NCBI GenBank assembly: GCA_944326525.1 | Contig: CALVEG010000003.1 | Span: forward strand, 1-64,000 | Reading direction: 5' to 3' | Origin: Candidatus Gastranaerophilales bacterium | Lineage (GTDB): Bacteria; Cyanobacteriota; Vampirovibrionia; Gastranaerophilales; Gastranaerophilaceae | DNA: 64,000 nucleotides | Part shown: in pieces, positions 1-64,000 of the stretch | How the letters are laid out: each line of letters starts with the position of its first letter | Position numbering within the stretch: position 1 is the first letter of the stretch | Notes under the pieces: model-generated | The model's database searches: none | Told to the model about the DNA's origin: nothing | What the model saw: the letters and a program-made list of their open reading frames with translations, nothing else | Translations under genes and position numbers: made by a program

Positions 1-270
1 AACACTGTCCTGTCCCAAAATTCCTGAACTGTGTCTAAATTCCCGCCATTTAAGGTTTTGAGACACTGTCTTGTTTTAGACATTGACGGACAGTAATCGG
101 ACTTTTTTGCCAGTTCAGGAATTTCATTTTTAGCGATTTCCGACTAAAAAAATCAAGATATATTTGAAACACACCCCTATTAGTTCAAAAAAATCAAATT
201 CCTGTAATGTCTGTCAAACCATAATTTCCATTTTGACCATATTTCCTTAGGAAATTAATTTCAAAGCATA
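1..270. other. Intergenic segment with several inverted repeats, no gene seen
   Basis: No credible coding region lies left of the tRNA. A perfect 13-bp inverted repeat pairs 19-31 with 111-123. Shorter arms pair 33-39 with 75-81 and 4-10 with 88-94, and the motif ACACTGTC occurs directly repeated at 2-9 and 63-70. A separate 7-bp palindrome lies at 241-255. The first arms look like the end of a transposable element or a structured RNA cut by the window edge; nothing here decides which. Confidence 0.4.
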
Positions 271-272
271 AA

Positions 273-303
273 ATAAAGGAGACGCCTTGCGACATCTCCT
301 TTA
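273..303 (-). terminator. Terminator of tRNA-Asn
   Basis: On the minus strand the tRNA is followed by a hairpin with an 8-bp core, AAAGGAGA (295-302) against TCTCCTTT (275-282), then an A/T-rich run. It lies directly after the CCA end of the tRNA. Confidence 0.75.
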
Positions 304-378
304 TGGCTCCCCAGGTTGGACTCGAACCAACAGCCTACCGGTTAACAGCCGGTTGCTCCGCCATTGAGCTACTGAGGA
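304..378 (-). tRNA. tRNA-Asn (anticodon GTT)
   Basis: Minus-strand cloverleaf with acceptor TCCTCAG pairing CTGGGGA (one G-T wobble), discriminator G and encoded CCA. The anticodon loop CTGTTAA carries GTT, giving Asn. The T-loop GGTTCGAGTCC is canonical. A terminator hairpin follows immediately. Confidence 0.95.
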
Positions 379-528
379 TTATTTTCTTAAGCTCTCGATG
401 TCCATGCATCTCTCGCTTACTCTCTTATTATATATACAAAAAAAAATATTGTAAAGTACTTTTTTTAACTATTTTATTTGTACTTATATTTAATTATATT
501 TTATGCTGTGGTTTATTCACAAAAATTA

Positions 529-537
529 TGATATAAT
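529..537 (+). promoter_or_regulatory. Extended -10 promoter of the BAX-inhibitor-like gene
   Basis: TGATATAAT at 529-537 is an extended -10 element (TG-n-TATAAT) about 36 nt upstream of the start codon. No good -35 box is visible at 17-18 nt. Confidence 0.5.
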
Positions 538-572
538 CTTACTTGATATATTACTTGTAGAAGGAGGTTTCT

Positions 573-1310
573 ATGTCAAATCCAGTTTTAAATGATAATT
601 TTTTTGAAAGAGAGCAAGCGCTCGAGAGTTCTCCTATGACTGTCAGTGGCGCGATTAATAAAACTCTTATTTTACTTTTAGCTTTGATTATTCCGGCAAT
701 TTATACTTTTTCTCTTGTTTTTGCAGGCTTTGCTGACAAAGCTCAACTGTTAACTATGGGCGGAGCTATTGTGGGATTTGTTATTGCTCTTGTTATGATT
801 TTTTGCAGAAACAAAAATCTTTTTAAATATTTGGCTCCTGCTTATGCTGTTGCAGAAGGCTTTTTTGTCGGTGGTATATCAGCGTTTTTTGAAGCTTCTT
901 GGGCTGGAATTATTATGCAAGCTGTGATTGCAACACTTGTAACTGTGTTTTTTATGCTTGGCATGTTTAAAACCGGTCTTATTAGAGCTACCGAAAAACT
1001 TCGCTCAGTTGTCTTAATTTCAATGTCTTCAATCGTTGCAATTTATGTAATCCAATTTGTTGCATCGTTTTTTGGTCGTTCTATACCGCAAATATTCACG
1101 GCAACCCCGATTGGCATAGTATTTAGTCTTTTTGTTGTTGCTATTGCTGCGCTTAATTTGATTTTTGATTTTGAATTTATTCAAAAAGGTGAAGAAAGGA
1201 TGCTTGACAGAGAATATGAGTGGTACGGTGCTTTTGGGCTTATGGTTACCATTGTATGGCTTTACATTGAGATTTTAAAATTAATTGCAAAATTAAACAG
1301 CAGAGAATAA
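573..1310 (+). CDS. BAX inhibitor-1 / YccA-family membrane protein
   Basis: A 245-aa integral membrane protein with about seven hydrophobic segments, of the length and pattern usual for the bacterial Bax-inhibitor-1-like family (YccA/YetJ). Family members act in the inner membrane as pH-sensitive Ca2+ leak channels or as modulators of the FtsH protease; which role applies here cannot be told. The C-terminal stretch ending in ...WLYIEILKLIAKLNS is typical, with acidic residues within the last helices. The start is fixed by a strong ribosome site (AAGGAGG) 7 nt upstream. It is transcribed alone between an extended -10 promoter and a bidirectional terminator. Confidence 0.85.
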   Translation: MSNPVLNDNFFEREQALESSPMTVSGAINKTLILLLALIIPAIYTFSLVFAGFADKAQLLTMGGAIVGFVIALVMIFCRNKNLFKYLAPAYAVAEGFFVGGISAFFEASWAGIIMQAVIATLVTVFFMLGMFKTGLIRATEKLRSVVLISMSSIVAIYVIQFVASFFGRSIPQIFTATPIGIVFSLFVVAIAALNLIFDFEFIQKGEERMLDREYEWYGAFGLMVTIVWLYIEILKLIAKLNSRE

Positions 1311-1345
1311 AAAAAGACCGGATTTTTTAAATCCGGTCTTTTTTT
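1311..1345. terminator. Bidirectional terminator
   Basis: A 13-bp perfect stem (AAAGACCGGATTT at 1313-1325 against 1329-1341) with a 3-nt loop is flanked by A and T runs on both sides. It serves the + gene ending at 1310 and the convergent - gene ending at 1351. Confidence 0.9.
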
Positions 1346-1350
1346 AGAAA

Positions 1351-1629
1351 TTAATTATCTTCATCAAAAGTAGAATTGGCTGAAATACATTCTACTTTTC
1401 CTGATTTATCTGCTTTCATACAAGCTTTTTGGAATGTATCGTAAGAACAATCTGCTAAAAATGTTTTATTTCCAGCGTAAATTTCTGTTTTTCCTGGATT
1501 TAAAGTTGATGGGCTATATGCTATTGATTTTGTGTTAAATGTCACAGGATTTGTGTTACGATAATTACCTTGCTGACAATTAACCTCTACATATCCTTTA
1601 AAGGGTAAACTGACTGGTCTGATTTGCAT
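1351..1629 (-). CDS. Small tagged protein, paralogue of the one at 11074-11331
   Basis: A 92-aa protein of unknown function. It begins MQIRPVSLPFKG, the short N-terminal tag found on several otherwise unrelated small proteins in this window. The core (FNTKSI..., T-x-IY-x-x-x-KT, ...QKACMKA) aligns with the 85-aa protein at 11074-11331 (VNTKHI..., TQIYLTDKT, LQAYLKA), so the two are probably paralogues of one small fold. Residues of the core alternate as short beta strands followed by a C-terminal helix. There is no signal peptide. A ribosome site (AAAGGAG) precedes the ATG. It shares a strand with mtaB upstream (24 bp apart), so the two may be cotranscribed. Confidence 0.75.
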   Translation of the reverse strand: MQIRPVSLPFKGYVEVNCQQGNYRNTNPVTFNTKSIAYSPSTLNPGKTEIYAGNKTFLADCSYDTFQKACMKADKSGKVECISANSTFDEDN

Positions 1630-1652
1630 AATATACTCCTTTCTTTTAATTA

Positions 1653-2954
1653 TTATTGATTTAAAAATTCAGCATATATTTTTGAATCTTGGTATTTTTT
1701 TATTTTTACTTGGGCTAAAGTATTCAATAAACTTTCATTACAAGAATTTATAATAACAGTTAAATAGTTTTTTGTCACGCCTTTTAAACATCCTGATTTT
1801 TTATCCGGATGTTTTTCTATTAAAACTTGTTGTGTTGTACCTAAATTCTTATTAATAAAAGAAGCAAGCTTTCTGGCTGAAATTTCTTTCACAATATTCG
1901 CACGCTGTTCTTTAATTTTTTCATCTACCTGATTTGGAAGCGAAGCTCCAACGGTTCCTTGACGTTTTGAATATGGAAAAGTATGAATTTGACTTAAACC
2001 GGAAAGTTCAAGATTTTGGCGGGTAATTTCAAAATCTTCCTCTGTTTCTCCGGCAAAACCTGTAATTATGTCACTGCCTAAAAATGGATTTTCAAAAATT
2101 TCATTAATATGTTCAATTTGTTCAAGATAATCTTCAACTTTGTAAAAACGGTTCATGGAACGTAATGTCTTATTGCAAGCTGATTGAAGCGAGAGATGAA
2201 AATGTGGACAAAACTTTTCTGATTTACTTAAGAATTCCAACATTTTATCATTAATTTCCGTTGGGTTGAGTGACCCCAAACGATAACGCTCTATAGTTGT
2301 ATTATCTTCAATGTATTTAATTAAATCTAAAAGGTTTTCGCCAATGTCTTTGCCCCATTGACCAATATGAATGCCTGTAAATACAACTTCTTTAAACCCA
2401 TGATTAGAGAACTTGTTTATTTGTTCTGCTACAAATTTTTTATCAGCACTTCTGCTCCTTCCTCGAGCAAATGGAATTATACAATAAGTACATCTGCTGT
2501 CACATCCATCCTGAATTTTTAAACTTGCACGAGTCTTAGATGTATCTTCAAGTTCTACTCGATGGAATTCAGAAAGTTCCATAATATTGCTTGCTAAACA
2601 TTTTGAATTTGAAGTTTCTAGTGTTTGCAAAGTTTCATAAATATTTAATTTTTCATCGTTTCCGATTACTAAATCAATAAATTCGTTTTCCAAAAGTTTT
2701 TCTTTTTCAACTTGTGCAATGCAACCGGTTAAAACAGTTTTAATTTCCGGCTTTTTGTGTTTTATGTTCCGCAAAATATAAAAAGCTTCGTTATCACTTT
2801 TGGAGGTAACAGAGCAAGAGTTCAAAATAAATATATCTGCATCTTCAGGGGTTTTAACTTCTTCCAAAGCATTCTTTTTAAGATTTTGGATTATAATAGA
2901 ACCCTCAAACTGATTCGACTTACAACCCATGGAGTGTATATAAAATTTTTTCAT
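1653..2954 (-). CDS. mtaB: tRNA t6A37 methylthiotransferase MtaB
   Basis: A 433-aa radical-SAM methylthiotransferase that converts N6-threonylcarbamoyladenosine-37 of tRNAs to its 2-methylthio form. The N-terminal UPF0004 domain carries the three cysteines for the auxiliary 4Fe-4S cluster (C11, C47, C78). The radical-SAM motif C151-x3-C155-x2-C158 follows (GCDSRCTYCII), and a TRAM-like C-terminal tail ends the protein. The MGCKSNQ.E start and length match MtaB rather than MiaB or RimO. No Shine-Dalgarno sequence precedes the ATG; a -10 hexamer ends 6 nt upstream, which suggests a leaderless mRNA. Confidence 0.93.
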   Translation of the reverse strand: MKKFYIHSMGCKSNQFEGSIIIQNLKKNALEEVKTPEDADIFILNSCSVTSKSDNEAFYILRNIKHKKPEIKTVLTGCIAQVEKEKLLENEFIDLVIGNDEKLNIYETLQTLETSNSKCLASNIMELSEFHRVELEDTSKTRASLKIQDGCDSRCTYCIIPFARGRSRSADKKFVAEQINKFSNHGFKEVVFTGIHIGQWGKDIGENLLDLIKYIEDNTTIERYRLGSLNPTEINDKMLEFLSKSEKFCPHFHLSLQSACNKTLRSMNRFYKVEDYLEQIEHINEIFENPFLGSDIITGFAGETEEDFEITRQNLELSGLSQIHTFPYSKRQGTVGASLPNQVDEKIKEQRANIVKEISARKLASFINKNLGTTQQVLIEKHPDKKSGCLKGVTKNYLTVIINSCNESLLNTLAQVKIKKYQDSKIYAEFLNQ

Positions 2955-2960
2955 TCCATA

Positions 2961-2990
2961 ATAATAGTATAAAAAAGTATGTCATGTAAA
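2961..2990 (-). promoter_or_regulatory. Leaderless-type promoter of mtaB
   Basis: On the minus strand: -35 TTTACA (2985-2990), 18-nt spacer, -10 TATTAT (2961-2966), then 6 nt to the ATG at 2954. Transcription would start at or next to the A of the ATG. Confidence 0.6.
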
Positions 2991-3046
2991 TAAAAATTAA
3001 TAAATGTTACTTTTATAGCAAAAAAAATAATTTTCAGACATTCTAA

Positions 3047-3055
3047 TGTTATAAT
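3047..3055 (+). promoter_or_regulatory. Extended -10 promoter
   Basis: TGTTATAAT at 3047-3055 is a consensus extended -10, 29 nt upstream of the ATG at 3085. Confidence 0.5.
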
Positions 3056-3084
3056 GATAGTGTAAAAGTGAAAGGTGTGTGTTT

Positions 3085-3966
3085 ATGAATATTGAGGCAA
3101 TAAACAATATTAATTTCAATTCGCGCTCCGAAAGAGACATAACCCCTTATAACCCGCGTAAAAACCGTCGTCATAATATTGATAGCGTTATTTCAATGAG
3201 TGATAATGACGTTAGACGACTCGCTTATATAAAGACAATTAACAATACAGAAGATAAAAAACACAAAAAATTGTCGTCAGCATTGGTATTAAGCACTCCA
3301 TTGGCAGCAGGTGCAGCTTCAGCGTTGCTTGAAGCGCCTAAATTTAAATTATTTTCAAGAGACCTTACAGGAGCCTCAGCAAGAGCTTTGAATGGTCTTA
3401 AAGGTGCAGGCAAATGGGGAATAATGCTTGGAATTGCTTACGGGATTAATAAAGTAAGACGTTATTTTGAAGATAAATCGCCAAACTTTAACAGATTTAC
3501 AAACGAAAATCCGTTCTTAACATTCGGCGCATCAGTAGCAGCGTTTGCGGGAGCCTTGGCTCTTGGCGGTAAGGCAGTTAATAAAATCGGAGAAAGTATT
3601 ATTAAAAATACAAAACCGCAAAGTATTATTAAAGCAGACAAAAGAATTGCTGAATATGCTGACAAATTCAATGCAAATAGTGTTGTAAAATACATTTCTA
3701 AACAAATGAATAAGTTAAGAAATTCGCAAACACTTGAACCACTTAAAGCAGCAGCTAAATGGACTTTAGGTTGGTCACCTGCATTGTTGTTGGGTGGAGC
3801 TATTGCTCACGAATTTGCACACGGACGTGAAAAAGATGTCGAATTTGTTAAAAATTACTCTGAAATGAAAGATATTCAAACAAGACTTGCACAGGCTAGA
3901 ATCCAAGAACTGTCTGTTCAGAATAGGGCTTTAAAGGCTGCAATTGCAAGTCAGAATAGTTATTAA
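3085..3966 (+). CDS. Membrane-associated protein of unknown function
   Basis: A 293-aa protein I do not recognise. ATG at 3085 is preferred over the GTG at 3079 because AAAGG sits 9 nt before it and the product then starts MNIEAINNINFNS, similar to other tagged proteins of this genome. A basic, Arg/Asn-rich stretch (about 15-35) is followed by four Ala/Gly-rich hydrophobic segments (around 65-85, 108-122, 145-165 and 222-240), then a charged helical tail (QTRLAQARIQELSVQNRALKA) that could form a coiled coil. It stands alone between an extended -10 promoter and a terminator. Confidence 0.65.
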   Translation: MNIEAINNINFNSRSERDITPYNPRKNRRHNIDSVISMSDNDVRRLAYIKTINNTEDKKHKKLSSALVLSTPLAAGAASALLEAPKFKLFSRDLTGASARALNGLKGAGKWGIMLGIAYGINKVRRYFEDKSPNFNRFTNENPFLTFGASVAAFAGALALGGKAVNKIGESIIKNTKPQSIIKADKRIAEYADKFNANSVVKYISKQMNKLRNSQTLEPLKAAAKWTLGWSPALLLGGAIAHEFAHGREKDVEFVKNYSEMKDIQTRLAQARIQELSVQNRALKAAIASQNSY

Positions 3967-4001
3967 AAGCATTTAGGTTTTAATTAAGAAAAATTAAAAA
4001 A

Positions 4002-4028
4002 TAAAACATCTCATAAAGAGGTGTTTTA
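4002..4028. terminator. Bidirectional terminator
   Basis: Stem AAAACATCTC against GAGGTGTTTT (one wobble pair) with a 5-nt A-rich loop and a T-rich tail, between convergent genes. The stop codon of the minus-strand gene overlaps its right edge. Confidence 0.75.
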
Positions 4029-4379
4029 TTTTTGTGAAAGATTTTTAATTGATTCTGATGCAAAGTTATATATACTACGCAGAGAATTTACAAAATCATC
4101 TTTTGTATCTGTGCAAATTTTTAAAGCGATTTGATATCTATTTAATGAGTTATCTTTAAATACTGTCATTTTAGTATTATGAAACAAATCATCAGCCATA
4201 TAAGAAAAGTATATTCTGGCATTTTCTTTTTCTGCATAATTTTGAAGTGCAGTCATATTATCTTCATTAAATACAGAATGTAATTTTTTCTGTAATTCAT
4301 TTGTACATAAAATTCTGGGATTTTTTGCCATTTGCATTGGTAATCTGTCATAAGATATTTTTATAGGTCGTATACTCAC
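4026..4379 (-). CDS. Tagged small protein of unknown function
   Basis: A 117-aa cytosolic-looking protein that begins MSIRPIKISYDRLP, sharing the M-x-IRP-[IV] opening seen at 1351-1629 and 11074-11331 but lacking the following F-K-G. The rest is mixed helix and strand with no motif I can name (for example ARIYFSYMADDLF and NRYQIALKICTDTKDDF). There is no signal peptide or membrane segment. AAAGGAGAT before the ATG is a good ribosome site. It is monocistronic, convergent with the gene ending at 3966. Confidence 0.65.
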   Translation of the reverse strand: MSIRPIKISYDRLPMQMAKNPRILCTNELQKKLHSVFNEDNMTALQNYAEKENARIYFSYMADDLFHNTKMTVFKDNSLNRYQIALKICTDTKDDFVNSLRSIYNFASESIKNLSQK

Positions 4380-4435
4380 ATTAATCTCCTTTTTCTAATC
4401 TTAACAATTAAGGAATTATCTGTCAATAAAAAATA

Positions 4436-4470
4436 ATAAAAAAGAGCCCGAATTTCTTCGGACTCTTATA
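4436..4470 (-). terminator. Terminator of nifJ
   Basis: Stem AAGAGTCCGAA / TTCGGGCTCTT with a GAAA-type loop, followed on the minus strand by six T residues, just after the nifJ stop. Confidence 0.85.
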
Positions 4471-4485
4471 ATTTTGTAGAAGTTA

Positions 4486-7400
4486 TTACTTCATCAATTC
4501 GCCAACTGCTTTGTAAACAGCCATACGTTTTGATGCATCTTCTTCAGCTTGAGCGTAAAGTTCTGCAGCATGATCAGGGTTTGTTTTCATCAAAGATTTG
4601 TAACGACCTTCTGATTTAATAAAGTCCTGATAGCTTTCTTTAGGTTCTTTAGCATCCCATGTGAACGGAGCATCAGGATTTGCCGGATTGTATCTGTAAA
4701 GCGGGAAGTATCCTGCTTCAACTGCACGTTTTTGTTCTGTCTGAGTCTTAGACATATCAATTCCGTGAGCGATACAAGGTGCATAAGCAAAGATGATTGA
4801 TGGTCCGTTGTATGCTTCAGCTTCTTGGAATGCTTTAAGAGTTTGAGCTCTGTCTGCACCCAATGCAACTGATGCTACATATACGTAACCATAAGACATA
4901 CTCATCAAGCCCATGTTTTTCTTGTAAGTTTTCTTACCGCCTGTAGCGAATTTAGCAACCGCACCTGTTGGTGTTGATTTAGAAGCTTGACCACCAGTGT
5001 TAGAGTAAACTTCAGTATCAAGAACAAGAATATTTACGTTCTGATTTTGTGCGATTACGTGGTCGATACCGCCGTATCCGATATCGTTTGCCCAACCGTC
5101 ACCACCGATAATCCATACTGATTTATCTGTGAAGTAGTCTTGAAGTTCTCTTACTTTTGCTAAATCAGGGCATCCGCAGTTTGCATATTTTGCAATAACT
5201 TTCTTAGCGTTTTCCTGAGCTGCAACAGCTTCTTCAGTTTTTGAATTATCCCAGTGTGACATTGCTTCGGTTAAAGCTTCTTTTAAGTCAGCAGGTGATT
5301 TTTCATTTTCAAGAACTTTTTCAACATAAGTTTTCAAAGTATCTCTGTTCTGGTCAACTGCCAATCTCATACCAAAACCGAATTCAGCGTTGTCTTCAAA
5401 TAATGAGTTAGCCCAAGCCGGCCCTCTGCCATCCTTATTTGTTGTGTAAGGAATAGTCGGGAATGTACCTGAGTAAATTGAAGAACATCCTGTTGCGTTA
5501 GCTACGATTGCGTTTTCTCCGAACAATTGAGAAACCAATTTAACGTAAGGAGTTTCTCCACAACCTGCGCAAGCGCCTGAGAATTCAAATAACGGTTTTC
5601 TTAACATTGCGCCTTTGATTGTCTTAGTAGTGTTTTTACCCATTACGTTATCAGGCAATGAATCGAAGAATTTTTCGTTAACTACTTCGCCAACAGCTTC
5701 TTCTTCTTCAATAGTTGACCAAGTCAAAGCTGCTTTTTCAGGGTTCTTAGCCATCGGGCACTGATCTATACATACGCCGCATCCTGTACAATCTTTGCAG
5801 TATACTTGAACTTTGAATTTTTCATCTGCCAAAGCCGGTTTTGCAGGGATTGTTTTAAATGATTCAGGTGCATTTGCAAGATCTTTTTCTTCAATCAATT
5901 TAGTTCTGATTGCAGCGTGAGGACATGCTGATGCGCAAATTCCGCACTGAATACAATTTTCCGGATTCCATTTTGGAACTCTCGGTGCGATTCCGCGTTT
6001 TTCTAAGCAAGCTGTTCCTGTCGGAATTACACCGTCATTTGACATTGCTGATACCGGAATATCATCACCTTTTTGTCTCATTGAAGGTTCAATGATTTTC
6101 TTAGCAAAGTCTGATGCATTGTCTGGTATAAGTTTAATGTCATCTGCGTGTGCTACTCCTGCTAAAGATGAAGGAACAACAACTTCTTCTGTTGCATCAA
6201 CCGCTGCATCTATAAGTGCAAGGTTCATATTTACAACATCGTCGCCTTTTTTCTTGAAGGTTTTCTTTGTCATTTCTCTCATACCTTCAAGCGCTTGTTC
6301 AAACGGAATAATTCCTGAAACTTTGAAGTATGCAACCATCATAACTGTGTTTGCACCTTTTCCTCTTAAGCCAGGCTGTTGTTCAATAAGTTTTTCTGCA
6401 TCTACATTGTAGAATTTGATTTTCTTATTGATAATTGTTTCTTGCATATCACGAGTCAAATGAGAGAATGCTTCTTCTTTTGACCATGGGCTGTTAAGCA
6501 AGAATGTACCGCCTTCTTTAATACCTTTTAATAAATCGTATCTGCCGATGTATGCATGTGCTGAACAAGATACAAAGTCAGGTGCTGTAATAAGGTATGT
6601 TGATTTGATTTGTTTGTCGCCGAATCTTAAGTGAGAAACGGTTACACCAAATGATTTTTTAGAGTCATAAGCAAAGTATGCTTGAGCATCTTTGTTTGTA
6701 TATTGACCGATAATTTTAATTGAGTTTTTGTTAGCACCAACAGTACCGTCTGAACCCAAGCCCCAGAACATACAGTTTGTTGTTCCTTCCGGTTCTGTAA
6801 CGATGTGTTCTGTAACTTTTAATGATTTGTGAGTTACATCATCTTCGATACCAACTGTGAATCCGTGGAATCCGTTGTTTTCTGAGTGTTTGTAAATAGC
6901 GTAAACCATTGACGGTGTAAATTCTTTTGAAGATAAACCGTAACGGCCGCCAATTACTCTGATGTCTTTGTTTTCTAATGCTGCAACTACATCCATGTAT
7001 AAAGGTTCACCGATTGAACCAGGTTCTTTAGTTCTGTCAAGAACTGCAATACGTTTTGTTGTTTTTGGAAGTGCTGCGTTGAAACGTTTTGTATCAAACG
7101 GTCTATATAGTCTTACTTTAACCAAACCGTATTTAGTTCCGCGTTTTGCGTTCAAGTATTCGATTGTTTCTTCAATAGTTTCACAACCAGAACCGATTGC
7201 AACGATTACGTCAGTAGCATCAGGTGCGCCGACATAATCGAACGGATGATACTGTCTGCCTGTAATTTTTGCAACTTTGTCCATATATTCTTGAACAATG
7301 TCAGGAACAGCGTCATAGTATTTGTTAACTGTTTCACGACCTTGGAAGTATACGTCAGTGTTTTGAGCACCTACTTTACAAATCGGAGCTTCCGGTCTCA

Positions 7401-8022
7401 TTGCTCTGTTACGGAATTCTTCAATGTATTTTGGTTCAACTAAGCTTGCAATATCTTCATATGAAATTTCTTCAATTTTGTGTACTTCGTGAGAAGTTCT
7501 GAAACCATCGAAGAATTGAAGGAACGGAACTTTTGCTTTGTAAGTTGACAAGTGAGCAACTAAAGCCATATCCATTTCTTCTTGAACTGAGTTTGCTGCT
7601 AACATTGCATAACCAGTGTTGCGGCACCCCATAACGTCTGTATGATCACCGAAAATTGCTAATGATTGTGCTGCTAATGCACGTGCTGATACGTGGATTA
7701 CGTGCGGAAGCATTTCACCTGCTGCTTTGTGCATTACAGGAATCATCAATAATAAACCTTGTGATGCTGTGTAAGTTGATGTTAAAGCACCTGCTGCTAG
7801 TGATCCGTGAACTGCACCTGCGGCACCTGCTTCAGATTGCATTTCTGCAACTTTTACGGTTTTACCCCAGATGTTTTTCTTTCCTTGTGATGCCCATTCA
7901 TCAATCCATTCTCCCATTGTTGAAGAAGGAGTAATAGGGTAGATTGCTGACACTTCGCTCAATGCATACGCAACATGCGCTGCGGCGTAATTGCCATCAA
8001 CCGTTATTGTTTTTCCTGGCAT
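4486..8022 (-). CDS. nifJ: Pyruvate:ferredoxin (flavodoxin) oxidoreductase
   Basis: A 1178-aa single-chain enzyme that oxidises pyruvate to acetyl-CoA and CO2 with reduction of ferredoxin or flavodoxin; it is cytosolic and the central step of anaerobic energy metabolism. Order of domains: pyruvate-binding domain (YPITPSSTMGE near residue 30); gamma and CoA-binding regions; two 4Fe-4S motifs (CIQCGICASACP, then CKDCTGCGVCIDQCP); and the C-terminal thiamine-diphosphate domain (CAGCGETPY, GGDGWANDIGYGG). The length is that of homodimeric bacterial/protist-type enzymes. AAGGAGG lies just upstream of the ATG. The gene is monocistronic with its own terminator, and a 212-bp intergenic region separates it from the divergent gene at 8235. 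Confidence 0.97.
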   Translation of the reverse strand: MPGKTITVDGNYAAAHVAYALSEVSAIYPITPSSTMGEWIDEWASQGKKNIWGKTVKVAEMQSEAGAAGAVHGSLAAGALTSTYTASQGLLLMIPVMHKAAGEMLPHVIHVSARALAAQSLAIFGDHTDVMGCRNTGYAMLAANSVQEEMDMALVAHLSTYKAKVPFLQFFDGFRTSHEVHKIEEISYEDIASLVEPKYIEEFRNRAMRPEAPICKVGAQNTDVYFQGRETVNKYYDAVPDIVQEYMDKVAKITGRQYHPFDYVGAPDATDVIVAIGSGCETIEETIEYLNAKRGTKYGLVKVRLYRPFDTKRFNAALPKTTKRIAVLDRTKEPGSIGEPLYMDVVAALENKDIRVIGGRYGLSSKEFTPSMVYAIYKHSENNGFHGFTVGIEDDVTHKSLKVTEHIVTEPEGTTNCMFWGLGSDGTVGANKNSIKIIGQYTNKDAQAYFAYDSKKSFGVTVSHLRFGDKQIKSTYLITAPDFVSCSAHAYIGRYDLLKGIKEGGTFLLNSPWSKEEAFSHLTRDMQETIINKKIKFYNVDAEKLIEQQPGLRGKGANTVMMVAYFKVSGIIPFEQALEGMREMTKKTFKKKGDDVVNMNLALIDAAVDATEEVVVPSSLAGVAHADDIKLIPDNASDFAKKIIEPSMRQKGDDIPVSAMSNDGVIPTGTACLEKRGIAPRVPKWNPENCIQCGICASACPHAAIRTKLIEEKDLANAPESFKTIPAKPALADEKFKVQVYCKDCTGCGVCIDQCPMAKNPEKAALTWSTIEEEEAVGEVVNEKFFDSLPDNVMGKNTTKTIKGAMLRKPLFEFSGACAGCGETPYVKLVSQLFGENAIVANATGCSSIYSGTFPTIPYTTNKDGRGPAWANSLFEDNAEFGFGMRLAVDQNRDTLKTYVEKVLENEKSPADLKEALTEAMSHWDNSKTEEAVAAQENAKKVIAKYANCGCPDLAKVRELQDYFTDKSVWIIGGDGWANDIGYGGIDHVIAQNQNVNILVLDTEVYSNTGGQASKSTPTGAVAKFATGGKKTYKKNMGLMSMSYGYVYVASVALGADRAQTLKAFQEAEAYNGPSIIFAYAPCIAHGIDMSKTQTEQKRAVEAGYFPLYRYNPANPDAPFTWDAKEPKESYQDFIKSEGRYKSLMKTNPDHAAELYAQAEEDASKRMAVYKAVGELMK

Positions 8023-8234
8023 AATTAAATAACCTCCTTATTGATTTACTATTACTTAATTACTAATTATACGCTCTTAATCTTAATCATAATACAAACA
8101 TAATCTTTTAACAAAGAATATTATTTGTAAATTATTGTTAAGTTTAGGGTGTGTTTTTGGATATTAAGGTAAAATTTATTGTTCAGGCGTTTTATACGAA
8201 TTAGAATTTTAAAAGGTTAGGAAGGATTGTCGAT

Positions 8235-9461
8235 ATGAATATTTTAATTACCCCAAATTTTCAAATTCCAAATACTAACAACAACAAACAAAAGTTTTCT
8301 CCGATTAGCAGTTTTGCTATGCCAAAGTATAATAATACTTTGCTAAAGGATACAGTATCCTTTAGCGGAAAAACTTCTATTATTGGTAATGCTATTGAGC
8401 AATCTTATCTTTCAAGAGTTGAAAAGTTTATTGATTATGCTAAAAATTTTCATAATGCTCTGAAAAATGCTTGCGATGAACTTGCTGATTTAGGGTTTTC
8501 TTACGACGAAGTTTACAACAGTAAACACCCGATTAAATCTTTTGATTCTTATATAGACAAATATGAAAGACAAGGATATGTTCAAGATACTGTTAGAGGA
8601 ACTGTATACTGGACAGATCAGTCTAATATAGGCTCATTTAAAAAATTTCTGGAAGTTATGAAAGAAAAAGGTTATGAACCAGCTGTTATAAGAGTGCTGA
8701 ATCAAAAAACAGGCAAGTTAGATAAACTTCCTGATCTGGAAATTCGACAAAACGGGATTACAAAAGAAGATTTAGCACCGTTAGGAGCCTTTCTTCAAAA
8801 ATCAGAAATATCCAAACCCAGAAGCAGCACATACGCTGACTATCAAATGAGATTTGTTCCTATTCGCAAAAAGGGCAAAAACGAAAACAAGCAAACTCTT
8901 GAATTAATTATGCTTTACGGGCCTCATTATTCTAAGGCTAAAGAATTAGAATCTAAATATGTATACAATATAGCACGTTCTTTTGACAAGCTGCATATTG
9001 ATACAAAAGCTAAGTATGCTGAAAATACACCTGGAAGAAGAATTACTAACAATATCGACGTAATTAAAACAAGACTTCGTGAAGATATTTCAAAACCTTT
9101 ATTTATGAACGCTTACAATGCAGATTTGAAACTTAAAGGAGAAGAGAAACTTCCTGTTGTAATCAGTAAAGTGCACGCTAAAATGCTTGACGGGTATATG
9201 TCTGGTATTAGACAAAAAATCCCTATGTATTACAAGGAAATGAAACAAAAAATTCAGTCTGATGAATATATTGAATCCTTAATAAAAAATTCAAGTGATT
9301 ACGAAATTCGTGAAGACAAATCAATTTCTCGTGAAGAAATAATGCGTTACAGAGAGTTTTATAGAGCCAGACTTGAAGTTATGGAAAGTGATGACGTTTC
9401 GAATATCGCAAAAACTCAAGAAATGCTTAAAGAAACTCTTAACAAATTTGGAGAAAAATAG
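8235..9461 (+). CDS. Tagged protein with a possible RelA/SpoT-like nucleotidyltransferase core
   Basis: A 408-aa protein without signal peptide or membrane segment. The N-terminal ~50 residues are low in structure and contain VSFSGK, like the F-x-G tags of neighbouring lineage-specific proteins. Between about residues 85 and 250 I see the order D-T-V-R-G-T-V, then Y-A-D-Y-Q-M-R, then L-E-L-I-M-L-Y-G-P-H followed by AK..E.KYVYNIAR. This resembles the D-x-x-R-x-T-[IV], K-D-Y-and E-[LI]-Q order of RelA/SpoT-type (p)ppGpp synthetase folds. It is only a pattern match by eye and the usual G-Y-x-S-x-H is absent. AGGAAGGA precedes the ATG. It ends one base before the stop of convergent rlmD. Confidence 0.6.
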   Translation: MNILITPNFQIPNTNNNKQKFSPISSFAMPKYNNTLLKDTVSFSGKTSIIGNAIEQSYLSRVEKFIDYAKNFHNALKNACDELADLGFSYDEVYNSKHPIKSFDSYIDKYERQGYVQDTVRGTVYWTDQSNIGSFKKFLEVMKEKGYEPAVIRVLNQKTGKLDKLPDLEIRQNGITKEDLAPLGAFLQKSEISKPRSSTYADYQMRFVPIRKKGKNENKQTLELIMLYGPHYSKAKELESKYVYNIARSFDKLHIDTKAKYAENTPGRRITNNIDVIKTRLREDISKPLFMNAYNADLKLKGEEKLPVVISKVHAKMLDGYMSGIRQKIPMYYKEMKQKIQSDEYIESLIKNSSDYEIREDKSISREEIMRYREFYRARLEVMESDDVSNIAKTQEMLKETLNKFGEK

Positions 9462-10811
9462 TTAAACTTTTATAATTGCAACATTTTCAACGTGGAATGT
9501 ATGGCAGAACATATCAAAAGGCTGGATGCTTTTTACGCAGCAGCCTTTTTTACATAAATATTTTAAATCTCTTGCTAACGTTGCTGGATTACAGCTTACA
9601 TAAATTATCTCACCTTTTGTAAGTCTTACAACTTCATCTAAAGACTCTTGAGTGCACCCTTTGCGTGGCGGATCTATTATTGAAACATCAAACTTTCGAC
9701 TTTCTTTTTTGAAAAATTCCGCCGCATCTCCGCTGTGAATTTCCACATTATTCATATTGTTTACTATTAAGCTTTCTTCCGCTTTTTTACATGATTCTTT
9801 ATTTTCTTCAATGGTCACAACTTTTTCAGAAACATCTGCCAAGCAAATTCCAAATGTAGAAATCCCAGCATAAGCATCCATAATTATTGGTGAGGTAAAA
9901 TTGTTTTTTATATAATTTCTTACATAAGCAAAAATATTTTCCGCACTTGAAGGGTTAATCTGGAAAAAAGTATCCGCTCCTATTTTGAAAATTTTGTCGA
10001 GTAGTTTTTCTTCCACATAATCAACGCCAGCTATACATTCGCTGGATCTTCCTAAAATAACATTTGTCTTTTGTGAATTAAAATTCAAACAAACACCTGT
10101 TACTTCCTCAAATTTATCATATATTTCAGAAGCAAAGTTTTTAAAACGAGCATTTGTATTGTCAGAATTAACGACAAGTGCCACAAGAATTTTGCCGTTA
10201 TATTTGGAAACCCTGATTACAATATGTCTTAAATCTCCAGTATGAGTTTTTTCATCGTACCCTGATATTTGGAATTTTAAAGCATTTTCTCGGATAAAAT
10301 CAATAATCCTGTCACAAATTTCAGGCTGTACAGGACAGTATTTTATATTAACAATCTCATGCGATTGAGGTTTGTAATAACCAGCAAGAAGCCTTTTGGA
10401 AACTTTTGTCTGCGAAACAGGAAATTGAATTTTATGACGGTAATTTTTAATCTCAGGACTTGCAATTGTGCGATGTATTTCAATATCTAATCCGCCGATT
10501 TTTCTGATAGCATCCTCTACTATTTGCCTTTTTATTTCCAACTGATAATCGTAATCTATCATTTGTAACTGGCATGCTCCGCAAACTTTTAGCATTGGAC
10601 AAAACGGTTTAACTCTATAACGAGAAGGACTTATAATTTCAATTGCCTTTGCCGTTGCAAAATTCTTATTTAGTTTGGTTATTTTGATTTTAACTTCATC
10701 TTCGGGGCAGACGTTTTCTACAAAAACAACGCATCCTTCAATTTTAGCGATTCCTGTTCCTAAGTTTGATATTTTTTCGATTTTTACAATGTATTCTGAA
10801 CCCAATTCCAT
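9462..10811 (-). CDS. rlmD: 23S rRNA (uracil-5)-methyltransferase, RlmD/RumA family
   Basis: A 449-aa SAM-dependent RNA m5U methyltransferase. The N-terminal TRAM domain (about 1-60) is followed by the 4Fe-4S cysteines C71, C77 and C80 (CPMLKVCGAC), with a fourth near 160 (KYCPVQ). The C-terminal Rossmann domain has the SAM motif (DAYAGISTFGICLA), IDPPRKGC, and the catalytic YVSCNPATLARDL with nucleophile C407. The Fe-S cysteines favour RlmD/RlmCD over TrmA; which uridine is modified (U1939, or U747 and U1939) cannot be told. There is no ribosome site, and a -10 hexamer ends 6 nt before the ATG. It is convergent with the gene at 8235-9461, with abutting stops. Confidence 0.9.
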   Translation of the reverse strand: MELGSEYIVKIEKISNLGTGIAKIEGCVVFVENVCPEDEVKIKITKLNKNFATAKAIEIISPSRYRVKPFCPMLKVCGACQLQMIDYDYQLEIKRQIVEDAIRKIGGLDIEIHRTIASPEIKNYRHKIQFPVSQTKVSKRLLAGYYKPQSHEIVNIKYCPVQPEICDRIIDFIRENALKFQISGYDEKTHTGDLRHIVIRVSKYNGKILVALVVNSDNTNARFKNFASEIYDKFEEVTGVCLNFNSQKTNVILGRSSECIAGVDYVEEKLLDKIFKIGADTFFQINPSSAENIFAYVRNYIKNNFTSPIIMDAYAGISTFGICLADVSEKVVTIEENKESCKKAEESLIVNNMNNVEIHSGDAAEFFKKESRKFDVSIIDPPRKGCTQESLDEVVRLTKGEIIYVSCNPATLARDLKYLCKKGCCVKSIQPFDMFCHTFHVENVAIIKV

Positions 10812-10817
10812 ATTGCA

Positions 10818-10847
10818 ATTATAGCTTAAAAAGAGAGATGCTTGTAA
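10818..10847 (-). promoter_or_regulatory. Leaderless-type promoter of rlmD
   Basis: Minus strand: -35 TTACAA (10842-10847), 18-nt spacer, consensus -10 TATAAT (10818-10823), then 6 nt (TGCAAT) to the ATG. The predicted start of transcription is the first base of the start codon. Confidence 0.7.
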
Positions 10848-10888
10848 TTAATATATAAAATTATTAGTTATTTTTTAAGAAAAAGTTA

Positions 10889-10917
10889 TTGACATAAAAA
10901 AATGTTTGTTCTATTAT
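10889..10917 (+). promoter_or_regulatory. Promoter of tRNA-Val
   Basis: A consensus -35 TTGACA (10889-10894), 17-nt spacer and TATTAT (10912-10917), 30 nt upstream of the mature tRNA 5' end. Confidence 0.8.
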
Positions 10918-10947
10918 AAAAGACGTCGAAAGACACCCCAGAAAAGA

Positions 10948-11023
10948 GGGCGTTTAGCTCAGTTGGTAGAGCGTCTCCCTTACAAGGAGAGGGTCAAAAG
11001 TTCGAGTCTTTTAACGCCCACCA
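10948..11023 (+). tRNA. tRNA-Val (anticodon TAC)
   Basis: Cloverleaf with acceptor GGGCGTT/AACGCCC, discriminator A, encoded CCA, and anticodon stem TCTCC/GGAGA around loop CTTACAA (TAC, Val). It stands alone with its own promoter and terminator. Confidence 0.95.
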
Positions 11024-11025
11024 TT

Positions 11026-11053
11026 AAAAAGAGCCTTTTTAAGGCTCTTTTTT
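11026..11053. terminator. Bidirectional terminator after tRNA-Val
   Basis: AAAAAGAGCCTT against AAGGCTCTTTTT with a 3-nt loop, T-rich on either strand. It separates the tRNA from the convergent small gene at 11074. Confidence 0.85.
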
Positions 11054-11073
11054 AGTAGGTATAATTTTTTTAA

Positions 11074-11331
11074 TTAAAATTTAGATGGTTTAACATGCTC
11101 AATGTTGCAGTCGTTTGGGCTTGCTTTAAGATATGCTTGAAGAACATCTCTTAAAGGGGCATTAATCGTTCTTATAGTCTTGTCGGTTAAATATATTTGG
11201 GTCTGTACTTTTCCTATATCGGAAGTTTCTTTCATTGATATAATATGTTTTGTATTCACTGCAATTTTATCACTTGTGGATACGATAAGTCCTTTGAAAG
11301 ACGGAGTAGATGTAATTGGTCTGATTGACAT
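11074..11331 (-). CDS. Tagged small protein with FlbD-like pattern
   Basis: An 85-aa protein opening MSIRPITSTPSFKG, the clearest example of the N-terminal tag. After the tag the pattern VNTKHI.SMKET, then TQIYLTDKTI, then LRDVLQAYLKA recalls the small flagellar FlbD family (a strand N-x-x-x-I-x-x-[IM]-E-x-T, a strand with D/G-x-K, then an amphipathic helix); this is a resemblance by eye only. It is a paralogue of the protein at 1351-1629. No signal peptide or membrane segment is seen. AAAGGAAAC precedes the ATG. It is monocistronic and opposite in direction to the sigma factor gene 172 bp away. Confidence 0.7.
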   Translation of the reverse strand: MSIRPITSTPSFKGLIVSTSDKIAVNTKHIISMKETSDIGKVQTQIYLTDKTIRTINAPLRDVLQAYLKASPNDCNIEHVKPSKF

Positions 11332-11503
11332 TGATGTTTCCTTTCTGTTTTAAATATTTTATTCAAGTTTGATTTTATACTACAATGTTAGTTTTTTATA
11401 ATCAATATTTAAATGTTTTTACTTTACCTTTTGAAACAAATTTATTTTATCTTCGTCATTGAAATTGTAGAGATTTAGACTTGGAAGAGAGGAAAAGATT
11501 TCG

Positions 11504-12478
11504 ATGAGTTTGAATGTTGAGTTAAAGGAAGAAAATTTATTTAAGGATTTTCAGAGTAATTATTTACAGGATGATATTATATCAGCAGATGATGAGGATA
11601 TTATTAATTTAGAACCGAAAACTTTTAATTCTGTTGCAAAAGAGGATGATCTTTTGCAGATGTATTTGAAAGATATTGGTAAAGTAAAGCTGCTTTCATC
11701 AAAAGAAGAAAAATTGCTTGGAAAACAAATTAGAGAAGGCAAACCTTCGCAGGCGGATATCGCAAAAAGAAAGCTTATTCAGGCAAATTTGCGTCTGGTT
11801 GTGAGTATTGCAAAGAGGTATATAGGTCAGGGTGTTTTGTTTATGGATTTGGTTCAGGAAGGCTCTTTGGGGCTTATCAAGGCTGCTGAAAAGTTTGATT
11901 ATTCTAAGAATTTTAAGTTTTCGACCTATGCAACATGGTGGATTAAACAAACAATTATTAGGGCTATTTCAAACAATTCCCGCACTATAAGAATTCCCGT
12001 GCATATGGCTGATAAAATCAGAAAATATAAAAAGATTTATACGATGCTTTCGTTTGAATTGGGGCGTGAACCGAGTGATCAAGAGGTTGCAGATAAGATG
12101 GGGCTTTCGGCTAAAAAACTTTTGGCGATCAGGAAGTCTATTATTAAAGAGCCGATTAGCCTTGAAACACCTGTAACAGATGACTTAAATATAGGTGATT
12201 ATATTCAGGATAAAAAATACTATTCTCCTGATGAGCAAACTAAAAATAATACTCTTAAAGGTTCTGTTAATCATCTTTTAAAAACGTTGGATGAAAGAGA
12301 AAAGAAGATTATTAATTACCGTTTTGGAATAAATGGCTGTTCGCCTATGACTCTCGAGCAACTTGGACGGGAAATGGGATATTCTAAAGAGCGTATCAGA
12401 CAGCTGGAAGATATTGCTCTTGCTAAAATCAGAGAGAAAAAGGATTTATGGCATTTTAAAGATTTTATAGAGGATTGA
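11504..12478 (+). CDS. RNA polymerase sigma-70 factor (RpoD/SigA type)
   Basis: A 324-aa sigma factor with the regions of the principal/group-2 class. Region 1.2 is [21 protein letters not shown]. Region 2 is [25 protein letters not shown] followed by [15 protein letters not shown], the melting and -10-reading helices. Region 3 follows, then region 4 with the -35-reading helix ([29 protein letters not shown]). It lacks a long region 1.1, so it may be the primary sigma with a short N-terminus or a group-2 paralogue such as the cyanobacterial RpoD-like factors. A GGAAGAGAGG ribosome site lies upstream; a terminator hairpin follows. Confidence 0.9.
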
Positions 12479-12490
12479 TTATTGTTCACC

Positions 12491-12513
12491 GCCGGCATTG
12501 TTGCCGGTTTTTA
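12491..12513 (+). terminator. Terminator of the sigma factor gene
   Basis: CCGGCA (12492-12497) pairs TGCCGG (12502-12507), followed by TTTTTATTTG, 13 nt after the stop codon. Confidence 0.8.
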
Positions 12514-12557
12514 TTTGTTCAAAAACGGTGTAGTCTTTATGTTTGCCGAATAAAAAA

Positions 12558-14210
12558 CTATGCTTCAATTAATGATTTTGCAAACTCTATTGAGCGTTCG
12601 TTGATATCGCCGCCTGCAAGTTCTGCAAGTGCTTTAATTCTGTTGTCGCCGGTAAGTACATAAACTTCGACTTTAGTTTCGTCATTTTGTGATTTTCTGA
12701 CATAAAAATGTTTGTCTGCTTTTGAAGCTATTATTGCTTGGTGGGTTATAAGTATAATCTGGTGGAATTTTGAAAGTTCTGTTATTTCATCAGCAACGCT
12801 CTGGGAGGCTTTCCCAGAAATTCCAGTATCAATTTCATCAAAAATTACTGTATCAATGTCGTCAGTTTGGGCAAAAATTGATTTTATTGCAAGCATTACT
12901 CTTGAGATTTCTCCACCTGAGGCTACTTTTGCAAGCGGTTTTAAATCTTCTGATACGTTTGTTGAGATTAAAAATTCCACATCATCAATTCCGTCTGAGG
13001 ATAAAGCTTTCTCTTTTACAGAAATCTCAAATCGGGCCTTCGGCAGTTCAAGTTTTGCTAATCTTTCTTGAATATATACCGATAAAACGCTTGCGTAATC
13101 TTTTCTGTGTTCGCTTATTTCTTTTGCTTTTTCAAAAAGATTTTGCTCTGCTTGCTTAATTAAAATTTCAAGTTCTTCAATGTTTTTGGTTGAAAATTCT
13201 ATTGATGAAAGCTCCTCTGCTAACTTTTCGTAAGTTTGAATAACAGATTCAAGTGTGCCGCCATATTTGCGCTTTAGTTTGTCGAGTAAAAACAGGCGTT
13301 CTTGAATTTCGTTTAATCTTTCGGTGTCATTATCTAAATTCTGACTGTAGTTCCTTAATTCTGATGATATGTCATGAAGATTTTCTATACATTCGATTAA
13401 ACTTTGTTCAACTTCGTTTAATTTGTTATCAAAAGATGCAGCTTTTGAAACGTTTTGCTTAATCTTGCCCAAGCCTTCCAATATGGATCCGTCATCTCCG
13501 TTGATTGCCCAGTAAGATGTGCCTGTGAGTTCTTTTAATTTTTCTGCGTTTTCTAAAACTTCAAGCTCGCTGTTTAATTCTTCATCTTCTGTTGGGGATT
13601 GAATTTCTGCACTTTCTATTTCATTTACTTGAAATTTTAAGAATTCAATCTGGTTTTCTGTTACGTCAGCTGAGTTTTTGGCTTTTTCAAGTTGTGATTT
13701 AAGTGCGGTATATTCTGAGAATAGTTTTTTATATTCCTCTAGTTTTGTACCATAAACATCTTTTGCATATGTATCAAGAAGTGTTATATGATACTTTGGC
13801 TGTAAAAATGAGTATGTCTGATGTTGGGAATGAATATCAAGAAATAAGCTTCTAAGATTTTTAATAAAATCCTGATTGACTAAAGTCCCGTTGACTCTTG
13901 TTCTTACTGCATTTTGTGTTATTTCTTTCGATAAAGTTATTTCTTCACCAAAGTCATCAATCCCATTTTCTTCAAATAACTGTTTCAAGTCGTGTTTTGA
14001 GTTTTCAATTGTAAGCTCAATAACAGCTTTTTCGCATCCGTTTTTTATGACTTCTTTTGATACTCTTGGGGCAAAAGCAAGATCAATTGCGCTTATTAAA
14101 ATACTTTTGCCGGCACCTGTTTCACCTGTTATTACATTAAGACCTTGGTGAAAATTTGCCGTTAACTCGTCTATTAAGATGTAATCCTTAATTCTTAGTT
14201 GTTTAATCAT
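12558..14210 (-). CDS. recN: DNA repair protein RecN
   Basis: A 550-aa SMC-like ATPase that acts in double-strand break repair, binding and clustering DNA ends. Walker A is GETGAGKS at residues 29-36. A long coiled-coil region (about 150-380) with many charged heptads follows, then the ABC signature ASGGEISRVMLAI and the Walker B/D-loop VIFDEIDTGISG. The start at 14210 gives the family-typical MIKQLRIKDYILID; the GTG 24 nt upstream has no support. No good ribosome site is visible, and a weak -10-like TATCCT ends 6 nt before this ATG. It is convergent with the sigma factor gene, 79 bp apart. Confidence 0.93.
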   Translation of the reverse strand: MIKQLRIKDYILIDELTANFHQGLNVITGETGAGKSILISAIDLAFAPRVSKEVIKNGCEKAVIELTIENSKHDLKQLFEENGIDDFGEEITLSKEITQNAVRTRVNGTLVNQDFIKNLRSLFLDIHSQHQTYSFLQPKYHITLLDTYAKDVYGTKLEEYKKLFSEYTALKSQLEKAKNSADVTENQIEFLKFQVNEIESAEIQSPTEDEELNSELEVLENAEKLKELTGTSYWAINGDDGSILEGLGKIKQNVSKAASFDNKLNEVEQSLIECIENLHDISSELRNYSQNLDNDTERLNEIQERLFLLDKLKRKYGGTLESVIQTYEKLAEELSSIEFSTKNIEELEILIKQAEQNLFEKAKEISEHRKDYASVLSVYIQERLAKLELPKARFEISVKEKALSSDGIDDVEFLISTNVSEDLKPLAKVASGGEISRVMLAIKSIFAQTDDIDTVIFDEIDTGISGKASQSVADEITELSKFHQIILITHQAIIASKADKHFYVRKSQNDETKVEVYVLTGDNRIKALAELAGGDINERSIEFAKSLIEA

Positions 14211-14288
14211 AACAACAGGATAGCCCAAAGTCACTTTTGGCGCAATATTTTAAATATTTTTTACAAATAAAACTTGAATTTTTAGGCT

Positions 14289-16616
14289 TTAGCCCTTTTC
14301 AATTCCGAAAACTCTAAATTCTCCGGGGTCAAGTCTATCAACTTCTATTGTGTTATCGGTAGTTTTATATTTACTTTTTACAAAGTCTTCACCGTCGATT
14401 ACAAACTCTGATTTTATTTTGAATTCGCCCGGAAGCTGAAGTTTTTTGTTTTCAATCGGATTTCCGTGTTCTATTTCAACGTAAGAATTTCCGTTTTCAT
14501 CAGTTTTAGTTATTTTTTCTTCAGGATTTTTGTAGTTTGATAGTATAAGAAAAGCTTTTCTTAATGGTTCTTTGGATATTATCCATGCTACAAATCCGTC
14601 CTCTTCTTGTAAAATAATTTGAGCTTCGCCATCGGTTATTATGTTGTGATTTTTTACAAATCTGTCGATTGCATCAAATTTTTTGTAAAAATCGTAATCA
14701 TATCCTCTAGCCATTGAAATTTCTTCACCGATTACTTTTTCAATTCCTGTTTTAGTAAAGCTTTCATCGCCATCAATATACAGAACCGGTCTTTGAGCAA
14801 ACTTGCCGCCGGGAAGAAATTTGTATTTAAACCATTTATAAAGTGCTCCTTGTTCTCCAAGTTGTCCCGGGTATTGGTCAATGCTTCTGAATTCTCCATC
14901 CTGATTGTTGTAAGTCTTAAGAATTGCAAGTTTGTTTTTGCTTTTTAATTTTACGTTGTAATTTGATAAATGGTTGTTATCTTCCAAAATTTGTTCTGGA
15001 GTTTTGCTTGATTGCGAAACAATGTCATTGCCCCATAACAGATCAAAATTCATATCTTCGTGGTATTCCTTCAAAAAGTCGTCCCAGAGCATATATTCCG
15101 CTAATGTTCCAAAGTAAGGAATTTTTGCTTTCATAGCAGAATTGAGTTTGTTAAGAACATATCTTGGGGCTCTGTAACTTATCGGTTTACCGTCTTTTTC
15201 TGAAATTCTGTCAACAATGTGGTCTATATGGTCAACCCTGAAGCCGTCAAAATTGTAGCATTGTTGAAGGTCTTTCATGTATTTTATAAAATAATTAATA
15301 ACAGGCTCGTTATAAGTTCCGTTTTCAAGGTAGGCAAAATAATATGGAGTCTGACAATCCAAGTTTGCAAAACAGGAAACATCTTCGCCTTTGTAATTGT
15401 AATGCTTAAACACAGGATAATCTCTGCCTTCGCTCATTTTATCGAAAATGGGTACTCCTGCTGAACACCATGCTCCGCCGGGTGCAGGCCACAAACCTTT
15501 TGAGATTAGATTTTGGATTATATCAATTTGTTTTGTTATGTCATCTTCAGTTAATTTTGTGCCTGATTTTACTTCTAAAGTTTCTGCGACAATATCAATT
15601 ACTCTTTTATGAATTTTGATTTGATTATTTCTTATCAACATTTCTTCAGACAATTTTCTTTTATATTCGTCAAGTTTTTTTTCGAAAATGTCATAGATTT
15701 TTTGATAATGTTCGCTAAGTTCTCCTGCTCCGCCATCTAGTCTTTGTTTATAAATGTTTTTTACTACTTCCAGATCTTCTTTGTCGCAGTTTGTAATGCC
15801 TGCTTTTTCAAGTTCTTCAAAAATAACATTGGAAGAATTTTCGACAAGATTGTCAGTGTATGAGTGCAGGTTTTCAAGAAGATTGTTTACATCATACCAG
15901 CGGGCAATAGTTGGATTTGCCAAGACTGCTTTTGAAAATCTTCCCGTTTGAGGAAGTATGTCATAAATTACAGGGTGTCCTGCAAGTTGCGCTAGTGTTA
16001 TAAAAGTTTGTACCTGTCCTTTTGCATCCAAGCCTGTCAAATCAAAAATTTCTTTGTCAAAAAGATTTTCGCTTACTTCGCTGCTTCTTGGTAAATATGC
16101 GCATCCGAATTCTCTCGGATGAAACGGTATAAGATATATTGTCGTATTATAAATGTCGTTTGCTGAATTCCCTGTGGGAAGTATTAAAAGCTGGCGAAGC
16201 CAATCCATAAATTTGCCGGTGTCTTTTGTTTTGTTCCCGTCTTTTAGCCCTGCTAAATTGATAAGCTTAATGTCATGGCCTTCTTTTTTTATCCAGTTTG
16301 AATTTTTGATATTATCTCTTGCAAGCGGGCTTATTTTATCGTTGTCAAAACGAAACTTACCGTCATTGAAAATGTGGTTGTCTGTCCATTTGAACTGTAG
16401 GGCGTAGAGTATTTCTGCCGATGTAAGTTCTTCTAGCGCTTTTATGTATGGATAATTTAAATATCCGTTTTTTATCATGATATTTCTTAAATGATTTTTT
16501 CTGTCTAAGGATATTTTTTCAACTTCGTAGTGCGCTGAAAGTTTAGAAAATATTTCATTTATCTGTTTTTCTCTGGGAATTTTGTTCTCTTTTTTTCCAA
16601 ATAAAAATCCAAACAT
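14289..16616 (-). CDS. GH13-type alpha-amylase-family glucan enzyme
   Basis: A 775-aa protein, cytosolic (no signal peptide). The catalytic barrel shows GH13 region II GFRVDHIDH (458-466; R460 and the nucleophile D462) and region III with the acid/base Glu in GTLAEYM (E507). A C-terminal beta domain (about 690-775) ends the protein. The family cleaves or transfers alpha-glucosyl units of starch, glycogen or maltodextrin. The long N-terminal part (1-370) with a charged helical insert (300-345) is unusual, so the exact activity is open: glucanotransferase, amylase or phosphorylase-like. GGAG sits 8 nt before the ATG, and an extended -10 (TGCTATACT) is visible upstream. Confidence 0.75.
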   Translation of the reverse strand: MFGFLFGKKENKIPREKQINEIFSKLSAHYEVEKISLDRKNHLRNIMIKNGYLNYPYIKALEELTSAEILYALQFKWTDNHIFNDGKFRFDNDKISPLARDNIKNSNWIKKEGHDIKLINLAGLKDGNKTKDTGKFMDWLRQLLILPTGNSANDIYNTTIYLIPFHPREFGCAYLPRSSEVSENLFDKEIFDLTGLDAKGQVQTFITLAQLAGHPVIYDILPQTGRFSKAVLANPTIARWYDVNNLLENLHSYTDNLVENSSNVIFEELEKAGITNCDKEDLEVVKNIYKQRLDGGAGELSEHYQKIYDIFEKKLDEYKRKLSEEMLIRNNQIKIHKRVIDIVAETLEVKSGTKLTEDDITKQIDIIQNLISKGLWPAPGGAWCSAGVPIFDKMSEGRDYPVFKHYNYKGEDVSCFANLDCQTPYYFAYLENGTYNEPVINYFIKYMKDLQQCYNFDGFRVDHIDHIVDRISEKDGKPISYRAPRYVLNKLNSAMKAKIPYFGTLAEYMLWDDFLKEYHEDMNFDLLWGNDIVSQSSKTPEQILEDNNHLSNYNVKLKSKNKLAILKTYNNQDGEFRSIDQYPGQLGEQGALYKWFKYKFLPGGKFAQRPVLYIDGDESFTKTGIEKVIGEEISMARGYDYDFYKKFDAIDRFVKNHNIITDGEAQIILQEEDGFVAWIISKEPLRKAFLILSNYKNPEEKITKTDENGNSYVEIEHGNPIENKKLQLPGEFKIKSEFVIDGEDFVKSKYKTTDNTIEVDRLDPGEFRVFGIEKG

Positions 16617-16802
16617 AAAACTGCTCCGTTCTTGTTATATATATCCTGAGTATAGCACAACAAAATCCAAAAACCATGCTTTGGTATTAATTGTAAATTT
16701 TACAATATTAGCTGATAGGGTAATGGATTAATTCTTGCCGTCATCTTTTAATAGTCATGTAGACATCAGGTAAATTTTATAATTTAAAGAGAGAGGTGAA
16801 AA

Positions 16803-17507
16803 ATGTCAGTTAAGAATCAAACAGAAGGTCAAACAAGTGTTATTAATACGGTTATTAATATCGTAATCGTAGAAGATTTTAAGCTTACTCGTGTCGGTTT
16901 AAGATGTGCGCTTAATGAAAATCCTGATTTGAATGTCGTTGCCGAATCCGAAGATGCAGTTGAAGGTCTTAAACTTATTGAAAGGTACAGACCTGATGTT
17001 GTTTTAATGGACTTGGGGCTTCCCGGAATGAACGGTATTGAAGCTATGATGAAAGTTAAAGAATTTGCTCCTGAAATTAAAATTATTGCTTTGACTTCGC
17101 ATGACAGAGAAGAGGAAGTTGTTGCTGCTTTAAGTTCCGGTGCAAGTGCTTACTGTTTGAAAGATATTGATCCTCAAAAACTTGCTGATGTCGTACGTGA
17201 TGTGTCTATAGGTGTGTGTTGGATTGATCCGGTTGTGGCTCAGCTCGCTCTGAATGCTTTTCCAAAAGTTGATAATATCGGTTTCCTTCCAAATAAATCT
17301 CATGGCGAAGGCAGAGTTCCTTTGACTGAAAGAGAATTTGAAGTTTTGAAACACCTTGTGACAGGCAAAAGTAATACCGAAATTGCTAAAGAACTTATTG
17401 TAAGTGTTCACACGGCTAAAGCCCATGTCTGCTCAATTCTGCAAAAAATGTGCGTAAATGATCGGGTGCAGGCTGCGGTTAAGGCTGTTAAAGAGGGTAT
17501 GGTGTAA
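16803..17507 (+). CDS. NarL/LuxR-family response regulator
   Basis: A 234-aa two-component response regulator. The receiver domain (about 20-140) has the acidic pair E24-D25, phospho-acceptor D70 in VVLMDLGLPGMNG, and the conserved Lys in AYCLKD. A linker leads to a LuxR-type helix-turn-helix (about 173-228: LTEREFEVLKHLVTGKSNTE...HVCSILQKM). NblR/RpaB-like regulators of cyanobacteria are OmpR-type; this one is NarL-type. No histidine kinase lies nearby, so it is an orphan here and its signal is unknown. GAGAGAGGTG before the ATG is a strong ribosome site. It is divergent from the GH13 gene with a 186-bp shared upstream region, and ends at a bidirectional terminator. Confidence 0.92.
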   Translation: MSVKNQTEGQTSVINTVINIVIVEDFKLTRVGLRCALNENPDLNVVAESEDAVEGLKLIERYRPDVVLMDLGLPGMNGIEAMMKVKEFAPEIKIIALTSHDREEEVVAALSSGASAYCLKDIDPQKLADVVRDVSIGVCWIDPVVAQLALNAFPKVDNIGFLPNKSHGEGRVPLTEREFEVLKHLVTGKSNTEIAKELIVSVHTAKAHVCSILQKMCVNDRVQAAVKAVKEGMV

Positions 17508-17535
17508 TTTTTTAGTCAATTATAGTTGCATAATT

Positions 17536-17565
17536 AAAAGAGGATTTATTTAAATCCTCTTTTTT
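17536..17565. terminator. Bidirectional terminator
   Basis: AAAAGAGGATTT (17536-17547) pairs AAATCCTCTTTT (17552-17563) with a 4-nt loop between the convergent response-regulator and kinase genes. Confidence 0.88.
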
Positions 17566-17566
17566 A

Positions 17567-18079
17567 TTATTTAATTTCTTGAATAATTTTTTTAACTTTA
17601 TTTTTTAGGGTTTCATAATCTTCGTTGTTATCTATTACGTAATCCCAATCTTTTATATTATCAAGCCCTGTTTCCGTTATGTCATTTTCACCGATAAGAG
17701 TTCCTCTTTGGCTTCGGGTTTCTCGTGTCGCTTCTACTCTTATAGTTATTGCGCCTGCGTTTTTGAAAACTTCATATTCATGCGGAACTCTGACGTCTGT
17801 TACTATAATATTTCCCTCTTGTTCTAAAATCTTTTTAAGCCAGTAATCAGGATCCTGTTCTCGCCCCCAGTTCCCTAGGTTAATCAAATCTTGTCGATAA
17901 AGCGGTTTGTTTTTTTCTATTTCTTCGTATGTAAGATTCTTTTCTTTGCCGTAAGTAATCTTTATAATATCACCCATTGCGCATCTTCTGTAATCTTTCA
18001 TTTCTTCAAGCATAATTTTTGCTGCAGTATCTTTGCCTGAATATTGTTTGCCTGAAAAAATTATAATTTTGTCTGCCAT
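17567..18079 (-). CDS. P-loop kinase of the phosphomevalonate kinase / dNMP kinase type
   Basis: A 170-aa P-loop phosphotransferase. Walker A is GKQYSGKDTAAK near residue 10. The later pattern VTDVRVPHEYEVFKNAGAI, then R-x-[ST]-QRG, then ETGLDN and WDYVIDN follows the order seen in animal-type phosphomevalonate kinase and phage deoxynucleoside-monophosphate kinases. Substrate is therefore undecided between a mononucleotide and a phosphorylated isoprenoid precursor; no isoprenoid or phage gene is adjacent. The length is right for the fold and no residues of the motifs are missing. AAGGAGAAA precedes the ATG. It is monocistronic. Confidence 0.7.
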   Translation of the reverse strand: MADKIIIFSGKQYSGKDTAAKIMLEEMKDYRRCAMGDIIKITYGKEKNLTYEEIEKNKPLYRQDLINLGNWGREQDPDYWLKKILEQEGNIIVTDVRVPHEYEVFKNAGAITIRVEATRETRSQRGTLIGENDITETGLDNIKDWDYVIDNNEDYETLKNKVKKIIQEIK

Positions 18080-18294
18080 TTTTTCTCCTTTTGGTTTAAA
18101 AATAGCATAAATTTTTAAAAGAAAAAAGTCCTGAATATAACTGCAGAATTAAAGCAGAATTTTATGTCTGCTTAATATTTTTAAACAATTTTATTGCAAT
18201 TTAAATTTGTTGGTCGTAGTATTTACTAAGCGCTGCAAAAGTTATAGTTGCAGTCGGAAATAAGTGTAATTTGTACAATAATGGAAACGAGTAT

Positions 18295-19167
18295 ATGGCT
18301 TTAAATTTTCAGGAACTGGTATTTAATTTACAAAAATTTTGGTCGGATTATGGTTGTATAATACAGCAGCCTTATGATATAGAAAAGGGTGCTTCAACAA
18401 TGAACCCTGCAACTTTTTTAAGATCATTAGGTCCGGAACCTTGGAATACTGCAATGATTGAACCATGCCGCAGACCAACGGATGCAAGATATGGTGAAAA
18501 TCCAAACAGACTTGGTCATTATTTTCAATTTCAAGTTATCCTGAAACCATCTCCGGACAATGCTCAGGAACTTTACCTGAAAAGTCTTGAGGCTATGGGT
18601 ATTAACTTAAAAGAGCATGATGTAAGATTTGTTGAAGACAACTGGGAATCTCCTACTTTAGGTGCCGCAGGAGTAGGTTGGGAAGTATGGCTTGATGGTA
18701 TGGAAATTACTCAGTTTACATATTTTCAACAAGTTGGCGGCCTTGAAATTAAGCCTGTTGCTTTAGAGCTAACTTACGGGCTTGAGAGAATTGCAATGTA
18801 TTTGCAAAATAAGGCGTCTGTTTACGATATAATGTGGAATGATACACTTAAATATGGTGACATTTATCTTCAAAATGAAATAGAACAATCAAAATATAAC
18901 TTTGAAGTTTCTGATGCAAAAAGTCTTTTTGCAATGTTTGATTTGTATCAGAAAGAAGTTGATAATTGTGTTAAAGCCGAGCTTGTGCTTCCGGCTTATG
19001 ATTATGTATTAAAATGTTCCCATACTTTCAACCTTCTTGATGCAAGAGGCGTCATAAGCAAGGATGAAAGAATAAACTTTATAAATAGAGTTAGAACAAT
19101 GGCATCGGCCGTTGCGAAGTTGTACGTAGCGCAAAGAGAAAGAATGGGATTTCCTCTTTGCAAATAA
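18295..19167 (+). CDS. glyQ: Glycyl-tRNA synthetase alpha subunit
   Basis: A 290-aa catalytic subunit of the alpha2-beta2 glycyl-tRNA synthetase, which charges tRNA-Gly. The family sequence is clear: [73 protein letters not shown]. The start at 18295 matches the family; the TTG 24 nt upstream is not supported. The beta subunit (glyS) is not next to it, as in many cyanobacteria where the two genes are unlinked. Two permease genes follow on the same strand after 15 bp and may be cotranscribed. Confidence 0.95.
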
Positions 19168-19182
19168 TCATAAGGAAGATAA

Positions 19183-20775
19183 ATGGCAGAAAAATACAGT
19201 CGCGCTACCCTTACTCGTAATTTTTTGAAAACTATTACAAGAATTAAGAAACCTGACGAGATGTTGTCAGAGGCAAAATCAGGAGGACTTGAGAAAACTC
19301 TTGGTGTTTGGGATTTAATTATCCTTGGTGTTGGAGCAATAATTGGTTCCGGAATATTTGCGATAGTCGGTATTGCGGCAGCAGGAAGCGCAGATGGATC
19401 ATCCCCTGGGGCTGGACCAGCTTTAGTTGTGTCGATGGTAATAGCTGCAATTGCTTGTGTATTTTCTGCTCTTTGTTATTCAGAGTTTGCAACGATGATT
19501 CCGGTATCAGGCGGTGCTTATATCTACACATTCGCGACTTTGGGTGAATTTGCTGCATGGATGGTAGGTTGGGTTTTGATGCTTGAGTATGCAATAGGTT
19601 TTATTGCAGTTGCTTGTGCATGGTCAAACCATTTTGTGCAATTCTTAAACGGATTTGAACAATATCTTCCTGCTTGGCTTGCAAATCCTCCGGTTTGGCT
19701 TGTTAACGATCCTTTTTCGGCTGCTAAAATAGTTGCTGAAAATCCAAATACTTTTGTGCCGACAATTTTTGGAATTCCGATTTGTATAAATCTTCCGGCA
19801 ATTGTCATGGTTTTGTTATCTACGGCTATTCTTGTAAAAGGTACAAAGGATTCGGCTAAGATGACTGCTGTTATGGTTGTTGTTAAAATGGCTGTTATTG
19901 CTTTATTCGTTGTAGCAGGTGCCTTTTATGTTAAGCCTGAAAATTGGGTTCCGTTTGCGCCTCACGGGGCTGCTGGAATTTTTGCAGGTGCATTTATAAT
20001 TTTCTTTGCTTACATAGGTTTTGATGCTATTGCAACAGCTGCAGAAGAATGTAAAAATCCGCAGAAGGATTTACCAATCGGAATTATAGGTTCTTTGATT
20101 GTTACAACAATTGTTTATGTTCTTGTTGCTTTGATTTTGACTGGGCTTCAGGATACAAGCGCGCCTGCAACTACTGCATTTTTGAAAGCACCGATGGCTT
20201 ATTGTCTTAAACTTATAAATCTTAACTGGGCGGCAGGATTGGTTTCAATCGGATCACTTGCAGGGTTGACATCTGTTTTGCTTGTTATGGAAATGGCTGC
20301 TACAAGAATACTTTATGCAATGAGCAGAGACCACTTTATATCTGCAAGATTTCAGAAGTTGCACCCCAAATTTAAAACTCCGCATGTATTAACTTGGACT
20401 GTCGGATTACTTTCAGTTATCGGGATTTTAACTTTAAATTTGGATGTAGCGGCTGAACTTTGCAATTATGGAACATTTACATCATTTATAGTTGTTTGTA
20501 TTGCGGTTTTAATATTAAGAAAAACAGATCCTGATAGACCAAGACCTTTCAAGGTTCCATTTTCGCCAGTTGTTCCGGCTTTAGGAATAATATGCTGCGG
20601 TGGATTGATGATTTATAAATCAATGCAAGCTTCAAGTTCGGCGCTATTATTCCCTGTTTGGCTTGGAATTGGTGCTATGATTTATCTGTTGTATGGGTTT
20701 GTAAAAAACAGAATGAATGAAAATAAAATTCATAATGAAAAAGTTGAACAGAGAAAACTTGAATTAAAAATGTAG
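19183..20775 (+). CDS. APC-family amino acid permease (first of a tandem pair)
   Basis: A 530-aa inner-membrane transporter of the amino acid/polyamine/organocation superfamily, with about 12-14 membrane segments. The helix-1 signature GVGAIIGSGIFAIVG is the substrate-binding unwound segment. The family motifs FFAYIGFDAIATAAEECKNP and PFKVPFSP match cationic amino acid transporter-like bacterial permeases (YfnA/CAT type). Substrate is not decided by sequence. It is closely related to the next gene (same helix-1, helix-6 and C-terminal blocks), so the pair arose by tandem duplication. AAGGAAG precedes the ATG. Confidence 0.9.
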   Translation: MAEKYSRATLTRNFLKTITRIKKPDEMLSEAKSGGLEKTLGVWDLIILGVGAIIGSGIFAIVGIAAAGSADGSSPGAGPALVVSMVIAAIACVFSALCYSEFATMIPVSGGAYIYTFATLGEFAAWMVGWVLMLEYAIGFIAVACAWSNHFVQFLNGFEQYLPAWLANPPVWLVNDPFSAAKIVAENPNTFVPTIFGIPICINLPAIVMVLLSTAILVKGTKDSAKMTAVMVVVKMAVIALFVVAGAFYVKPENWVPFAPHGAAGIFAGAFIIFFAYIGFDAIATAAEECKNPQKDLPIGIIGSLIVTTIVYVLVALILTGLQDTSAPATTAFLKAPMAYCLKLINLNWAAGLVSIGSLAGLTSVLLVMEMAATRILYAMSRDHFISARFQKLHPKFKTPHVLTWTVGLLSVIGILTLNLDVAAELCNYGTFTSFIVVCIAVLILRKTDPDRPRPFKVPFSPVVPALGIICCGGLMIYKSMQASSSALLFPVWLGIGAMIYLLYGFVKNRMNENKIHNEKVEQRKLELKM

Positions 20776-20805
20776 ATTTACGCTGGAAATAAAACGGAAA
20801 GATGT

Positions 20806-22359
20806 ATGATTAAAAATATAATTCAAAACGCATTAAAGAAAAAAAGCCCCGATGAGCTTATAATGACAAGTAAAAAGTCTGAGTTAAAAAAGACTTTAAA
20901 TGTATTCGATCTTATTGTAATAGGTATAGGTGCAGTTGTTGGAACCGGTATTTTTACAATAGTCGGAAGTGCTATACAAGGGGGACCGGAAGGTGTCGGA
21001 GCAGGGCCTGCAATTATTATATCAATGATTTTTGCTGTGGTAGCCTGTGTGTTTTCAGCGCTTTGTTACAGCGAAATTGCAGCTATGATTCCGGTTGCGG
21101 GTAGTGCTTATACTTATACCTATGCAACAATGGGTGAATTTATGGCGTGGATGGTCGGCTGGATTTTGATGCTTGAGTATGCAATCGGTAATATCACAGT
21201 CGCAAGCGCTTGGACAGGTTATTTTACTCAACTTTTGAAAGGGTTTAAACCTTATTTACCTGATTTTATTGTGAATTTCCCGATATGGTTAAGAATGGAT
21301 TATCGAGCTATTGCAGCAAACTGTGACAAGTTCGGGTTGGATATTCATGATAAAATTCCTTATTTATTTGGTCATATTCCTGTTGCGATAAATCTTCCTG
21401 CAATTGTAATTGTGTTGATTTTGACAATGCTTCTTATTAAAGGGGTTAAAGAGTCAACAAGATTTGCCAGCATTATGGTTGGGGTGAATTTATTCATAAT
21501 CACTTCTTTTATACTGGTCGGTGCGTTTTATGTAAAGCCGGAGAATTGGACTCCTTTTGCACCGAATGGATTTAGCGGAATTTTTATGGGTGCGTTTTTA
21601 ATATTCTTTGCTTATATTGGTTTTGATGCGATTTCAACAACGGCTGAAGAAACCGAAAATCCTCAAAGAGATTTGCCGATCGGAATTTTAGGAACACTTT
21701 TGATTTGTACAGTTTTGTATATCGGTGTTGCATTAGTCCTTACTGGAGTTGTTCCGTTCGGACAAATTGATACACAAGCTCCAATTGCTCATGCAATGAG
21801 ATTTATAGGACAGGATTGGTTCGCTGGGTTTATTTCAGTTGGTGCGCTTTGTGGATTGACTTCAGTTTTGTTGATTTATCAGCTTGGAACAACTCGTATT
21901 TTATACGCAATGAGTCGTGACAGATTTTTACCTAAATCTTTAAGGCTTATTCACAAAAAATACAGAACTCCTCACGTTTTAACTTGGATTTCTGGTATTG
22001 TTGTTGTTATTTGTTCTTTGTTTATGGACTTGAATATATCGGCTGAACTTTGTAATTTCGGGACTTTTACTTCCTTTATAATAATATGTATTGCGGTTTT
22101 AATTTTAAGAAAAACAGATCCTGACAGGCATCGTCCTTTTAAGGTTCCGTTTTCCCCAGTGTTCCCTATTTTGGGGATAATAACTTGCGGCGGTTTGATG
22201 ATTTATTCAATGAAGTTTCTAACAACTTCGTCACTTTATTTCCCGCTTTGGTTGTTAATTGGATTTATAATCTATGCAGGATATGGCTACGAGCAAAAAA
22301 GGCTTGAAGAAAAGCAAAAAGCTCAAAGAATGATGAAGCAGCCCAAAATAGAAGCATAA
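20806..22359 (+). CDS. APC-family amino acid permease (second of the pair)
   Basis: A 517-aa permease, paralogue of the preceding gene, 30 bp downstream. Helix 1 reads GIGAVVGTGIFTIVG and the helix-6 block FFAYIGFDAISTTAEETENP; the C-terminal ILRKTDPDRHRPFKVPFSP block is almost identical. The periplasmic loop around residues 165-185 differs most between the two, as do residues near the helix-1 break (GS versus GT), so the pair may have different substrates. GGAAAGATGT before the ATG is a modest ribosome site. Probably one operon with the first permease. Confidence 0.9.
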   Translation: MIKNIIQNALKKKSPDELIMTSKKSELKKTLNVFDLIVIGIGAVVGTGIFTIVGSAIQGGPEGVGAGPAIIISMIFAVVACVFSALCYSEIAAMIPVAGSAYTYTYATMGEFMAWMVGWILMLEYAIGNITVASAWTGYFTQLLKGFKPYLPDFIVNFPIWLRMDYRAIAANCDKFGLDIHDKIPYLFGHIPVAINLPAIVIVLILTMLLIKGVKESTRFASIMVGVNLFIITSFILVGAFYVKPENWTPFAPNGFSGIFMGAFLIFFAYIGFDAISTTAEETENPQRDLPIGILGTLLICTVLYIGVALVLTGVVPFGQIDTQAPIAHAMRFIGQDWFAGFISVGALCGLTSVLLIYQLGTTRILYAMSRDRFLPKSLRLIHKKYRTPHVLTWISGIVVVICSLFMDLNISAELCNFGTFTSFIIICIAVLILRKTDPDRHRPFKVPFSPVFPILGIITCGGLMIYSMKFLTTSSLYFPLWLLIGFIIYAGYGYEQKRLEEKQKAQRMMKQPKIEA

Positions 22360-22417
22360 TTTAACCATATCTATTCAGGCTATTCCGTTAATAAATATTA
22401 CATTATCCTTTAAATCA

Positions 22418-22478
22418 TTGTATTTTAAACTTCAGCAGATACAATAAGTGTAGGAGGAACGCATTTCCGTGCTGCGTT
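22418..22478 (+). promoter_or_regulatory. Promoter and hairpin leader of pgi
   Basis: -35 TTGTAT (22418-22423), 16-nt spacer and -10 TACAAT (22440-22445), about 100 nt before pgi. The leader starts with an AGGAGGA that lies outside any gene. A 6-bp hairpin follows (AACGCA 22458-22463 against TGCGTT 22473-22478), nested in a weak GTGTA/TACAC pair. Confidence 0.4.
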
Positions 22479-22542
22479 AAAATTTTACACACTGCCAATT
22501 GTTTTATAAGTACTAATTTTTATATATTTAAGAGGGTTACAA

Positions 22543-23934
22543 ATGATAAAATTAAACTACAAGAATGCAGATGCGTTGGTTATAGGAGAAGAAAACGGGT
22601 TAAATCTTGAAGCGGAGTTTAATGAGTACAAAGACAAAATAGCTTATATTATAGCCGATTTGAATAAAAGAAAAGATAAAAACGGTCAATGGCTTCAGTG
22701 GATGAATTTGGGCTATAATGAAGAAACTCTCTGGTATGTAAAAGAATATGCCGCAATGGTTAAGGACAGATTTGAAAATATTCTGGTTCTTGGAATTGGC
22801 GGTTCTGCTTTAGGTGGGCTTGCAGTGACAGAAGCTCTTTTGAAACCTTATTGGAATTTGCTTTCTGAAGAACAAAGAAATGGTCTGCCAAGAATTTTCT
22901 TTCTTGATAATATTGATCCTGATTCAATTAACGGACTTTTAGATGTTTTGGATTTAGAAAAAACTCTTGTAAATGTAATTACAAAATCCGGTTCGACAGC
23001 TGAAACCATGTCACAGTTTATGATTGTAAAAGATAGACTGGAAAAGGCTTTGGGTGATAATTACAGATATAATATCGTCGCAACGACTGACAAAAAAACA
23101 GGTGTATTAAGACAAATAGCAGAACAGGAAGGGTATAAAACTTTTGTTGTTCCCGATGATGTCGGCGGAAGATTTTCGGTATTTTCAGCCGTCGGTTTGT
23201 TACCGTTTGCGCTTGTAGGACTTGACGTTGATGAAATTACAAATGGTATTAAGGATATGGATTTAGCCTTGAAAAATACCGATATTCACAACAATATCGC
23301 AGCACAAAATGCTTTAATTCATTATTTAATGGATGTTAAAAAGGGTAAGAATATTTCTGTAATGATGCCTTATTCAAGCCGTTTAAGATATGTTTCTGAT
23401 TGGTATGCTCAACTTTGGGCTGAATCATTGGGTAAAAACAAGGATAAAGAAGGAAATGAAGTTCATATCGGCCAAACTCCGGTAAAGGCTCTTGGGGCAA
23501 CTGATCAGCATTCTCAAATTCAACTTTACAATGAAGGACCAAATAATAAGATTATTAATTTTATAAGAGTTGAGAATTTTGATACTACCTTAGAAATTCC
23601 AAATATTTTTGAATACACAGGAATAGGATATTTGGGCGGAAAAACCATAAATCGTCTTATTAATGCTGAGGCTGATGCAACTCGTGTTGCTTTGGCTGAT
23701 TACGGCAGACCTACTGTTACAATCAGTTTGGAAAAAGTTGACGGTTATAACGTTGCGCAGCTGCTTTATATGTTGGAAGTTCAGACAGCTATTATCGGAG
23801 AACTTTATAATATAGATACTTTTAACCAACCGGGTGTGGAGCAGGCAAAAAATTATACTTATGCGCTTATGGGTAGAAAAGGTTATGAAGAATCAGCACA
23901 AATTCTTCAGTCAAAAATGACTGCAGTTGTTTAA
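22543..23934 (+). CDS. pgi: Glucose-6-phosphate isomerase
   Basis: A 463-aa cytosolic isomerase that interconverts glucose-6-phosphate and fructose-6-phosphate in glycolysis and gluconeogenesis. Signatures: GIGGSALGG in the first sugar-isomerase domain, ITKSGSTAETMSQF for phosphate binding, GGRFSVFSAVGLLP, and LGATDQHSQIQLYNEGP containing the catalytic His. The length is that of the short bacterial/Gram-positive-type PGI. Start ATG with GAGGGTT upstream. It is monocistronic, flanked by a leader with its own promoter and a strong terminator. Confidence 0.95.
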   Translation: MIKLNYKNADALVIGEENGLNLEAEFNEYKDKIAYIIADLNKRKDKNGQWLQWMNLGYNEETLWYVKEYAAMVKDRFENILVLGIGGSALGGLAVTEALLKPYWNLLSEEQRNGLPRIFFLDNIDPDSINGLLDVLDLEKTLVNVITKSGSTAETMSQFMIVKDRLEKALGDNYRYNIVATTDKKTGVLRQIAEQEGYKTFVVPDDVGGRFSVFSAVGLLPFALVGLDVDEITNGIKDMDLALKNTDIHNNIAAQNALIHYLMDVKKGKNISVMMPYSSRLRYVSDWYAQLWAESLGKNKDKEGNEVHIGQTPVKALGATDQHSQIQLYNEGPNNKIINFIRVENFDTTLEIPNIFEYTGIGYLGGKTINRLINAEADATRVALADYGRPTVTISLEKVDGYNVAQLLYMLEVQTAIIGELYNIDTFNQPGVEQAKNYTYALMGRKGYEESAQILQSKMTAVV

Positions 23935-23957
23935 TTGAATTTTAAAAATTATAAAAA

Positions 23958-23990
23958 TAAAAAGATTTGCTTTTATGGCAAATCTTTTTA
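23958..23990. terminator. Bidirectional terminator after pgi
   Basis: A 13-bp perfect stem (TAAAAAGATTTGC at 23958-23970 against 23978-23990) with a 7-nt loop between convergent genes. Confidence 0.88.
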
Positions 23991-24011
23991 TAGGTTTTTA
24001 ATATAAAATTA

Positions 24012-24485
24012 TTACTGATTAGCTAAATTTTCTAATTCTTTAGCAAAATCCGAAATGCTCATATTTTGATCTTTTATTTTATTTATTTCTTTTTGAACTT
24101 TATCTGCGATTATTGTGTTATCTTTAATTTCTTCTCTTAAAGTTAATAACTTAGGATCTGTATATAAGTCATCTTTAGGAAACATAACATAAGTCTTTAC
24201 ATCAGGATTCAAAAGACTTTTTTGCATATTTGACGAAAATAAATTTTCTCTAAGATATGTTATAAAACCTTCTAATTTATTGCGGTAAATCTTAGGTTCA
24301 ATATCAATAATATTATTTGAAATAACAATATCGACATCTTTATTAGATGCTTGTTTCTTGATTAAATTTCTGGCTTCATTCGGAACGTTTTTAAAAGCTT
24401 CAGCCATTCTTTTTGCACCATCCTCTTTAAACCTAAATGCCATTCCAAATGCTGGAGATTGAGTAGAATTAATCCTGTTAATCAT
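24012..24485 (-). CDS. Tagged protein of unknown function
   Basis: A 157-aa protein beginning MINRINSTQSPAFGM, which fits the loose M-x-[IN]-x-...-F-x-x tag pattern of other lineage-specific proteins here. The body is helical and highly charged (RMAEAFKNVPNEARNLIKKQ near the N-terminus; KVQKEINKIKDQ near the C-terminus) with a central stretch of strands (VDIVISNNIIDIEPKIYRNKL). No motif is recognised, and there is no signal peptide or membrane helix. The ribosome site AAGGAGGAAAA is very strong, so good expression is expected. It is transcribed alone, convergent with pgi. Confidence 0.65.
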   Translation of the reverse strand: MINRINSTQSPAFGMAFRFKEDGAKRMAEAFKNVPNEARNLIKKQASNKDVDIVISNNIIDIEPKIYRNKLEGFITYLRENLFSSNMQKSLLNPDVKTYVMFPKDDLYTDPKLLTLREEIKDNTIIADKVQKEINKIKDQNMSISDFAKELENLANQ

Positions 24486-24647
24486 TTTTCCTCCTTGGTT
24501 TTGTTTGATTTAAATATATTAAATCTAAAGTCTGTGAATTCAAAAATTGCTATAATTTTAACAAAGTTTTACATTTGTATAATGAGCTTGCAAACTTGAT
24601 AATTGATATAACTTGATATTTATGGTTAAATAATTAATAAGGTGTAT

Positions 24648-25154
24648 ATGTTGAGAGTTTTGATAAGTATATTAATATTAGCATTTATGCTTGCATTTCA
24701 AGGGGTAAGTGTTGCCGGAACCCCAAATGTTTTGTATGCCGGAGTTTCTTTAGTAAAAGAAGTTCCTTCAGATTTGATGGGGACTTGGAGGGTTTCTGCA
24801 AAGTTAAAAAATACGGATAGTCCTCAAAATTTTAAATCAACCAGTGTTGATATTTGGAACTTGTCAAGACATAATGACGTCATAAATTTAAGTAATCCGT
24901 TTACTGGTGCAAGTGCATCAATTAACGTCAGTTATGTAAATAAAAATTCAATTAAATTTACAAAGGTAGGGGATTATAATAATCAGAAATTAACAGATTG
25001 TGTTGAGATAACAATAGATGGAAATTCCTTTAGCGGAGTAAATACACTGTCTTTGGAAACCTATTCGGATGCTGATAAATCTTTAATTAATCAAAAAAAA
25101 GCAATTTATCAGTTGTATGGAGAAAAAATTTCAGGTGCAGATGTTTTAGATTAG
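24648..25154 (+). CDS. Small secreted protein of unknown function
   Basis: A 168-aa protein with an N-terminal signal peptide (LRVLISILILAFMLAFQGVSVAG, likely cleaved after the VSVAG region) and a mature domain rich in beta-strand-forming residues (GTWRVSAKL, SINVSYVNKNSIKFTKVG, CVEITIDGNSFSG). The repeated polar strands suggest a lipocalin-like or other beta-barrel fold, but no family is recognised. The ATG at 24648 is chosen because AAGG precedes it and the GTG at 24642 has nothing. trxB starts 16 bp downstream, so the two are probably cotranscribed, with no functional link that I can show. Confidence 0.7.
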   Translation: MLRVLISILILAFMLAFQGVSVAGTPNVLYAGVSLVKEVPSDLMGTWRVSAKLKNTDSPQNFKSTSVDIWNLSRHNDVINLSNPFTGASASINVSYVNKNSIKFTKVGDYNNQKLTDCVEITIDGNSFSGVNTLSLETYSDADKSLINQKKAIYQLYGEKISGADVLD

Positions 25155-25170
25155 TAGGGAGAGGATAAAA

Positions 25171-26115
25171 ATGCAAAATTATGAATTTGATACTGTAATT
25201 TTAGGTGGAGGACCTGCGGGTTTAAGTGCAGGAATTTATGCAAGCAGAGGAGCTGTTTCAACTGCAATAATAGATACATCAATGTTAGGCGGTCAGCCGT
25301 CAAATTATCTTGAATTGGAAAATTATCCGGGATTTCCAATAATAGGCGGGTATGATTTGATGGAAAAATTTGAAGAACATGCTGACAAATTTGGTGTTCA
25401 AAAATTCCCGATGCAGGAAATAGTTAGTGTTGATTTAAAATCAAATCCGAAAGTTATACAAACAACGGAAGCGGAATTTAAGGCAAAGACAGTAATCATA
25501 GCTTGTGGTGCGCAGCCAATGAAATTAGGAGTTCCCGGAGAAGCCGAGTTTGTTGGCAGGGGGGTAAGTTATTGTGCTGTTTGTGACGGTGCCTTTTATA
25601 AAAACAAGGTAGTTGCAGTTGTTGGAGGAGGAAACGCTGCTGTTGAAGAGGCTATGTATTTAACAAAATTTGCTGATAAGGTTTATGTAATTCATCGCCG
25701 AAATGAGTTAAGGGCGGATAAAATAGTCCAAGAACGAGCTTTCAAAAATGAAAAAATAGAATTTATATGGGATTCTGTGGTAAAAGAAATAAGAGGCGAA
25801 GATCTTGTTAACACCGCAGTTTTGGAGAACGTAAAGACAAAAGAATTGTCGAATTTAAAAGTTGACGGAGTTTTTCCTTACATTGGGATGACGCCTAATA
25901 TTGAAGGAATTTCCGGGCAAGTTGAGCAAGATGCAAATGGATTTATAATAGTTGATGAAACAATGAAAACATCACTTGATGGAGTTTTTGCAGTCGGTGA
26001 TGTTAGAAAAACTCCGTTAAGGCAGGTTATCACAGCGGCTGCTGATGGAGCTGTTGGAGCTGTTTATGCAGTCAAGTATTTAGAAAGCATCAAAGAAGCT
26101 CCGCAGGTTGTATAA
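25171..26115 (+). CDS. trxB: Thioredoxin reductase
   Basis: A 314-aa FAD/NADPH enzyme that reduces thioredoxin and so maintains cytosolic thiols. Motifs in order: FAD-binding GGGPAGLSAGIYASR; the redox-active CAVCDG near residue 136; NADPH-binding GGGNAAVEEAMYL followed by the HRR basic triplet; and the C-terminal FAVGDVRKTPLRQVITAAADGA that closes the FAD site. Length and order are those of the low-molecular-weight bacterial enzyme. GGGAGAGGA precedes the ATG. The gene ends at a strong hairpin shared with tRNA-Glu. Confidence 0.96.
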   Translation: MQNYEFDTVILGGGPAGLSAGIYASRGAVSTAIIDTSMLGGQPSNYLELENYPGFPIIGGYDLMEKFEEHADKFGVQKFPMQEIVSVDLKSNPKVIQTTEAEFKAKTVIIACGAQPMKLGVPGEAEFVGRGVSYCAVCDGAFYKNKVVAVVGGGNAAVEEAMYLTKFADKVYVIHRRNELRADKIVQERAFKNEKIEFIWDSVVKEIRGEDLVNTAVLENVKTKELSNLKVDGVFPYIGMTPNIEGISGQVEQDANGFIIVDETMKTSLDGVFAVGDVRKTPLRQVITAAADGAVGAVYAVKYLESIKEAPQVV

Positions 26116-26125
26116 TTTACAGAAA

Positions 26126-26158
26126 TAAAAAAGAGCCTTTTAAAAAGGTTCTTTTTTT
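26126..26158. terminator. Bidirectional terminator between trxB and tRNA-Glu
   Basis: AAGAGCCTTTT pairs AAAAGGTTCTT with T runs on both strands; it is 11 nt after trxB and 2 nt after the CCA end of the minus-strand tRNA. Confidence 0.85.
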
Positions 26159-26159
26159 A

Positions 26160-26234
26160 TGGCGGCGGTAAGGGGAATTGAACCCCTGTTTGGAGAATGA
26201 GAATCTGCCGTCCTAACCACTAGACGATACCGCT
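26160..26234 (-). tRNA. tRNA-Glu (anticodon CTC), chimeric after element insertion
   Basis: Minus-strand cloverleaf: acceptor AGCGGTA with TACCGCC, T-C at 8-9, D-arm GTCT...GGAC, anticodon loop TTCTCAT (CTC, Glu), T-arm AGGGG TTCAATT CCCCT, discriminator G and encoded CCA. Two pairs fail: A1-C72, and C28-C42 in the anticodon stem (GCAGA against TCTCC). The 5' half is element-derived; the native 5' half, preserved at 42792-42830, has GGAGA and would pair perfectly. Function is likely but stability may be reduced. Confidence 0.88.
26196..26234 (-). repeat. attL: left copy of the 39-nt insertion repeat
   Basis: 26196-26234 matches 42792-42830 at 38 of 39 positions; the one difference is G at 26207 versus C at 42803. 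The first 11 nt (AATGAGAATCT, the anticodon-loop region) are identical in both, and the crossover must lie there because the mismatch sorts with the element. Confidence 0.9.
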
Positions 26235-26244
26235 GTGTAACTTT

Positions 26245-26273
26245 ATTGTAGCACTGAAAAATAATTTGTTCAA
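26245..26273 (-). promoter_or_regulatory. Element-borne promoter driving the chimeric tRNA-Glu
   Basis: Minus strand: -35 TTGAAC (26268-26273), exactly 17 nt, -10 TACAAT (26245-26250), 10 nt before the tRNA 5' end. It lies inside the element, so the element supplies a replacement promoter. Confidence 0.75.
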
Positions 26274-26380
26274 GTAGTTGAAGATAATTGTGTAGTGCCG
26301 ATTTTAAACTGATTATAATTCTTTGCATTTTTACATTTTTATCCCATTTTTGCATGCTCGTTTGTTCTATGAAAATCAAA

Positions 26381-26402
26381 AAATGTTGGTAAAATGTTGG
26401 TA
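26381..26402 (+). repeat. Left integrase arm-type repeats
   Basis: Two perfect tandem copies of AAATGTTGGTA (26381-26391 and 26392-26402). The same pair, with one change, lies near the right end at 42642-42663. Oppositely oriented ACCAATTA/ACCAATTT copies follow near 26473-26490. Spacing and placement fit arm-binding sites of a tyrosine integrase. Confidence 0.65.
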
Positions 26403-26600
26403 ATTTTAATAATCAACGATGATAATTTGTAACAACAAAATTTTTGCATTTCTAAAAATTATTATAAAATATCACCAATTATTACCAATTTAAAAAATAT
26501 AATTTATAACAACTAATAATAATGTATAACTCTCTATAACCCGAAAAGCCGTATCAATTCTTGATTTGACCTTGTTTTATCTTTCTTATAATGTTTAAAT

Positions 26601-27683
26601 ATGGCAGAAATTAGAATACGTAATACAAAAAAAGGACAAAAAAAATATTTAGCTGTTGTTAGAATTGTAGGCAGGAAAACTCGTTCTAAAACTTTTAATC
26701 GTAAAAGCGATGCTGATAGATGGATTGTAGAAATGGAACAAGCTAAGCTTAATGATGGTGCATCTTTTTTGTATCAATACAAAAAGCACACAATGGCAGA
26801 ACTTATTGACCAATACATCTCGCTTATCCTACCTCAACGCAAGTCTCAACAAAAAACTTACAAAACTTATTTAATATGGTGGAAAAACAAAATAGGTCAT
26901 TATTTTGTAGGTGATGTTTCTTCAAGTTTAATTGCAAAATGTAGAGATGAATTGTTAATTGAGCCACATCCGACACGGAACGACGAACATCGTTCAAAAA
27001 TTACCGTAAACAGATATTTAGCCTGCTTATCAATAGTTTTTACTTATGCAGTTAATGAACTTGAGTGGCTGAATAAAAACCCGGTACACAAAGTAAAAAA
27101 GTTTCCAGAGGGTAAAGGGCGTAATCGCTTCTTATCAGAAGATGAAATTAAACGTTTGCTTAAAACTTGTTATAAATACTCTGACAAAAATGATATTTAT
27201 TTGTTTGTAAAACTAGCACTTGCAACTGGTGCTAGATACGGAGAATTACAACGCTTACAAAAACAGGATGTATTTTTAGATAATGAACAGCCGTTTGTAT
27301 TATTTAGAAATACAAAAAACGGTGAAGATAAAGCAGTTGCTTTAACTCCGGAAATGACAACTTTGTTAAAAGAACATTTGGTTAAACAAACATTAATCAC
27401 AAACTATGTATTTCCCGATTATGAAAGTAAAGGCAAAAAGCCTAAAAACTTTACTAAAACGTGGCAGAAGGTCAGAAAAGAAGCACAATTGGTCGATTTC
27501 AGATTCCATGATTTACGTCATACCTGTGCAAGTTATTTAGCAATAGATGGTTGTTCTCTCTTACAAATTGCCTCCATACTTGGGCATAAAACTATGTCTA
27601 TGGTAAAACGTTATGCACATCTTACCACCCAAAGTACAGCACAGGCACTTTATAATATGACAACAAAGTATATGAATTATTAA
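26601..27683 (+). CDS. int: Site-specific tyrosine integrase of the island
   Basis: A 360-aa phage-type integrase that would catalyse insertion into tRNA-Glu. The N-terminal basic segment (IRIRNTKKGQKKYLAVVRI...SKTFNRKSDADRW) resembles the arm-binding domain, and a core-binding SAM-like domain lies at about 65-160. The catalytic residues are R212 (ATGARYGELQRL), H303 and R306 (RFHDLRHTCASYLA), H329 (LGHKT) and the nucleophile Y338 (VKRYAHLT). All are present, so the enzyme should be active. There is no ribosome site; TATAAT (26587-26592) ends 8 nt before the ATG, so the mRNA is leaderless or nearly so. It reads away from attL toward the cargo. Confidence 0.95.
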   Translation: MAEIRIRNTKKGQKKYLAVVRIVGRKTRSKTFNRKSDADRWIVEMEQAKLNDGASFLYQYKKHTMAELIDQYISLILPQRKSQQKTYKTYLIWWKNKIGHYFVGDVSSSLIAKCRDELLIEPHPTRNDEHRSKITVNRYLACLSIVFTYAVNELEWLNKNPVHKVKKFPEGKGRNRFLSEDEIKRLLKTCYKYSDKNDIYLFVKLALATGARYGELQRLQKQDVFLDNEQPFVLFRNTKNGEDKAVALTPEMTTLLKEHLVKQTLITNYVFPDYESKGKKPKNFTKTWQKVRKEAQLVDFRFHDLRHTCASYLAIDGCSLLQIASILGHKTMSMVKRYAHLTTQSTAQALYNMTTKYMNY

Positions 27684-27781
27684 AAAATCCAACCTAAGCC
27701 GATTGTACGGTGTATTAACTCGGAGAAAATTAAAAATCAGATACTTTATATTGATTTGCTAAAAATAGCAATTATCACATG

Positions 27782-29497
27782 TTAATGTTTAAATTTATCC
27801 AACATATTTTTTATATGGATATAATAACAAGGGTTATCAGTTGTGCAACTGTTCTCACCATAACGGCTATAAATAATTGTCCCCGCTTTATTAGGCTGAA
27901 ATAAATTTGGCATTATTTGTGAGAACAAAACATCAGTATTACTTGAAAAACTATATTGCAAGTAATTGTATGGAATGTTTTCTGTGTCATTTATAAACAG
28001 ATATTGTTTAGGTTGCAAGCTCAAATATATTGTATATTCATTATTTTTAAGCTCCGACATTTTTATAATTTCAGCTTTTGGGAAAATTGCTTGTATCTGG
28101 TGTAAATTAAGTTTTACAATATTAAAACCGTTATTGTTATCATATTTTATTTCAGAAAGCATTAAGGTTGTAGGTGAAAATAAATATAATTTTGAATTTA
28201 GTAATGTTAGATACACAGCAGGTGAACTTAGGCAAATATCGTCCATACTGTTATCTTCACAAAAAGAAATGTTTTTAATAAATGTTCTATTGTTATTTAG
28301 TATTTCTAAACGGCTATAATGTTGTGAACCTTCATGCGGTGTTTGAAATATTACAATCTCATCAGCATTTAAAGGCTCATACCCTTTTTGCATTTTCCAT
28401 AATCCTGTAGTTTTTGAGTAAATATACCAGTCATAAACTTCTTTAAATTCAAAAGTTAAAGAAATATATTCAGGAACCAAATCATCTTCTTCTACAAATC
28501 TTTCAAATTTTTTATATGGATATTTTTCATAGGCTTCAATATAATTATTAACTAACATTTCTTTAAATACTGGTATTAGTTTTGAATTTGGATTCTGATT
28601 TATAAATGTTTGCACACTATTAATATATTCAGGCTTTAGCAGAACTTTTACTTCTTGCATAGAGTTATTTTCATCGTTTGAAATCTCAAATTTTCCTTTA
28701 TCATAAATATAACTAAACATCGCTTCATATAAATAATTCTCAACTGTTTCAATCTCTTTAAATTTAGGATATTTATGCATAAAAGTTTCATAATCATAAG
28801 CCCGAGAATTTAATTCGTCATAAGATACATTTACATAATTGTCAAAAAAAGCAGGTTTGGCATGTAATGCACGTATGCGTAAAAATTCCTGCCAATCATC
28901 AGGCAGATACTTTGCAAAAGTTTTATATGTAAACTCTTTATCCTCTACTAGATGATTTCCGTATGTAAAATTAAAACTAACTTTCAAACCTACTTTTGCT
29001 ATAAGTTTTTCATACTCTTTTGCACATTCTTCTGCTTGACTGGAACTTGACATATTTTGACAGGCTGTAAATTTTTCATTTAAAATATTTTTTTCATTAT
29101 ATATAGCAAATTGCCGTAACGCTGCTAGATACTGTGAAAAATATTCAATATTTTGTTCTTTGTCATCGTTAAATTGCAGCATAGTAAGCATGAACTTTTG
29201 TACATCTTTTAAATTTGAAACAACAGAATTCAAATCACCTTGATTTGTTAAACTTGGGATTGTTTCAGGGTTCATTAAATATTTTTCAAGTTCATTAGAG
29301 GGTATAAATTTAACTGTTTGTTCTACAACACTTTTATTAACATTATCTTCTTGTGAGGAATTTGCATTAGCAGACTGTTTGAGATACAAAATAAAAAATC
29401 CAAAAGTTATTATAGATATGATTATTATAACTATTGCAACAAAACTTTTGTAATAAGTCTCTTTAGTTAATTTAATTTCACAATTTTTACGTTTCAT
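27782..29497 (-). CDS. Large membrane-anchored protein, last gene of the envelope operon
   Basis: A 571-aa protein with a basic N-terminus, one strong membrane helix (about residues 18-40) and a long domain predicted to lie outside the cytoplasm. The first part after the helix is polar and Asn/Ser-rich; the rest mixes helices (residues 60-330) and beta-rich stretches (330-571) with several Cys that could form disulfides. I recognise no family. It is the last of six genes on the minus strand, 6 bp after the repeat protein gene, so it is surely cotranscribed. It is convergent with int (98 bp), with no terminator visible between them. Confidence 0.65.
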   Translation of the reverse strand: MKRKNCEIKLTKETYYKSFVAIVIIIISIITFGFFILYLKQSANANSSQEDNVNKSVVEQTVKFIPSNELEKYLMNPETIPSLTNQGDLNSVVSNLKDVQKFMLTMLQFNDDKEQNIEYFSQYLAALRQFAIYNEKNILNEKFTACQNMSSSSQAEECAKEYEKLIAKVGLKVSFNFTYGNHLVEDKEFTYKTFAKYLPDDWQEFLRIRALHAKPAFFDNYVNVSYDELNSRAYDYETFMHKYPKFKEIETVENYLYEAMFSYIYDKGKFEISNDENNSMQEVKVLLKPEYINSVQTFINQNPNSKLIPVFKEMLVNNYIEAYEKYPYKKFERFVEEDDLVPEYISLTFEFKEVYDWYIYSKTTGLWKMQKGYEPLNADEIVIFQTPHEGSQHYSRLEILNNNRTFIKNISFCEDNSMDDICLSSPAVYLTLLNSKLYLFSPTTLMLSEIKYDNNNGFNIVKLNLHQIQAIFPKAEIIKMSELKNNEYTIYLSLQPKQYLFINDTENIPYNYLQYSFSSNTDVLFSQIMPNLFQPNKAGTIIYSRYGENSCTTDNPCYYIHIKNMLDKFKH

Positions 29498-29503
29498 AAT
29501 TTT

Positions 29504-29932
29504 TTATCTATAACTGCCAGTTTTATTTCCATACTTATCATATGTCGTTGTAACTCCATTACTATCAGTTTTCATAGATCCAGTCTTGTTTCCGTATTTA
29601 TCGTATATTAAAGTTATACCATTACTGTCCTTTTTAAATATTTGTGTTTTGTTGCCATAGCGGTCATATTCCGTTGTTATTCCGTTTGTATCTGTTTTAT
29701 AAGTGTTTTCTTTATTTCCATATCTGTCATAATACGTTTTGATATTATTTGAATTGGTCGTGTAGTAACCCTCTTTATTTCCATACCGATCATATTTAGT
29801 TACATTTCCATTTGAATTGCTTTGATATGAACCAGTTTTATTTCCGTATTTGTCATACATATTTGTCGTTCCTGCAAAAGATGGTAGTATTATACAGGAT
29901 AAGAGTAAAAATGTGATAATAATTTTTTTCAT
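29504..29932 (-). CDS. Secreted protein of six 21-aa YD-like repeats
   Basis: A 142-aa protein with a clean signal peptide (MKKIIITFLLLSCIILPSFAG) followed by nothing but repeats. Five full units and one partial unit of 21 residues start Y-D-[KR]-Y-G-N-K and continue [TE]-G-x-Y-x-[TS]-[ND]-S-N-G-[IV]-T-T. The unit resembles the YD repeats of Rhs/teneurin proteins, which form beta-solenoid or barrel surfaces; this is inference. The 63-bp DNA repeat is visible, so copy number could vary by slippage. It lies 7 bp upstream of the anchored 571-aa protein gene and 11 bp after the four-helix membrane protein gene. Confidence 0.75.
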   Translation of the reverse strand: MKKIIITFLLLSCIILPSFAGTTNMYDKYGNKTGSYQSNSNGNVTKYDRYGNKEGYYTTNSNNIKTYYDRYGNKENTYKTDTNGITTEYDRYGNKTQIFKKDSNGITLIYDKYGNKTGSMKTDSNGVTTTYDKYGNKTGSYR

Positions 29933-29943
29933 ATATAAACCTC

Positions 29944-30639
29944 TTATTTCTTATATTGTATTAGTTTTATTTCTGAATTACGTTTATTTATCATTTTTTC
30001 AATTTTTATACAACAAGCATTTATGTTTTCACTATTTGCATTGCTATAAATTAAATCTTTTAATTGATTAACTTCATCAATAATATTATTCTCAATATTA
30101 ACTAATTCATCATAAGATTTTGATGGACTTGACATAACTAAATCAATAATATTTTCTATATTTTTTTTAACTATATTATCGGTTGTTCTATCTAAAAGCA
30201 ATATTAATTCTGACTTTATTTCTTTTATGTATTCAGTATCAATATATTGTTTTTTTAAGTTTGAATGAGTCTCTACATTAACAGATAAAATCGAAAACAG
30301 AATTATTAAATATATACCAGTAATAATAGCTTGTAATAGATAATAATTATTAAAATTGAAACTATCAGTTACTTTAAAATGAAGCGACAAATACAATGCA
30401 CAAATAATTTGCACAATCAAATATATAAAAGATACAGCATAAACAGGCATTTCCTGTACAGTTTTATTTGCTGTAGTTCTTATAAAGTATGGGGTAGCTA
30501 TAAACATCAAATAACCTCCTAAAATAAACCCGTATGATAGGTAATCCCAAAAGGCTAAATCTGCTTTTATATAAAAATATATGTAACTTAAAATGACAAC
30601 AAATACAGCTTTTGCTAAAAAATTATATAAGTTTTTCAT
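29944..30639 (-). CDS. Four-helix membrane protein with cytosolic helical tail
   Basis: A 231-aa protein with four membrane helices in the first ~125 residues (near 5-25, 30-52, 62-85 and 98-120), then a soluble, charged C-terminal part (LKKQYIDTEYIKEIKSELILLLDRTTDN...) that is probably all-helical. No family is recognised. It starts 3 bp after the SPFH protein gene and precedes the repeat-protein gene by 11 bp. A partner role for the SPFH protein at the membrane is plausible from the context only. Confidence 0.6.
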   Translation of the reverse strand: MKNLYNFLAKAVFVVILSYIYFYIKADLAFWDYLSYGFILGGYLMFIATPYFIRTTANKTVQEMPVYAVSFIYLIVQIICALYLSLHFKVTDSFNFNNYYLLQAIITGIYLIILFSILSVNVETHSNLKKQYIDTEYIKEIKSELILLLDRTTDNIVKKNIENIIDLVMSSPSKSYDELVNIENNIIDEVNQLKDLIYSNANSENINACCIKIEKMINKRNSEIKLIQYKK

Positions 30640-30642
30640 ACT

Positions 30643-31701
30643 TTACTCCTGTTTATTCCCACAGTTACTGCAAAATTTTGCATTTTCACTTATTTCACTT
30701 CCGCAGTTTATACAATATTTTTTCGTTTCAAACTTATATCCGCATTCAGAGCAGAATTTTGCATTATATGCTAATGCTTTTTGACATTGTGGACAAATTT
30801 TTTGTTGTTCAGTTGATGTCATAACGTTTTTACTCATATCTGCAATTACATTACCTGCTGACAGCCCCATTCCAATGCTTGCCCCTAAACCAGCAATACC
30901 ACCTTCATTTTCTGCAAGTGAATGTAATATTTCAGTTGATTGTTGTCGGCTCCAATCTTTTCCTAAAATATTCATTACTTTTCTGTTAGCAAAAGCTTCT
31001 TCAAGTTTTTGCCTGTTAGGATCATTTTCGGGTATATCAATTCCAGCAATCGAAAATACTATTAATTTAATTCCATATTCGTTTAAAATTTCCTGTAAAG
31101 CAGGTGTTATTTTTTCAGCCAAAGTGTTTAGTTCAGCACTAATACCTAAAATTTCTTTATTCAGTGCAATAATTGTTGATGTGAGTATTGTTTTTATATG
31201 TTGTTGAAATTCATTGATAAAATAATTATTAAGACTTTCTTGTTCCAAATAATTTACATTATTACCTAATAATTTTAATAAAAAACGTGAACAGTTATCT
31301 ATTTGTATTTTATATGCACCTCTAGCTCTAACACTGGTTGCAATATCCAATACAGGATCACGTAATTGTATAGGAGAATTTGTACCCCATTTTATTTCAA
31401 GTGAGTGGGCTTTACGTATAAAATATACATTGCAATTAAAACTATTTTTCCCACCCGAAAATGTATTGCGTAAATCACTAATAAAAGGATAATTTTCAGT
31501 TGTCAGATTATAAGTTCCATTTTCAAATACCTGTTCAATTACTCCGTTTTTAATAAATATTGCTTCTTCATTTGGAGCAACTATTAATGTTGAGTTTGTA
31601 TTAAAATTTTCCTCCTGATGTTTACTAACAAGTAAATTCCCATCCGAAGTATTTTGTATTACACTTGTCCAATTTTTTATATTTTTTTCGAAAAATCCCA
31701 T
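30643..31701 (-). CDS. SPFH-domain protein with C-terminal double zinc ribbon (YdjI-like)
   Basis: A 352-aa protein. Residues about 30-255 form an SPFH/band-7-type domain (NGVIEQVFENGTYNLTTENYPF, RDPVLDIATSVRARGAYKIQI, GIKLIVFSIAGIDIPENDPNR). A Gly/Ala-rich linker leads to two zinc ribbons (CPQC...CSECG and CINCG...CSNCG). This layout matches the bacterial 'virion core protein-like' / YdjI group. In Bacillus subtilis, YdjI works with YdjG and YdjH to recruit PspA to stressed membranes; no pspA lies in this cluster. It is the third gene of the operon, with 14- and 3-bp spacing to its neighbours. Confidence 0.85.
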   Translation of the reverse strand: MGFFEKNIKNWTSVIQNTSDGNLLVSKHQEENFNTNSTLIVAPNEEAIFIKNGVIEQVFENGTYNLTTENYPFISDLRNTFSGGKNSFNCNVYFIRKAHSLEIKWGTNSPIQLRDPVLDIATSVRARGAYKIQIDNCSRFLLKLLGNNVNYLEQESLNNYFINEFQQHIKTILTSTIIALNKEILGISAELNTLAEKITPALQEILNEYGIKLIVFSIAGIDIPENDPNRQKLEEAFANRKVMNILGKDWSRQQSTEILHSLAENEGGIAGLGASIGMGLSAGNVIADMSKNVMTSTEQQKICPQCQKALAYNAKFCSECGYKFETKKYCINCGSEISENAKFCSNCGNKQE

Positions 31702-31715
31702 AAATTATCCTCACA

Positions 31716-32414
31716 TTACATTAAGGCTTTCTTTTTTTCACGTAATAATTGACGCATTCCTTGTATAGAACGTTCATCATCACGATTAATATATGTGGCA
31801 AAAGCCTCGCCACCTGTTGTTTTAAGGCTAAATATTTGATACTGTTTACTATATCGTTGACCATTGTATGTAAATTCTTCTTTTTTATGTTGTGTATTAA
31901 ACGCAACAATGTCTCTATAAAAATATTCACCTGTATTAAAAGAATTTTCATCATTTAATAAAGAGTAAATACAGTCATAGTAATACATTTGATTTTCAGA
32001 AAAAAACAATACCATAAATCTATAATTTGAAGGCATGTCATCTTCAGGTTTGTATACAAAATCCCTAAAATAATCAGCACTGTATTCTTTAAACTCTAAA
32101 ATAACAGGTTCAATTTCTTGACATTCTTCAATGTCTATCCCCAATTCATCAATAGCTTTTTGTTTTATAGTATTTCTTATTTTTTGTATTTCATGTGCTA
32201 TATTATTAATATTTGCTTTTGTTGATAATCGCCAAACAGACGCTGTAGCAATAATAATACAAATAACTGCAAATATAAGAAACATAATTAAATTGTTATC
32301 GTTAATAAAAACACAAAAAAATACAACTCCTAAAACTAATGACCAACCCAAAATTTTACCTGCACTACTTGGATAAAAATAATCTCTTGTTATTCCATAA
32401 TCAATTTCATTCAT
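31716..32414 (-). CDS. Two-helix membrane protein of unknown function
   Basis: A 232-aa protein with two adjacent membrane helices (about 16-34 and 38-60), then a soluble domain (about 75-225) containing MVLFFSENQMYYYDCIYSLL, TGEYFYRDIVAFNT and FSLKTTGGEAFATYINRDDE. The soluble part looks like an alpha/beta regulatory domain, without a motif I know. Position directly before the SPFH gene (14 bp) and after the zinc-ribbon/TPR gene (12 bp) makes it a candidate membrane partner of the SPFH protein. Confidence 0.65.
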   Translation of the reverse strand: MNEIDYGITRDYFYPSSAGKILGWSLVLGVVFFCVFINDNNLIMFLIFAVICIIIATASVWRLSTKANINNIAHEIQKIRNTIKQKAIDELGIDIEECQEIEPVILEFKEYSADYFRDFVYKPEDDMPSNYRFMVLFFSENQMYYYDCIYSLLNDENSFNTGEYFYRDIVAFNTQHKKEEFTYNGQRYSKQYQIFSLKTTGGEAFATYINRDDERSIQGMRQLLREKKKALM

Positions 32415-32426
32415 TTTGTATCTCCT

Positions 32427-33011
32427 TTAAACTTCTATTACATCCGGTATTTTTTGTCCTAACACTTCAAATAATGTTATTATTTCATTTTTTGAAATAT
32501 TATTTTTTACGGTGTTATATTCATCTAAATAATTTGGTGACATATTCAATTTTTTTCTTTCATAAAAATCGTATTTTATATATGCCAAAAAATAATGATA
32601 AATAGCTTTATTCTCAAGCGTAATTGCGGTATTTAAAAGCTCAATTATTCTTTTTATTTGACTTAAAGGTGTCAAAAAAGGTTTTTTACCCTTTAGTAAA
32701 GCTATTGCATAGTAAAAATAAATATCAGAATTATTAACATTACTATCGAGAGCTTTATCAAAGTGTTGTATTGCTTTATCATAGAATTTTAATTTTAGAT
32801 AGCACATTGCAATAGAATTATTGATATCTTCGTTATCGTTATTAGTTTCCAAAAGATTATTGTATATTTTTATATATTCATTTATGTTCAAATTATTTAA
32901 ATGATTTAAATTCTCTATTACTATCGGAGAATGGCAATACTCACATGTTTTTTGTTCGGTTGAAACTGCTGCACCACACCTAGGACAAGTTAAATTTACA
33001 ACGTAAGCCAT
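32427..33011 (-). CDS. Zinc-ribbon and TPR protein, first gene of the envelope operon
   Basis: A 194-aa protein with an N-terminal zinc ribbon (CPRCGA...CEYCHS, residues 9-27) followed by tetratricopeptide-like helices (NNLLETNNDNEDINNSIAM..., FYDKAIQHFDKAL.., YYAIALLKGK...). No membrane segment is seen. A zinc ribbon joined to a protein-binding repeat is common in membrane-stress and signalling clusters with SPFH proteins. AAGAAAGG lies before the ATG. It heads a six-gene minus-strand operon running to 27782 whose gaps are only 3-14 bp. Confidence 0.75.
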   Translation of the reverse strand: MAYVVNLTCPRCGAAVSTEQKTCEYCHSPIVIENLNHLNNLNINEYIKIYNNLLETNNDNEDINNSIAMCYLKLKFYDKAIQHFDKALDSNVNNSDIYFYYAIALLKGKKPFLTPLSQIKRIIELLNTAITLENKAIYHYFLAYIKYDFYERKKLNMSPNYLDEYNTVKNNISKNEIITLFEVLGQKIPDVIEV

Positions 33012-33240
33012 ATTTACCTTTCTTGTAAATACATCAAAATAGTTAAAAACGTGTATTTTCTTTTAAAACGTAAGATACACATAGCTTTTACGTGCAAATG
33101 ATTTTATATAATTCACAAAAAATACAACAAAAGATGTAGCTTTTTTGCTTGTAAAAACCCTGAAAATATGCTATAAATGTAAAAATTACTTATTACACAC
33201 ATCAAATTAACTATTTTGTTGGATTTTTCTTTTAGTGGAT
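33012..33240 (-). promoter_or_regulatory. Upstream region of the envelope operon
   Basis: A gene-free, very AT-rich 229 bp. An inverted repeat ACGTAA (33068-33073) / TTACGT (33088-33093) lies close to the operon start and could be an operator. A possible promoter, TTGTTG-16-TATAAA on the minus strand, lies just upstream of it. No further structure is seen. Confidence 0.35.
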
Positions 33241-33786
33241 TTATAAAACAAACTGTTTGTAACTGTTATCTATTTCGTCCTGCTCAATGCCTATATAACG
33301 TAAGGTTATTTTCGGGTTTGAGTGGTTAAATATCATCTGTAACATCGCAACATCTTTGAACTGTTTGTAATGGTGATAGCCAAAACTCTTTCTCATGCTG
33401 TGTGTGCCAATGTTGACAGTAATTCCTACCGCCTTGCAAGCCTCATTCAGCATTCTGTATGCCTGCGAACGGTCAAGCCGTTTTTGTTTTTGGCTTAAAA
33501 ATAACGGTTCATCATCTTCTTTATTTTTTATAAATTCCTGTATAAGTTTTTTCAATTTGTCATTTATCGGGAATTTTTTAAACTTGTTTGTTTTTTGTTC
33601 CTTTATTTCTATATGTGTTTTGTTTCTAACATTTGAAACATTCAAATTTAATATATCTGAAACTCGTAACCCGCTGTTTGTTCCAAGTACAAAAAGTAAC
33701 CTGTTTCGCTTGCTTTTCTTTGCAAGATATTCTTCAACCTGTTTTATTTGCTGTTTACTGCGTATCGGTTCTACAGTCTGTTTCAT
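33241..33786 (-). CDS. Catalytic-domain-only tyrosine recombinase
   Basis: A 181-aa protein that is a complete tyrosine-recombinase catalytic domain without a core-binding domain. R41 (TNSGLRVSDIL), K in EQKTNK, H129-x-x-R132 (GTHSMRKSFGYH), H155 (FNHSN) and the nucleophile Y164 (LRYIGI) are all present. Such short forms occur on plasmids and phages of low-GC bacteria, where they resolve multimers or invert DNA. Its target here is unknown; the inverted repeat upstream of the envelope operon and the repeats near 38017 are candidates. AGAAAGGCAGG precedes the ATG. Confidence 0.85.
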   Translation of the reverse strand: MKQTVEPIRSKQQIKQVEEYLAKKSKRNRLLFVLGTNSGLRVSDILNLNVSNVRNKTHIEIKEQKTNKFKKFPINDKLKKLIQEFIKNKEDDEPLFLSQKQKRLDRSQAYRMLNEACKAVGITVNIGTHSMRKSFGYHHYKQFKDVAMLQMIFNHSNPKITLRYIGIEQDEIDNSYKQFVL

Positions 33787-33855
33787 TAATTAACCTGCCT
33801 TTCTTACAACATACACATTCTTTTCGTGTCTATTTAATAAAAAAGGCAGAATGTA

Positions 33856-34053
33856 TCAGCTTACAAGAATATTTACAAGCTCATAAATACATTCTTTATA
33901 AGTTTTTTGTATTTTTTCATTATCTTTTTTGCGTGCCTGCATGTCTTTCATTCTTTGTTTTTGTCGCCGCAACTGTTCTATTCTTTGTCTATGTCTGTCA
34001 TTTTCACTTGCTATCTGACGGTCAATTGATTTTATTTCAACATTCTCTGACAT
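33856..34053 (-). CDS. Small charged coiled-coil protein
   Basis: A 65-aa protein, largely Arg/Lys/Gln/Glu (DRHRQRIEQLRRQKQRMKDM), predicted to be one long helix with a short hydrophobic end (CIYELVNILVS). It has a ribosome site (AAAGGGG) before the ATG and sits 31 bp after the KAP NTPase gene on the same strand, so it is probably the second gene of that transcript. Function is unknown; it could be a nucleic-acid-binding or partner protein of the NTPase. Confidence 0.5.
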   Translation of the reverse strand: MSENVEIKSIDRQIASENDRHRQRIEQLRRQKQRMKDMQARKKDNEKIQKTYKECIYELVNILVS

Positions 34054-34084
34054 AAAAGCCCCTTTATTTTAATAATAAATAGCC

Positions 34085-37000
34085 CTATATATCAATTTGG
34101 GACAGCAAAGACAAAAATTTACCTTCATTGTATGAATTATAAATTGTCAATTTGTCTATTATTTTTTTAGCAAATTTATATTCTTCTTGTTGACGTCCAC
34201 CTTGTAAAAGATTTTCTAAAATATCTTCAATTAACTTTAAATTGTTCTTTATAAAATATTCATTTATACACTCAGTTATATTAATATATTTAGCAACATT
34301 ATCGCCTTGATCAACAAGTATATTTTTTATTTTATTAAATATTTTTTCTAAATAATTTTTTGAAAAGTTTGATGGAGAAAGAAAATTTGAAATACTTTTT
34401 AATAGTCTATAATTATTAACTGGGTCATCATAAAATGTAACTAACGCATTATTTTTTAATGTAACATTATCTATAATATGAATATTTGGCTTAAAATTAT
34501 TCTCATATAATGTATTTAATAGTGATACTTTAAGCTCAACATTATAATTATTTAGATTTTCCAAATAATATTCTGCAATAACTTTTTTATCAACATTTAG
34601 TTCTAATTCATTTATCAAAGATAACAGTTTGTTTAAGTTTTTAAGTTTACTATTATCAATATTATTATCAACAAGCAATTGGTAATAATCCATTAAATTT
34701 TTATATTTATTTAAAATAATAGAATATGTATCAGATTCACCTTGAATACGTTGTTGTAAAATAGAATTATCTAGAATTAACTTTAAATAATTTTCGTCAT
34801 TTGGTAACTCTTTAATAAAATTTTGTATTCCTACACGTATTACCTGTTGAGCAAAACTGTTTTTACTACTATCATCGATATTGAATCTTATTAACTCTAC
34901 TAAAATTTTTATTAAAAGTTCATTTGATGAAATTCTAGATAATATTGTATTCATATAAGTATACAAATTTTTTCTATGATCATCATCTAAGTCATCTAAG
35001 GTTATTAGTGATATGCCCTCTGCAAATGTATCCAAATTTAACAAATTGTTTTGATATAAAATTGACATTATATTAGATAATAATTTACCTAAATTCTTTC
35101 TAGATGTTTCAGGTAATGATTCTTTATCCCAGAGCCCTTTTAAAATATTTATTATAGAACTTGAATCTTTGTTCAAATCAATATTATTAATCAATGCAAC
35201 TATCTGATATTCTGGAATGAGGGTAAGTTTATTATATTTTTTTAGAAGTTTTGCATATTCAACACCTAAATTCCCACCATCTAAAGTCACACAATTTAAA
35301 ATATAATTTATAATAATATCATCTTCAAATTTAACATCATTATTTGACAAGATATACTCAAAAATTTCAATATAAAAGTCATTTGACAATTTAGTGGTTG
35401 CTTCCTTACCCCATAAAGATTTACAAAAATTTAGTTTAAATTCTTCTATAAAATTGTTAGTAGCATATTTTGATAAAAATGTAAAAGTATTTATATAAAT
35501 TCTATAGTCCGTTTCAAGTATATCTTTTATAGTTGTACTATTTAAATTGTCTATAATGAGTTTTGCCAATTTATATAGCTGATTTGTACTTTCGACAATA
35601 GAATTAATTATTGAAATAAGCAATTTAGAAGTATAGGCTGGATTATTTTCATTATTAAGAATAATATTAGCTTGTTTCGTAATTTCAATTTCTTTAATAC
35701 TATCAATTTCAGTAAATATTTCTCCATTTATTAATGCATTTTTTATTTCTAAATCATTATTTATATTTTCTTTTAAATGAATGTATGGCAAAAAGGAAAT
35801 ATTAGGTTTTAAATAAACTCTTATATTTTTTAAAAATGAAATTATTTCATCTATATCATTTATTTCATTCCTCAAATTATTTTCATCGACGCCATTTATT
35901 AAAATATCATCAATTATAGTTGGATTAAATAGTAAATATTCTTCAAAGTTACTCCATTTCTGTTTTATAACCATCATAATAATAAATACTGGCAAATCCA
36001 ATAACAAAAATGATTTTTCTTTATCTATATTTAGGGCTAATGCGTAATAAATAGCCAAATCATTTAAAAATCTCTTAATTTGCCTAGGTGTGTTACCTTT
36101 ATATGCATAAAACAATATACTTTTAACTTGGGAAATCTCTCTCGGGGTCAATGTTTCAGAAATGCTTAATTTATTTAATTGTTTTTCAATAAATGCATCC
36201 CTGTCTTCTTCTTTTAAAATAGGAATTCTTAAATATGTATTAAATAATTTATCAAAAAATTCTTGTTCACAGTTTATTACATCATCTTGTAAATTATATT
36301 TCTGTGCTATATAATTTTTAATAGCTTTATCATCACAAGGTATTATGTAAAAACAATTTTCTCTATCCATAAAAGTTTTTATTGTAGATAATGTTTCATA
36401 GGCTAGTTCAGGCTCACAACGATCTAAATTATCAAATACTATAACAGTTTTTTTATTTATCTTTTTAATAATATCTTTATAAATTTTTTCAAATTGTTCA
36501 GGGGAAAAGACAGGTTTACATGTATAGCTTTTTAACTTTCGTCTTAAAATAATTGTTTCGCAAAGTTTTCTAAGCTCCCCTTCAAAAATTTTAGCTAGAA
36601 TTAATGGGGCTGATACCATTGCAAAACTAGCATAGAAAAATGGGCTAATCCAATCTATAAATATGTTAAACTTAGTAAAATACAATCCTAATTTTATAAC
36701 ACAATGATTAGCAAGTAAAACTAAAAATAAAATTAACAATATTCTACAAGCTATTTTAACAAAATTTATAATACTTTTACAAATTTCATCAAATTTTAAT
36801 TTTACTTCATCTGTAATTTCTTCATCGCAATATAATATTTGTTCAAGCGATTGTTTTTTATCATTTTTATAGCCATCCTTAAATACAGAGTTTGTTTTCA
36901 TCCTTAGTTGATTATCTATATCGAATAAGATACTTCTAGATAGAGGATGTCCTATATATTTCCATACATCAATATACAAATATTCGTAATTATCATTATT

Positions 37001-37207
37001 TAATAAATGTTTCTTAACTTCATTTATTATAAAACTCTTACCACTACCCCAACTACCAAATAAGCCAATAGTAAATGCTGATTTTGACAATTCTGTTTTA
37101 TTTATACAATTAAATATGGTTTGAGCTATATTAGTATGAATTCCAAAACTATCTTCTTCTTCTTGGTTATTTGAATCAAATAGAAATAAATCTTTTTCGA
37201 CTGGCAT
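34085..37207 (-). CDS. KAP-family P-loop NTPase with membrane insert
   Basis: A 1040-aa predicted membrane-bound NTPase. Walker A GSWGSGKS is at 51-58. Two membrane helices lie between Walker A and B (about 149-175 and 186-208), the hallmark of KAP NTPases. Walker B VIVFDNLDRCEPE is at 255-267, and a helical region ends the ATPase part (NTPRQIKRFLNDLAIYYAL near 375). The remaining ~600 residues are Asn/Leu-rich helical repeats that could be a sensor. KAP NTPases occur in phage-defence islands, so an anti-phage role is likely but inferred. AAGGAT precedes the ATG. The sequence is extremely AT-rich. Confidence 0.85.
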   Translation of the reverse strand: MPVEKDLFLFDSNNQEEEDSFGIHTNIAQTIFNCINKTELSKSAFTIGLFGSWGSGKSFIINEVKKHLLNNDNYEYLYIDVWKYIGHPLSRSILFDIDNQLRMKTNSVFKDGYKNDKKQSLEQILYCDEEITDEVKLKFDEICKSIINFVKIACRILLILFLVLLANHCVIKLGLYFTKFNIFIDWISPFFYASFAMVSAPLILAKIFEGELRKLCETIILRRKLKSYTCKPVFSPEQFEKIYKDIIKKINKKTVIVFDNLDRCEPELAYETLSTIKTFMDRENCFYIIPCDDKAIKNYIAQKYNLQDDVINCEQEFFDKLFNTYLRIPILKEEDRDAFIEKQLNKLSISETLTPREISQVKSILFYAYKGNTPRQIKRFLNDLAIYYALALNIDKEKSFLLLDLPVFIIMMVIKQKWSNFEEYLLFNPTIIDDILINGVDENNLRNEINDIDEIISFLKNIRVYLKPNISFLPYIHLKENINNDLEIKNALINGEIFTEIDSIKEIEITKQANIILNNENNPAYTSKLLISIINSIVESTNQLYKLAKLIIDNLNSTTIKDILETDYRIYINTFTFLSKYATNNFIEEFKLNFCKSLWGKEATTKLSNDFYIEIFEYILSNNDVKFEDDIIINYILNCVTLDGGNLGVEYAKLLKKYNKLTLIPEYQIVALINNIDLNKDSSSIINILKGLWDKESLPETSRKNLGKLLSNIMSILYQNNLLNLDTFAEGISLITLDDLDDDHRKNLYTYMNTILSRISSNELLIKILVELIRFNIDDSSKNSFAQQVIRVGIQNFIKELPNDENYLKLILDNSILQQRIQGESDTYSIILNKYKNLMDYYQLLVDNNIDNSKLKNLNKLLSLINELELNVDKKVIAEYYLENLNNYNVELKVSLLNTLYENNFKPNIHIIDNVTLKNNALVTFYDDPVNNYRLLKSISNFLSPSNFSKNYLEKIFNKIKNILVDQGDNVAKYINITECINEYFIKNNLKLIEDILENLLQGGRQQEEYKFAKKIIDKLTIYNSYNEGKFLSLLSQIDI

Positions 37208-37333
37208 ACAAAAAATCCTTAACTATATAATACATTTATTACAAATAAATTATATCATACAAAGGTTATTCATCGAACATTTTATACCATAATGTCTATA
37301 TGAATTTTAAATAAAACTTAATATTTAAAGTAT

Positions 37334-37639
37334 CTATGCTACTTCAAGCTCATAGCCTAATTCTTGAAATATTTTTGCTATAGTTGAGAATTTTGGTTCT
37401 TTTTCACTTTTAAACAAACTGTATAAATGACTTCTTGACATTCCAACTTTTTTAGCAAAACCTGATACAGTGTCTTTTGCTTTTATGACAATTTCTAATG
37501 CACGATAAAAAGAATTAAAATCACCATCTTCCAAATAATCTTTTAAACTTGCATTTAGAAACAGTTTAATTTCTTCATCTGATTTTAAATCAGTAACTAT
37601 ATAATTTTCTAAATCTATTGTATGTTTTAATTCTTTCAT
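37334..37639 (-). CDS. HigA-like helix-turn-helix antitoxin
   Basis: A 101-aa antitoxin with an XRE-type helix-turn-helix (AKKVGMSRSHLYSLFKSE...FSTIAKIFQELGYE, about 60-95). The N-terminal part (LKSDEEIKLFLNASLKDYLEDGDFNSFYRALEIVIKAK) is the usual start of 'addiction module antidote' proteins that pair with RelE/HigB-type toxins. ATG at 37639 is chosen because GGAGAAAG lies 6 nt before it and it overlaps the toxin stop as ATGA; the ATG 15 nt upstream lacks a ribosome site. It should neutralise the toxin and repress the promoter. Confidence 0.88.
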   Translation of the reverse strand: MKELKHTIDLENYIVTDLKSDEEIKLFLNASLKDYLEDGDFNSFYRALEIVIKAKDTVSGFAKKVGMSRSHLYSLFKSEKEPKFSTIAKIFQELGYELEVA

Positions 37640-37959
37640 TGTAACTTTCTCCATTCTTGAAGTATATTTTTGGCTTTTTCTATATCTTTTTGTTGAGTAG
37701 ATTTGTCTCCGCCATTAATCAATAATACAATTACATTATCTATTTCTGTATAATAAATTCTATAGCCTGCTCCAAACTTAAATCGTAATTCGGAGATTTC
37801 ATTATCTATTTTTTTATGGTCACCAAAATTGTTTTCTAAAAGTCTTATTAATCTGCTTTGTATTCGGGCTTTTGTTGTTTTGTCAAGTGAATCTAGCCAT
37901 TCTATGAATGGTACTTTTTCATTTTCAAGTGCTGCAATTTTGACAATTCTTTGTTCCAT
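37636..37959 (-). CDS. RelE/HigB-type toxin (phage Gp49-like)
   Basis: A 107-aa putative mRNA interferase of the RelE superfamily, 'addiction module killer' type. Family pattern: FIEWLDSLDKTTKARIQSRLIRL...GDHKKI...ISELRFKFGAGYRIYY, then VLLINGGDKSTQQKDIEKA. The start at ATG 37959 gives the family length and lies 6 nt after a -10 hexamer; an upstream TTG would place part of the promoter in the reading frame. Toxin precedes antitoxin, as in higBA operons. It probably stabilises the island. Confidence 0.88.
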   Translation of the reverse strand: MEQRIVKIAALENEKVPFIEWLDSLDKTTKARIQSRLIRLLENNFGDHKKIDNEISELRFKFGAGYRIYYTEIDNVIVLLINGGDKSTQQKDIEKAKNILQEWRKLQ

Positions 37960-37965
37960 ATTTAT

Positions 37966-37994
37966 AGTGTACTCTATAGCAGACAATTTGTCAA
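37966..37994 (-). promoter_or_regulatory. Leaderless-type promoter of the toxin-antitoxin operon
   Basis: Minus strand: consensus -35 TTGACA (37989-37994), 17 nt, -10 TACACT (37966-37971), then 6 nt to the toxin ATG. There is no ribosome site. Confidence 0.7.
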
Positions 37995-38016
37995 TATACT
38001 TACTACCTATTGTATC

Positions 38017-38077
38017 AACCCAAAACGACCGTTAACCGTTGGTAAATCTATAAACCGAAAAGGGTCGTGTTTTGGTT
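38017..38077. repeat. Imperfect inverted repeat upstream of the serine recombinase
   Basis: AACCCAAAACGACC (38017-38030) is the near reverse complement of GGGTCGTGTTTTGGTT (38062-38077), with 31 nt between. It lies 60 bp before the serine recombinase gene and 23 bp behind the toxin promoter. It could be a recombination site, an operator, or a terminator without a T run. Confidence 0.5.
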
Positions 38078-38136
38078 AATAGATGTGTAAAATAAAAGTA
38101 GGAATAATGCGTTTTTAGTTTACAGGAGGCATTTTT

Positions 38137-38730
38137 ATGACAAATTATGCATATTTAAGAGTTAGTACAGTTCTGCAAGATACAGAAAAGAACAAACTTG
38201 AAATACTTAAGTTTGCAAATTCTCAAAAACTAGGAAATGTTGAATTTATTGAGGAACACATAACAAGTAAAAAACATTACAAACAAAGGCTTATAGGTCA
38301 ACTGCTTGAAAATATTAAACAGGGAGATGTGTTAATTGTTCCTGAACTTTCAAGGCTTGCACGTTCTGTTTCTCAAATATTTGAAATTATTGATATGTCT
38401 CAACAGAAAGGTTTTACGCTCTACTCTTTGAAAGAAAATTTTTGTACATCCGACAAAACTATAACTTCTATAGTAACTTCAACGGTTTTCGCACTTGTTG
38501 CTCAAATCGAAAGAGAATTAATAAGCCTTAGAACAAAAGAGGCTTTACATGCAAAACAATTAAACGGCTTAAAACTTGGTCGTCCGCAAGGCAAAGGTAA
38601 ATCTAAACTTGATGAGCATAAAGACACTATTATTAAATTACTTGACTGTGGTGTGCCCAAAACTGTTATCGCTAAACAGTTCAAGACTTCTACTGTTAAT
38701 CTGTATAAATTTCTAAATAATGTTGCATAG
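38137..38730 (+). CDS. Serine recombinase (resolvase/invertase family)
   Basis: A 197-aa small serine recombinase. The catalytic Ser is S10 in YAYLRVST. The active-site block is PELSRLARS, followed by FTLYSLKENF and QIERELISLRTKEAL of the long dimer helix, then GLKLGRPQGKGKSK and a C-terminal helix-turn-helix (VPKTVIAKQFKTSTVNLYKFLN). It would perform resolution or inversion between short sites. AGGAGG precedes the ATG. It is the only + gene between int and the right end, and it faces the reverse transcriptase gene. Confidence 0.9.
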   Translation: MTNYAYLRVSTVLQDTEKNKLEILKFANSQKLGNVEFIEEHITSKKHYKQRLIGQLLENIKQGDVLIVPELSRLARSVSQIFEIIDMSQQKGFTLYSLKENFCTSDKTITSIVTSTVFALVAQIERELISLRTKEALHAKQLNGLKLGRPQGKGKSKLDEHKDTIIKLLDCGVPKTVIAKQFKTSTVNLYKFLNNVA

Positions 38731-38851
38731 CCTTGTTATTACTGACGTTGCTACTCGAAAAAATTAATTTTTTAGCCGATTTTTACTTATAGAATACTTG
38801 TTTTATTTATCCGTATTATATCTGTATTTTCTTTATAGCCCCCAAAGTACA

Positions 38852-38880
38852 AGAAAAACGGCACGTTTCTTGTGCCGTAA
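38852..38880 (-). terminator. Terminator of the reverse transcriptase gene
   Basis: ACGGCAC (38858-38864) pairs GTGCCGT (38872-38878) around a 7-nt loop; on the minus strand five T residues follow. It is 26 nt past the RT stop. Confidence 0.8.
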
Positions 38881-38905
38881 AAACAGGCTAATTGATCAAG
38901 ATAAG

Positions 38906-39712
38906 CTAAGTTCTTCTTTCAATCTGTCGTGCATAATTTAATTTACCTTGCAAAACTAATTTTTCTTGTTCTGATAGTATCGGTTTTGCCTTCAAGTAAT
39001 TTATTGAACGCCGTAGTTTATAATCAACACTCAATCTGCCTTTAGAATTTATGTGAATATTCATAATACGTTTTCTTTTTCCGTAAATCCTAATTTTACG
39101 ATAGTTTAGTTTTAATCCTGCTTTTAGTAATTCTTTTTGTACTGTTGAAATTACAGTTACTGGATTTTGTATATTACCTGAAATCACCATGTCATCTGCG
39201 TAAAGTGTCATATTATATCCTAAATCTTGACAGTAATTATAAATCTTATCAAATACAGATTTACAAGCCCAAAAACTCACGATATTACTTGTTGGCACGC
39301 CAAGAGGCAGAGTATCTTTATACGTTATCAGCTTAAGTATTATTTCTGCTGTGTTTTTATTTAACTGGCAATCATCTGTTAAAAATTTAAACACCCGTTC
39401 TTTACTTACACTTCCATAAAAATTTTTTACGTCCAAAACAACTGCATTACGAGAGTTTTTATGAACATTTATCAGATCTATAATCCTACATTTTTTATAT
39501 CCTGTATATAAATAATCCGGTCTTGGTAAATATAGTTGAAAAACTTTATTAATCATTTTTTGAACAGTTTTAAGTTCTTCATCAGGTTTGTGAAATACTC
39601 GTTTTTTGCCTTGAGTTTTTTGTATAGCCGATTTGTAATGTATTGCAATATTTTCTGTTAAATTTTCAAACATTATTGCAATACCTTGCAGTTTATATTG
39701 AAAAATTTGCAT
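38906..39712 (-). CDS. Retron-like reverse transcriptase
   Basis: A 268-aa reverse transcriptase. Motif A Asp D94 lies in VVLDVKNFYGSV, the LPLGVPTSN block (RT4) at 135-143, and the catalytic YADD at 171-174 in LYADDMVISG; the thumb region reads GLKLNYRKIRIYGKRKRIMNIHINSKG. The layout, including a thumb aligned to the retron R-Q-x-V-T-G-L-x-V-N block, is retron-like, but the diagnostic VTG is IMN (216-218). The start is chosen for the AAAGGA 8 nt upstream; the frame stays open further upstream through a structured region that is more likely RNA. The partner would be the non-coding RNA at 39729-39869. Defence is the usual retron role; no effector is identified. Confidence 0.85.
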   Translation of the reverse strand: MQIFQYKLQGIAIMFENLTENIAIHYKSAIQKTQGKKRVFHKPDEELKTVQKMINKVFQLYLPRPDYLYTGYKKCRIIDLINVHKNSRNAVVLDVKNFYGSVSKERVFKFLTDDCQLNKNTAEIILKLITYKDTLPLGVPTSNIVSFWACKSVFDKIYNYCQDLGYNMTLYADDMVISGNIQNPVTVISTVQKELLKAGLKLNYRKIRIYGKRKRIMNIHINSKGRLSVDYKLRRSINYLKAKPILSEQEKLVLQGKLNYARQIERRT

Positions 39713-39728
39713 ATTAAAAATCCTTTCT

Positions 39729-39869
39729 GTTTTTATTTTTCTTTTCGTAATGTTTCCAAGAGCAAGGGGCTTTAACGGGTATATCAGTCTTGGTACAATA
39801 ACGACTGTGCAGGAGTACCCTAGCCCCTGTCTTGCATTGGTGTGTAAGCACCAATCCAAAAGTAAAAAC
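39729..39869 (-). ncRNA. Candidate retron-type msr-msd RNA upstream of the RT
   Basis: Minus strand, 5' to 3': an outer arm GTTTTTA (39863-39869) with CTTTT (39858-39862); two G residues; a 7-bp hairpin with 6-nt loop (39836-39855); then without a gap a 74-nt bulged hairpin (39762-39835) of four 5-bp helices (GCAAG, GGGCT, GGGTA and CAGTC type). The second outer arm AAAAG (39741-39745) and TAAAAAC (39729-39735) pairs the first with a 5-nt bulge, giving a 12-bp enclosing stem. Outer a1/a2-like stem, short hairpin, long hairpin, then RT is the retron plan. It is GC-rich against a very AT-rich background. Confidence 0.6.
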
Positions 39870-39999
39870 AACCTTTTAACATTAATTGCACTGTATACTG
39901 CATACGGTATACATACACATGTTACATTTTTTTATTTACTTTTTTTGATTACAGTTTAATGCCTGTAATAGTACCATTTTCCCTTGCATTTTAGTTAGT

Positions 40000-40200
40000 T
40001 TATTCTTTTTGTTGTTCTGTGTTTTGCTCTGCAGGTATTTCTTTTACGCAATTATTTTTAGCATATTCTCCAAAAATTTCTGCAATGTAACACCTAGCCT
40101 TAAGCTGTGGCATTAATTCCATTTCATTGATTTCATCAACAAGTTTGTGCAGTTGTTTAACCTTTTGTTTAAGCTGAATAAATTTTGCTTTTGTTTCCAT
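40000..40200 (-). CDS. Small helical protein of unknown function
   Basis: A 66-aa, highly charged protein (FIQLKQKVKQLHKLVDEINEM...), probably a coiled coil with a polar C-terminus. AAAGGAAAA before the ATG supports translation. It lies about 130 bp before the candidate RT-associated RNA on the same strand. Its leader contains one of two copies of a 52-nt repeat. The function is unknown; an accessory or effector role with the RT is only a positional idea. Confidence 0.5.
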   Translation of the reverse strand: METKAKFIQLKQKVKQLHKLVDEINEMELMPQLKARCYIAEIFGEYAKNNCVKEIPAEQNTEQQKE

Positions 40201-40289
40201 TTTGATTTTCCTTTATTGTACGTATTACTACACTGTATCTCATCCCGTACTAGAGTTGATACTCAATTCTTTAGTTTTTAAATATTTTT

Positions 40290-40341
40290 TGCATTCCAAC
40301 TAAACCACTACTTACACTATAGTTGTGGTTACTGTATTTGA
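40290..40341 (-). repeat. 52-nt leader repeat, copy 1
   Basis: 41 of 52 positions match copy 2 at 40706-40757 with no gap. A hairpin AACCAC (40303-40308) / GTGGTT (40325-40330) is retained. It lies in the leader of the 66-aa gene. Confidence 0.65.
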
Positions 40342-40403
40342 CAGATGTAAAATTCTTAGCCTAAGCGTTATCTGTCATGCATATATTATTTAATTTTACA
40401 GTT

Positions 40404-40658
40404 TTATATTTCATTCATATCCATTATTTCCAGTTCTACTTCCTTTGGCTCATAAAACGAATATGTTGTATATGAGTAAGGGGCTTTGGGTGCAAGCCGA
40501 GATTGTAGCCGCTTTGCATTCTCAGGTGTTAAAAAGAATAATTCTTCATCTGATTCCGTATGTACTATAGCGGCAATTGCTATTTTTCCATTGTCAACAA
40601 ACTTGACAGGGACATTATGGATACGAATACTATCACACAAAAATTTTTTTCTACTCAT
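40404..40658 (-). CDS. Small protein of unknown function
   Basis: An 84-aa protein (MSRKKFLCDSIRIHNVPVKFVDNGKIAIAAIVHTESDEELFFLTPENAKRL... in outline) of mixed strand and helix with an acidic C-terminus, and no motif I recognise. AAAGGAGAAG before the ATG is a strong ribosome site. It lies between two leader repeats: copy 2 precedes it, copy 1 follows it. Confidence 0.55.
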   Translation of the reverse strand: MSRKKFLCDSIRIHNVPVKFVDNGKIAIAAIVHTESDEELFFLTPENAKRLQSRLAPKAPYSYTTYSFYEPKEVELEIMDMNEI

Positions 40659-40705
40659 TTTTACTTCTCCTTTCTTGAGTTTGATTTAGTTGTGCACCTT
40701 TTCGT

Positions 40706-40757
40706 GCATTACAACTGAACCACAACCTGCACGATAATTGTGATTACCTGATTTGAA
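40706..40757 (-). repeat. 52-nt leader repeat, copy 2
   Basis: Gapless match to copy 1 (41 of 52). On the minus strand AATCACAA pairs TTGTGGTT (8 bp with one G-T), so the hairpin is kept despite base changes. It lies 50-100 nt before the 84-aa gene. Confidence 0.65.
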
Positions 40758-40832
40758 CCGATTTTAAAGTTTCAATGTCAGAGTTTGACAGAAATCAGTT
40801 CGAACAATTATTATTTAATTGTTCAAAAAATT

Positions 40833-41084
40833 TTAATTAGCTTTGATGTACACCTCCTCAGAATTCCAGTTAGGATTTTGTTCTCGCAGCCATGCGAAAA
40901 ATAAATCTTCATCTAGTAAAATTCTACGTCCGATTTTGACTACAACTTTATCAAAACCGTTAATGTCTTTGCAGAATACTAATTGTCTTAATTTCCCTAA
41001 AGTTATAAATTTATACTTTTTAGGGAAGTCAACTAGTAAAATCAGTTGAGGCATTTTTTTATGTTCGTATGTATTGTTTGTCAT
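40833..41084 (-). CDS. Excisionase-like small DNA-binding protein
   Basis: An 83-aa protein whose C-terminal half (LGKLRQLVFCKDINGFDKVVVKIGRRILLDEDLFFAWLREQN) follows the AlpA/excisionase winged helix-turn-helix pattern, in which K-[IV]-G-R-R-x-L-[IL]-x-E/D-x-x-F-x-x-W-L is typical. Proteins of this type direct the integrase to excision or act as small regulators. GGAGAATAT before the ATG is a good ribosome site. It lies between the 404-aa gene and the two repeat-led small genes on the same strand. Confidence 0.65.
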   Translation of the reverse strand: MTNNTYEHKKMPQLILLVDFPKKYKFITLGKLRQLVFCKDINGFDKVVVKIGRRILLDEDLFFAWLREQNPNWNSEEVYIKAN

Positions 41085-41157
41085 TTCGTATATTCTCCTT
41101 TTGTTCTTGTCATAGTTTTACATATAAAAATGATATAGTCAAATTAAGCCAAAATAA

Positions 41158-41220
41158 CAAAAAATAATAATTGCTTTTTTCCTTAAGGCTAAATCAGAAA
41201 AAAAGTAATTATTATTTTTT
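41158..41220. repeat. Long AT-rich inverted repeat
   Basis: Arms 41158-41180 and 41198-41220 (AATAATAATTGCTTTTTT type against AAAAAAAGTAATTATTATT) form about 18 pairs with one wobble around a 17-nt centre. It could end transcription of the 404-aa gene on the minus strand or be a binding/replication site. Confidence 0.5.
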
Positions 41221-41325
41221 AAAATTTTAGTATTCTTATCAGAAATAAAGCCAATAATAAAGCATTTCTAGAAAAACATAAGCTGACTTATAAAAATATT
41301 TATTTCTGAATTATTCCATGTATTT

Positions 41326-42540
41326 TTAATAATACTGTTGATTTATAAGGTTGTTAGCCGTCTTGATAATATCTACAACTTCTGAATCTACATTTTTTAC
41401 ATTTTGTAACATTCCTAATAAATAAAATCTTCTTTTAGATCGTAACTCATCAGGATCTGTAAATTTTTTATTCAAGTCACGAACTGAGGCTTCTATATTT
41501 TTAGCTTCACGTTTTTTACCATTTTTTTTATATGTTAACATTGAAAGCAATTTAAATATTCGTCTACAATTTTCACATTTTCTAATATTTTTGTTTGTAG
41601 GATCACATAGTTCACACGTTGCATTAATTGTTTTGAATGATATATCATTTGCGATACGAAAAATCTCTGTTGCAATAATTTTATAATTAGCAAAATCCGT
41701 AGTATATCGTTGTTTAGGTAAATCAAGTACTTTTTTAAATTTTTTTTTGGAGTTGTTTAGTTCATTTTCCTTATTTAAGTAGTTTTGTTCTGATTCATTA
41801 CCATTTATATCTTTAGCAATTTCTTCAAGTTTATAAACTCTGCCATAAACTACAGCTTTAATTTTGTTTAACACTCTTGATACGCCACAAATACCACTGT
41901 TTATGTAATCATTATCGATCATCAACATAACTTGAGCGAAATCTTCTTGCGTTGGTCTACCACGCTTAGACTTGTTATCTATAACAGTTTTACTTGTATT
42001 AAATAAAGATATCCGTCCTGTTATTTCATTTGCGTATGCTCTTGTTTCTTTTATTTCTTTATTATACTGTTTCAGATCGCCTATGAATAAAATTTTAAAC
42101 AAAATATTTTTATTTTGATAATTTCGATCATAAATTACAATATATTTATTACTTATCACAAAATCACAAAGTGACTTAATCATTTCATGTTTTTCGGCAT
42201 AGATCGAGCTATCTAAAATTATATTCTGTAGATATTTGGAAGAAAAACCATTTAAATAAAAAAATACATTAGAAATATAATAAATAATTTTATTAATCAA
42301 ATCAAAATGTAATATATACTCAGGTTTTATAAATTGTCCTAATAAATTTATAGAAACTAAATCCATAAAATCAATAGGTTTGCTATGATTAATAGTTTGT
42401 TTATATGCTTTTAAATTATTTTTACGATCCTCTAGAATATTAAAAATTTCATTGAGTTTAAATTCTTCATAATGTTTTAATAAGTATGAACAAAATTTTA
42501 TATAGTTATATTGTTGATTATTCAATCTTGCTTTTGACAT
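41326..42540 (-). CDS. 404-aa island protein with a four-Cys cluster, function unknown
   Basis: A 404-aa, Lys/Asn-rich soluble protein. The N-terminal half is helical; a basic K-R-G-R-P motif (AT-hook-like) near residue 193 precedes a helix-turn-helix-like stretch (QEDFAQVMLMIDNDYINSGICGVSRVLNKI). A C-E-L-C...C-E-N-C cluster near 315-335 probably binds zinc. These hint at DNA binding, for example a replication or regulatory protein, but no family is recognised. There is no ribosome site; an extended -10 (TGGTATTAT) ends 6 nt before the ATG. It is the gene nearest the right end of the island. Confidence 0.6.
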   Translation of the reverse strand: MSKARLNNQQYNYIKFCSYLLKHYEEFKLNEIFNILEDRKNNLKAYKQTINHSKPIDFMDLVSINLLGQFIKPEYILHFDLINKIIYYISNVFFYLNGFSSKYLQNIILDSSIYAEKHEMIKSLCDFVISNKYIVIYDRNYQNKNILFKILFIGDLKQYNKEIKETRAYANEITGRISLFNTSKTVIDNKSKRGRPTQEDFAQVMLMIDNDYINSGICGVSRVLNKIKAVVYGRVYKLEEIAKDINGNESEQNYLNKENELNNSKKKFKKVLDLPKQRYTTDFANYKIIATEIFRIANDISFKTINATCELCDPTNKNIRKCENCRRIFKLLSMLTYKKNGKKREAKNIEASVRDLNKKFTDPDELRSKRRFYLLGMLQNVKNVDSEVVDIIKTANNLINQQYY

Positions 42541-42546
42541 AAAGCA

Positions 42547-42575
42547 ATAATACCAGGTTTAAATAATTTTGAAAA
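42547..42575 (-). promoter_or_regulatory. Leaderless-type promoter of the 404-aa gene
   Basis: Minus strand: TTTTCA (42570-42575), 17 nt, TATTAT (42547-42552) preceded by TGG (extended -10), then 6 nt to the ATG. Confidence 0.6.
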
Positions 42576-42641
42576 GTATGTAATATTTATTATGATATTA
42601 GCTCTATATTATAGACTATATAATTCACTTTCATCCACCAA

Positions 42642-42663
42642 AAATGTTGGCAAAATGTTGGTA
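42642..42663 (+). repeat. Right integrase arm-type repeats
   Basis: AAATGTTGGCA (42642-42652) and AAATGTTGGTA (42653-42663), the same orientation and 11-bp period as at 26381-26402; a decayed third copy follows. Confidence 0.65.
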
Positions 42664-42791
42664 AAAATGCTGAAAATGTATAAAAAAACATGAAAAAAGG
42701 TAACATTTGCATTTCTATAAAATTAAGTAATAATAAGCATTTCAGTATCATGCTCTTTCATTAATTGTTACCTGTTGTTGCGGTAAAGAAT

Positions 42792-42830
42792 AATGAGAAT
42801 CTCCCGTCCTAACCACTAGACGATACCGCT
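42792..42830 (-). pseudogene. attR: stranded 5' half of the original tRNA-Glu
   Basis: Exact 5' half of a tRNA-Glu from position 1 through the anticodon loop, with no 3' half. Its anticodon-stem strand GGAGA pairs perfectly with TCTCC of the 3' half now at 26160 onward, so this is the native half displaced by the element. Its native promoter lies just upstream. Confidence 0.88.
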
Positions 42831-42847
42831 ATTCATATTACATGCGT

Positions 42848-42876
42848 ATTTTAATCCTTATATGTTAGAATTGCAA
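42848..42876 (-). promoter_or_regulatory. Original tRNA-Glu promoter, now orphaned
   Basis: Minus strand: -35 TTGCAA (42871-42876), 17 nt, -10 TAAAAT (42848-42853), 17 nt before the tRNA-half. It now reads into the island's right end. Confidence 0.55.
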
Positions 42877-42899
42877 GAACTTTTTCGTTCTCTTAAAAG

Positions 42900-42928
42900 C
42901 AAAAAAAAGTTGCCTGAAAGTAGGCAAC
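42900..42928 (-). terminator. Minus-strand terminator in the 43-kb intergenic region
   Basis: GTTGCCT (42908-42914) pairs AGGCAAC (42921-42927), with seven or more T residues following on the minus strand. No minus-strand gene is evident upstream; the 370-bp gap to pilT holds only a 29-codon ORF (42980-43069, -), without ribosome site. Confidence 0.65.
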
Positions 42929-43149
42929 ATTAAATAAACACGAGGATATTAAGAGAGAGAGTATAAAAAAACTTTTTCTTTAATTTCGTCCTGCTATATA
43001 AACAACTTTTATTATTTTTATCCAATCATAACTTTTAAAATCCCTTACATTTATATAAAGTATTTTCATGCTGATAAATTGCCTGTAATTAAAGTATTGT
43101 TACAATATTGTAATAAATCATTTAAATAAATGGGGCTTTAAAAAAAATG

Positions 43150-43178
43150 TTGTCATATACTAACAAAAATGATATAAT
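43150..43178 (+). promoter_or_regulatory. Promoter of pilT-recO
   Basis: -35 TTGTCA (43150-43155), exactly 17 nt, consensus TATAAT (43173-43178), 26 nt before the pilT start. Confidence 0.75.
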
Positions 43179-43204
43179 CTTAAAATAAGAATAGAGAGGA
43201 AAAT

Positions 43205-44320
43205 ATGGCGGAAAGTAGTTTTGATATAGTTGCGTTTTTGGAACGTGCTGTTGCAATAGGAGCATCAGATATACACTTAGCTGTGAATGAGTATCCAGCA
43301 ATAAGAAAAGACGGTAAAATTATAAAAATAAACATGCCAGTCCTAACTGCTACCGACATAGATGAAGCTTACGGTACATTGCTTCCTGCCAGCATTAATA
43401 ATACTATGCTAGACAATATTTATGATTTGGATTTTGCTTATGAAATAGCAGGTTGTTCTCGTTTTCGTGTGAATTTGAGCAGACAGCTAGGCAGATTTTC
43501 TCTTGTAATAAGAACTATTCCTTATGAAATTAAAACTGTATCTCAATTGCATTTGCCATTATCAATAGAGCAGTTTTCAACATTGAATAATGGCTTGGTG
43601 TTAATTACAGGTCCGACAGGAAGCGGTAAATCTACGACTATTGCTTCTTTGATAGATTATATAAATCAAAATTATCCAAAGCATATTATTACGATTGAGG
43701 ATCCGGTAGAGTTTATATTCAGCAATCGTAAGTCTATAATTTCACAACGTCAGATTGGTATTGATACACCATCATTTCCTGATGGCGTGAAATATGCTTT
43801 AAGACAGGATCCTGACGTAATATTTATTGGTGAAATCAGAGATAGAGAAACTGTTATAAGTGCATTAAAGGCAGCAGAAACCGGACATTTGGTTTTTGCA
43901 ACAATACACACAAATGACGCCGTTCAAACCGTAAATAGAATAGTAAATATGTTTGAACCAGCAGATAGACTTCATGTAAGAGGTCAGATTGCGCAAATCT
44001 TGAGAGGAACAGTTTCTCAAAGATTAGTTCCTCAGCAGGATGGTATGGGCAGACGTCCTGCTTGTGAGCTTTTAGTTGTAACTCCAACCGTAAAAGATTT
44101 TATAGAAAAAGACAAGTTGGAAGATATATATGATCTTGTTCGTAAAGGATCTTTCAATAATATGATAACAATGAACATGTCGCTTTACAACTTGTATAAT
44201 GACGGTTTGGTATCGGAAGAAGTTGCCCTTGAATATTCTGATGATAAGAATGAATTGAAGCAAATGTTCCGAGGTGTATTCCATGGTACAACATCAGGGA
44301 AAGACAGAGATTTTCAATAA
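43205..44320 (+). CDS. pilT: Type IV pilus retraction ATPase PilT
   Basis: A 371-aa hexameric secretion-type ATPase. The N-terminal domain (about 1-110) contains GASDIHL. The motor domain has Walker A GPTGSGKST (136-144), the Asp box ITIEDPVEF, Walker B RQDPDVIFIGEIRD and the His box ATIHTNDAVQTVNRIV. Full motifs fit PilT, which powers pilus retraction and twitching at the inner membrane; no PilB or pilin gene is nearby. AGAGAGGAAA precedes the ATG. recO starts 2 bp after its stop and is presumably cotranscribed. Confidence 0.9.
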   Translation: MAESSFDIVAFLERAVAIGASDIHLAVNEYPAIRKDGKIIKINMPVLTATDIDEAYGTLLPASINNTMLDNIYDLDFAYEIAGCSRFRVNLSRQLGRFSLVIRTIPYEIKTVSQLHLPLSIEQFSTLNNGLVLITGPTGSGKSTTIASLIDYINQNYPKHIITIEDPVEFIFSNRKSIISQRQIGIDTPSFPDGVKYALRQDPDVIFIGEIRDRETVISALKAAETGHLVFATIHTNDAVQTVNRIVNMFEPADRLHVRGQIAQILRGTVSQRLVPQQDGMGRRPACELLVVTPTVKDFIEKDKLEDIYDLVRKGSFNNMITMNMSLYNLYNDGLVSEEVALEYSDDKNELKQMFRGVFHGTTSGKDRDFQ

Positions 44321-44322
44321 AG

Positions 44323-45084
44323 ATGAACAATTTTGTAACTGACGCGATTAATCTGAAAGCTTATAATTTAAGTGAGTCAGATAAAATTATAGTAATGTAT
44401 TCACGGGATAAGGGGCTTATAAGAGGAGTTGCCAAGGGTGTAAAGAAGCCTAAAAGTAAACTTGGGGCAAGAATGGATCTTCTTGTTGCTAATAAGCTTA
44501 TGCTTTATAAAGGCAAAAACCTTGATACAATTTGTCAGGCAGAGGCTTTAAATACATTCCACAAGATTCGTCAAAATATGGATAAAATCTTTTATTCTCT
44601 TTATATAAGCGAAGTTGTGACAAATTTTGGAGTTGAAGATGATCCTTGTTCAGGAGAAATTTTTGATTTGTTATATAAAGCATTAGAAAAAATTGCGGAA
44701 GCTTCTGATAAGGTTGATGTATTGTTAACGGTTTTAAAATTTCAGATGAAAATGATGTCATTGTCAGGATTTGGCATGGAGCTTAATACTTGTTTAAAAT
44801 GCGGCTGTGAGTTAGGAGAGGATAACATGTATTTTTCTTCTTCGCTAGGCGGAGTTATTTGCAAGGAATGTAATCAAGCTTATGGAATTTCTGTTATTAT
44901 GCATCATAAACTAAGAGATTTTCTTAAAAGTCTTGAAACAACCGATTTTGATAAAAAAAATGTCTATGAAGAAAAAGCTACAGAAAAAATTTGTTTAGTA
45001 TGTTTTGAACTTTTGAAGGGGTATATAAATTTACATTCGCCTAAAAAGTTTAATTCAACAAATATTTTGCAGGAAATATGTTAA
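44323..45084 (+). CDS. recO: DNA repair protein RecO
   Basis: A 253-aa recombination mediator that binds SSB and single-stranded DNA and helps RecR load RecA. The N-terminal OB-fold (AINLKAYNLSESDKIIVMYSRDKGLIRGVAKGVKK) is typical. It is followed by the helical domain and a zinc-binding C-x-x-C...C-x-x-C (CLKCGCELG...CKEC) near 150-175. The start is the ATG 2 bp after pilT. Function is cytosolic repair of gaps and breaks. The two-gene pairing with pilT appears to be only an operon of convenience. Confidence 0.9.
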   Translation: MNNFVTDAINLKAYNLSESDKIIVMYSRDKGLIRGVAKGVKKPKSKLGARMDLLVANKLMLYKGKNLDTICQAEALNTFHKIRQNMDKIFYSLYISEVVTNFGVEDDPCSGEIFDLLYKALEKIAEASDKVDVLLTVLKFQMKMMSLSGFGMELNTCLKCGCELGEDNMYFSSSLGGVICKECNQAYGISVIMHHKLRDFLKSLETTDFDKKNVYEEKATEKICLVCFELLKGYINLHSPKKFNSTNILQEIC

Positions 45085-45094
45085 GAGGTGTTGA

Positions 45095-45523
45095 GTGTTT
45101 AAGAATTTATTTGATTTATCAGTAAAAAGAAGCGGATTAAATGCTTTAGGATTTTATATAGTTTATGTATTAGTTGGCGGCTTACTTGCGGGTCTTTTTT
45201 GTGCCGTAATTTCAATTTCTTATTGTAAGTTTAATGAGGTCGCATGTGGAGTAAATGGTATTGCGATAGGTACAAAAATTGGACATATATGGGGACCGAT
45301 TTTTGGTATGATCTTTTCGGCAAGTGTAGGTTGTGCTGTAATGACTTGCAAAAAATTGTGGAACTCAGTTCTTGCAATTTTGTTATTTATTTTAGCTGTT
45401 CCTTTGTCTTATTTAATTGGTTGTATTGGAGCTTTTATATTTATTTCTATAATTTCTACGTTTGAAAATGGTAAGCAAGATGCTATAGAAGAAAGTATTG
45501 ATCAAAATAACCCTTCAGAATAG
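45095..45523 (+). CDS. Small three-helix membrane protein of unknown function
   Basis: A 142-aa protein with three membrane helices (about 15-40, 60-85 and 90-118) and several Cys. It starts with GTG at 45095, supported by AGAGGTG upstream. The C-terminal tail is acidic and polar. It lies 10 bp after recO on the same strand and probably belongs to the same transcript. No family is recognised. Confidence 0.65.
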   Translation: MFKNLFDLSVKRSGLNALGFYIVYVLVGGLLAGLFCAVISISYCKFNEVACGVNGIAIGTKIGHIWGPIFGMIFSASVGCAVMTCKKLWNSVLAILLFILAVPLSYLIGCIGAFIFISIISTFENGKQDAIEESIDQNNPSE

Positions 45524-45591
45524 CCTGACGGATAATGATAAAAGTGTTCTCCTGTATTAACTTGTAAACGAAGAGTTACAGGAGAAAAAAT

Positions 45592-46698
45592 ATGAAAAAA
45601 TTAGCCTTGTTTTTGGCATTGATTTTAATTGCCCCGGAAGTTTTGGCAGCTCCCAGAGTAATAAGAATTTCGCATCCAATTCCATATAATCGAAGCGTTA
45701 ATCCGTTTGTCCGACCTTATTACGGGCATTATGGAAGAGGGTATAACAGATATTATAATCGTTATTACGGAAGCAATTTAATCAGACCATATTATTATGG
45801 AAATACATTTGGTCGAATTTATAATGGAAATTATTATCCGGTGTATCAGGATTCTTCGTACTATAGAGTTTCAGAGGCTCCTGAGGTTCAAGCTAGTGAA
45901 ACATGTTCTTGTGAAGATGAAAAGTCTATTCAAGATAGGATGTTTAAAAATGTTTTTACAATGCGTCGAAAGTTATATATGGATAGTGAAAAAAATGAAA
46001 ATTTAGATTTAAGTTATAATACAAAAAGCTTGTCAGAGGATGAAATTAATTCGATAATTAATGTTTCTGAAACTCAAAAAGTTGTTAAAGATCCGAGATT
46101 ATCGTTAGTTGAAAAAAATGTATATGGCAAATCTTTTGAGCATCAATCAATGAATTTACGATTAAACAGGCTTGAAAAAGAGATGTTTAATAAGACCTTT
46201 CCAACAATGGAGGAGTCAGAAAGAATAAATAATATTTTTGTAAACTATAATGCAAACTCTATTTCAGATAAAGAGCTTTCTAAAATAGAAAAAAACGTTT
46301 TTAATAGAACCTATAGTGAAGATTCTGTTCCAGAGCGAATTTCTCGAATTGAGGAAGAACTTTTTGGTACGATTCAGTCGGGAAATTTAGATAAAAGGTT
46401 AAAGAAAGTTGAAACGGCACTACTTGCTCAGCAGCAAAAAACTCAAAAGCCGCAAGTATCTCAATATGATGCTTGTTATGGCGGATATATGCCACAAACA
46501 GGTTGGCGAAATACATTAGGCAGGGCTAGTCGTTTTTTTACAGGGTATCCGACTGGTATAACACCACCAATTCCTTCAATGCCTCCTTTCGGGATGGGTG
46601 GAAGTGGTATACATCAGGGATTTACTGACAATTGGGGAGGATATGCATACAATAATACAACCCGTGGTGGCGGTATGGGAGTGCATATTATTGACTAA
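45592..46698 (+). CDS. Secreted protein with R-L-x-x-[IL]-E / [FY]-G repeats
   Basis: A 368-aa protein with a signal peptide (MKKLALFLALILIAPEVLA), then a Tyr/Arg/Asn-rich stretch (YGHYGRGYNRYYNRYYG, about 43-60). Several repeats of about 40 residues follow (LVEKNVYGKSFEHQS..RLNRLEKEMFNKTF; KIEKNVFNRTYSEDS..RISRIEEELFGTIQ). The C-terminus is Gly/Pro-rich. The same repeat builds the protein at 62843-63814, so the two are paralogues and probably cell-surface or wall components. GTTACAGGAG precedes the ATG. It stands before the flagellar genes, without an evident functional link. Confidence 0.75.
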   Translation: MKKLALFLALILIAPEVLAAPRVIRISHPIPYNRSVNPFVRPYYGHYGRGYNRYYNRYYGSNLIRPYYYGNTFGRIYNGNYYPVYQDSSYYRVSEAPEVQASETCSCEDEKSIQDRMFKNVFTMRRKLYMDSEKNENLDLSYNTKSLSEDEINSIINVSETQKVVKDPRLSLVEKNVYGKSFEHQSMNLRLNRLEKEMFNKTFPTMEESERINNIFVNYNANSISDKELSKIEKNVFNRTYSEDSVPERISRIEEELFGTIQSGNLDKRLKKVETALLAQQQKTQKPQVSQYDACYGGYMPQTGWRNTLGRASRFFTGYPTGITPPIPSMPPFGMGGSGIHQGFTDNWGGYAYNNTTRGGGMGVHIID

Positions 46699-46787
46699 TA
46701 AAAAAATATCATTAAACTAATATCATACAAATAGATGTTTGTAGCACTTTCAAAATAACGGATAATGACAATAAGAAAGTGTAAAAA

Positions 46788-47276
46788 ATGCCTTTTAGAT
46801 ACAGACTGCAAAAAGTACTTGATTTCAGAATTAGAAAGAAAGAGGAACAGCTCTTAGTTGTTCAAAAGGCGCAGCAGGCTGTGTTTATAGCAGAAGAAAA
46901 TATCCGCAAAAATAACGAAGAAATTCGAGAAACCCAAATAAATATGCGGAAAGCTGATCCGATGATGTACGATATTTACGATAAATATTTGATACATCTT
47001 TGGGAAAAGGCAGAACAACTGGAACAGATACGTGCAGAAGCTCAGCGAATATTGGATATTGAAAAAGCAAAATTGGTAAAGCTAGAGCAAGCCGTAAAGG
47101 TTTTGGAAAAGCACAAAGAAAAAAGCCGAGAGGCATATCTAGAAGAAGAAAAGAAAGCAGAATTAAAAGGATATTCCGAACTCGGAGTTCAAAGATTTTT
47201 CAGGCAGTCGCAGGAGCGTCAAGAGGAAGAAGACGCCGCAGAAATCTTAAGACAGCTTGAACAACTGGAGGGCTAA
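46788..47276 (+). CDS. fliJ: Flagellar export chaperone FliJ
   Basis: A 162-aa, almost fully helical, charged protein (FRYRLQKVLDFRIRKKEEQLLVVQKAQQ at the start, typical of FliJ; long Glu/Lys/Arg coiled coil to the end). FliJ sits in the flagellar type III export gate, contacting the FliI ATPase and FlhA. The weak FliJ sequence family makes the call depend partly on context: a FliK-like gene starts 1 bp after its stop and a hook/rod gene follows. No good ribosome site is seen beyond GAAAGTG. Confidence 0.75.
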   Translation: MPFRYRLQKVLDFRIRKKEEQLLVVQKAQQAVFIAEENIRKNNEEIRETQINMRKADPMMYDIYDKYLIHLWEKAEQLEQIRAEAQRILDIEKAKLVKLEQAVKVLEKHKEKSREAYLEEEKKAELKGYSELGVQRFFRQSQERQEEEDAAEILRQLEQLEG

Positions 47277-48218
47277 ATGAATATAGATACAACCGTTATT
47301 TCAACGGGAAGTGAAAAAAATAATTATATAGCAGCATATCAGAATTCAAAAAATCAAAGCAACGAAGCTTTTAAATTTCAGTTGGAATCAATATCATCAT
47401 CAAAAACAGAAACAGCTGATAAGGAAGTGCAAGCAGTAGAAAGTGATACTAAAGAGGTTCAGGCAAAAGAAGAAACATCTTCCGATGACGATGCTAAAGT
47501 TTCGTCTAAAGGAGAAGATAAAGCTCAAAAGACAGAAAACACAAAAGACAATCAAGTTAAAAACGAAGCGCAGGAAGAAAATGCCCAAAATCAATCTGGA
47601 CAGAATTCACAAAATGGGCAAAATCAGCAAAATCCTCAGTCTGCAATGCTTTCTGATGAGATAGCAGAGATGTTGAAGCTTAATACAAAATCAAACGGAA
47701 TAAATCAAATAAATAACGCATCGTTTAAAGCAGGAATTAGTGAGGATGTATTTACTAATTCAGCAAAAATTGACTATGCCTCAATTTCAATGTCAGATGG
47801 GGATGCTTTATTTTTTGCAAATTTAGTTACCAAGACAGATATGACAATGTCAAGTATAGCAGGAGAATTTCAAAAATCTTTAAATAATGCTAAAGTACAG
47901 GAAGTTCAAAAGACGGCTAAAGTTTCAAGTGTTTTAATGGATGCCCTAGCTGATTCAATGAAAACCGGCAAAGCTTTCAGAATTGATTTTGACAAAGATG
48001 TTTCAGTTGTAATGAGGGTAGATAAAGACGGCAACCTAAATGCAAATTTTATTCCTGGAGATAAGGCTGTTGAAGCATATTTAAGAAATAACATTTCTTA
48101 TTTAAGAAATCGTTTTGATGAAGAAAATCTACCGTATAACGAACTTACATACAGCAAATATAAAGATCGTGAACAGGAATCCGAAAAACGTAAAGATAAG
48201 GAGAATGATAATGAATGA
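47277..48218 (+). CDS. FliK-like flagellar hook-length protein
   Basis: A 313-aa protein. The first ~130 residues are low-complexity, Gln/Asn/Ser/Lys-rich and disordered (around 90-125: NQSGQNSQNGQNQQNPQS in outline), as in FliK export substrates. The C-terminal domain (about 190-300: FRIDFDKDVSVVMRVDKDGNLNANFIPG) resembles the FliK C-terminal domain that switches export specificity. The assignment is supported mainly by the position between fliJ and a hook/rod gene, with an 8-bp overlap to the latter. Confidence 0.6.
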   Translation: MNIDTTVISTGSEKNNYIAAYQNSKNQSNEAFKFQLESISSSKTETADKEVQAVESDTKEVQAKEETSSDDDAKVSSKGEDKAQKTENTKDNQVKNEAQEENAQNQSGQNSQNGQNQQNPQSAMLSDEIAEMLKLNTKSNGINQINNASFKAGISEDVFTNSAKIDYASISMSDGDALFFANLVTKTDMTMSSIAGEFQKSLNNAKVQEVQKTAKVSSVLMDALADSMKTGKAFRIDFDKDVSVVMRVDKDGNLNANFIPGDKAVEAYLRNNISYLRNRFDEENLPYNELTYSKYKDREQESEKRKDKENDNE

Positions 48219-49047
48219 TTCTTACACCACGGCGTTGAACACCCAAAAGTCAACCCAGAACTGGATGGATGTAATTGCTCATAACATGACAAACGTCTAC
48301 ACACCGGGGTTTAGAGAAGAACAGGTAAACTTTAAAACCTTTTTAGGCGGAGCGATAGCCGACGGTTATGACAAGAAAACCGATCAGGGTAAATCAACCC
48401 CAGGTACATCAAAGGATAACTTGTTTTTGGAAGGTAAAGGTTTTTTCCTAACAAAAACTCCGGAAGGCAAGAGTGTATACACACGTCTTGGCGAATTTAC
48501 GTTTGACGGTGAAGGAGTTTATCGTGCAAAAAACGGAAATACCGTTCAAGGTTATATTTTGAATGATAAGGGTGAAATAATGCAAGGTACAAAGACTGTT
48601 TCTCAGGATTTGTATGAGCAGACAGCACTGAATGGTGGAGCACTTGATGTCCCGACGACCAATATAAAACTTTGGATAGATCCGAGCAATGGCAAATTTT
48701 TAGGTAAGTACGACGATTACGAAATTAAAGAAGACGGTACTATTTATGGAAAAGCCGATGGCGGTAAAAGAACAATTCCTTTATATAGAATAACAACACG
48801 TAATTTCCATAACGCAGCAGCTTTATATGAAATTAAAGAAGGTTATTTTATTGAAACAGAAGAATCTGGAAAGCCTGTTCTTGGTATGGGTGAAATTCGT
48901 TCAGGCTTGTTAGAAATGTCAAATGCTGATTTTAGAGGTAATATTTCATATTTTCAAATGGCTAAATTGCAGTTAGAAATTTCAAATAAACTTATTTCAA
49001 CAAATAAGGAACTCTTAGAAGAAGCTTTGAGATTAGTCGGAAACTAA
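48211..49047 (+). CDS. Flagellar hook/rod protein (FlgE/FlgF/FlgG family)
   Basis: A 278-aa axial protein. The N-terminal part (STQNWMDVIAHNMTNVYTPGFREEQVNF) matches the flagellar basal-body rod motif A-x-x-N-[IL]-x-N-x-x-T-x-G-[FY]; the C-terminal ...FQMAKLQLEISNKLISTNKELLEEALRLVGN is the conserved last helix. The length fits a FlgF/FlgG-type rod protein better than full FlgE. The start 48211 is set by AAGGAG 7 nt upstream and the family-like MNDSYTTALN. It overlaps the FliK-like gene by 8 bp, indicating translational coupling. Confidence 0.82.
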   Translation: MNDSYTTALNTQKSTQNWMDVIAHNMTNVYTPGFREEQVNFKTFLGGAIADGYDKKTDQGKSTPGTSKDNLFLEGKGFFLTKTPEGKSVYTRLGEFTFDGEGVYRAKNGNTVQGYILNDKGEIMQGTKTVSQDLYEQTALNGGALDVPTTNIKLWIDPSNGKFLGKYDDYEIKEDGTIYGKADGGKRTIPLYRITTRNFHNAAALYEIKEGYFIETEESGKPVLGMGEIRSGLLEMSNADFRGNISYFQMAKLQLEISNKLISTNKELLEEALRLVGN

Positions 49048-49098
49048 TATTAGCTTAATTGCATTTTAACGTTTTAAACTCCATTTTACGAAGGAACT

Positions 49099-50097
49099 TT
49101 AAATAAGTTCCTTTTTGTTTGCGGTTATTTTTTCTAAAATCCTTATAATTTCATCAGAAAGATCAGACTTATTTTGGATGTTTATTTTAACAAGATTAGC
49201 AAATTCTGCCTTCTTAAATTCGTGAAGCCCTCTTGTTTTGAATATTTCTTCAAGTATTTTAACTCTAGGTTTGTCAGAATCAAGAAGGTTAATATCAAGA
49301 AGTGAAATATTCTCAAAAGCATAACCTAAAGTTCTTTCAACAAGGCTTTGCGGTAAAAGGTCTTCAAATTCTCCGCTTGCCAAAATATAAACTTCATCAA
49401 TCTCTCTAAGTTTATGGTTTACAGCTCGAAGATTTTCTTCAGCATCCCTATCAAGCAAAATAAATATTGGCAGTTTAAGATATTCAGAAAGTTCATAATA
49501 TGTTTTTACAACTTGGTTTTTGCCTCCGGCAGAAATAATATGAACTCCGTTTTTATCAAAATTAAATCCGTAAACTTCACCAAATACAGGAAGAAGTGTT
49601 TCTTCCGTAATCCCTTCACATATTATAACTTTTTCTACAGGAAAATGTAGTGAGTTTTTTTCTCGAGCTTTAGTAAGATCCGTTTCTTCTCCTAAAGCCT
49701 TAAGCCACCTAAGGTTATTAACCTCATTTTCAGCAAAAAGTTTTGTTATTCCCTTATAATTAATTTTGTTTTTCAAAAGTTTTTCGGTTTGTTGGTTTAT
49801 TTTAAAAACAGCATTTTCGTAATCGTAAAGTCTTTGGTTTATGAGATAATCACTATCTTCTTCAATTCCGAGTTTACAAAGCGAAAAATTAATAATCTTT
49901 TCGGCTAAATCTTTTACTGTTTCATAGTCAAATTCATCAAGTTCCTGTTTTTTATATTTGGGGTAGATAAGATTTCCGGTAATTATGTCTTTGAAAACTC
50001 TAAGGTATTTAATTTCAGTATATTTAAATCTTGTTAATCTGGATGCTGAAATTAAAAGTTGTTCTTTTGTAAGTGGTTTAATTTTAATTTGTTCCAA
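49099..50097 (-). CDS. OLD-type TOPRIM-domain protein without ATPase
   Basis: A 332-aa protein. Residues about 170-270 form a TOPRIM domain of the OLD/RecR type: VIICEGITEETLLPVF (catalytic Glu), IISAGGKNQV, ILLDRDAEEN (D-x-D), and FEDLLP. The N-terminal 160 residues are helical without Walker motifs. OLD nucleases normally join an ABC ATPase to TOPRIM, so this is a truncated or stand-alone nuclease-like form; partner unknown. The start is a TTG with GAGGAAATA in front. It lies on the strand opposite the flagellar genes. Confidence 0.7.
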   Translation of the reverse strand: MEQIKIKPLTKEQLLISASRLTRFKYTEIKYLRVFKDIITGNLIYPKYKKQELDEFDYETVKDLAEKIINFSLCKLGIEEDSDYLINQRLYDYENAVFKINQQTEKLLKNKINYKGITKLFAENEVNNLRWLKALGEETDLTKAREKNSLHFPVEKVIICEGITEETLLPVFGEVYGFNFDKNGVHIISAGGKNQVVKTYYELSEYLKLPIFILLDRDAEENLRAVNHKLREIDEVYILASGEFEDLLPQSLVERTLGYAFENISLLDINLLDSDKPRVKILEEIFKTRGLHEFKKAEFANLVKINIQNKSDLSDEIIRILEKITANKKELI

Positions 50098-50189
50098 TAT
50101 TTCCTCTTTACATTTTTTAACTTAAATAATTTAATATAGCAATTTTTTTGAGTTATTGTTGTTTATATAAATAATCGGAGTGTATTGTA

Positions 50190-51617
50190 GTGTATTCAGT
50201 AGGTTCATATCCAACATATTATAATTATAACACAACCTCAGGTAAACGTGCCGGAAAAGTTGAAGTTAGTGGAAATGCTCCTGAAATTAAGGTAAACAAT
50301 TATGCTACAAATCCGATTAGTAATGACAGAATTCCTTTTAATCCGGCCTTTGCAGCTTCAAAATTAAGAACAAGACTAAACAGTCAGGAAGAGAAAAATA
50401 AATATAATACAGTATTATCTTACTTGGACAGTTCAACAAAGAAAAAAATGAAAACACTTTTGAAGTCAGGTGTTTTATTAAATTCAGAGTCAAATGACAA
50501 TTCTACTGTTCTTGATAATTTGTATAATATAGCAGTAAATGATCGAGCACAAGGTCTTTCTCGGGAAGATATTCTAAAAAATACCATAGCAACCATTGCC
50601 GATCCGCATATTATAACTCAACAGTTTGGTGATATTCCTGTAAATATAAGAGAACATATACTTGAAAATTATATGAAGGACAACAAACTTGATACAACTC
50701 AGCGAAAATCAGCGGAAACGGATATAAACGTAGTGCATTCAGGAACTTGCGTTGCATCAAGTATAGAATTTAATCTTGCAAAAAAAATGCCCGCTGAATT
50801 TGCTAGATTTGCGGAAGGGTTAACCTCTCCTGCAATGTCGGTTAAGAAGAATATAAAAATGAAAAATCTTACAGATAATACACTAGATTCTGTTTGGCTT
50901 TTGAATGCATTTGAAATTCCATTTAAAATGGATGATTATGATAATGCAAATATTACCTTTGCACCTGACAAAAACGCAATAATTAGAGCCAGAATTCAGA
51001 CTACAAATAGAGATTCAAATGAAAGATCCGCTCTTGATGTATTGATGCAGTCAACATTTATGCAAGTCGGCTCGCAGCAGACTTATGATAGCTTAAGTGA
51101 CAAGCGCAAAGGTAAGTTTAACAATAATGACAAAGGCTTAATTGAATTTGAAAAGACATTTACAGAATCAGTAGTAGAAGATAAAAACAAAATTTCAGTT
51201 ACTTACCAGACTGTAGATGATGATGCATGTCTTACGGGCTATGAAACAGATTTTGAAACAATGAAAAAACAAATTTCAGATGCTCTCAATTTGGGCGAAA
51301 ATGTAATAATAGGTTATACAGAAGTTGATAAAAATAATAAAATTATAAATGGTCATGAAATTACAATAACAGGACAAAAATATGATAAATCCGGTAATTT
51401 GGTTTATATATGTAATGATACTGATGATGATATTCCATCAGCAATTGAATACAGGGCGGATATTTTACTCCCAAAAATTCATCATGCAGGACTACCTCAG
51501 TCTGTAGTAAAAGAAGATGTAAATCTTGTTGAAAACTGGGTAGAAGGATTGAAATCATATAAGGAAATGAAGAAAAAACAATTATCCCAAGCTGAAACTC
51601 TTCAAAATGCAGCTTAA
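50190..51617 (+). CDS. Putative papain-like cysteine protease
   Basis: A 475-aa protein with a GTG start (GGAG 11 nt upstream) and no signal peptide. SGTCVASSIEFNLAKKMP near residue 187 looks like the Cys-helix of a papain/C58-type active site. GHEITITGQKYD near 392 looks like the His strand, and YICNDTDDD near 410 supplies Asn/Asp. The order C...H...N/D with roughly 200 residues between Cys and His fits the fold, but no family is named with certainty. The N-terminal 160 residues are helical and polar (SQEEKNKYNTVLSYLDSSTKKK). The next gene, 5'-nucleotidase-like, is 77 bp away on the same strand. Confidence 0.6.
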   Translation: MYSVGSYPTYYNYNTTSGKRAGKVEVSGNAPEIKVNNYATNPISNDRIPFNPAFAASKLRTRLNSQEEKNKYNTVLSYLDSSTKKKMKTLLKSGVLLNSESNDNSTVLDNLYNIAVNDRAQGLSREDILKNTIATIADPHIITQQFGDIPVNIREHILENYMKDNKLDTTQRKSAETDINVVHSGTCVASSIEFNLAKKMPAEFARFAEGLTSPAMSVKKNIKMKNLTDNTLDSVWLLNAFEIPFKMDDYDNANITFAPDKNAIIRARIQTTNRDSNERSALDVLMQSTFMQVGSQQTYDSLSDKRKGKFNNNDKGLIEFEKTFTESVVEDKNKISVTYQTVDDDACLTGYETDFETMKKQISDALNLGENVIIGYTEVDKNNKIINGHEITITGQKYDKSGNLVYICNDTDDDIPSAIEYRADILLPKIHHAGLPQSVVKEDVNLVENWVEGLKSYKEMKKKQLSQAETLQNAA

Positions 51618-51694
51618 TTTTTTGTCACAATTTACTTTTAAAAGCAAAAAAAAATATTTAGCAGATTTAGAAAGAATAAAACAAGGTAAATATT

Positions 51695-53284
51695 ATGATA
51701 AATTTTAATTCATATCAGAATACACCCCCCTTAAAGCAATATAAAAATGCTTATCAGAAAAGCCCTGCGCAAAATAAAAAAGATGATAACAACTCGCCTG
51801 TCAAGACGAGTATTTTTTATGTAAATGATTTACACGGTCAAAATATAAGAATGGAAAGGTTAATTAGTGCTGTTACTCAGTTTGATAGCTTTGTTCCATC
51901 AGGTAATGATAAATTAAAATTGGCATCTGGCGACATAATGCTGGGTGAGGACGAAAAATCAGTCAAAACAGCTGATAAGTTTTTAAATCTTGCTGGAATA
52001 ATGGCAACGGTTATGGGAAATCATGAATGTGATATGCCGACGCAGCAATTTGTAAAATTGATAGATGATAAAAAATATAAATTGCTTGGTATAAATATGA
52101 ATCCTCCAAAAACTAATCCGTTAAGCAAATATGTTGAAAAATCCTACGTACAGGAAATTAACGGAAACAAATACGGTATAATCGGTCTTGTCCCAAGTGA
52201 TATGGCTTTGCATGTAAAATTGCAGGAGCATTTACCTGAACTTTCGGTTGAACCTGATTTAGATAAGAGTATTAAAGCAATTCAGAGTGAAGTTGATAAA
52301 TTTCAAAAACAAGGAATAAATAAAATTATACTTCTTTCCCATTCCGGGTATGGAAATGATGTTAAAATTGCTCAACAAGTTAAGGGTATTGATGTAATAC
52401 TTGGCGCACATACTCATAATCTTCTTGAAGATGTAAAAGAAGGTAAGAATCTGTTTTACTCTCCAAACGGAGAGCCTGTCGTTATAACCCAAGTTGGACG
52501 TGACGGTAAAAATTTTGGAGTTCTAAACCTTGAATTTAATAAAGATGGGGTTATAACAAAAGCTCAAAATAATGTCGGCAAGACAGAGCGCTATGGCAGA
52601 AATCTAGTTGCACGTAAAGAATTTGAGAAAATTTTGGGTAAACCTGAGATTGTTGGGTATCTTTCAAAAGTAGAAAGTTTTCCGAAAGATATGTATGTAC
52701 AGGAAAATGCTCATTGTAACTTTATTGTAGATGCGATGAAAGATATGCTTGGAACTGATATTGCTCTGATGAATTCAGGTAATATTAGAGGTCAATTTGA
52801 ATCCGGAAGAGTTGATACAAGAGATTTAGCCGTAATTTCACCTTTTGCCAATAAAGTTGTAGTAATTGATTTAACAGAAGAAGAAATAGTTAATGCTATA
52901 AAACGACGTACAGAAGTTTCAGTAAAATCAAGCTCTCATCGCCCTGGAATTGTACAGGTTTCTGGGTTGAAGTATTCGTTCGATAACCAAGGAAAGCTTT
53001 TATCAATGTCTTTTGTTGATAAAAACAACCAAGAGCATCCGATAGATATTAACAATCCGCGTAAAGATAAAAAATATTCCGTAGCTTCTGATGATTTTTG
53101 TATTATCGGTGAAGATGGCGGTTTAGGTTTGCCTCACAGACTTAAAGATGCGAAAAAAATCTTTGATCACGACAAGGATGTTGTTGTTGCTCAGTACATA
53201 AAAAAACAGACAAAACCAATAACCGTAAAATCAGACGGTCGTATTGTAAATGTTGATGACAAAGATAATAAGACTAAAGCTTAA
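51695..53284 (+). CDS. 5'-nucleotidase / UshA-like metallophosphoesterase without signal peptide
   Basis: A 529-aa protein of the calcineurin-like plus 5'-nucleotidase C-terminal domain type. Metal motifs: D-L-H-G near residue 48, SGDIMLGE, TVMGNHECD, SHSGYGND and GAHTHN. The C-terminal substrate domain has NSGNIRG and the aromatic DDFCIIGEDGGLGL region. The family dephosphorylates nucleotides or UDP-sugars in the periplasm, yet this protein has a polar N-terminus (MINFNSYQNTPPLKQY) instead of a signal peptide. Its stop codon shares TTAA with the stop of the convergent sigma factor. Confidence 0.85.
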   Translation: MINFNSYQNTPPLKQYKNAYQKSPAQNKKDDNNSPVKTSIFYVNDLHGQNIRMERLISAVTQFDSFVPSGNDKLKLASGDIMLGEDEKSVKTADKFLNLAGIMATVMGNHECDMPTQQFVKLIDDKKYKLLGINMNPPKTNPLSKYVEKSYVQEINGNKYGIIGLVPSDMALHVKLQEHLPELSVEPDLDKSIKAIQSEVDKFQKQGINKIILLSHSGYGNDVKIAQQVKGIDVILGAHTHNLLEDVKEGKNLFYSPNGEPVVITQVGRDGKNFGVLNLEFNKDGVITKAQNNVGKTERYGRNLVARKEFEKILGKPEIVGYLSKVESFPKDMYVQENAHCNFIVDAMKDMLGTDIALMNSGNIRGQFESGRVDTRDLAVISPFANKVVVIDLTEEEIVNAIKRRTEVSVKSSSHRPGIVQVSGLKYSFDNQGKLLSMSFVDKNNQEHPIDINNPRKDKKYSVASDDFCIIGEDGGLGLPHRLKDAKKIFDHDKDVVVAQYIKKQTKPITVKSDGRIVNVDDKDNKTKA

Positions 53285-53943
53285 TAGTCATACTGCTCGT
53301 GGTTATTTAAGTATTCTTTAATGAAGTTCAAAGATGATTGAACAATACGTGTGACTCTGGATGGTGAAAGACCGATTTGAGTAGCAATATCTTTTACTTG
53401 CATGTTTCTGTAGAATCGATATTCAACAACGGTTCTTTCTTTTGGAGGAAGCTTTGATATTGCAGCTCTAATCATTCTGCCTAATTCTGTAATTTCAGCC
53501 TGTTCATCAGGTTTTGCGTGAGGATCTTTTAGAAAATCAAAAGGAGAATCGTTATCGCTAGCAGCAGCTGCAAGTCCGTCAATAGATAAAACCGTTTCGT
53601 AAATGGTTTCTCGGACTTTAGCCTTTTGCATATCCATTCCTTCAACTTCTTCTTCTGGCGATACTTCATCATCAGCTGCATGCTTCATTGAATACCATTT
53701 ATATCTAATACGAAGCTCATTTCTTATCGCCCATCTTACCGCTGTCGCTATATATGCAAGGTTATATTTCTCAAGCTGTTCTGGTGTTTTATTTGTAACA
53801 ATACCTTGTACAGCAATAATACCAATTGATAAAAGTTCCTCATATTCAACCATATGAGAAGGTATTCTTCGATGTTCAACCTTTGCAACTTTCCTAACTA
53901 TATCAAGGTATTTTTGTAATATGTTTTGTTCTTGCATAATCAT
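53281..53943 (-). CDS. FliA/WhiG-type sigma factor
   Basis: A 220-aa sigma-70 protein. Region 2 is VEYEELLSIGIIAVQGIV...YIATAVRWAIRNELRIRYKW; region 4 is ISKLPPKERTVVEYRFYRNMQVKDIATQIGLSPSRVTRIVQSSLNFIKEYL, including the -35-reading helix. The size matches flagellar/sporulation-class alternative sigma factors. It follows flhB after 2 bp with no ribosome site, so it is translated by coupling; it would control late flagellar genes. An insertion rich in Asp/Glu between regions 2 and 4 (about 95-150) is longer than usual. Confidence 0.85.
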   Translation of the reverse strand: MIMQEQNILQKYLDIVRKVAKVEHRRIPSHMVEYEELLSIGIIAVQGIVTNKTPEQLEKYNLAYIATAVRWAIRNELRIRYKWYSMKHAADDEVSPEEEVEGMDMQKAKVRETIYETVLSIDGLAAAASDNDSPFDFLKDPHAKPDEQAEITELGRMIRAAISKLPPKERTVVEYRFYRNMQVKDIATQIGLSPSRVTRIVQSSLNFIKEYLNNHEQYDY

Positions 53944-53945
53944 GA

Positions 53946-55043
53946 TTATTTTTTAGTCTTAGGCTCTTTCACTATTGTACTTCTATTAGGATTATTTTTC
54001 AAGTTGTAAACAAAAAGTAAAATTTCAGCGATAGCTTTGTATAATTCAGGCGGAATCTGGTGGTTAAGGTCTACCATTTTGAATAAAGCTCTTGCGACAG
54101 GCGGGTTTTCAATAACAGGAACATTGTGATCTTTTGCTATTTGTATAATTTTCTTTGCAATAAGCTCTGTGCCTTTAGCGATAAGTGTTGGTGAATCCAT
54201 TTCTTCAGCTTTATATTTAAGTGCGCATGCTATATGTATTGGATTTGTAACGACAAAATCGGCATCAGGTACTGAATCCATCATGCCTCTTTGGAGCATT
54301 TGCATACGTCTTTGGCGAAGTGCGGCTTTAACATTTGGATCACCTTCTGTGTTTTTATATTCGTCTTTAATTTCTTTAAATGACATTTTCTGGTCTTTTA
54401 AAAATTTCCACTTAGTAACACCATAATCTGCGGCTGCGATTACTAAAAAGGCAATGCATGCTTTGAAAATAAATTCCGTAATAAGTTTTCCGAATTCTAT
54501 CAAAACTGCAAAGTTGTTGTCTATTGCAGCAAGCATTAAGATATGTTCAATGTGATCCATATAAACAACCCAGCCAATATAACCAAGCAGAATAACTTTT
54601 ACAATGTTTTTAAAAAGTTCAAACAGAGTCTTAATAGACATAATATTTTTGAAATATTTAGTCGGGTTAAGTTTATCAAGTTTTGGCATTAAAGGAGCAG
54701 TTGCCACAAGCGGTCCTACTTGTATAAAGTCTGCTAAAATTGCGACAAACCATGCAAGAAAAAGTATTGGGCCGATTATTAATAATGCTGCTTTTACAGT
54801 AATTGTAAAAATATATGCCATTCCGACTTCGTCCAAGTGGGCAGTTGGAATTTGCTCGTACATAAGCGTGAAAAGTTGTGCAATTTGGTCCCAAATAAAT
54901 GGTGCAACACCGACTATTGCTGTAAATAAAACAAGCAACGAAACGGCTGTTGAAAAATCTTTAGACTTTACAACCTGACCTTCTTTTCTTGCCTGTTCAA
55001 GTTTCCTTGGGGTGGCATCAAATTGTTTATCTTCATCACCCAT
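53946..55043 (-). CDS. flhB: Flagellar export-gate protein FlhB
   Basis: A 365-aa membrane protein that controls substrate switching in flagellar type III export. The N-terminal polar start MGDEDKQFDATPRKLEQARKEGQVVKS is diagnostic. Four membrane helices follow (about 30-55, 85-115, 140-160 and 180-205), then the cytosolic domain with the autocleavage site. The site reads VVTNPIHIACALKY: N-P-I-H rather than the canonical N-P-T-H. Asn and Pro, which flank the cleaved bond, are present. AAGGAAG precedes the ATG. A sigma factor gene follows after 2 bp. The partner gene flhA is not in the window. Confidence 0.92.
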   Translation of the reverse strand: MGDEDKQFDATPRKLEQARKEGQVVKSKDFSTAVSLLVLFTAIVGVAPFIWDQIAQLFTLMYEQIPTAHLDEVGMAYIFTITVKAALLIIGPILFLAWFVAILADFIQVGPLVATAPLMPKLDKLNPTKYFKNIMSIKTLFELFKNIVKVILLGYIGWVVYMDHIEHILMLAAIDNNFAVLIEFGKLITEFIFKACIAFLVIAAADYGVTKWKFLKDQKMSFKEIKDEYKNTEGDPNVKAALRQRRMQMLQRGMMDSVPDADFVVTNPIHIACALKYKAEEMDSPTLIAKGTELIAKKIIQIAKDHNVPVIENPPVARALFKMVDLNHQIPPELYKAIAEILLFVYNLKNNPNRSTIVKEPKTKK

Positions 55044-55136
55044 ACTACTTCCTTATTTTAATGAATATTATAGCATGGTCAAAGTTATTTTATAAAAAAG
55101 CTTTGTTTAGCGATAATAAGCTAAATTTTAAAAAAC

Positions 55137-55793
55137 TTAATTCGCTTCAATAATTTTTACACCGCTGCTTGTTCCAAGTCTTTCAGCCCCTGCTTCAAGC
55201 ATTTTTATTGCTGTTTCTTTATCTCTTATTCCGCCTGAAGCTTTTACTTTTAGACCGTATGGCGAAACAGTTTTATACATCAATTCAACATCTTCAACCT
55301 TTGCGCCAACACCGTTTTTCACAAATCCTGTGGAGGTCTTTACAAAATCAGCTTTTGCTTCAATACAAATTTCGCATGCTTTTTTGATTTCATCCTTATC
55401 AAGCAAATCTGTTTCAAGAATAACTTTCAGCGGTTTATCTTTGCAGGCTGATTTTACGGTTTCAATGTCATATTTAACAAATTCATAATCCTTGTTTTTT
55501 AATGCTGTAACGTTGATTACCATATCAATTTCATCGGCTCCGTCTTCTACAGCTAACTTTGTTTCGAAAGCTTTTACTTCAGGTCTGTTTGCGCCTAGAG
55601 GAAACCCTACTACAGTCACGATTTTTACGTTACTTGCTTTTAGGTTTTCTTTTGCAAGCTTTACATACATCGGATTTACGCAGACTCCAAGAAAATCGTA
55701 TTTTTTTGCTTCTTCAAAAAGTTTTATAAAATCTTCTTCCTTTGCATCTTGTTTAAGCAGTGTGTGTTCAATATGTTTGTTTAAGTTTTCCAT
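55137..55793 (-). CDS. deoC: Deoxyribose-phosphate aldolase
   Basis: A 218-aa class I aldolase that splits 2-deoxyribose-5-phosphate into glyceraldehyde-3-phosphate and acetaldehyde in nucleoside catabolism. Motifs: DEIDMVINV near 90, KVILETDLL, and the Schiff-base Lys in FVKTSTGF (about residue 155), followed by VKASGGIRD. Length and motifs are complete. AGGAGGAA before the ATG is strong. It is followed on the same strand by nothing obvious; metF lies 11 bp upstream, so the two genes are probably cotranscribed from the metF promoter. Confidence 0.94.
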   Translation of the reverse strand: MENLNKHIEHTLLKQDAKEEDFIKLFEEAKKYDFLGVCVNPMYVKLAKENLKASNVKIVTVVGFPLGANRPEVKAFETKLAVEDGADEIDMVINVTALKNKDYEFVKYDIETVKSACKDKPLKVILETDLLDKDEIKKACEICIEAKADFVKTSTGFVKNGVGAKVEDVELMYKTVSPYGLKVKASGGIRDKETAIKMLEAGAERLGTSSGVKIIEAN

Positions 55794-55804
55794 AATTCCT
55801 CCTG

Positions 55805-56656
55805 TTATAAAATGTTATCTAAAATTTTTGATGTCGAAAATGCTTTATTAAGTGTAAAAAAGTGAAGCCCTTTTACTTTGTTTTCAATTAATTCTGCGCA
55901 TTGTTTTGAGGTAAATTCTATACCAAGTTGCTTAATATAATCATTGTCATGAAAGTGTTGTAGAATTTTATTTTTTAATTTTTCCGGAATGGTTACTCGT
56001 GCAAGCGGCATAATTTTTTCCAGTTGATTAGAACTGATAATCGGCATTATTCCAGCGATTACAGGAACTTGTATTTTTGCTTTTTCAAGTTTTTCAAGGT
56101 AGGCAAAAAACTTATCATTTTCAAAAAACATCTGGGTAAAAATGGCATTGGCGCCAGCTTCAACTTTCTTTTTTAAATTTTTAATATCATCTTCTATCGT
56201 TTTGCTTTCCAAATGACCTTCAGGGTAGCCAGCTACTGCTATTGAAAAGTCAGTATTTGATTTAATGTATTCAACAAGGTTGTTTGCATAGCAAAAGTAA
56301 TTGCAAATTTCGTTACTATCCTCAGGGTAATCTCCTCTTAGTGCAAGGACATTTTCTGTTTTAAGTGTTTTTAAAAAACTTATATGCTCATCAATATCCT
56401 CTTTTGAGCGGTTAATGCAGGTTATATGGGGCATTATATCTGTGTTTATGGATTGCTTTAATTTTTCTAAAACATTTTTATAAGTATGACTTTTTTTGCC
56501 TGTAGCCCCGTAAGTTAGTGAGAAAAATTGCGGGGTATATTTATTCAAAATGCTTATTTCTTCTTGTAATTTTTGATATTTATCTTCGCTATCTGGCGGG
56601 AAAATCTCAAAGGATATAGTTGTTTTTTCTGAACTATAAATTTCTCTTAATTTCAT
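55805..56656 (-). CDS. metF: Methylenetetrahydrofolate reductase
   Basis: A 283-aa flavoprotein (beta/alpha)8 barrel that reduces 5,10-methylene- to 5,10-dimethyl-equivalent 5-methyl-THF for methionine synthesis. Motifs: SFEIFPP near the N-terminus, LTYGATG, ITCINRS, VLALRGDYP, IAVAGYPEGH and ANAIFTQMFF. The length is typical of bacterial MetF. There is no Shine-Dalgarno; an extended -10 (TGCTATAAT) ends 6 nt before the ATG, so a leaderless mRNA is expected. deoC follows after 11 bp. Confidence 0.94.
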   Translation of the reverse strand: MKLREIYSSEKTTISFEIFPPDSEDKYQKLQEEISILNKYTPQFFSLTYGATGKKSHTYKNVLEKLKQSINTDIMPHITCINRSKEDIDEHISFLKTLKTENVLALRGDYPEDSNEICNYFCYANNLVEYIKSNTDFSIAVAGYPEGHLESKTIEDDIKNLKKKVEAGANAIFTQMFFENDKFFAYLEKLEKAKIQVPVIAGIMPIISSNQLEKIMPLARVTIPEKLKNKILQHFHDNDYIKQLGIEFTSKQCAELIENKVKGLHFFTLNKAFSTSKILDNIL

Positions 56657-56662
56657 GAACTG

Positions 56663-56671
56663 ATTATAGCA
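56663..56671 (-). promoter_or_regulatory. Leaderless-type extended -10 promoter of metF
   Basis: Minus strand TGCTATAAT; the TATAAT (56663-56668) is followed by 6 nt (CAGTTC) and then the ATG. No clear -35 is seen, as is common for extended -10 promoters. Confidence 0.65.
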
Positions 56672-56710
56672 TATTTTAATAATCCAGGCATTTTATTTTA
56701 ATTTTTATAT

Positions 56711-56746
56711 TAAAAAAGGCACCTTTTTATATTAAAAAGATGCCCT
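56711..56746 (-). terminator. Terminator of the phosphohexomutase gene
   Basis: Minus strand: GGCATCTTTTTA pairs TAAAAAGGTGCC (one G-T) around a 3-nt loop, followed by six T residues. Confidence 0.85.
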
Positions 56747-56766
56747 TGGAGTTAAGTTTTCAAATA

Positions 56767-59034
56767 TTAAAAATTGTATTCCGGAATTTCAAACTTTTCG
56801 TTATTAGCGTCTTTATCCACGAATGCAAGATAATAATCCATAGCTTTGTCTTTGGCAGAGTTATAGAAGTTATCATCAATGTATTTTTTGTGAATTTCTG
56901 TTCTAAAGCCGCTGTAGTTACCCATGTTTGTTGCATAAAGTTCAAGAACATTTTTATCAATTCCTGCTCCGTAAGCTTTTGTTTTTGCATCAGTTCCTGA
57001 CGGGCGAATTTCTATAAATTTGTCGTTAAATTCAAGATAGGTGCCATCTCCAACAAATTTTATTGACAACAGATTGTCGAAACAAAGACTTTTGAAAGCA
57101 TCATTTAGAACTTCTTTAACGTCGTCAAGAGTCATTTTACCTTCTTTGACAGCTATTGCCATTGTTAGATAAAATAAATCGTTTTCTGTTCTTTTCTTTT
57201 CGCCTTCAGTTTTTGATTTTTTAAGCTTTTCAATATCAGGCTCGGATTCGTTGTAATAAGCTATATCAATTCTTGTGTCATATCGGCCTTTTATCGAGCA
57301 TTCGTCGAAGATTCTGACTAAATTTCTTGACAATGATACGTCTTGAAGGCTTGCAATCAAGGCGGAAGCAACAATTATTGCTTCAGTTGCGCTTTTTTCT
57401 CTCATTGCGATTGCAAATCTTCCGGAATTTGATTTTATAAGATCTTCAGTTCCCATAATCATTCCGCCGCTTTCTTCTCCTGCAAAAATCAAACGTGGAT
57501 TTACGCCGAGATTGATTGTGTTTGAAAATACGTCGTCTACCAAAACTTCTTTATCGGGATTGGTTTTAAGTTTTAATTCGACTTTTTTCATTATGTTAGC
57601 GATTTCTTTAAAGCCAACAGGGACGTTCACAACTTTAACTCCCTGATGTTTTGCCCATTCATCCCAGCTGAGGGCTGATGCTGTTGTTTTTATCATAAAT
57701 CTTGGGTGATTGTCCCACAATCCTTGTGCTTTAAGTTGTTTTGCCTGAAAATCCATAAGCATTAAGAATGCCTGATTTGCTGTGAAAATTGTTAAAATTG
57801 ATTTGTCATCGAGTTTAATGTAATCAATTCCTGCTTCTTCAAGTTTTGGAGCTCTTAGAATGGTTTCTTTCTGCGCAATTGTAAGTCTGTCATGATCAGG
57901 ATCCGTAATCAAAACAGTTGTCAAATATGGCATGTCTTTAAGCTTTTCTTCGTAGTGCATTGTCTCAATTACAGGGAAATACTTCTTGCCGTCAGTGCGT
58001 TTTGATAGAACTGTAGCATCTACAGAATAATCATAGAACGCTTTTTCTCCCTTTGGAGTGTGGTCGTATTTGCCGATTGAATGGAAGAATGGATCTTCTT
58101 CTGTGTTAAACCATACAAATTTTTCCGAAATGTCAAGCTTTTTCAAAACTCTGCTTAGAGTTCTGTATGCTGAGCCGCCAACGTTTTCTATTATGATTTT
58201 GTCTTCTAAATTCTTAATTAAGTTTAGGTTATGCTTTTGGGCAACCCCTGATTTTAGGTATTCAACATAGAGGTTTGTACCGTCTTCAAGTGATTTCATT
58301 ATTTTTTCATCTATAAGCGGACTGTCGTTTTTTGCAATTCTTATTTCATAAATTCCTTTTTTCTCGGTTTCTTCAAAAATTTCTTTGATTTTATCAACAA
58401 ACTCAAGGCTTTCTTCCGGAAGATATTGGCTTCCTTGAGAGTTCAAATCTTTTGTTGCATTTTTTACGGAAATTCCGTGAGAAGACGTTATGTATTCTCC
58501 TCCAAGAAGATCAAGTTTGAATGCCAAAAATGATGCAAGCCATATAGGAATTGTTTTTCTGCCTTCGGGTACAAGAGTTTTAATTCCTTGAGCTGCCTGA
58601 ATTCTTGCAATGGCTTCCAAGTATAGGTCAGAATTGTATCTCACTTCTCTGCCTGCTATTTTTAGAATTTCTTTTCCCTGATATTTTTCTCTTGCAACAA
58701 GTGCTTTTGCTAAAGTTGCAAGAACTATTCCGACTAGGTTAATCGGAAATCTTGTGTCTTGCGGAAATAGAATGTTTTGCGGGCCTCTTATGCCTGCTGT
58801 TGAAACTTTTGCTTCTTTTGCGTAATTTGCAAACCATTCTTTTAAGTTTAAACCTTCAGGATTTTTTTCTTTATCATAAGCTTCAAGATGTTCTCTTTTT
58901 AGCGTAAAAGTGAATTCATTTTTGTTGTCAAAATTCATTAAATCAAGGTGTTTTATATAATCAGGTGTCTTTTCATAAACGCTTTCAAAAAGTTCATTTT
59001 CAAGTTTGTTGTTTGATTTCTTCATTGAAGTCAT
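56767..59034 (-). CDS. Alpha-D-phosphohexomutase (phosphoglucomutase/phosphomannomutase type)
   Basis: A 755-aa member of the phosphohexomutase superfamily, which interconverts sugar-1- and sugar-6-phosphates. Active-site phosphoserine loop YITSSHGIS (near 190), metal loop TDPDHDRLT, sugar-binding EESGGMIMG, and the phosphate-binding RPSGTDAKTKAYG are all present. It is longer than usual (most are 450-600 aa) through inserts between the domains. ATG at 59034 is used because AAGGAG lies just before it; the ATG 27 nt upstream has none, and it sits at the predicted transcription start of a TATAAT promoter. Confidence 0.88.
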   Translation of the reverse strand: MTSMKKSNNKLENELFESVYEKTPDYIKHLDLMNFDNKNEFTFTLKREHLEAYDKEKNPEGLNLKEWFANYAKEAKVSTAGIRGPQNILFPQDTRFPINLVGIVLATLAKALVAREKYQGKEILKIAGREVRYNSDLYLEAIARIQAAQGIKTLVPEGRKTIPIWLASFLAFKLDLLGGEYITSSHGISVKNATKDLNSQGSQYLPEESLEFVDKIKEIFEETEKKGIYEIRIAKNDSPLIDEKIMKSLEDGTNLYVEYLKSGVAQKHNLNLIKNLEDKIIIENVGGSAYRTLSRVLKKLDISEKFVWFNTEEDPFFHSIGKYDHTPKGEKAFYDYSVDATVLSKRTDGKKYFPVIETMHYEEKLKDMPYLTTVLITDPDHDRLTIAQKETILRAPKLEEAGIDYIKLDDKSILTIFTANQAFLMLMDFQAKQLKAQGLWDNHPRFMIKTTASALSWDEWAKHQGVKVVNVPVGFKEIANIMKKVELKLKTNPDKEVLVDDVFSNTINLGVNPRLIFAGEESGGMIMGTEDLIKSNSGRFAIAMREKSATEAIIVASALIASLQDVSLSRNLVRIFDECSIKGRYDTRIDIAYYNESEPDIEKLKKSKTEGEKKRTENDLFYLTMAIAVKEGKMTLDDVKEVLNDAFKSLCFDNLLSIKFVGDGTYLEFNDKFIEIRPSGTDAKTKAYGAGIDKNVLELYATNMGNYSGFRTEIHKKYIDDNFYNSAKDKAMDYYLAFVDKDANNEKFEIPEYNF

Positions 59035-59142
59035 TACACTCTCCTTATTAAATACTGCCATATAGGTGAATTATATAAGAAAAATAACTATTGTTCAATA
59101 TTTATTTTGATATATAATATTTACAAGGGAGTCAAACAAATA

Positions 59143-59808
59143 ATGAGTAAAGAACCTAAAAATTATTCAAAAAGACCTGTTGAAACTTTTAATAGATGGC
59201 GTTCGCTTTTTCAGATAATAGTATGCAAGTTTTTCTATATGATAAGATTAAAGCTTGTTTATAGATTAAAAGTTGAGGGGCTTGAAAATGTCCCAAAAGA
59301 CAACGCATATATTGTTTGTCCTAATCATCTTTCAACTTTGGATCCACCGCTTGTTGCAGCGGTTTTGCCAAGACGGGTTTCTTTCATGGCTAAAAAAGAA
59401 TTGTTTGATATAAGGTTTTTAAGATGGTGGATTGATTGGTTGGGTGCTTTTGCCGTTAATAGAGAAAGCCTTAGCCCCTCTACCATTAAAACCGTTATGA
59501 ATATTAAAAAAAGTAAGTGGGTATTTGGTATTTTCCCGCAAGGAACCAGAGGTGAAGTTGGGGTAATCGAAAATATATCAAAAGGATTTGCGGGGCTTGC
59601 TAAAATTACAAAATGTGCGGTGCTTCCTGTCGGACTTATCGGGACAAACGAGGTTAAAAGAATTCCGTTTTCGGGACAGATTATCGTCAAAATAGGTAAA
59701 CCTATTCCTTACAGTGATGATACCGAACAGGTTGTTTCTCAATGGATTGAGCAAATCCAAGAATTGACAGGCTTTAAATATCTTGAAGCTGAAAATAAAA
59801 TTAGTTAG
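59143..59808 (+). CDS. PlsC-like 1-acylglycerol-3-phosphate acyltransferase (first of two)
   Basis: A 221-aa membrane-associated acyltransferase of phospholipid synthesis. Catalytic NHLSTLD (H-x4-D, near 85-91), the glycerophosphate-binding FPQGTRGEVG, and a hydrophobic N-terminal helix (IIVCKFFYMIRLKLVY) fit PlsC. It would acylate lysophosphatidic acid to phosphatidic acid. ATG at 59143 is set by AAGGGAG upstream. The gene 12 bp downstream encodes a related acyltransferase, so the two are a tandem pair. Confidence 0.88.
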   Translation: MSKEPKNYSKRPVETFNRWRSLFQIIVCKFFYMIRLKLVYRLKVEGLENVPKDNAYIVCPNHLSTLDPPLVAAVLPRRVSFMAKKELFDIRFLRWWIDWLGAFAVNRESLSPSTIKTVMNIKKSKWVFGIFPQGTRGEVGVIENISKGFAGLAKITKCAVLPVGLIGTNEVKRIPFSGQIIVKIGKPIPYSDDTEQVVSQWIEQIQELTGFKYLEAENKIS

Positions 59809-59820
59809 GAGTTTAGAGTT

Positions 59821-60525
59821 ATGGCTGGAAAACAAAGAAATTATAATAGAAGGTATCCTTCAGAATATGGAATATTCAGAACAATATTCTATATGACTTT
59901 TCTTTATGTTGTCGTCGTTTCCTTTATGAAGATTTTTTATAACTATGAGATTAGCGGTCGAGAAAATCTTCCGAAAGAGAAGAAAAACGGTAAATTTATT
60001 TATACAGCAAATCACGTATCAATTTTTGATCCTCCTATGGTTTCAATGGCAATCGGAAAGCCTATTGCTTATATGGCTAAAAAAGAATTGTTTGACCCTA
60101 AAGAAAAACTAAGCTGGCTTGTAAAAAGATTAGGAGCATTTGCAGTTGACAGATCAAAACCTGAGATTGCTACATTTAAAACAGTAAGGGATATCCTTTC
60201 TACAAGTTGGTCTTTGGGTGTTTTTCCACAAGGCGGAATAAGACCTTATGGAAAAATTGATGAAGTCAAAAAGGGTTTTGTTGTGATTGCCAAGAATGCA
60301 AAAGCCGATATTATTCCTGTCGGAATAGAGGGGTTTGACGGGTATCCTAAACTTAAACCTTTTACAAGACGTAATGTAAAACTTCATATTGGAAAACCAA
60401 TTTCTTATAAACTTCCTGAAGATGAAATTATTTGGCAATGGGGTGAACAAATGTCACAACTTGCAGGTTATGAAAATCTTTTACCTTACCCTGCAAGCCG
60501 TATGGAACCTGCAACAAAAGCATAG
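59821..60525 (+). CDS. PlsC-like acyltransferase (second of two)
   Basis: A 234-aa paralogue of the preceding acyltransferase. N-terminal membrane helix (TIFYMTFLYVVVVSFMKIFY), catalytic NHVSIFD (H-x4-D), FPQGGIRPYG in place of FPQGTR, and a C-terminal GKPISY block. The G-G-I substitution in the FPQGT[RS] motif suggests a changed substrate site, and the two enzymes may differ in acyl donor or acceptor. GGAG lies 11 nt before the ATG. It is probably cotranscribed with the first; nifU follows after 125 bp. Confidence 0.85.
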   Translation: MAGKQRNYNRRYPSEYGIFRTIFYMTFLYVVVVSFMKIFYNYEISGRENLPKEKKNGKFIYTANHVSIFDPPMVSMAIGKPIAYMAKKELFDPKEKLSWLVKRLGAFAVDRSKPEIATFKTVRDILSTSWSLGVFPQGGIRPYGKIDEVKKGFVVIAKNAKADIIPVGIEGFDGYPKLKPFTRRNVKLHIGKPISYKLPEDEIIWQWGEQMSQLAGYENLLPYPASRMEPATKA

Positions 60526-60649
60526 GGCGATTTTACGGGAAGTCTTCGAGTTTATATTTTTGAATAATTAATTTTTAATTAAAAACTAAACGCTGGTATT
60601 TTTTTGGGTTAAAATGTAGTTAGTGTTAGAGAAAAATAAGGAAAATACT

Positions 60650-61489
60650 ATGTGGGATTATTCAGAAAAAGTAATGGATCACTACAGAAATCCGAGAAAT
60701 GTAGGAAAAATAGACAATGCGGATGCTATCGGTGAAGCAGGTTCCCTTACATGTGGCGATTCTTTAAAAATATATTTAAAAATAAAAGATGGAATTGTTA
60801 CGGATGCAAAATTCCAAACTTTTGGTTGCGGAAGTGCCGTTGCAAGTTCAAGTATTTTGACAGAAATGATTATCGGAAAATCTGTTGAAGAAGTTAAGAA
60901 AATTACTAATAAAGACATTGCAGATCAACTAGGTGGTTTGCCTCCTGAAAAAATGCATTGCTCTGTTATGGGGTATGAAGCATTAGAGGATGCTCTTAAA
61001 AATTTTGATGATTTGACGGATCTTGATGATTTGCGCAATGAAAAAAAAGAAGAAAAAATTGTCTGCACTTGTTTTAATGTTACAGAAAATTTAATTTGGG
61101 ATGCGATTAAGCAAAATGGGCTTAAAACAGTTGAAGAAGTTACAAATTATACAAAAGCAGGCGGAGCTTGCGGAAAATGTAAGGGGCTTATTCAAGATAT
61201 AATTGATACTTATTATAAAAAAGAAGAAAGCCAAAAGGAGGAAAATACGCTTTCTCCTGCTCAAAAAATCTTAAAGATTAACAAAATTATAGAATCTCAG
61301 ATTTCTCCGGAGCTTCAAAAAGATGGCGGTGATATTACTCTGGTTGACATTGATGGAAATAAAGTTCTTGTAAAACTTAGAGGAAAGTGTTCAGGATGTA
61401 AAAATTCACACTTGACGCTTAAGGCTTTTGTTGAAAGCACTTTAAGAGAAACTGTTGATAAGAATATTGATGTAATTGAGGTGGCATAA
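60650..61489 (+). CDS. nifU: Iron-sulfur cluster scaffold NifU (three domains)
   Basis: A 279-aa scaffold with the full three-domain NifU layout. The IscU-like domain (MWDYSEKVMDHYRNPRNVG, TCGDSLKIYLK, FGCGSAVASSS, MHCSVMG) lies at about 1-125; the BFD-like [2Fe-2S] domain (CTCFNVTENLIWDAI, GGACGKCKG) at about 135-190; and the C-terminal NifU domain (LQKDGGDITLVDI, GKCSGCKNSHLT) at the end. It assembles Fe-S clusters with sulfur from NifS. The start 60650 is set by AAGGAAAA. Its stop overlaps the nifS start (TAATG). No nitrogenase gene is near, so it probably serves general Fe-S biogenesis. Confidence 0.93.
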   Translation: MWDYSEKVMDHYRNPRNVGKIDNADAIGEAGSLTCGDSLKIYLKIKDGIVTDAKFQTFGCGSAVASSSILTEMIIGKSVEEVKKITNKDIADQLGGLPPEKMHCSVMGYEALEDALKNFDDLTDLDDLRNEKKEEKIVCTCFNVTENLIWDAIKQNGLKTVEEVTNYTKAGGACGKCKGLIQDIIDTYYKKEESQKEENTLSPAQKILKINKIIESQISPELQKDGGDITLVDIDGNKVLVKLRGKCSGCKNSHLTLKAFVESTLRETVDKNIDVIEVA

Positions 61490-62682
61490 TGGATTTGATA
61501 TATTTAGACAACAATGCGACAACTAAGGTTGCGCCTGAAGTTTTGGAGGTTATGCTTCCGTATTTTAAAGAAGAATATGCCAATCCTTCAAGTATATATG
61601 AGTTTGCTAAAAAGGCAAATCATACTGTAAGAGATTCAAGAGGTGTTATAAAAGACTTTCTTAATGCCGCAAATGAAAAAGAAATTTTATTTACTTCCTG
61701 TGGGTCTGAAAGCGCAAATACTGCTATTCGCGGCGTTTTGAATATGAACAAAAATAAACGTCATATAATAACAACAAAAGTCGAGCACCCTTGTGTTTTG
61801 AATTTGTACCAAACTCTTGAAAAAGAAGGGTATAAGGTTGATTATATCGGTGTTAACTCAAACGGCGAACTTGACCTTGCACAATTAGAAGAAGCTATAA
61901 ATTATGACACTGCATTAGTGTCAATTATGTATGCCAACAATGAAACCGGAGTTATTTATCCGATTGAGAAAATTTCTGAAATAATTAAATCTAAAAATAA
62001 AGAAACGAAATTCTTTGTTGATGCAGTTCAAGCTGCAGGTAAAATTCCAATAGATGTACAGGCTCTTGGAGTTGATCTTTTAGGTATTTCAGGGCATAAA
62101 TTTCATGCACCGAAAGGGGTTGGAGTTTTGTATGTAAATTCAAAAACTCTTATAACACCTTTGATTATAGGCGGGCATCAGGAAAGAGGAAAACGTGCGG
62201 GGACTGAGAATGTTCCGTATATCGCCGGTATTGCTAAGGCTGCTGAGCTTGCAATGGATAGCATGAATTATGAATTGACTGAGGTTAAGCGTCTTAGAGA
62301 TAAGCTGGAATCCGGAATTATTAAAAATATATTTAATTCAAGAATAAATACAAGTATTTCAAATAGAGTTCCAAATACAACAAATATCGGATTTGAGTAT
62401 ATAGAAGGTGAACTTATTCTTCTTCACTTGAGCGATCTTGGTATTTGTGCAAGTTCCGGAAGTGCTTGTACGTCTGGATCTCTTGAACCAAGCCATGTGT
62501 TAAGAGCTATGAATGTTCCATTCACTGCTATTCACGGCAGTATAAGATGGTCGCTTTCAAGATATACGAAAGAAAGTGAAATTGATTATGTCTTAAAAGT
62601 TTTGCCTGGAATTATTGATAAAATTACGGCACTTTCGCCTTATCAGGATGAACTTGCAAATCTTAAAAGACTTAGAGGTTAA
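61489..62682 (+). CDS. nifS: Cysteine desulfurase NifS/IscS
   Basis: A 397-aa PLP enzyme that takes sulfur from cysteine and passes it to NifU. MDLIYLDNNATTKVAPEV starts the family pattern; NNETGV, the PLP-lysine in GISGHKFHAPKG (near 205), and the mobile catalytic Cys loop SSGSACTSGSLEPSHVL follow. It overlaps nifU by one base, so the pair is translationally coupled. The Cys loop length is that of group I (IscS/NifS) enzymes. A hairpin terminator follows the stop. Confidence 0.95.
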   Translation: MDLIYLDNNATTKVAPEVLEVMLPYFKEEYANPSSIYEFAKKANHTVRDSRGVIKDFLNAANEKEILFTSCGSESANTAIRGVLNMNKNKRHIITTKVEHPCVLNLYQTLEKEGYKVDYIGVNSNGELDLAQLEEAINYDTALVSIMYANNETGVIYPIEKISEIIKSKNKETKFFVDAVQAAGKIPIDVQALGVDLLGISGHKFHAPKGVGVLYVNSKTLITPLIIGGHQERGKRAGTENVPYIAGIAKAAELAMDSMNYELTEVKRLRDKLESGIIKNIFNSRINTSISNRVPNTTNIGFEYIEGELILLHLSDLGICASSGSACTSGSLEPSHVLRAMNVPFTAIHGSIRWSLSRYTKESEIDYVLKVLPGIIDKITALSPYQDELANLKRLRG

Positions 62683-62708
62683 AATTAGTTAATCTAATTT
62701 GTAGTCTG

Positions 62709-62741
62709 AAAGCAGTATGAATTTTTTTCGTACTGCTTTTT
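62709..62741 (+). terminator. Terminator of nifU-nifS
   Basis: AAAGCAGTA (62709-62717) pairs TACTGCTTT (62731-62739) with a T-rich loop and a T run. Confidence 0.8.
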
Positions 62742-62842
62742 GCTTAGGAATTTTTATGGATTTTTAATATTTTTAAAATTGCAGCTTCGTAGAATAGTTT
62801 TCAATTACGCAAAACTTTATTCTGTCTTTAAGGAGTTGCGAT

Positions 62843-63814
62843 ATGAAAAAACAAATTCTTACAATCAGTCTTATTTTAGGTTTTGCACTTAGTTCCACCG
62901 TTGTATATGCTGACACTAATACGCAAGTTATCGACAAGCTTGAAAATTCTCTTTACGGTTTTACTTATAATTCCGAAAATGAAACTTCAAGGCTTGACCG
63001 TCTTGAAAATACTGTTTATGGTACGGTTTCAACAAAGCCTGCAGCTCAAAGGATTGCAAGGTTAAAGAAAGATATGGCGACGGATTTAATAGGGCAGGAA
63101 ATTGAGCCGACAACTGATACTTTTGCGGAAGATAATTTTGAAATAGAAGAAGCGCCTGTTGCTTCAGCAAATGTCACCTACCCTGCTGTTGATGAGTTAG
63201 AAGAAATTGTTTTTAATAAAGTTACTCCCAAAGAAGATATTAAAAAAAGACTTTCAAAATTAGAAATGGAAACTTTTGGCAAGGATTTTTCTAATGATGA
63301 TTTGTCCACACGTACTGACAGGTTGAAAGCTGAAATTAAGCCAAAATCACTTATGGATAATTATATAGCGCAATCTTCAAATGATTTTTATGATGATTAC
63401 GTTCCGCCTATGGATTCAGATTATCATTTAGATAAATATCAAAGTTCTGATAGTTTTGATTACGATAGTTTCAATGCTCGTCAAAAAGCTATGCAGGATA
63501 GTTTTGATGCTCAAAATTATTCTCGAGTTGCAGACAGCGGTAAAAAGTACAGTCTTACTACAGTTGAAAAAAATATACTTAACAAAACATACAAAAGCGA
63601 TTCTACAGAAAATCGACTTTCACGATTGGAAAGTGCTATGTTTGGTACTAATTTTGCATCAGACGACAATGAAACAAGAATAAATCGTATTTCAAGTGCT
63701 TATAAGGCTCAAAAATCTGCAGACAAATACGATACAAACAGATTTTCTCAAAACATTACAACTGCTGTACAGATAGGAACGTTGCTTTTAATGGTTCTGG
63801 CATGTATTTTATAA
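62843..63814 (+). CDS. Secreted protein with R-L-x-x-[IL]-E / [FY]-G repeats, paralogue of 45592-46698
   Basis: A 323-aa protein with signal peptide (MKKQILTISLILGFALSSTVVYA), at least five repeats (LENSLYG...RLDRLENTVYG; LEEIVFNK...RLSKLEMETFGKDF; VEKNILNK...RLSRLESAMFGTNF) and a hydrophobic C-terminus (about 303-323) that could anchor it. The repeat unit is the one in the 368-aa protein at 45592-46698, so the family has at least two copies in this genome. AAGGAGTTG before the ATG is a good ribosome site. Function is unknown; a cell-envelope role is inferred. Confidence 0.75.
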   Translation: MKKQILTISLILGFALSSTVVYADTNTQVIDKLENSLYGFTYNSENETSRLDRLENTVYGTVSTKPAAQRIARLKKDMATDLIGQEIEPTTDTFAEDNFEIEEAPVASANVTYPAVDELEEIVFNKVTPKEDIKKRLSKLEMETFGKDFSNDDLSTRTDRLKAEIKPKSLMDNYIAQSSNDFYDDYVPPMDSDYHLDKYQSSDSFDYDSFNARQKAMQDSFDAQNYSRVADSGKKYSLTTVEKNILNKTYKSDSTENRLSRLESAMFGTNFASDDNETRINRISSAYKAQKSADKYDTNRFSQNITTAVQIGTLLLMVLACIL

Positions 63815-63815
63815 T

Positions 63816-64000
63816 TTATTGTGTTTGAGAAGATGGTTTTTTGAATAAATTCATAATCTCGTCAACACTGTCTTTTACATTTTGAACCTGATTTTTTAGT
63901 TCTTCTTTTGCTTGTTGTGATTGTTGTTTTATATCAGAAGCTGTATTTTTCAGACTTTCTTTAGTTTGAGTTTGCGTTTCTTTAACGTTTTCAATATTAG
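63816..64000 (-). CDS. C-terminal part of a helical, Gln/Lys-rich protein (cut by window edge)
   Basis: An open frame runs from the window end to a stop at 63816-63818 and reads ...KESLKNTASDIKQQSQQAK..., then ELKNQVQNVKDSVDEIMNLFKKPSS and TQ. It is a charged amphipathic helix with 11-residue-type periodicity, like LEA/apolipoprotein-like or YtxH-type proteins. The start and family are not visible. It is convergent with the repeat-protein gene, the stops being 1 nt apart. Confidence 0.7.
   Translation of the reverse strand, partial: NIENVKETQTQTKESLKNTASDIKQQSQQAKEELKNQVQNVKDSVDEIMNLFKKPSSQTQ

Follow-up and report, generated by a model that had tools for sequence, protein, structure and literature searches.

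The island described here very probably entered the tRNA-Glu(CTC) gene from its 5' side and exchanged the promoter and 5' half of that gene for host-type copies that it had probably captured. It lies within the window, the whole 64,000-nucleotide stretch of Gastranaerophilales DNA that was analysed. According to the proposed mechanism, the anticodon arm of the tRNA-Glu(CTC) gene would have been the site of recombination for a 16.6-kb island with a lambda-like tyrosine integrase, in the reverse of the usual orientation. The attP of the island would carry both a promoter and the 5' half of tRNA-Glu. In the integrated state, the tRNA gene would consist of the host 3' half, the element 5' half and the element promoter, and the host 5' half and promoter would be displaced to attR, 16.6 kb away. 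The element promoter would be a copy of the tRNA-Glu(CTC) type native to other genera of the family, probably captured.

The island is bounded by a direct repeat that corresponds to the 5' half of the tRNA (Table 1). The two copies are identical at 38 of 39 positions (97%), with one mismatch, and their spacing of 16,596 nucleotides gives the size of the island. For the 21-nt core of the repeat, 0 occurrences are expected by chance. The integrase gene starts 367 nucleotides further into the island than the end of the repeat copy in the whole tRNA gene, next to which it lies. It is intact, and the HxxR motif (H303-R306) and Tyr-338 are present. Lambda-like integrases have arm-type sites, and by analogy the repeated sequence TGTTGGTAA is read as a candidate site of this kind. 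It occurs three times in the 64 kb, twice at the left end of the island and once at the right end, with no copy outside the island ends; the right end contains an additional copy with one mismatch. In the related island of a genome of the same genus, G011, TGTTGGTAA is found in the same places. The island is presumably still able to move.

Table 1. Positions in the window of the tRNA gene, the promoters and the features of the island
Feature	Position	Strand	Basis
Hybrid tRNA-Glu(CTC), with a chromosomal 3' part and an element-derived 5' part	26160..26234	-	ARAGORN, Rfam; comparison of G005, G011 and attR
attL core (tRNA 5' half, positions 1-39)	26196..26234	-	39-nt direct repeat
Putative element-side promoter of the tRNA gene	26245..26273	-	Sequence and homologues at tRNA-Glu(CTC) genes of other genera
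Element end, overlapping the -35 and extending upstream of it	26269..26320	-	Comparison, family genomes
Candidate arm-type integrase sites, left end (two TGTTGGTAA, 11 bp apart)	26379..26403	+	Repeat D12
Tyrosine integrase, 360 aa	26601..27683	+	Pfam PF00589, 4.7e-32; PHROG 1, 1.2e-67
ORF of 404 aa, the first in the island downstream of attR	41326..42540	-	23% identical to the 346-aa counterpart in G011
Candidate arm-type integrase sites, right end	42640..42664	+	Repeat search
Terminator-like hairpin, 8-bp closing stem followed by a U-run	42693..42773	-	Downstream of the displaced promoter
attR core (displaced host tRNA 5' half, G28)	42792..42830	-	Repeat and comparison
Displaced ancestral tRNA-Glu promoter, TTGCAA-17-TAAAAT	42848..42876	-	Equals the G005 empty-site promoter

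The ends of the island repeat part of a tRNA, a tyrosine integrase is carried on board and an empty site is present in a relative, as in a tRNA-targeting integrative island. The 5' fragment of the tRNA has been displaced along with the ancestral promoter, and a new promoter is situated on the element side, as in integration from the 5' side ("reversed" integration). A conventional integration at the 3' side of the tRNA was rejected because the tRNA fragment that was moved away is the 5' part and the gene has not kept its original promoter.

A family search with the integrase gave 30 loci including the window (L017-L046), and ARAGORN detected a tRNA at four of them: the window, L035 and L036 (both tRNA-Glu, with the integrase on its 3' side) and L042 (tRNA-Gln). 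At L035 and L036, no second copy of the 3' part of the tRNA was found in the stretches examined, and these two loci were therefore set aside. Among viral contigs, the integrase search revealed one relative (37%), and there were 0 matches each for the element-end pattern and the promoter-tRNA pattern.

The empty site was identified within a set of 14 genomes of the same genus, the window's own included. G005 has a single intact tRNA-Glu(CTC) gene at the point where the two flanks of the window, left and right, come together, and the promoter directly upstream of the whole tRNA is TTGCAA-17-TAAAAT. The same promoter is present in G004 and G006 and at the attR sites of the window and G011. A similar TTGC-type promoter, as judged by eye, occurs in G003, G007, G009, G010 and G012. 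Since the promoter of G005, G004 and G006 is carried at both attR sites, the attR promoter is ancestral and the attL promoter element-borne. The island of G011 is inserted in the same tRNA gene, with a near-identical attL and right end. Its attL promoter is TTGAAC-17-TATAAT, and the last 40 nucleotides match the window at 37 positions; the attL contig of G011 ends about 215 nucleotides inside the island, and the G011 integrase was not recovered. The sequence at and upstream of the attL promoter is common to the island end of G011 and absent from the empty site of G005. The sequence-only reading had placed the promoter inside the element, on the element side of attL, and this is where the comparison puts it: the repeat marks the ends, the integrase lies further in, the G011 end is alike and G005 is unlike, and the ancestral promoter, as in G005, is now at attR.

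The only mismatch of the repeat is at tRNA position 28, which is a C at attL and a G at attR. In the hybrid tRNA, C28 is mispaired with C42 of the host 3' half; the empty-site gene has G28-C42. Because C28 mispairs with the host C42 and the G28 of attR would pair, the 5' half at attL is foreign to at least position 28. From the sequences, this appears to place the crossover between tRNA positions 29 and 39, in the anticodon loop and its edges (anticodon arm). Except at position 28, the 5' half in the window, unlike that of G011, matches the 5' half of the host, and C28 alone could be a later mutation. The hybrid tRNA of G011 contains the same C28-C42 mispair as well as C6-A67. The predicted folding energies of the tRNAs are -28.3 kcal/mol for G005, -22.2 kcal/mol for the window and -22.0 kcal/mol for G011. 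By eye, the 5' half of the G011 tRNA has the sequence of native 5' halves in genus g7 (G056, G200 and G220), and that of the window is identical to the 5' half in G182 of genus g34.

To trace the promoter, a pattern built from the -10 region and the tRNA start was run on 239 family genomes. It was found in 31 of these, representing 12 of 41 genera, and the reversed-pattern control gave 0. The 19-nt stretch that covers the -35 and the spacer was not used by the pattern, and it matches the window at 13 or more positions in 16 of 29 loci; among 40 other tRNA upstream regions of the genome the highest count is 11, and a count of 13 is attained at 0.3% of 20,000 random positions. TTG stands at the place of the -35 in 25 of 30 loci. 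The five loci without it, as well as several whose identity is low, may have been picked up by the pattern by chance. A comparison upstream of tRNA-Glu(CTC) included matches from 141 of the 239 family genomes, and the promoter columns were counted on 20 loci hand-picked from the 30. Across several genera, tRNA-Glu(CTC) genes have retained the -35, the -10 and their spacing from the tRNA, and part of the spacer and the region far upstream vary. The nearest promoter without the element end is that of G056 (36 of 40 positions). In the 30 promoter-locus stretches, tblastn (E 0.01) detected no integrase relatives beyond the window. In G123, an integrase relative lies on the 3' side of the tRNA at a distance of about 1.2 kb.

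As judged from these alignments, the promoter type is native to hosts of several genera (g7, g11, g17, g35, g38 and others), and the element probably captured the promoter from such a host and did not invent it. The sequence-only reading had counted the same promoter in island-free relatives against an element-supplied one. Homologous promoters are indeed present in island-free G002 and G008 and in other genera; G005 lacks one. Since they occur in island-free hosts, they point to capture of a host promoter, a direction that we infer, and the element-side location stands. G002 and G008 belong to the same genus as the window, and their promoters match at 29 and 28 of 40 positions. Each is preceded by about 95 nucleotides, found at length in these two genomes only, that separate the tRNA from the conserved right flank, so that the promoter stretch is replaced. 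The promoter of G002 and G008 represents an old host variant or else a scar.

In place of a single capture, the promoter and 5' half may have been exchanged repeatedly between hosts by elements of this kind, with the promoters of G002, G008, G064 and G109 as scars of lost islands. We regard this as a tentative possibility. Of 383 family genomes, only four, belonging to three genera, contain the 32-nt core of the element end, CGGCACTACACAATTATCTTCAACTACTTGAA (26269-26300): that of the window, G011, G064 and G109. In each of the four, the core is joined to the tRNA promoter. The replaced promoter stretch in G002 and G008, and the 5' halves of G011 and the window that equal those of genus g7 and of G182, also agree with such exchange. 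In G064 and G109, about 160-170 nucleotides around the promoter and tRNA match attL of the window, and only this end is present. An integrated copy of the island in G064 was not indicated, with no tyrosine integrase among seven proteins scanned near the tRNA; G109 contains an ORF with a recombinase domain, within about 3.1 kb of sequence absent from G056. However, an island remnant with arm sites was not found in G064 or G109, and many genera have the promoter type without any sign of an island, so that vertical descent with a single capture fits too. That the island lineage shuttles tRNA promoters and 5' halves between genera is rather unlikely.

The displaced promoter is directed through the half tRNA into the island, towards the first ORF, for which no match was obtained in Pfam, NCBIfam, PADLOC or PHROG. 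The hairpin downstream of this promoter has a folding energy of -14 kcal/mol (z -1.83; 9 of 200 shuffles were as good) and is conserved at attR of G011; it may stop transcription from the displaced promoter. The element promoter could also serve the element itself, reading in the circular form through the 5' half to this ORF, a role that the host promoter would take over in the integrated form. Both promoters point towards the first ORF, and the ORFs at this place in the two islands belong to one family, but the terminator-like hairpin, weak as it is by its z score, lies between, and we consider such a function unlikely.

The promoter itself lies just outside the tRNA 5' end, where the sequence-only reading had seen TTGAAC-17-TACAAT. 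On the minus strand, the -35 hexamer TTGAAC (26273..26268) is separated by a 17-nt spacer from the -10 hexamer TACAAT (26250..26245), which ends 10 nucleotides from the 5' end of tRNA-Glu(CTC) at 26234. A TG before TACAAT forms an extended -10. The exact pair with a spacer of 15-19 nucleotides occurs once in the window, with 0.18 occurrences expected from shuffles, and it was present at least once in 18 of 100 shuffled windows. TTGAAC-17-TACAAT scores 9 of 12 against the consensus, and the surrounding 1 kb contains six sites with this score where 4.6 are expected. Of 4000 random 80-mers taken from the window, 241 (6.0%) contain an equally good site at the same distance from the end; among 40 other tRNA genes of the genome, 18 have one. 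Since the DNA here is AT-rich and 6.0% of random sites are equally good, the case for a promoter must rest on comparison; the consensus match alone is weak evidence and the comparison is strong. A chance match of the hexamers in AT-rich DNA, with the tRNA silent or read from elsewhere, gains from that frequency among random positions. It is very unlikely given that the -35, the -10 and the distance to the tRNA are kept at the tRNA-Glu(CTC) of several genera. By this reasoning, the element-side promoter would drive the hybrid tRNA, with a leader of about 3-4 nucleotides only.

It is highly improbable that the attL promoter is the host's own and attR is foreign DNA, as in a usual 3'-side insertion that was misread: its homologues are native in other genera and present in island-free G002 and G008, but it is the other promoter that is found both at the empty site of G005 and in the flank beyond attR, where it is continuous with the chromosomal flank on the right, the repeat is the 5' and not the 3' half of the tRNA, and the promoter side of attL is shared with the island end of G011, so that the comparison with G005 and G011 refutes this reading unless the G005 assembly is wrong there.

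Several other ORFs were observed in the island. A reverse transcriptase at 38906-39871 (minus strand) has a retron type VI reverse transcriptase as its best PADLOC match (1.4e-51), which suggests a retron-like defence gene carried as cargo. A KAP NTPase of 1040 residues at 34085-37207 (minus strand) is weakly similar to QatA and PifA and is possibly defence cargo as well. Two small addiction-module-like ORFs, an HI1420-type antidote and a Gp49/RelE-like toxin, are located at 37334-37986 (minus strand). The island also contains a second, short tyrosine recombinase of 181 residues at 33241-33786 (minus strand) with a nearly whole catalytic domain; a recombinase-domain ORF of similar size (179 residues) is found near the tRNA-Glu of G109 (L111:16555-17094). 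A repeat with a 63-nt period at 29522-29860 is situated inside the minus-strand ORF 29504-29932.

The sequence-only reading had also held that the promoter is needed for survival of the host. This is not borne out: the genome also carries tRNA-Glu(TTC) with its own promoter, TTGACA-17-TAGAAT, and two of the 14 genomes of the genus lack the CTC gene. tRNA-Glu(TTC) can read GAG by wobble. In G001 and G013, both 99% complete, tRNA-Glu(CTC) was not found by BLAST, nor by a pattern with up to three mismatches that found the gene in four of nine genomes tried. The site between the genes for thioredoxin reductase and a pilT-like protein (L100 and L103) is without tRNA-Glu(CTC) in both genomes, and these neighbours are about 50 nucleotides apart in G001 and about 380 in G013. 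Since G001 and G013 are without the gene, these species at least can do without tRNA-Glu(CTC). The promoter probably helps to keep the tRNA gene working, and survival of the host is probably independent of it.

Other arrangements were noted around this gene. In one part of the genus, represented by L099, L101, L102 and L104, the tRNA-Glu is inverted relative to thioredoxin reductase when compared with the window. In G008, a tandem repeat that includes the tRNA 3' end extends downstream of tRNA-Glu to the contig end (L047:18515-18782). In G069, the tRNA-Glu starts about 10 nucleotides past the stop codon of thioredoxin reductase (L052:3785-3880), and its promoter is likely to lie inside the thioredoxin reductase gene.

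Integration at the 5' side with a promoter supplied by the element is rare but already known, and the present island is an unusually readable case. In a previously reported 5'-side insertion into a target gene, the element is said to supply the 5' part and hence the promoter side. Both that element and the present one enter at the 5' side; the case described here differs in being a Gastranaerophilales tRNA-Glu(CTC) island with a promoter that is traceable to other genera. Our search of a limited literature collection returned no paper on the present island.

Insertion into the 5'-distal part of tRNA genes is described as considerably rarer in a paper on archaeal elements (PMC6563490), in agreement with the view of the sequence-only reading that 5'-side entry is less common than 3'-side entry. 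CalSub-E1 and the other elements presented there likewise recombine with the 5'-distal part of a tRNA gene; they are archaeal, and the likeness described concerns the insertion side. A bacterial tRNA keeps its original promoter with very few exceptions, according to another paper (PMC8371274). Classical tRNA islands, as outlined in the Islander paper (PMC4383910), share the tyrosine integrase, the crossover within a tRNA gene, and the whole gene at one end with a displaced fragment at the other. They restore the 3' part and leave the promoter, whereas the present island replaces the 5' part and the promoter. In dusA islands, the 5' end of the target gene is likewise replaced by element sequence, and putative -10 and -35 regions are reported before and after integration (PMC4482086). 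They differ in their protein-coding target and in the family of their integrase.

For nearly all elements that target a tRNA, the promoter problem does not arise, because they enter at the 3' side. The present case shows the two results of entry at the 5' side, a promoter brought in and a promoter pushed out, together with a relative that has the empty site. The island indicates that an element can carry a host-type promoter and half a gene between genera, turning a gene of translation into a chimera with a mispaired stem. If the lineage does act as a shuttle, each integration would swap the promoter and front half of the host tRNA-Glu and would produce chimeric tRNAs with mispaired stems, and loss of the island could leave a foreign promoter fixed, possibly as in G002 and G008, G064 and G109. 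The locus offers a natural test of how much change a redundant tRNA can bear and of whether integration alters its expression.

What the first reader, a model, noticed from the sequence alone, without database searches (positions are those of the whole stretch)
27782..33011. Six-gene SPFH / zinc-ribbon envelope operon carried on a mobile island
Seen: six same-strand genes with 3-14 bp gaps: zinc-ribbon/TPR, two-helix membrane protein, SPFH plus double zinc ribbon, four-helix membrane protein, secreted 21-aa-repeat protein, and a single-helix anchored 571-aa protein. Known: an SPFH/zinc-ribbon protein (YdjI) acts with YdjG/YdjH and PspA at stressed membranes in Bacillus. Here PspA is missing and two exported proteins are added. 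Inference: an uncharacterised envelope-surveillance or defence system spanning cytoplasm, membrane and exterior.
Basis: partly seen in the sequence, partly recalled or inferred. Interest (0 to 1): 0.78.

Follow-up and report, generated by a model that had tools for sequence, protein, structure and literature searches.

The report
Mobile membrane-scaffold gene cassette (SPFH)
A gut bacterium carries, on a genomic island, a compact set of genes for a membrane-associated protein scaffold whose four core genes recur as a rare travelling set in unrelated bacterial phyla, sometimes wrapped around toxin-immunity genes, which suggests a little-known membrane platform used in bacterial conflict; its function is untested.

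Summary
Six same-strand genes (gaps 12, 14, 3, 11, 6 nt) lie on a 16.6-kb island in tRNA-Glu; a congener has the empty site. The host looks like a Gastranaerophilales bacterium, and its draft genome has no PspA.

The six genes are not one unit. Four form a conserved module: ZnR-TPR (g1), 2TM plus PH-like (g2), SPFH/Band_7_1 (g3) and 4TM-coiled coil (g4). It recurs in Bacillota, Bacteroidota, Pseudomonadota, Spirochaetota and Gastranaerophilales; the SPFH tree contradicts host taxonomy. The g3 tail is exchangeable (double zinc ribbon here, SHOCT elsewhere), and most relatives add YidD. In Clostridia the operon encloses a HerA-like ATPase and acidic-repeat toxin-like proteins with swapped C-termini (one a papain-fold deamidase) and swapped small partners.

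The exported genes g5 and g6 are lineage-specific additions, found with the module in only one other genome. g6 relatives are chromosomal zinc-ribbon-TM proteins.

Best reading: a mobile, PspA-free SPFH scaffold with a variable slot for exported or conflict cargo. The resemblance to Bacillus YdjI covers the SPFH protein only; YdjG, YdjH and PspA equivalents are absent. An anti-phage role is possible but unsupported by PADLOC matches to these genes.

The parts
32427..33011 (-). g1: cytoplasmic zinc-ribbon + TPR protein, 194 aa; probable adaptor; core gene
   Evidence: 44-48% identical homologues in Bacteroidota, Pseudomonadota and Bacillota loci, in the same operon
31716..32414 (-). g2: two TM helices + PH-like beta domain with C-terminal helix, 232 aa; core gene
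   Evidence: AlphaFold2 model mean pLDDT 69; VIA-align list dominated by PH/PTB/FERM-F3 folds, best bacterial PH 3hsa Z 8.3; homologues 31-48%
30643..31701 (-). g3: SPFH (Band_7_1) scaffold protein with C-terminal double zinc ribbon, 352 aa; core gene
   Evidence: clade 100/100 spanning five phyla; relatives carry SHOCT instead of zinc ribbons
29944..30639 (-). g4: about 4-TM protein with cytoplasmic coiled-coil tail, 231 aa; probable membrane anchor of g3; core gene
   Evidence: directly downstream of g3 in all relatives of the clade whose contig extends that far; 25-31% identity
29504..29932 (-). g5: signal peptide + 21-aa repeats, 142 aa; exported; lineage-specific accessory
   Evidence: 63-nt spaced repeats; with the module only in G182 (100% identical)
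27782..29497 (-). g6: single-TM protein with about 500-aa predicted ectodomain, 571 aa; lineage-specific accessory
   Evidence: with the module only in G182; full-length relatives (about 24-32%) are chromosomal Gastranaerophilales proteins with an N-terminal zinc ribbon that g6 lacks
26601..27683 (+). Tyrosine integrase of the island
   Evidence: PF00589 E 5e-32
26196..26234 (.). attL: 5' half of tRNA-Glu (tRNA 26160-26234, minus strand)
   Evidence: 39-nt direct repeat
42792..42830 (.). attR: displaced copy of the tRNA-Glu 5' half; far end of the island
   Evidence: 97% identical repeat; empty site in G124

Best explanation
g1-g4 encode a horizontally transferred, PspA-independent membrane scaffold. 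Inferred mechanism: g3 oligomerises through its SPFH domain on the inner face of the cytoplasmic membrane and is held there by g4 (4TM-coiled coil). g2 (2TM plus PH-like domain) is a second membrane component that meets g3 or its cargo. g1 (zinc ribbon-TPR) is a soluble adaptor, and the exchangeable g3 tail (zinc ribbons or SHOCT) is the interaction hook. The scaffold organises a variable cargo of exported or membrane proteins: here g5 and g6, elsewhere YidD and, in Clostridia, a HerA-like ATPase with a toxin-immunity-like pair. Shown here: the gene set, its conservation, its spread across phyla, the tail swap and the cargo swaps. Inferred: oligomerisation, the contacts between proteins, and the conflict-related purpose.
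For: SPFH clade 100/100 containing Gastranaerophilales, Bacillota, Bacteroidota, Pseudomonadota and Spirochaetota members, apart from the cyanobacterial SPFH proteins of the host's own phylum. g4 follows g3 in every clade locus that extends that far. g1 and g2 recur with YidD in varied order. Strong g1 matches: 6 of 9 genomes with this SPFH clade, all in the operon, against 0 of 791 other genomes sampled in two phyla. Tail swap double zinc ribbon/SHOCT. Toxin-like proteins, small partner genes and HerA ATPase inside the operon of Clostridia relatives; C-termini and partners differ while the N-terminal part is shared. The cassette moved between two genomic contexts (98% over 4.3 kb, ending at the int stop codon), with dN/dS 0-0.2 for every gene tested. 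PspA absent from the genome. SPFH-anchor-scaffold logic by analogy with B. subtilis YdjI, a soluble SPFH protein that needs membrane partners (PMC8581546).
Against: No direct evidence of interaction, oligomerisation or phenotype. Toxin-like genes occur in three relatives only, all Clostridia, and not in the window. g2's PH-like fold rests on a moderate-confidence model with few sequences. Most relatives are MAG contigs, so some taxon labels (notably the Alphaproteobacteria one) may be mis-binned.
Confidence: 0.5

Rival explanations
1. A PSP/Ydj-like envelope-stress module without PspA: it stabilises or repairs the membrane under stress and has no special role in conflict; neighbouring defence genes merely share islands with it.
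For: Same SPFH family (Band_7_1) as B. subtilis YdjI, with C-terminal zinc ribbons; SPFH, ZnR and SHOCT partners are typical of PSP-associated membrane complexes (PMC11237479). Several copies (B. finegoldii L079, Brucepastera L042) have no obvious defence genes nearby.
Against: No PspA in the host genome, no TPM or ZnR-NTF2 partner; very patchy, transferred distribution is unlike a housekeeping stress system; toxin-like genes inside some operons.
Confidence: 0.23
2. An anti-phage defence system: the module senses phage-induced membrane change and g6 or the scaffold acts as effector.
For: Island carries KAP NTPase (QatA/PifA-like), retron type VI-like RT and a toxin-antitoxin pair. Relatives lie beside SoFic (L043) and a type IIG R-M system (L038).
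Against: No PADLOC match for any of the six proteins; no recognisable nuclease, NADase or other effector; not found in IMG/VR; no published SPFH/defence-island link found in the held papers.
Confidence: 0.15
3. The six genes are a fortuitous row of island passengers without joint function.
For: g5 and g6 are absent from all relatives except G182.
Against: g1-g4 co-occur across phyla in shuffled order; all genes compared with G182 are under purifying selection.
Confidence: 0.04

Closest known systems
Bacillus subtilis pspA-ydjGHI operon (PSP system)
   Same: SPFH (Band_7_1) protein without its own TM segment, with C-terminal zinc ribbon, encoded with membrane proteins that may anchor it; compact operon
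   Different: No PspA in operon or genome; YdjG (ZnR-NTF2-TM) and YdjH (TPM domain) are replaced by unrelated ZnR-TPR, 2TM-PH-like and 4TM-coiled-coil proteins; mobile and sporadic
PSP-associated Band-7/SHOCT/ZnR neighbourhoods (mSystems 2024, PMC11237479)
   Same: Band-7, SHOCT and zinc-ribbon parts used to assemble sub-membrane complexes
   Different: The combination g1-g2-(YidD)-SPFH-g4 was not found in the passages of that survey that I read; here it is PspA-free
Polymorphic toxin systems with HerA/FtsK export ATPases (Biol Direct 2012, PMC3482391)
   Same: In Clostridia relatives: common N-terminal part with swapped C-terminal toxin-like domains, adjacent small partner genes, HerA-like ATPase in the operon
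   Different: No WXG/LXG leader seen; band-7, stomatin and YidD do not occur in the held text of that survey; the window copy has no toxin domain

Membership tests
B. subtilis YdjFGHI / PSP system | PspA (PF04012) | tested here: not met
   No match in own genome, 98.5% complete; 9 of 14 control genomes positive
B. subtilis YdjFGHI / PSP system | SPFH (Band_7_1) protein with C-terminal zinc ribbon (YdjI) | tested here: met
   PF13421 E 6e-34, DZR 5e-10; B. subtilis positive for PF13421 among the controls
B. subtilis YdjFGHI / PSP system | YdjH-like TPM-domain membrane protein | tested here: not met
   No TPM hit at E<=1 in any of the six proteins (for g1 and g3 long hit lists were inspected, g1's cut at 25); YdjH description from PMC11237479
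B. subtilis YdjFGHI / PSP system | YdjG-like two-ZnR + NTF2 + TM protein | tested here: not met
   g1 has one ZnR + TPR and no TM; g6 has a TM but no ZnR. g6's chromosomal relatives do have ZnR-TM layout
Known anti-phage defence systems (PADLOC-DB 2023) | Match of the six proteins to a defence model | tested here: not met
   0 families for all six; neighbouring KAP NTPase and RT do match
Polymorphic toxin system | Toxin domain with cognate immunity gene in this operon | tested here: not met
   No toxin domain recognised in g1-g6; present or likely in relatives L036, L040, L044
PH-domain protein (g2) | Seven-stranded PH-like fold with C-terminal helix | tested here: inconclusive
   Model has seven strands + helix; PH/PTB/FERM folds fill the VIA list, best Z 8.4, near the background level for weak models
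Tyrosine-integrase genomic island | Integrase, att direct repeats at a tRNA, empty site in a relative | tested here: met

The most novel reading that the evidence does not exclude
The SPFH/PH-like/4TM/ZnR-TPR module, with YidD and a HerA-like ATPase in some hosts, is the core of an undescribed membrane platform that assembles or exports conflict proteins (toxins with matched immunity in Clostridia, surface proteins g5 and g6 in Gastranaerophilales), and it spreads between phyla on islands.
Probability: 0.2. Interest if true: 0.85.

Novelty: new variant of a known kind. Interest (0 to 1): 0.55.

Why it matters
SPFH scaffolds are universal but their bacterial roles remain unclear. A compact, mobile, PspA-free SPFH module with exchangeable cargo, including toxin-immunity-like pairs, would make it testable whether SPFH membrane platforms serve export or defence, and offers a minimal set of four genes to reconstitute in a laboratory host.

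Tried and rejected
IMG/VR scans with g3, the g3 alignment and the g1 alignment found nothing, so there is no sign of phage carriage, though these are pattern-limited scans. Rfam on the island: only the tRNA. Plain Foldseek of g2 gave no significant hit (best E 0.12). The g6 model was too poor to search (pLDDT 41). Weak hits of g4 to a transposase and an acyltransferase and of g6 to DUF5316 are below cut-off and were rejected. Most SPFH hits in the family search were zinc-ribbon-only matches. Weak g1 matches in many genomes are generic TPR hits. The idea that g6 is part of the travelling core was rejected. The eLife 2020 conflict-systems paper mentions SPFH only in its reference list.

Full report
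OBSERVATION. The six ORFs lie on the minus strand at 27782-33011 with gaps of 12, 14, 3, 11 and 6 nt. Pfam supports SPFH (Band_7_1, 6e-34) plus double zinc ribbon in g3; a zinc ribbon and TPR in g1, just below cut-offs; and no family for g2, g4, g5 or g6. Own-genome searches find one Band_7_1 protein and no PspA.

ISLAND. An integrase (26601-27683) sits next to tRNA-Glu (26160-26234). The 5' half of the tRNA is repeated at 42792-42830 (39 nt, 97%), and arm-like repeats lie near both ends (26379-26403, 42640-42664). A same-genus genome (G124) matches the joined flanks in one uninterrupted 1904-nt alignment at 86%, which is the empty site. The island is therefore about 16.6 kb. It also holds a KAP NTPase with QatA/PifA similarity, a retron type VI-like RT and a toxin-antitoxin pair. 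The host is placed near Gastranaerophilales because a same-family genome (G081) corresponds to a Candidatus Gastranaerophilales MAG.

CONSERVED CORE. A profile of g3 found eleven loci in 84,980 genomes (a lower bound, because the scan needs exact short patterns). Gene tables show: G182, g2-g6 (98% identical over 4.3 kb; g1 side off the contig); G081, g2-g3-g4 followed by a Fic gene (g1 side off the contig); L037 and L043, g2-yidD-SPFH-g4-g1; L039, g2-SPFH-g4-g1; L038, SPFH-g4-g1 (contig starts in SPFH); L041 and L042, yidD-other ZnR-TPR-SPFH-g4; L099 plus L036 (two contigs of G445), g1-g2-yidD-HerA-toxin-like | partner-SPFH-g4; L044, g1-g2-yidD-HerA-toxin-like-partner-SPFH (contig end); L040, toxin-like-partner-SPFH-g4. 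The Bacteroides finegoldii record L079 carries g2-yidD-SPFH-TM protein-g1 with a divergent SPFH, and Butyrivibrio plasmid pNP21 carries SPFH-4TM-ZnR-TPR. Strong g1 matches occur in 6 of 9 clade genomes, all within the operon, and in none of 791 other genomes sampled from two of these phyla. Some loci (L037, L038, L039) are close relatives and not independent.

TRANSFER. In a maximum-likelihood tree the window SPFH falls in a 100/100 clade with Bacillota, Bacteroidota, Pseudomonadota and Spirochaetota members, apart from the SPFH proteins of other members of its own phylum. One long-branched, divergent SPFH of a same-family genome (L058) also falls in that clade, but its place is unsure. Many relatives are MAGs, so individual taxon labels may be wrong.

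DOMAIN SWAPS. Most relatives replace the double zinc ribbon of g3 by a SHOCT domain. YidD was identified by Pfam (5e-14). The toxin-like proteins share a low-complexity acidic N-terminal region and a repeated HNYG-type segment. L036 and L044 share a C-terminal domain (57%) and a related partner gene (31%), whereas L040 has a papain-fold glutamine-deamidase domain (PF15644, 3e-11) and a different partner. A constant N-terminal part with swapped C-terminus and partner is the layout of polymorphic toxins.

G5 AND G6. Both travel with the module only in G182. The shared DNA ends at the int stop codon (window 27682), so the block moved as a cassette; dN/dS is 0-0.2 for every gene compared (g2 partial, g3-g6; few substitutions each). 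Full-length g6 relatives are chromosomal in other Gastranaerophilales-family genera, start with a zinc ribbon and have unrelated neighbours; shorter proteins share the g6 C-terminal domain, one of them in the window's own genome.

G2 FOLD. The AlphaFold2 model (six sequences, mean pLDDT 69) gives two helices, seven strands and a C-terminal helix. Foldseek gave nothing significant; VIA-align lists mainly PH, PTB and FERM-F3 domains, with a bacterial PH domain (3hsa) at Z 8.3. I treat PH-like as likely, not proven.

KNOWN SYSTEMS. In B. subtilis, YdjI is a soluble SPFH protein that needs YdjG and YdjH for membrane recruitment together with PspA (PMC8581546). YdjG is ZnR-NTF2-TM and YdjH carries a TPM domain (PMC11237479). 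Only the SPFH component is shared here. None of the six proteins matches PADLOC. No held paper combines SPFH with YidD or with 'defense island'; the one paper pairing SPFH with 'polymorphic toxin' uses SPFH only in a reference.

VERDICT. A real, rare, mobile four-gene membrane module with exchangeable partners. The scaffold mechanism is inferred from family knowledge and synteny; conflict use is suggested by toxin-like and defence neighbours; nothing is tested experimentally.

Noticed in passing
window 38906-39871: Reverse transcriptase closest to retron type VI models (PADLOC RT_VI 1.4e-51); no Rfam ncRNA found nearby.
   Followed up: partly
window 34085-37207: KAP-family NTPase of 1040 aa with QatA/PifA similarity in its ATPase part.
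   Followed up: no
window 37334-37986: Overlapping toxin-antitoxin-like pair (PF05973 Gp49/HigB-like with PF21716 antidote).
   Followed up: no
window 33241-33786: Second, 181-aa tyrosine recombinase directly upstream of the operon.
   Followed up: no
window 41326-42540: 404-aa ORF at the far end of the island without any family match.
   Followed up: no
L136 (Vibrio coralliilyticus plasmid) 1093-6092: A divergent SPFH gene lies opposite a TIR-domain gene.
   Followed up: no
L044:2210-7963 and L099:8085-11170: HerA-like ATPase (69% identical between the two) followed by acidic-repeat toxin-like protein and, in L044, a small partner gene; possible unrecognised export system.
   Followed up: partly
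L120:3549-4322 (own genome, contig 13): Chromosomal protein sharing the g6 C-terminal domain; a family widespread in the host's family without Pfam match.
   Followed up: partly
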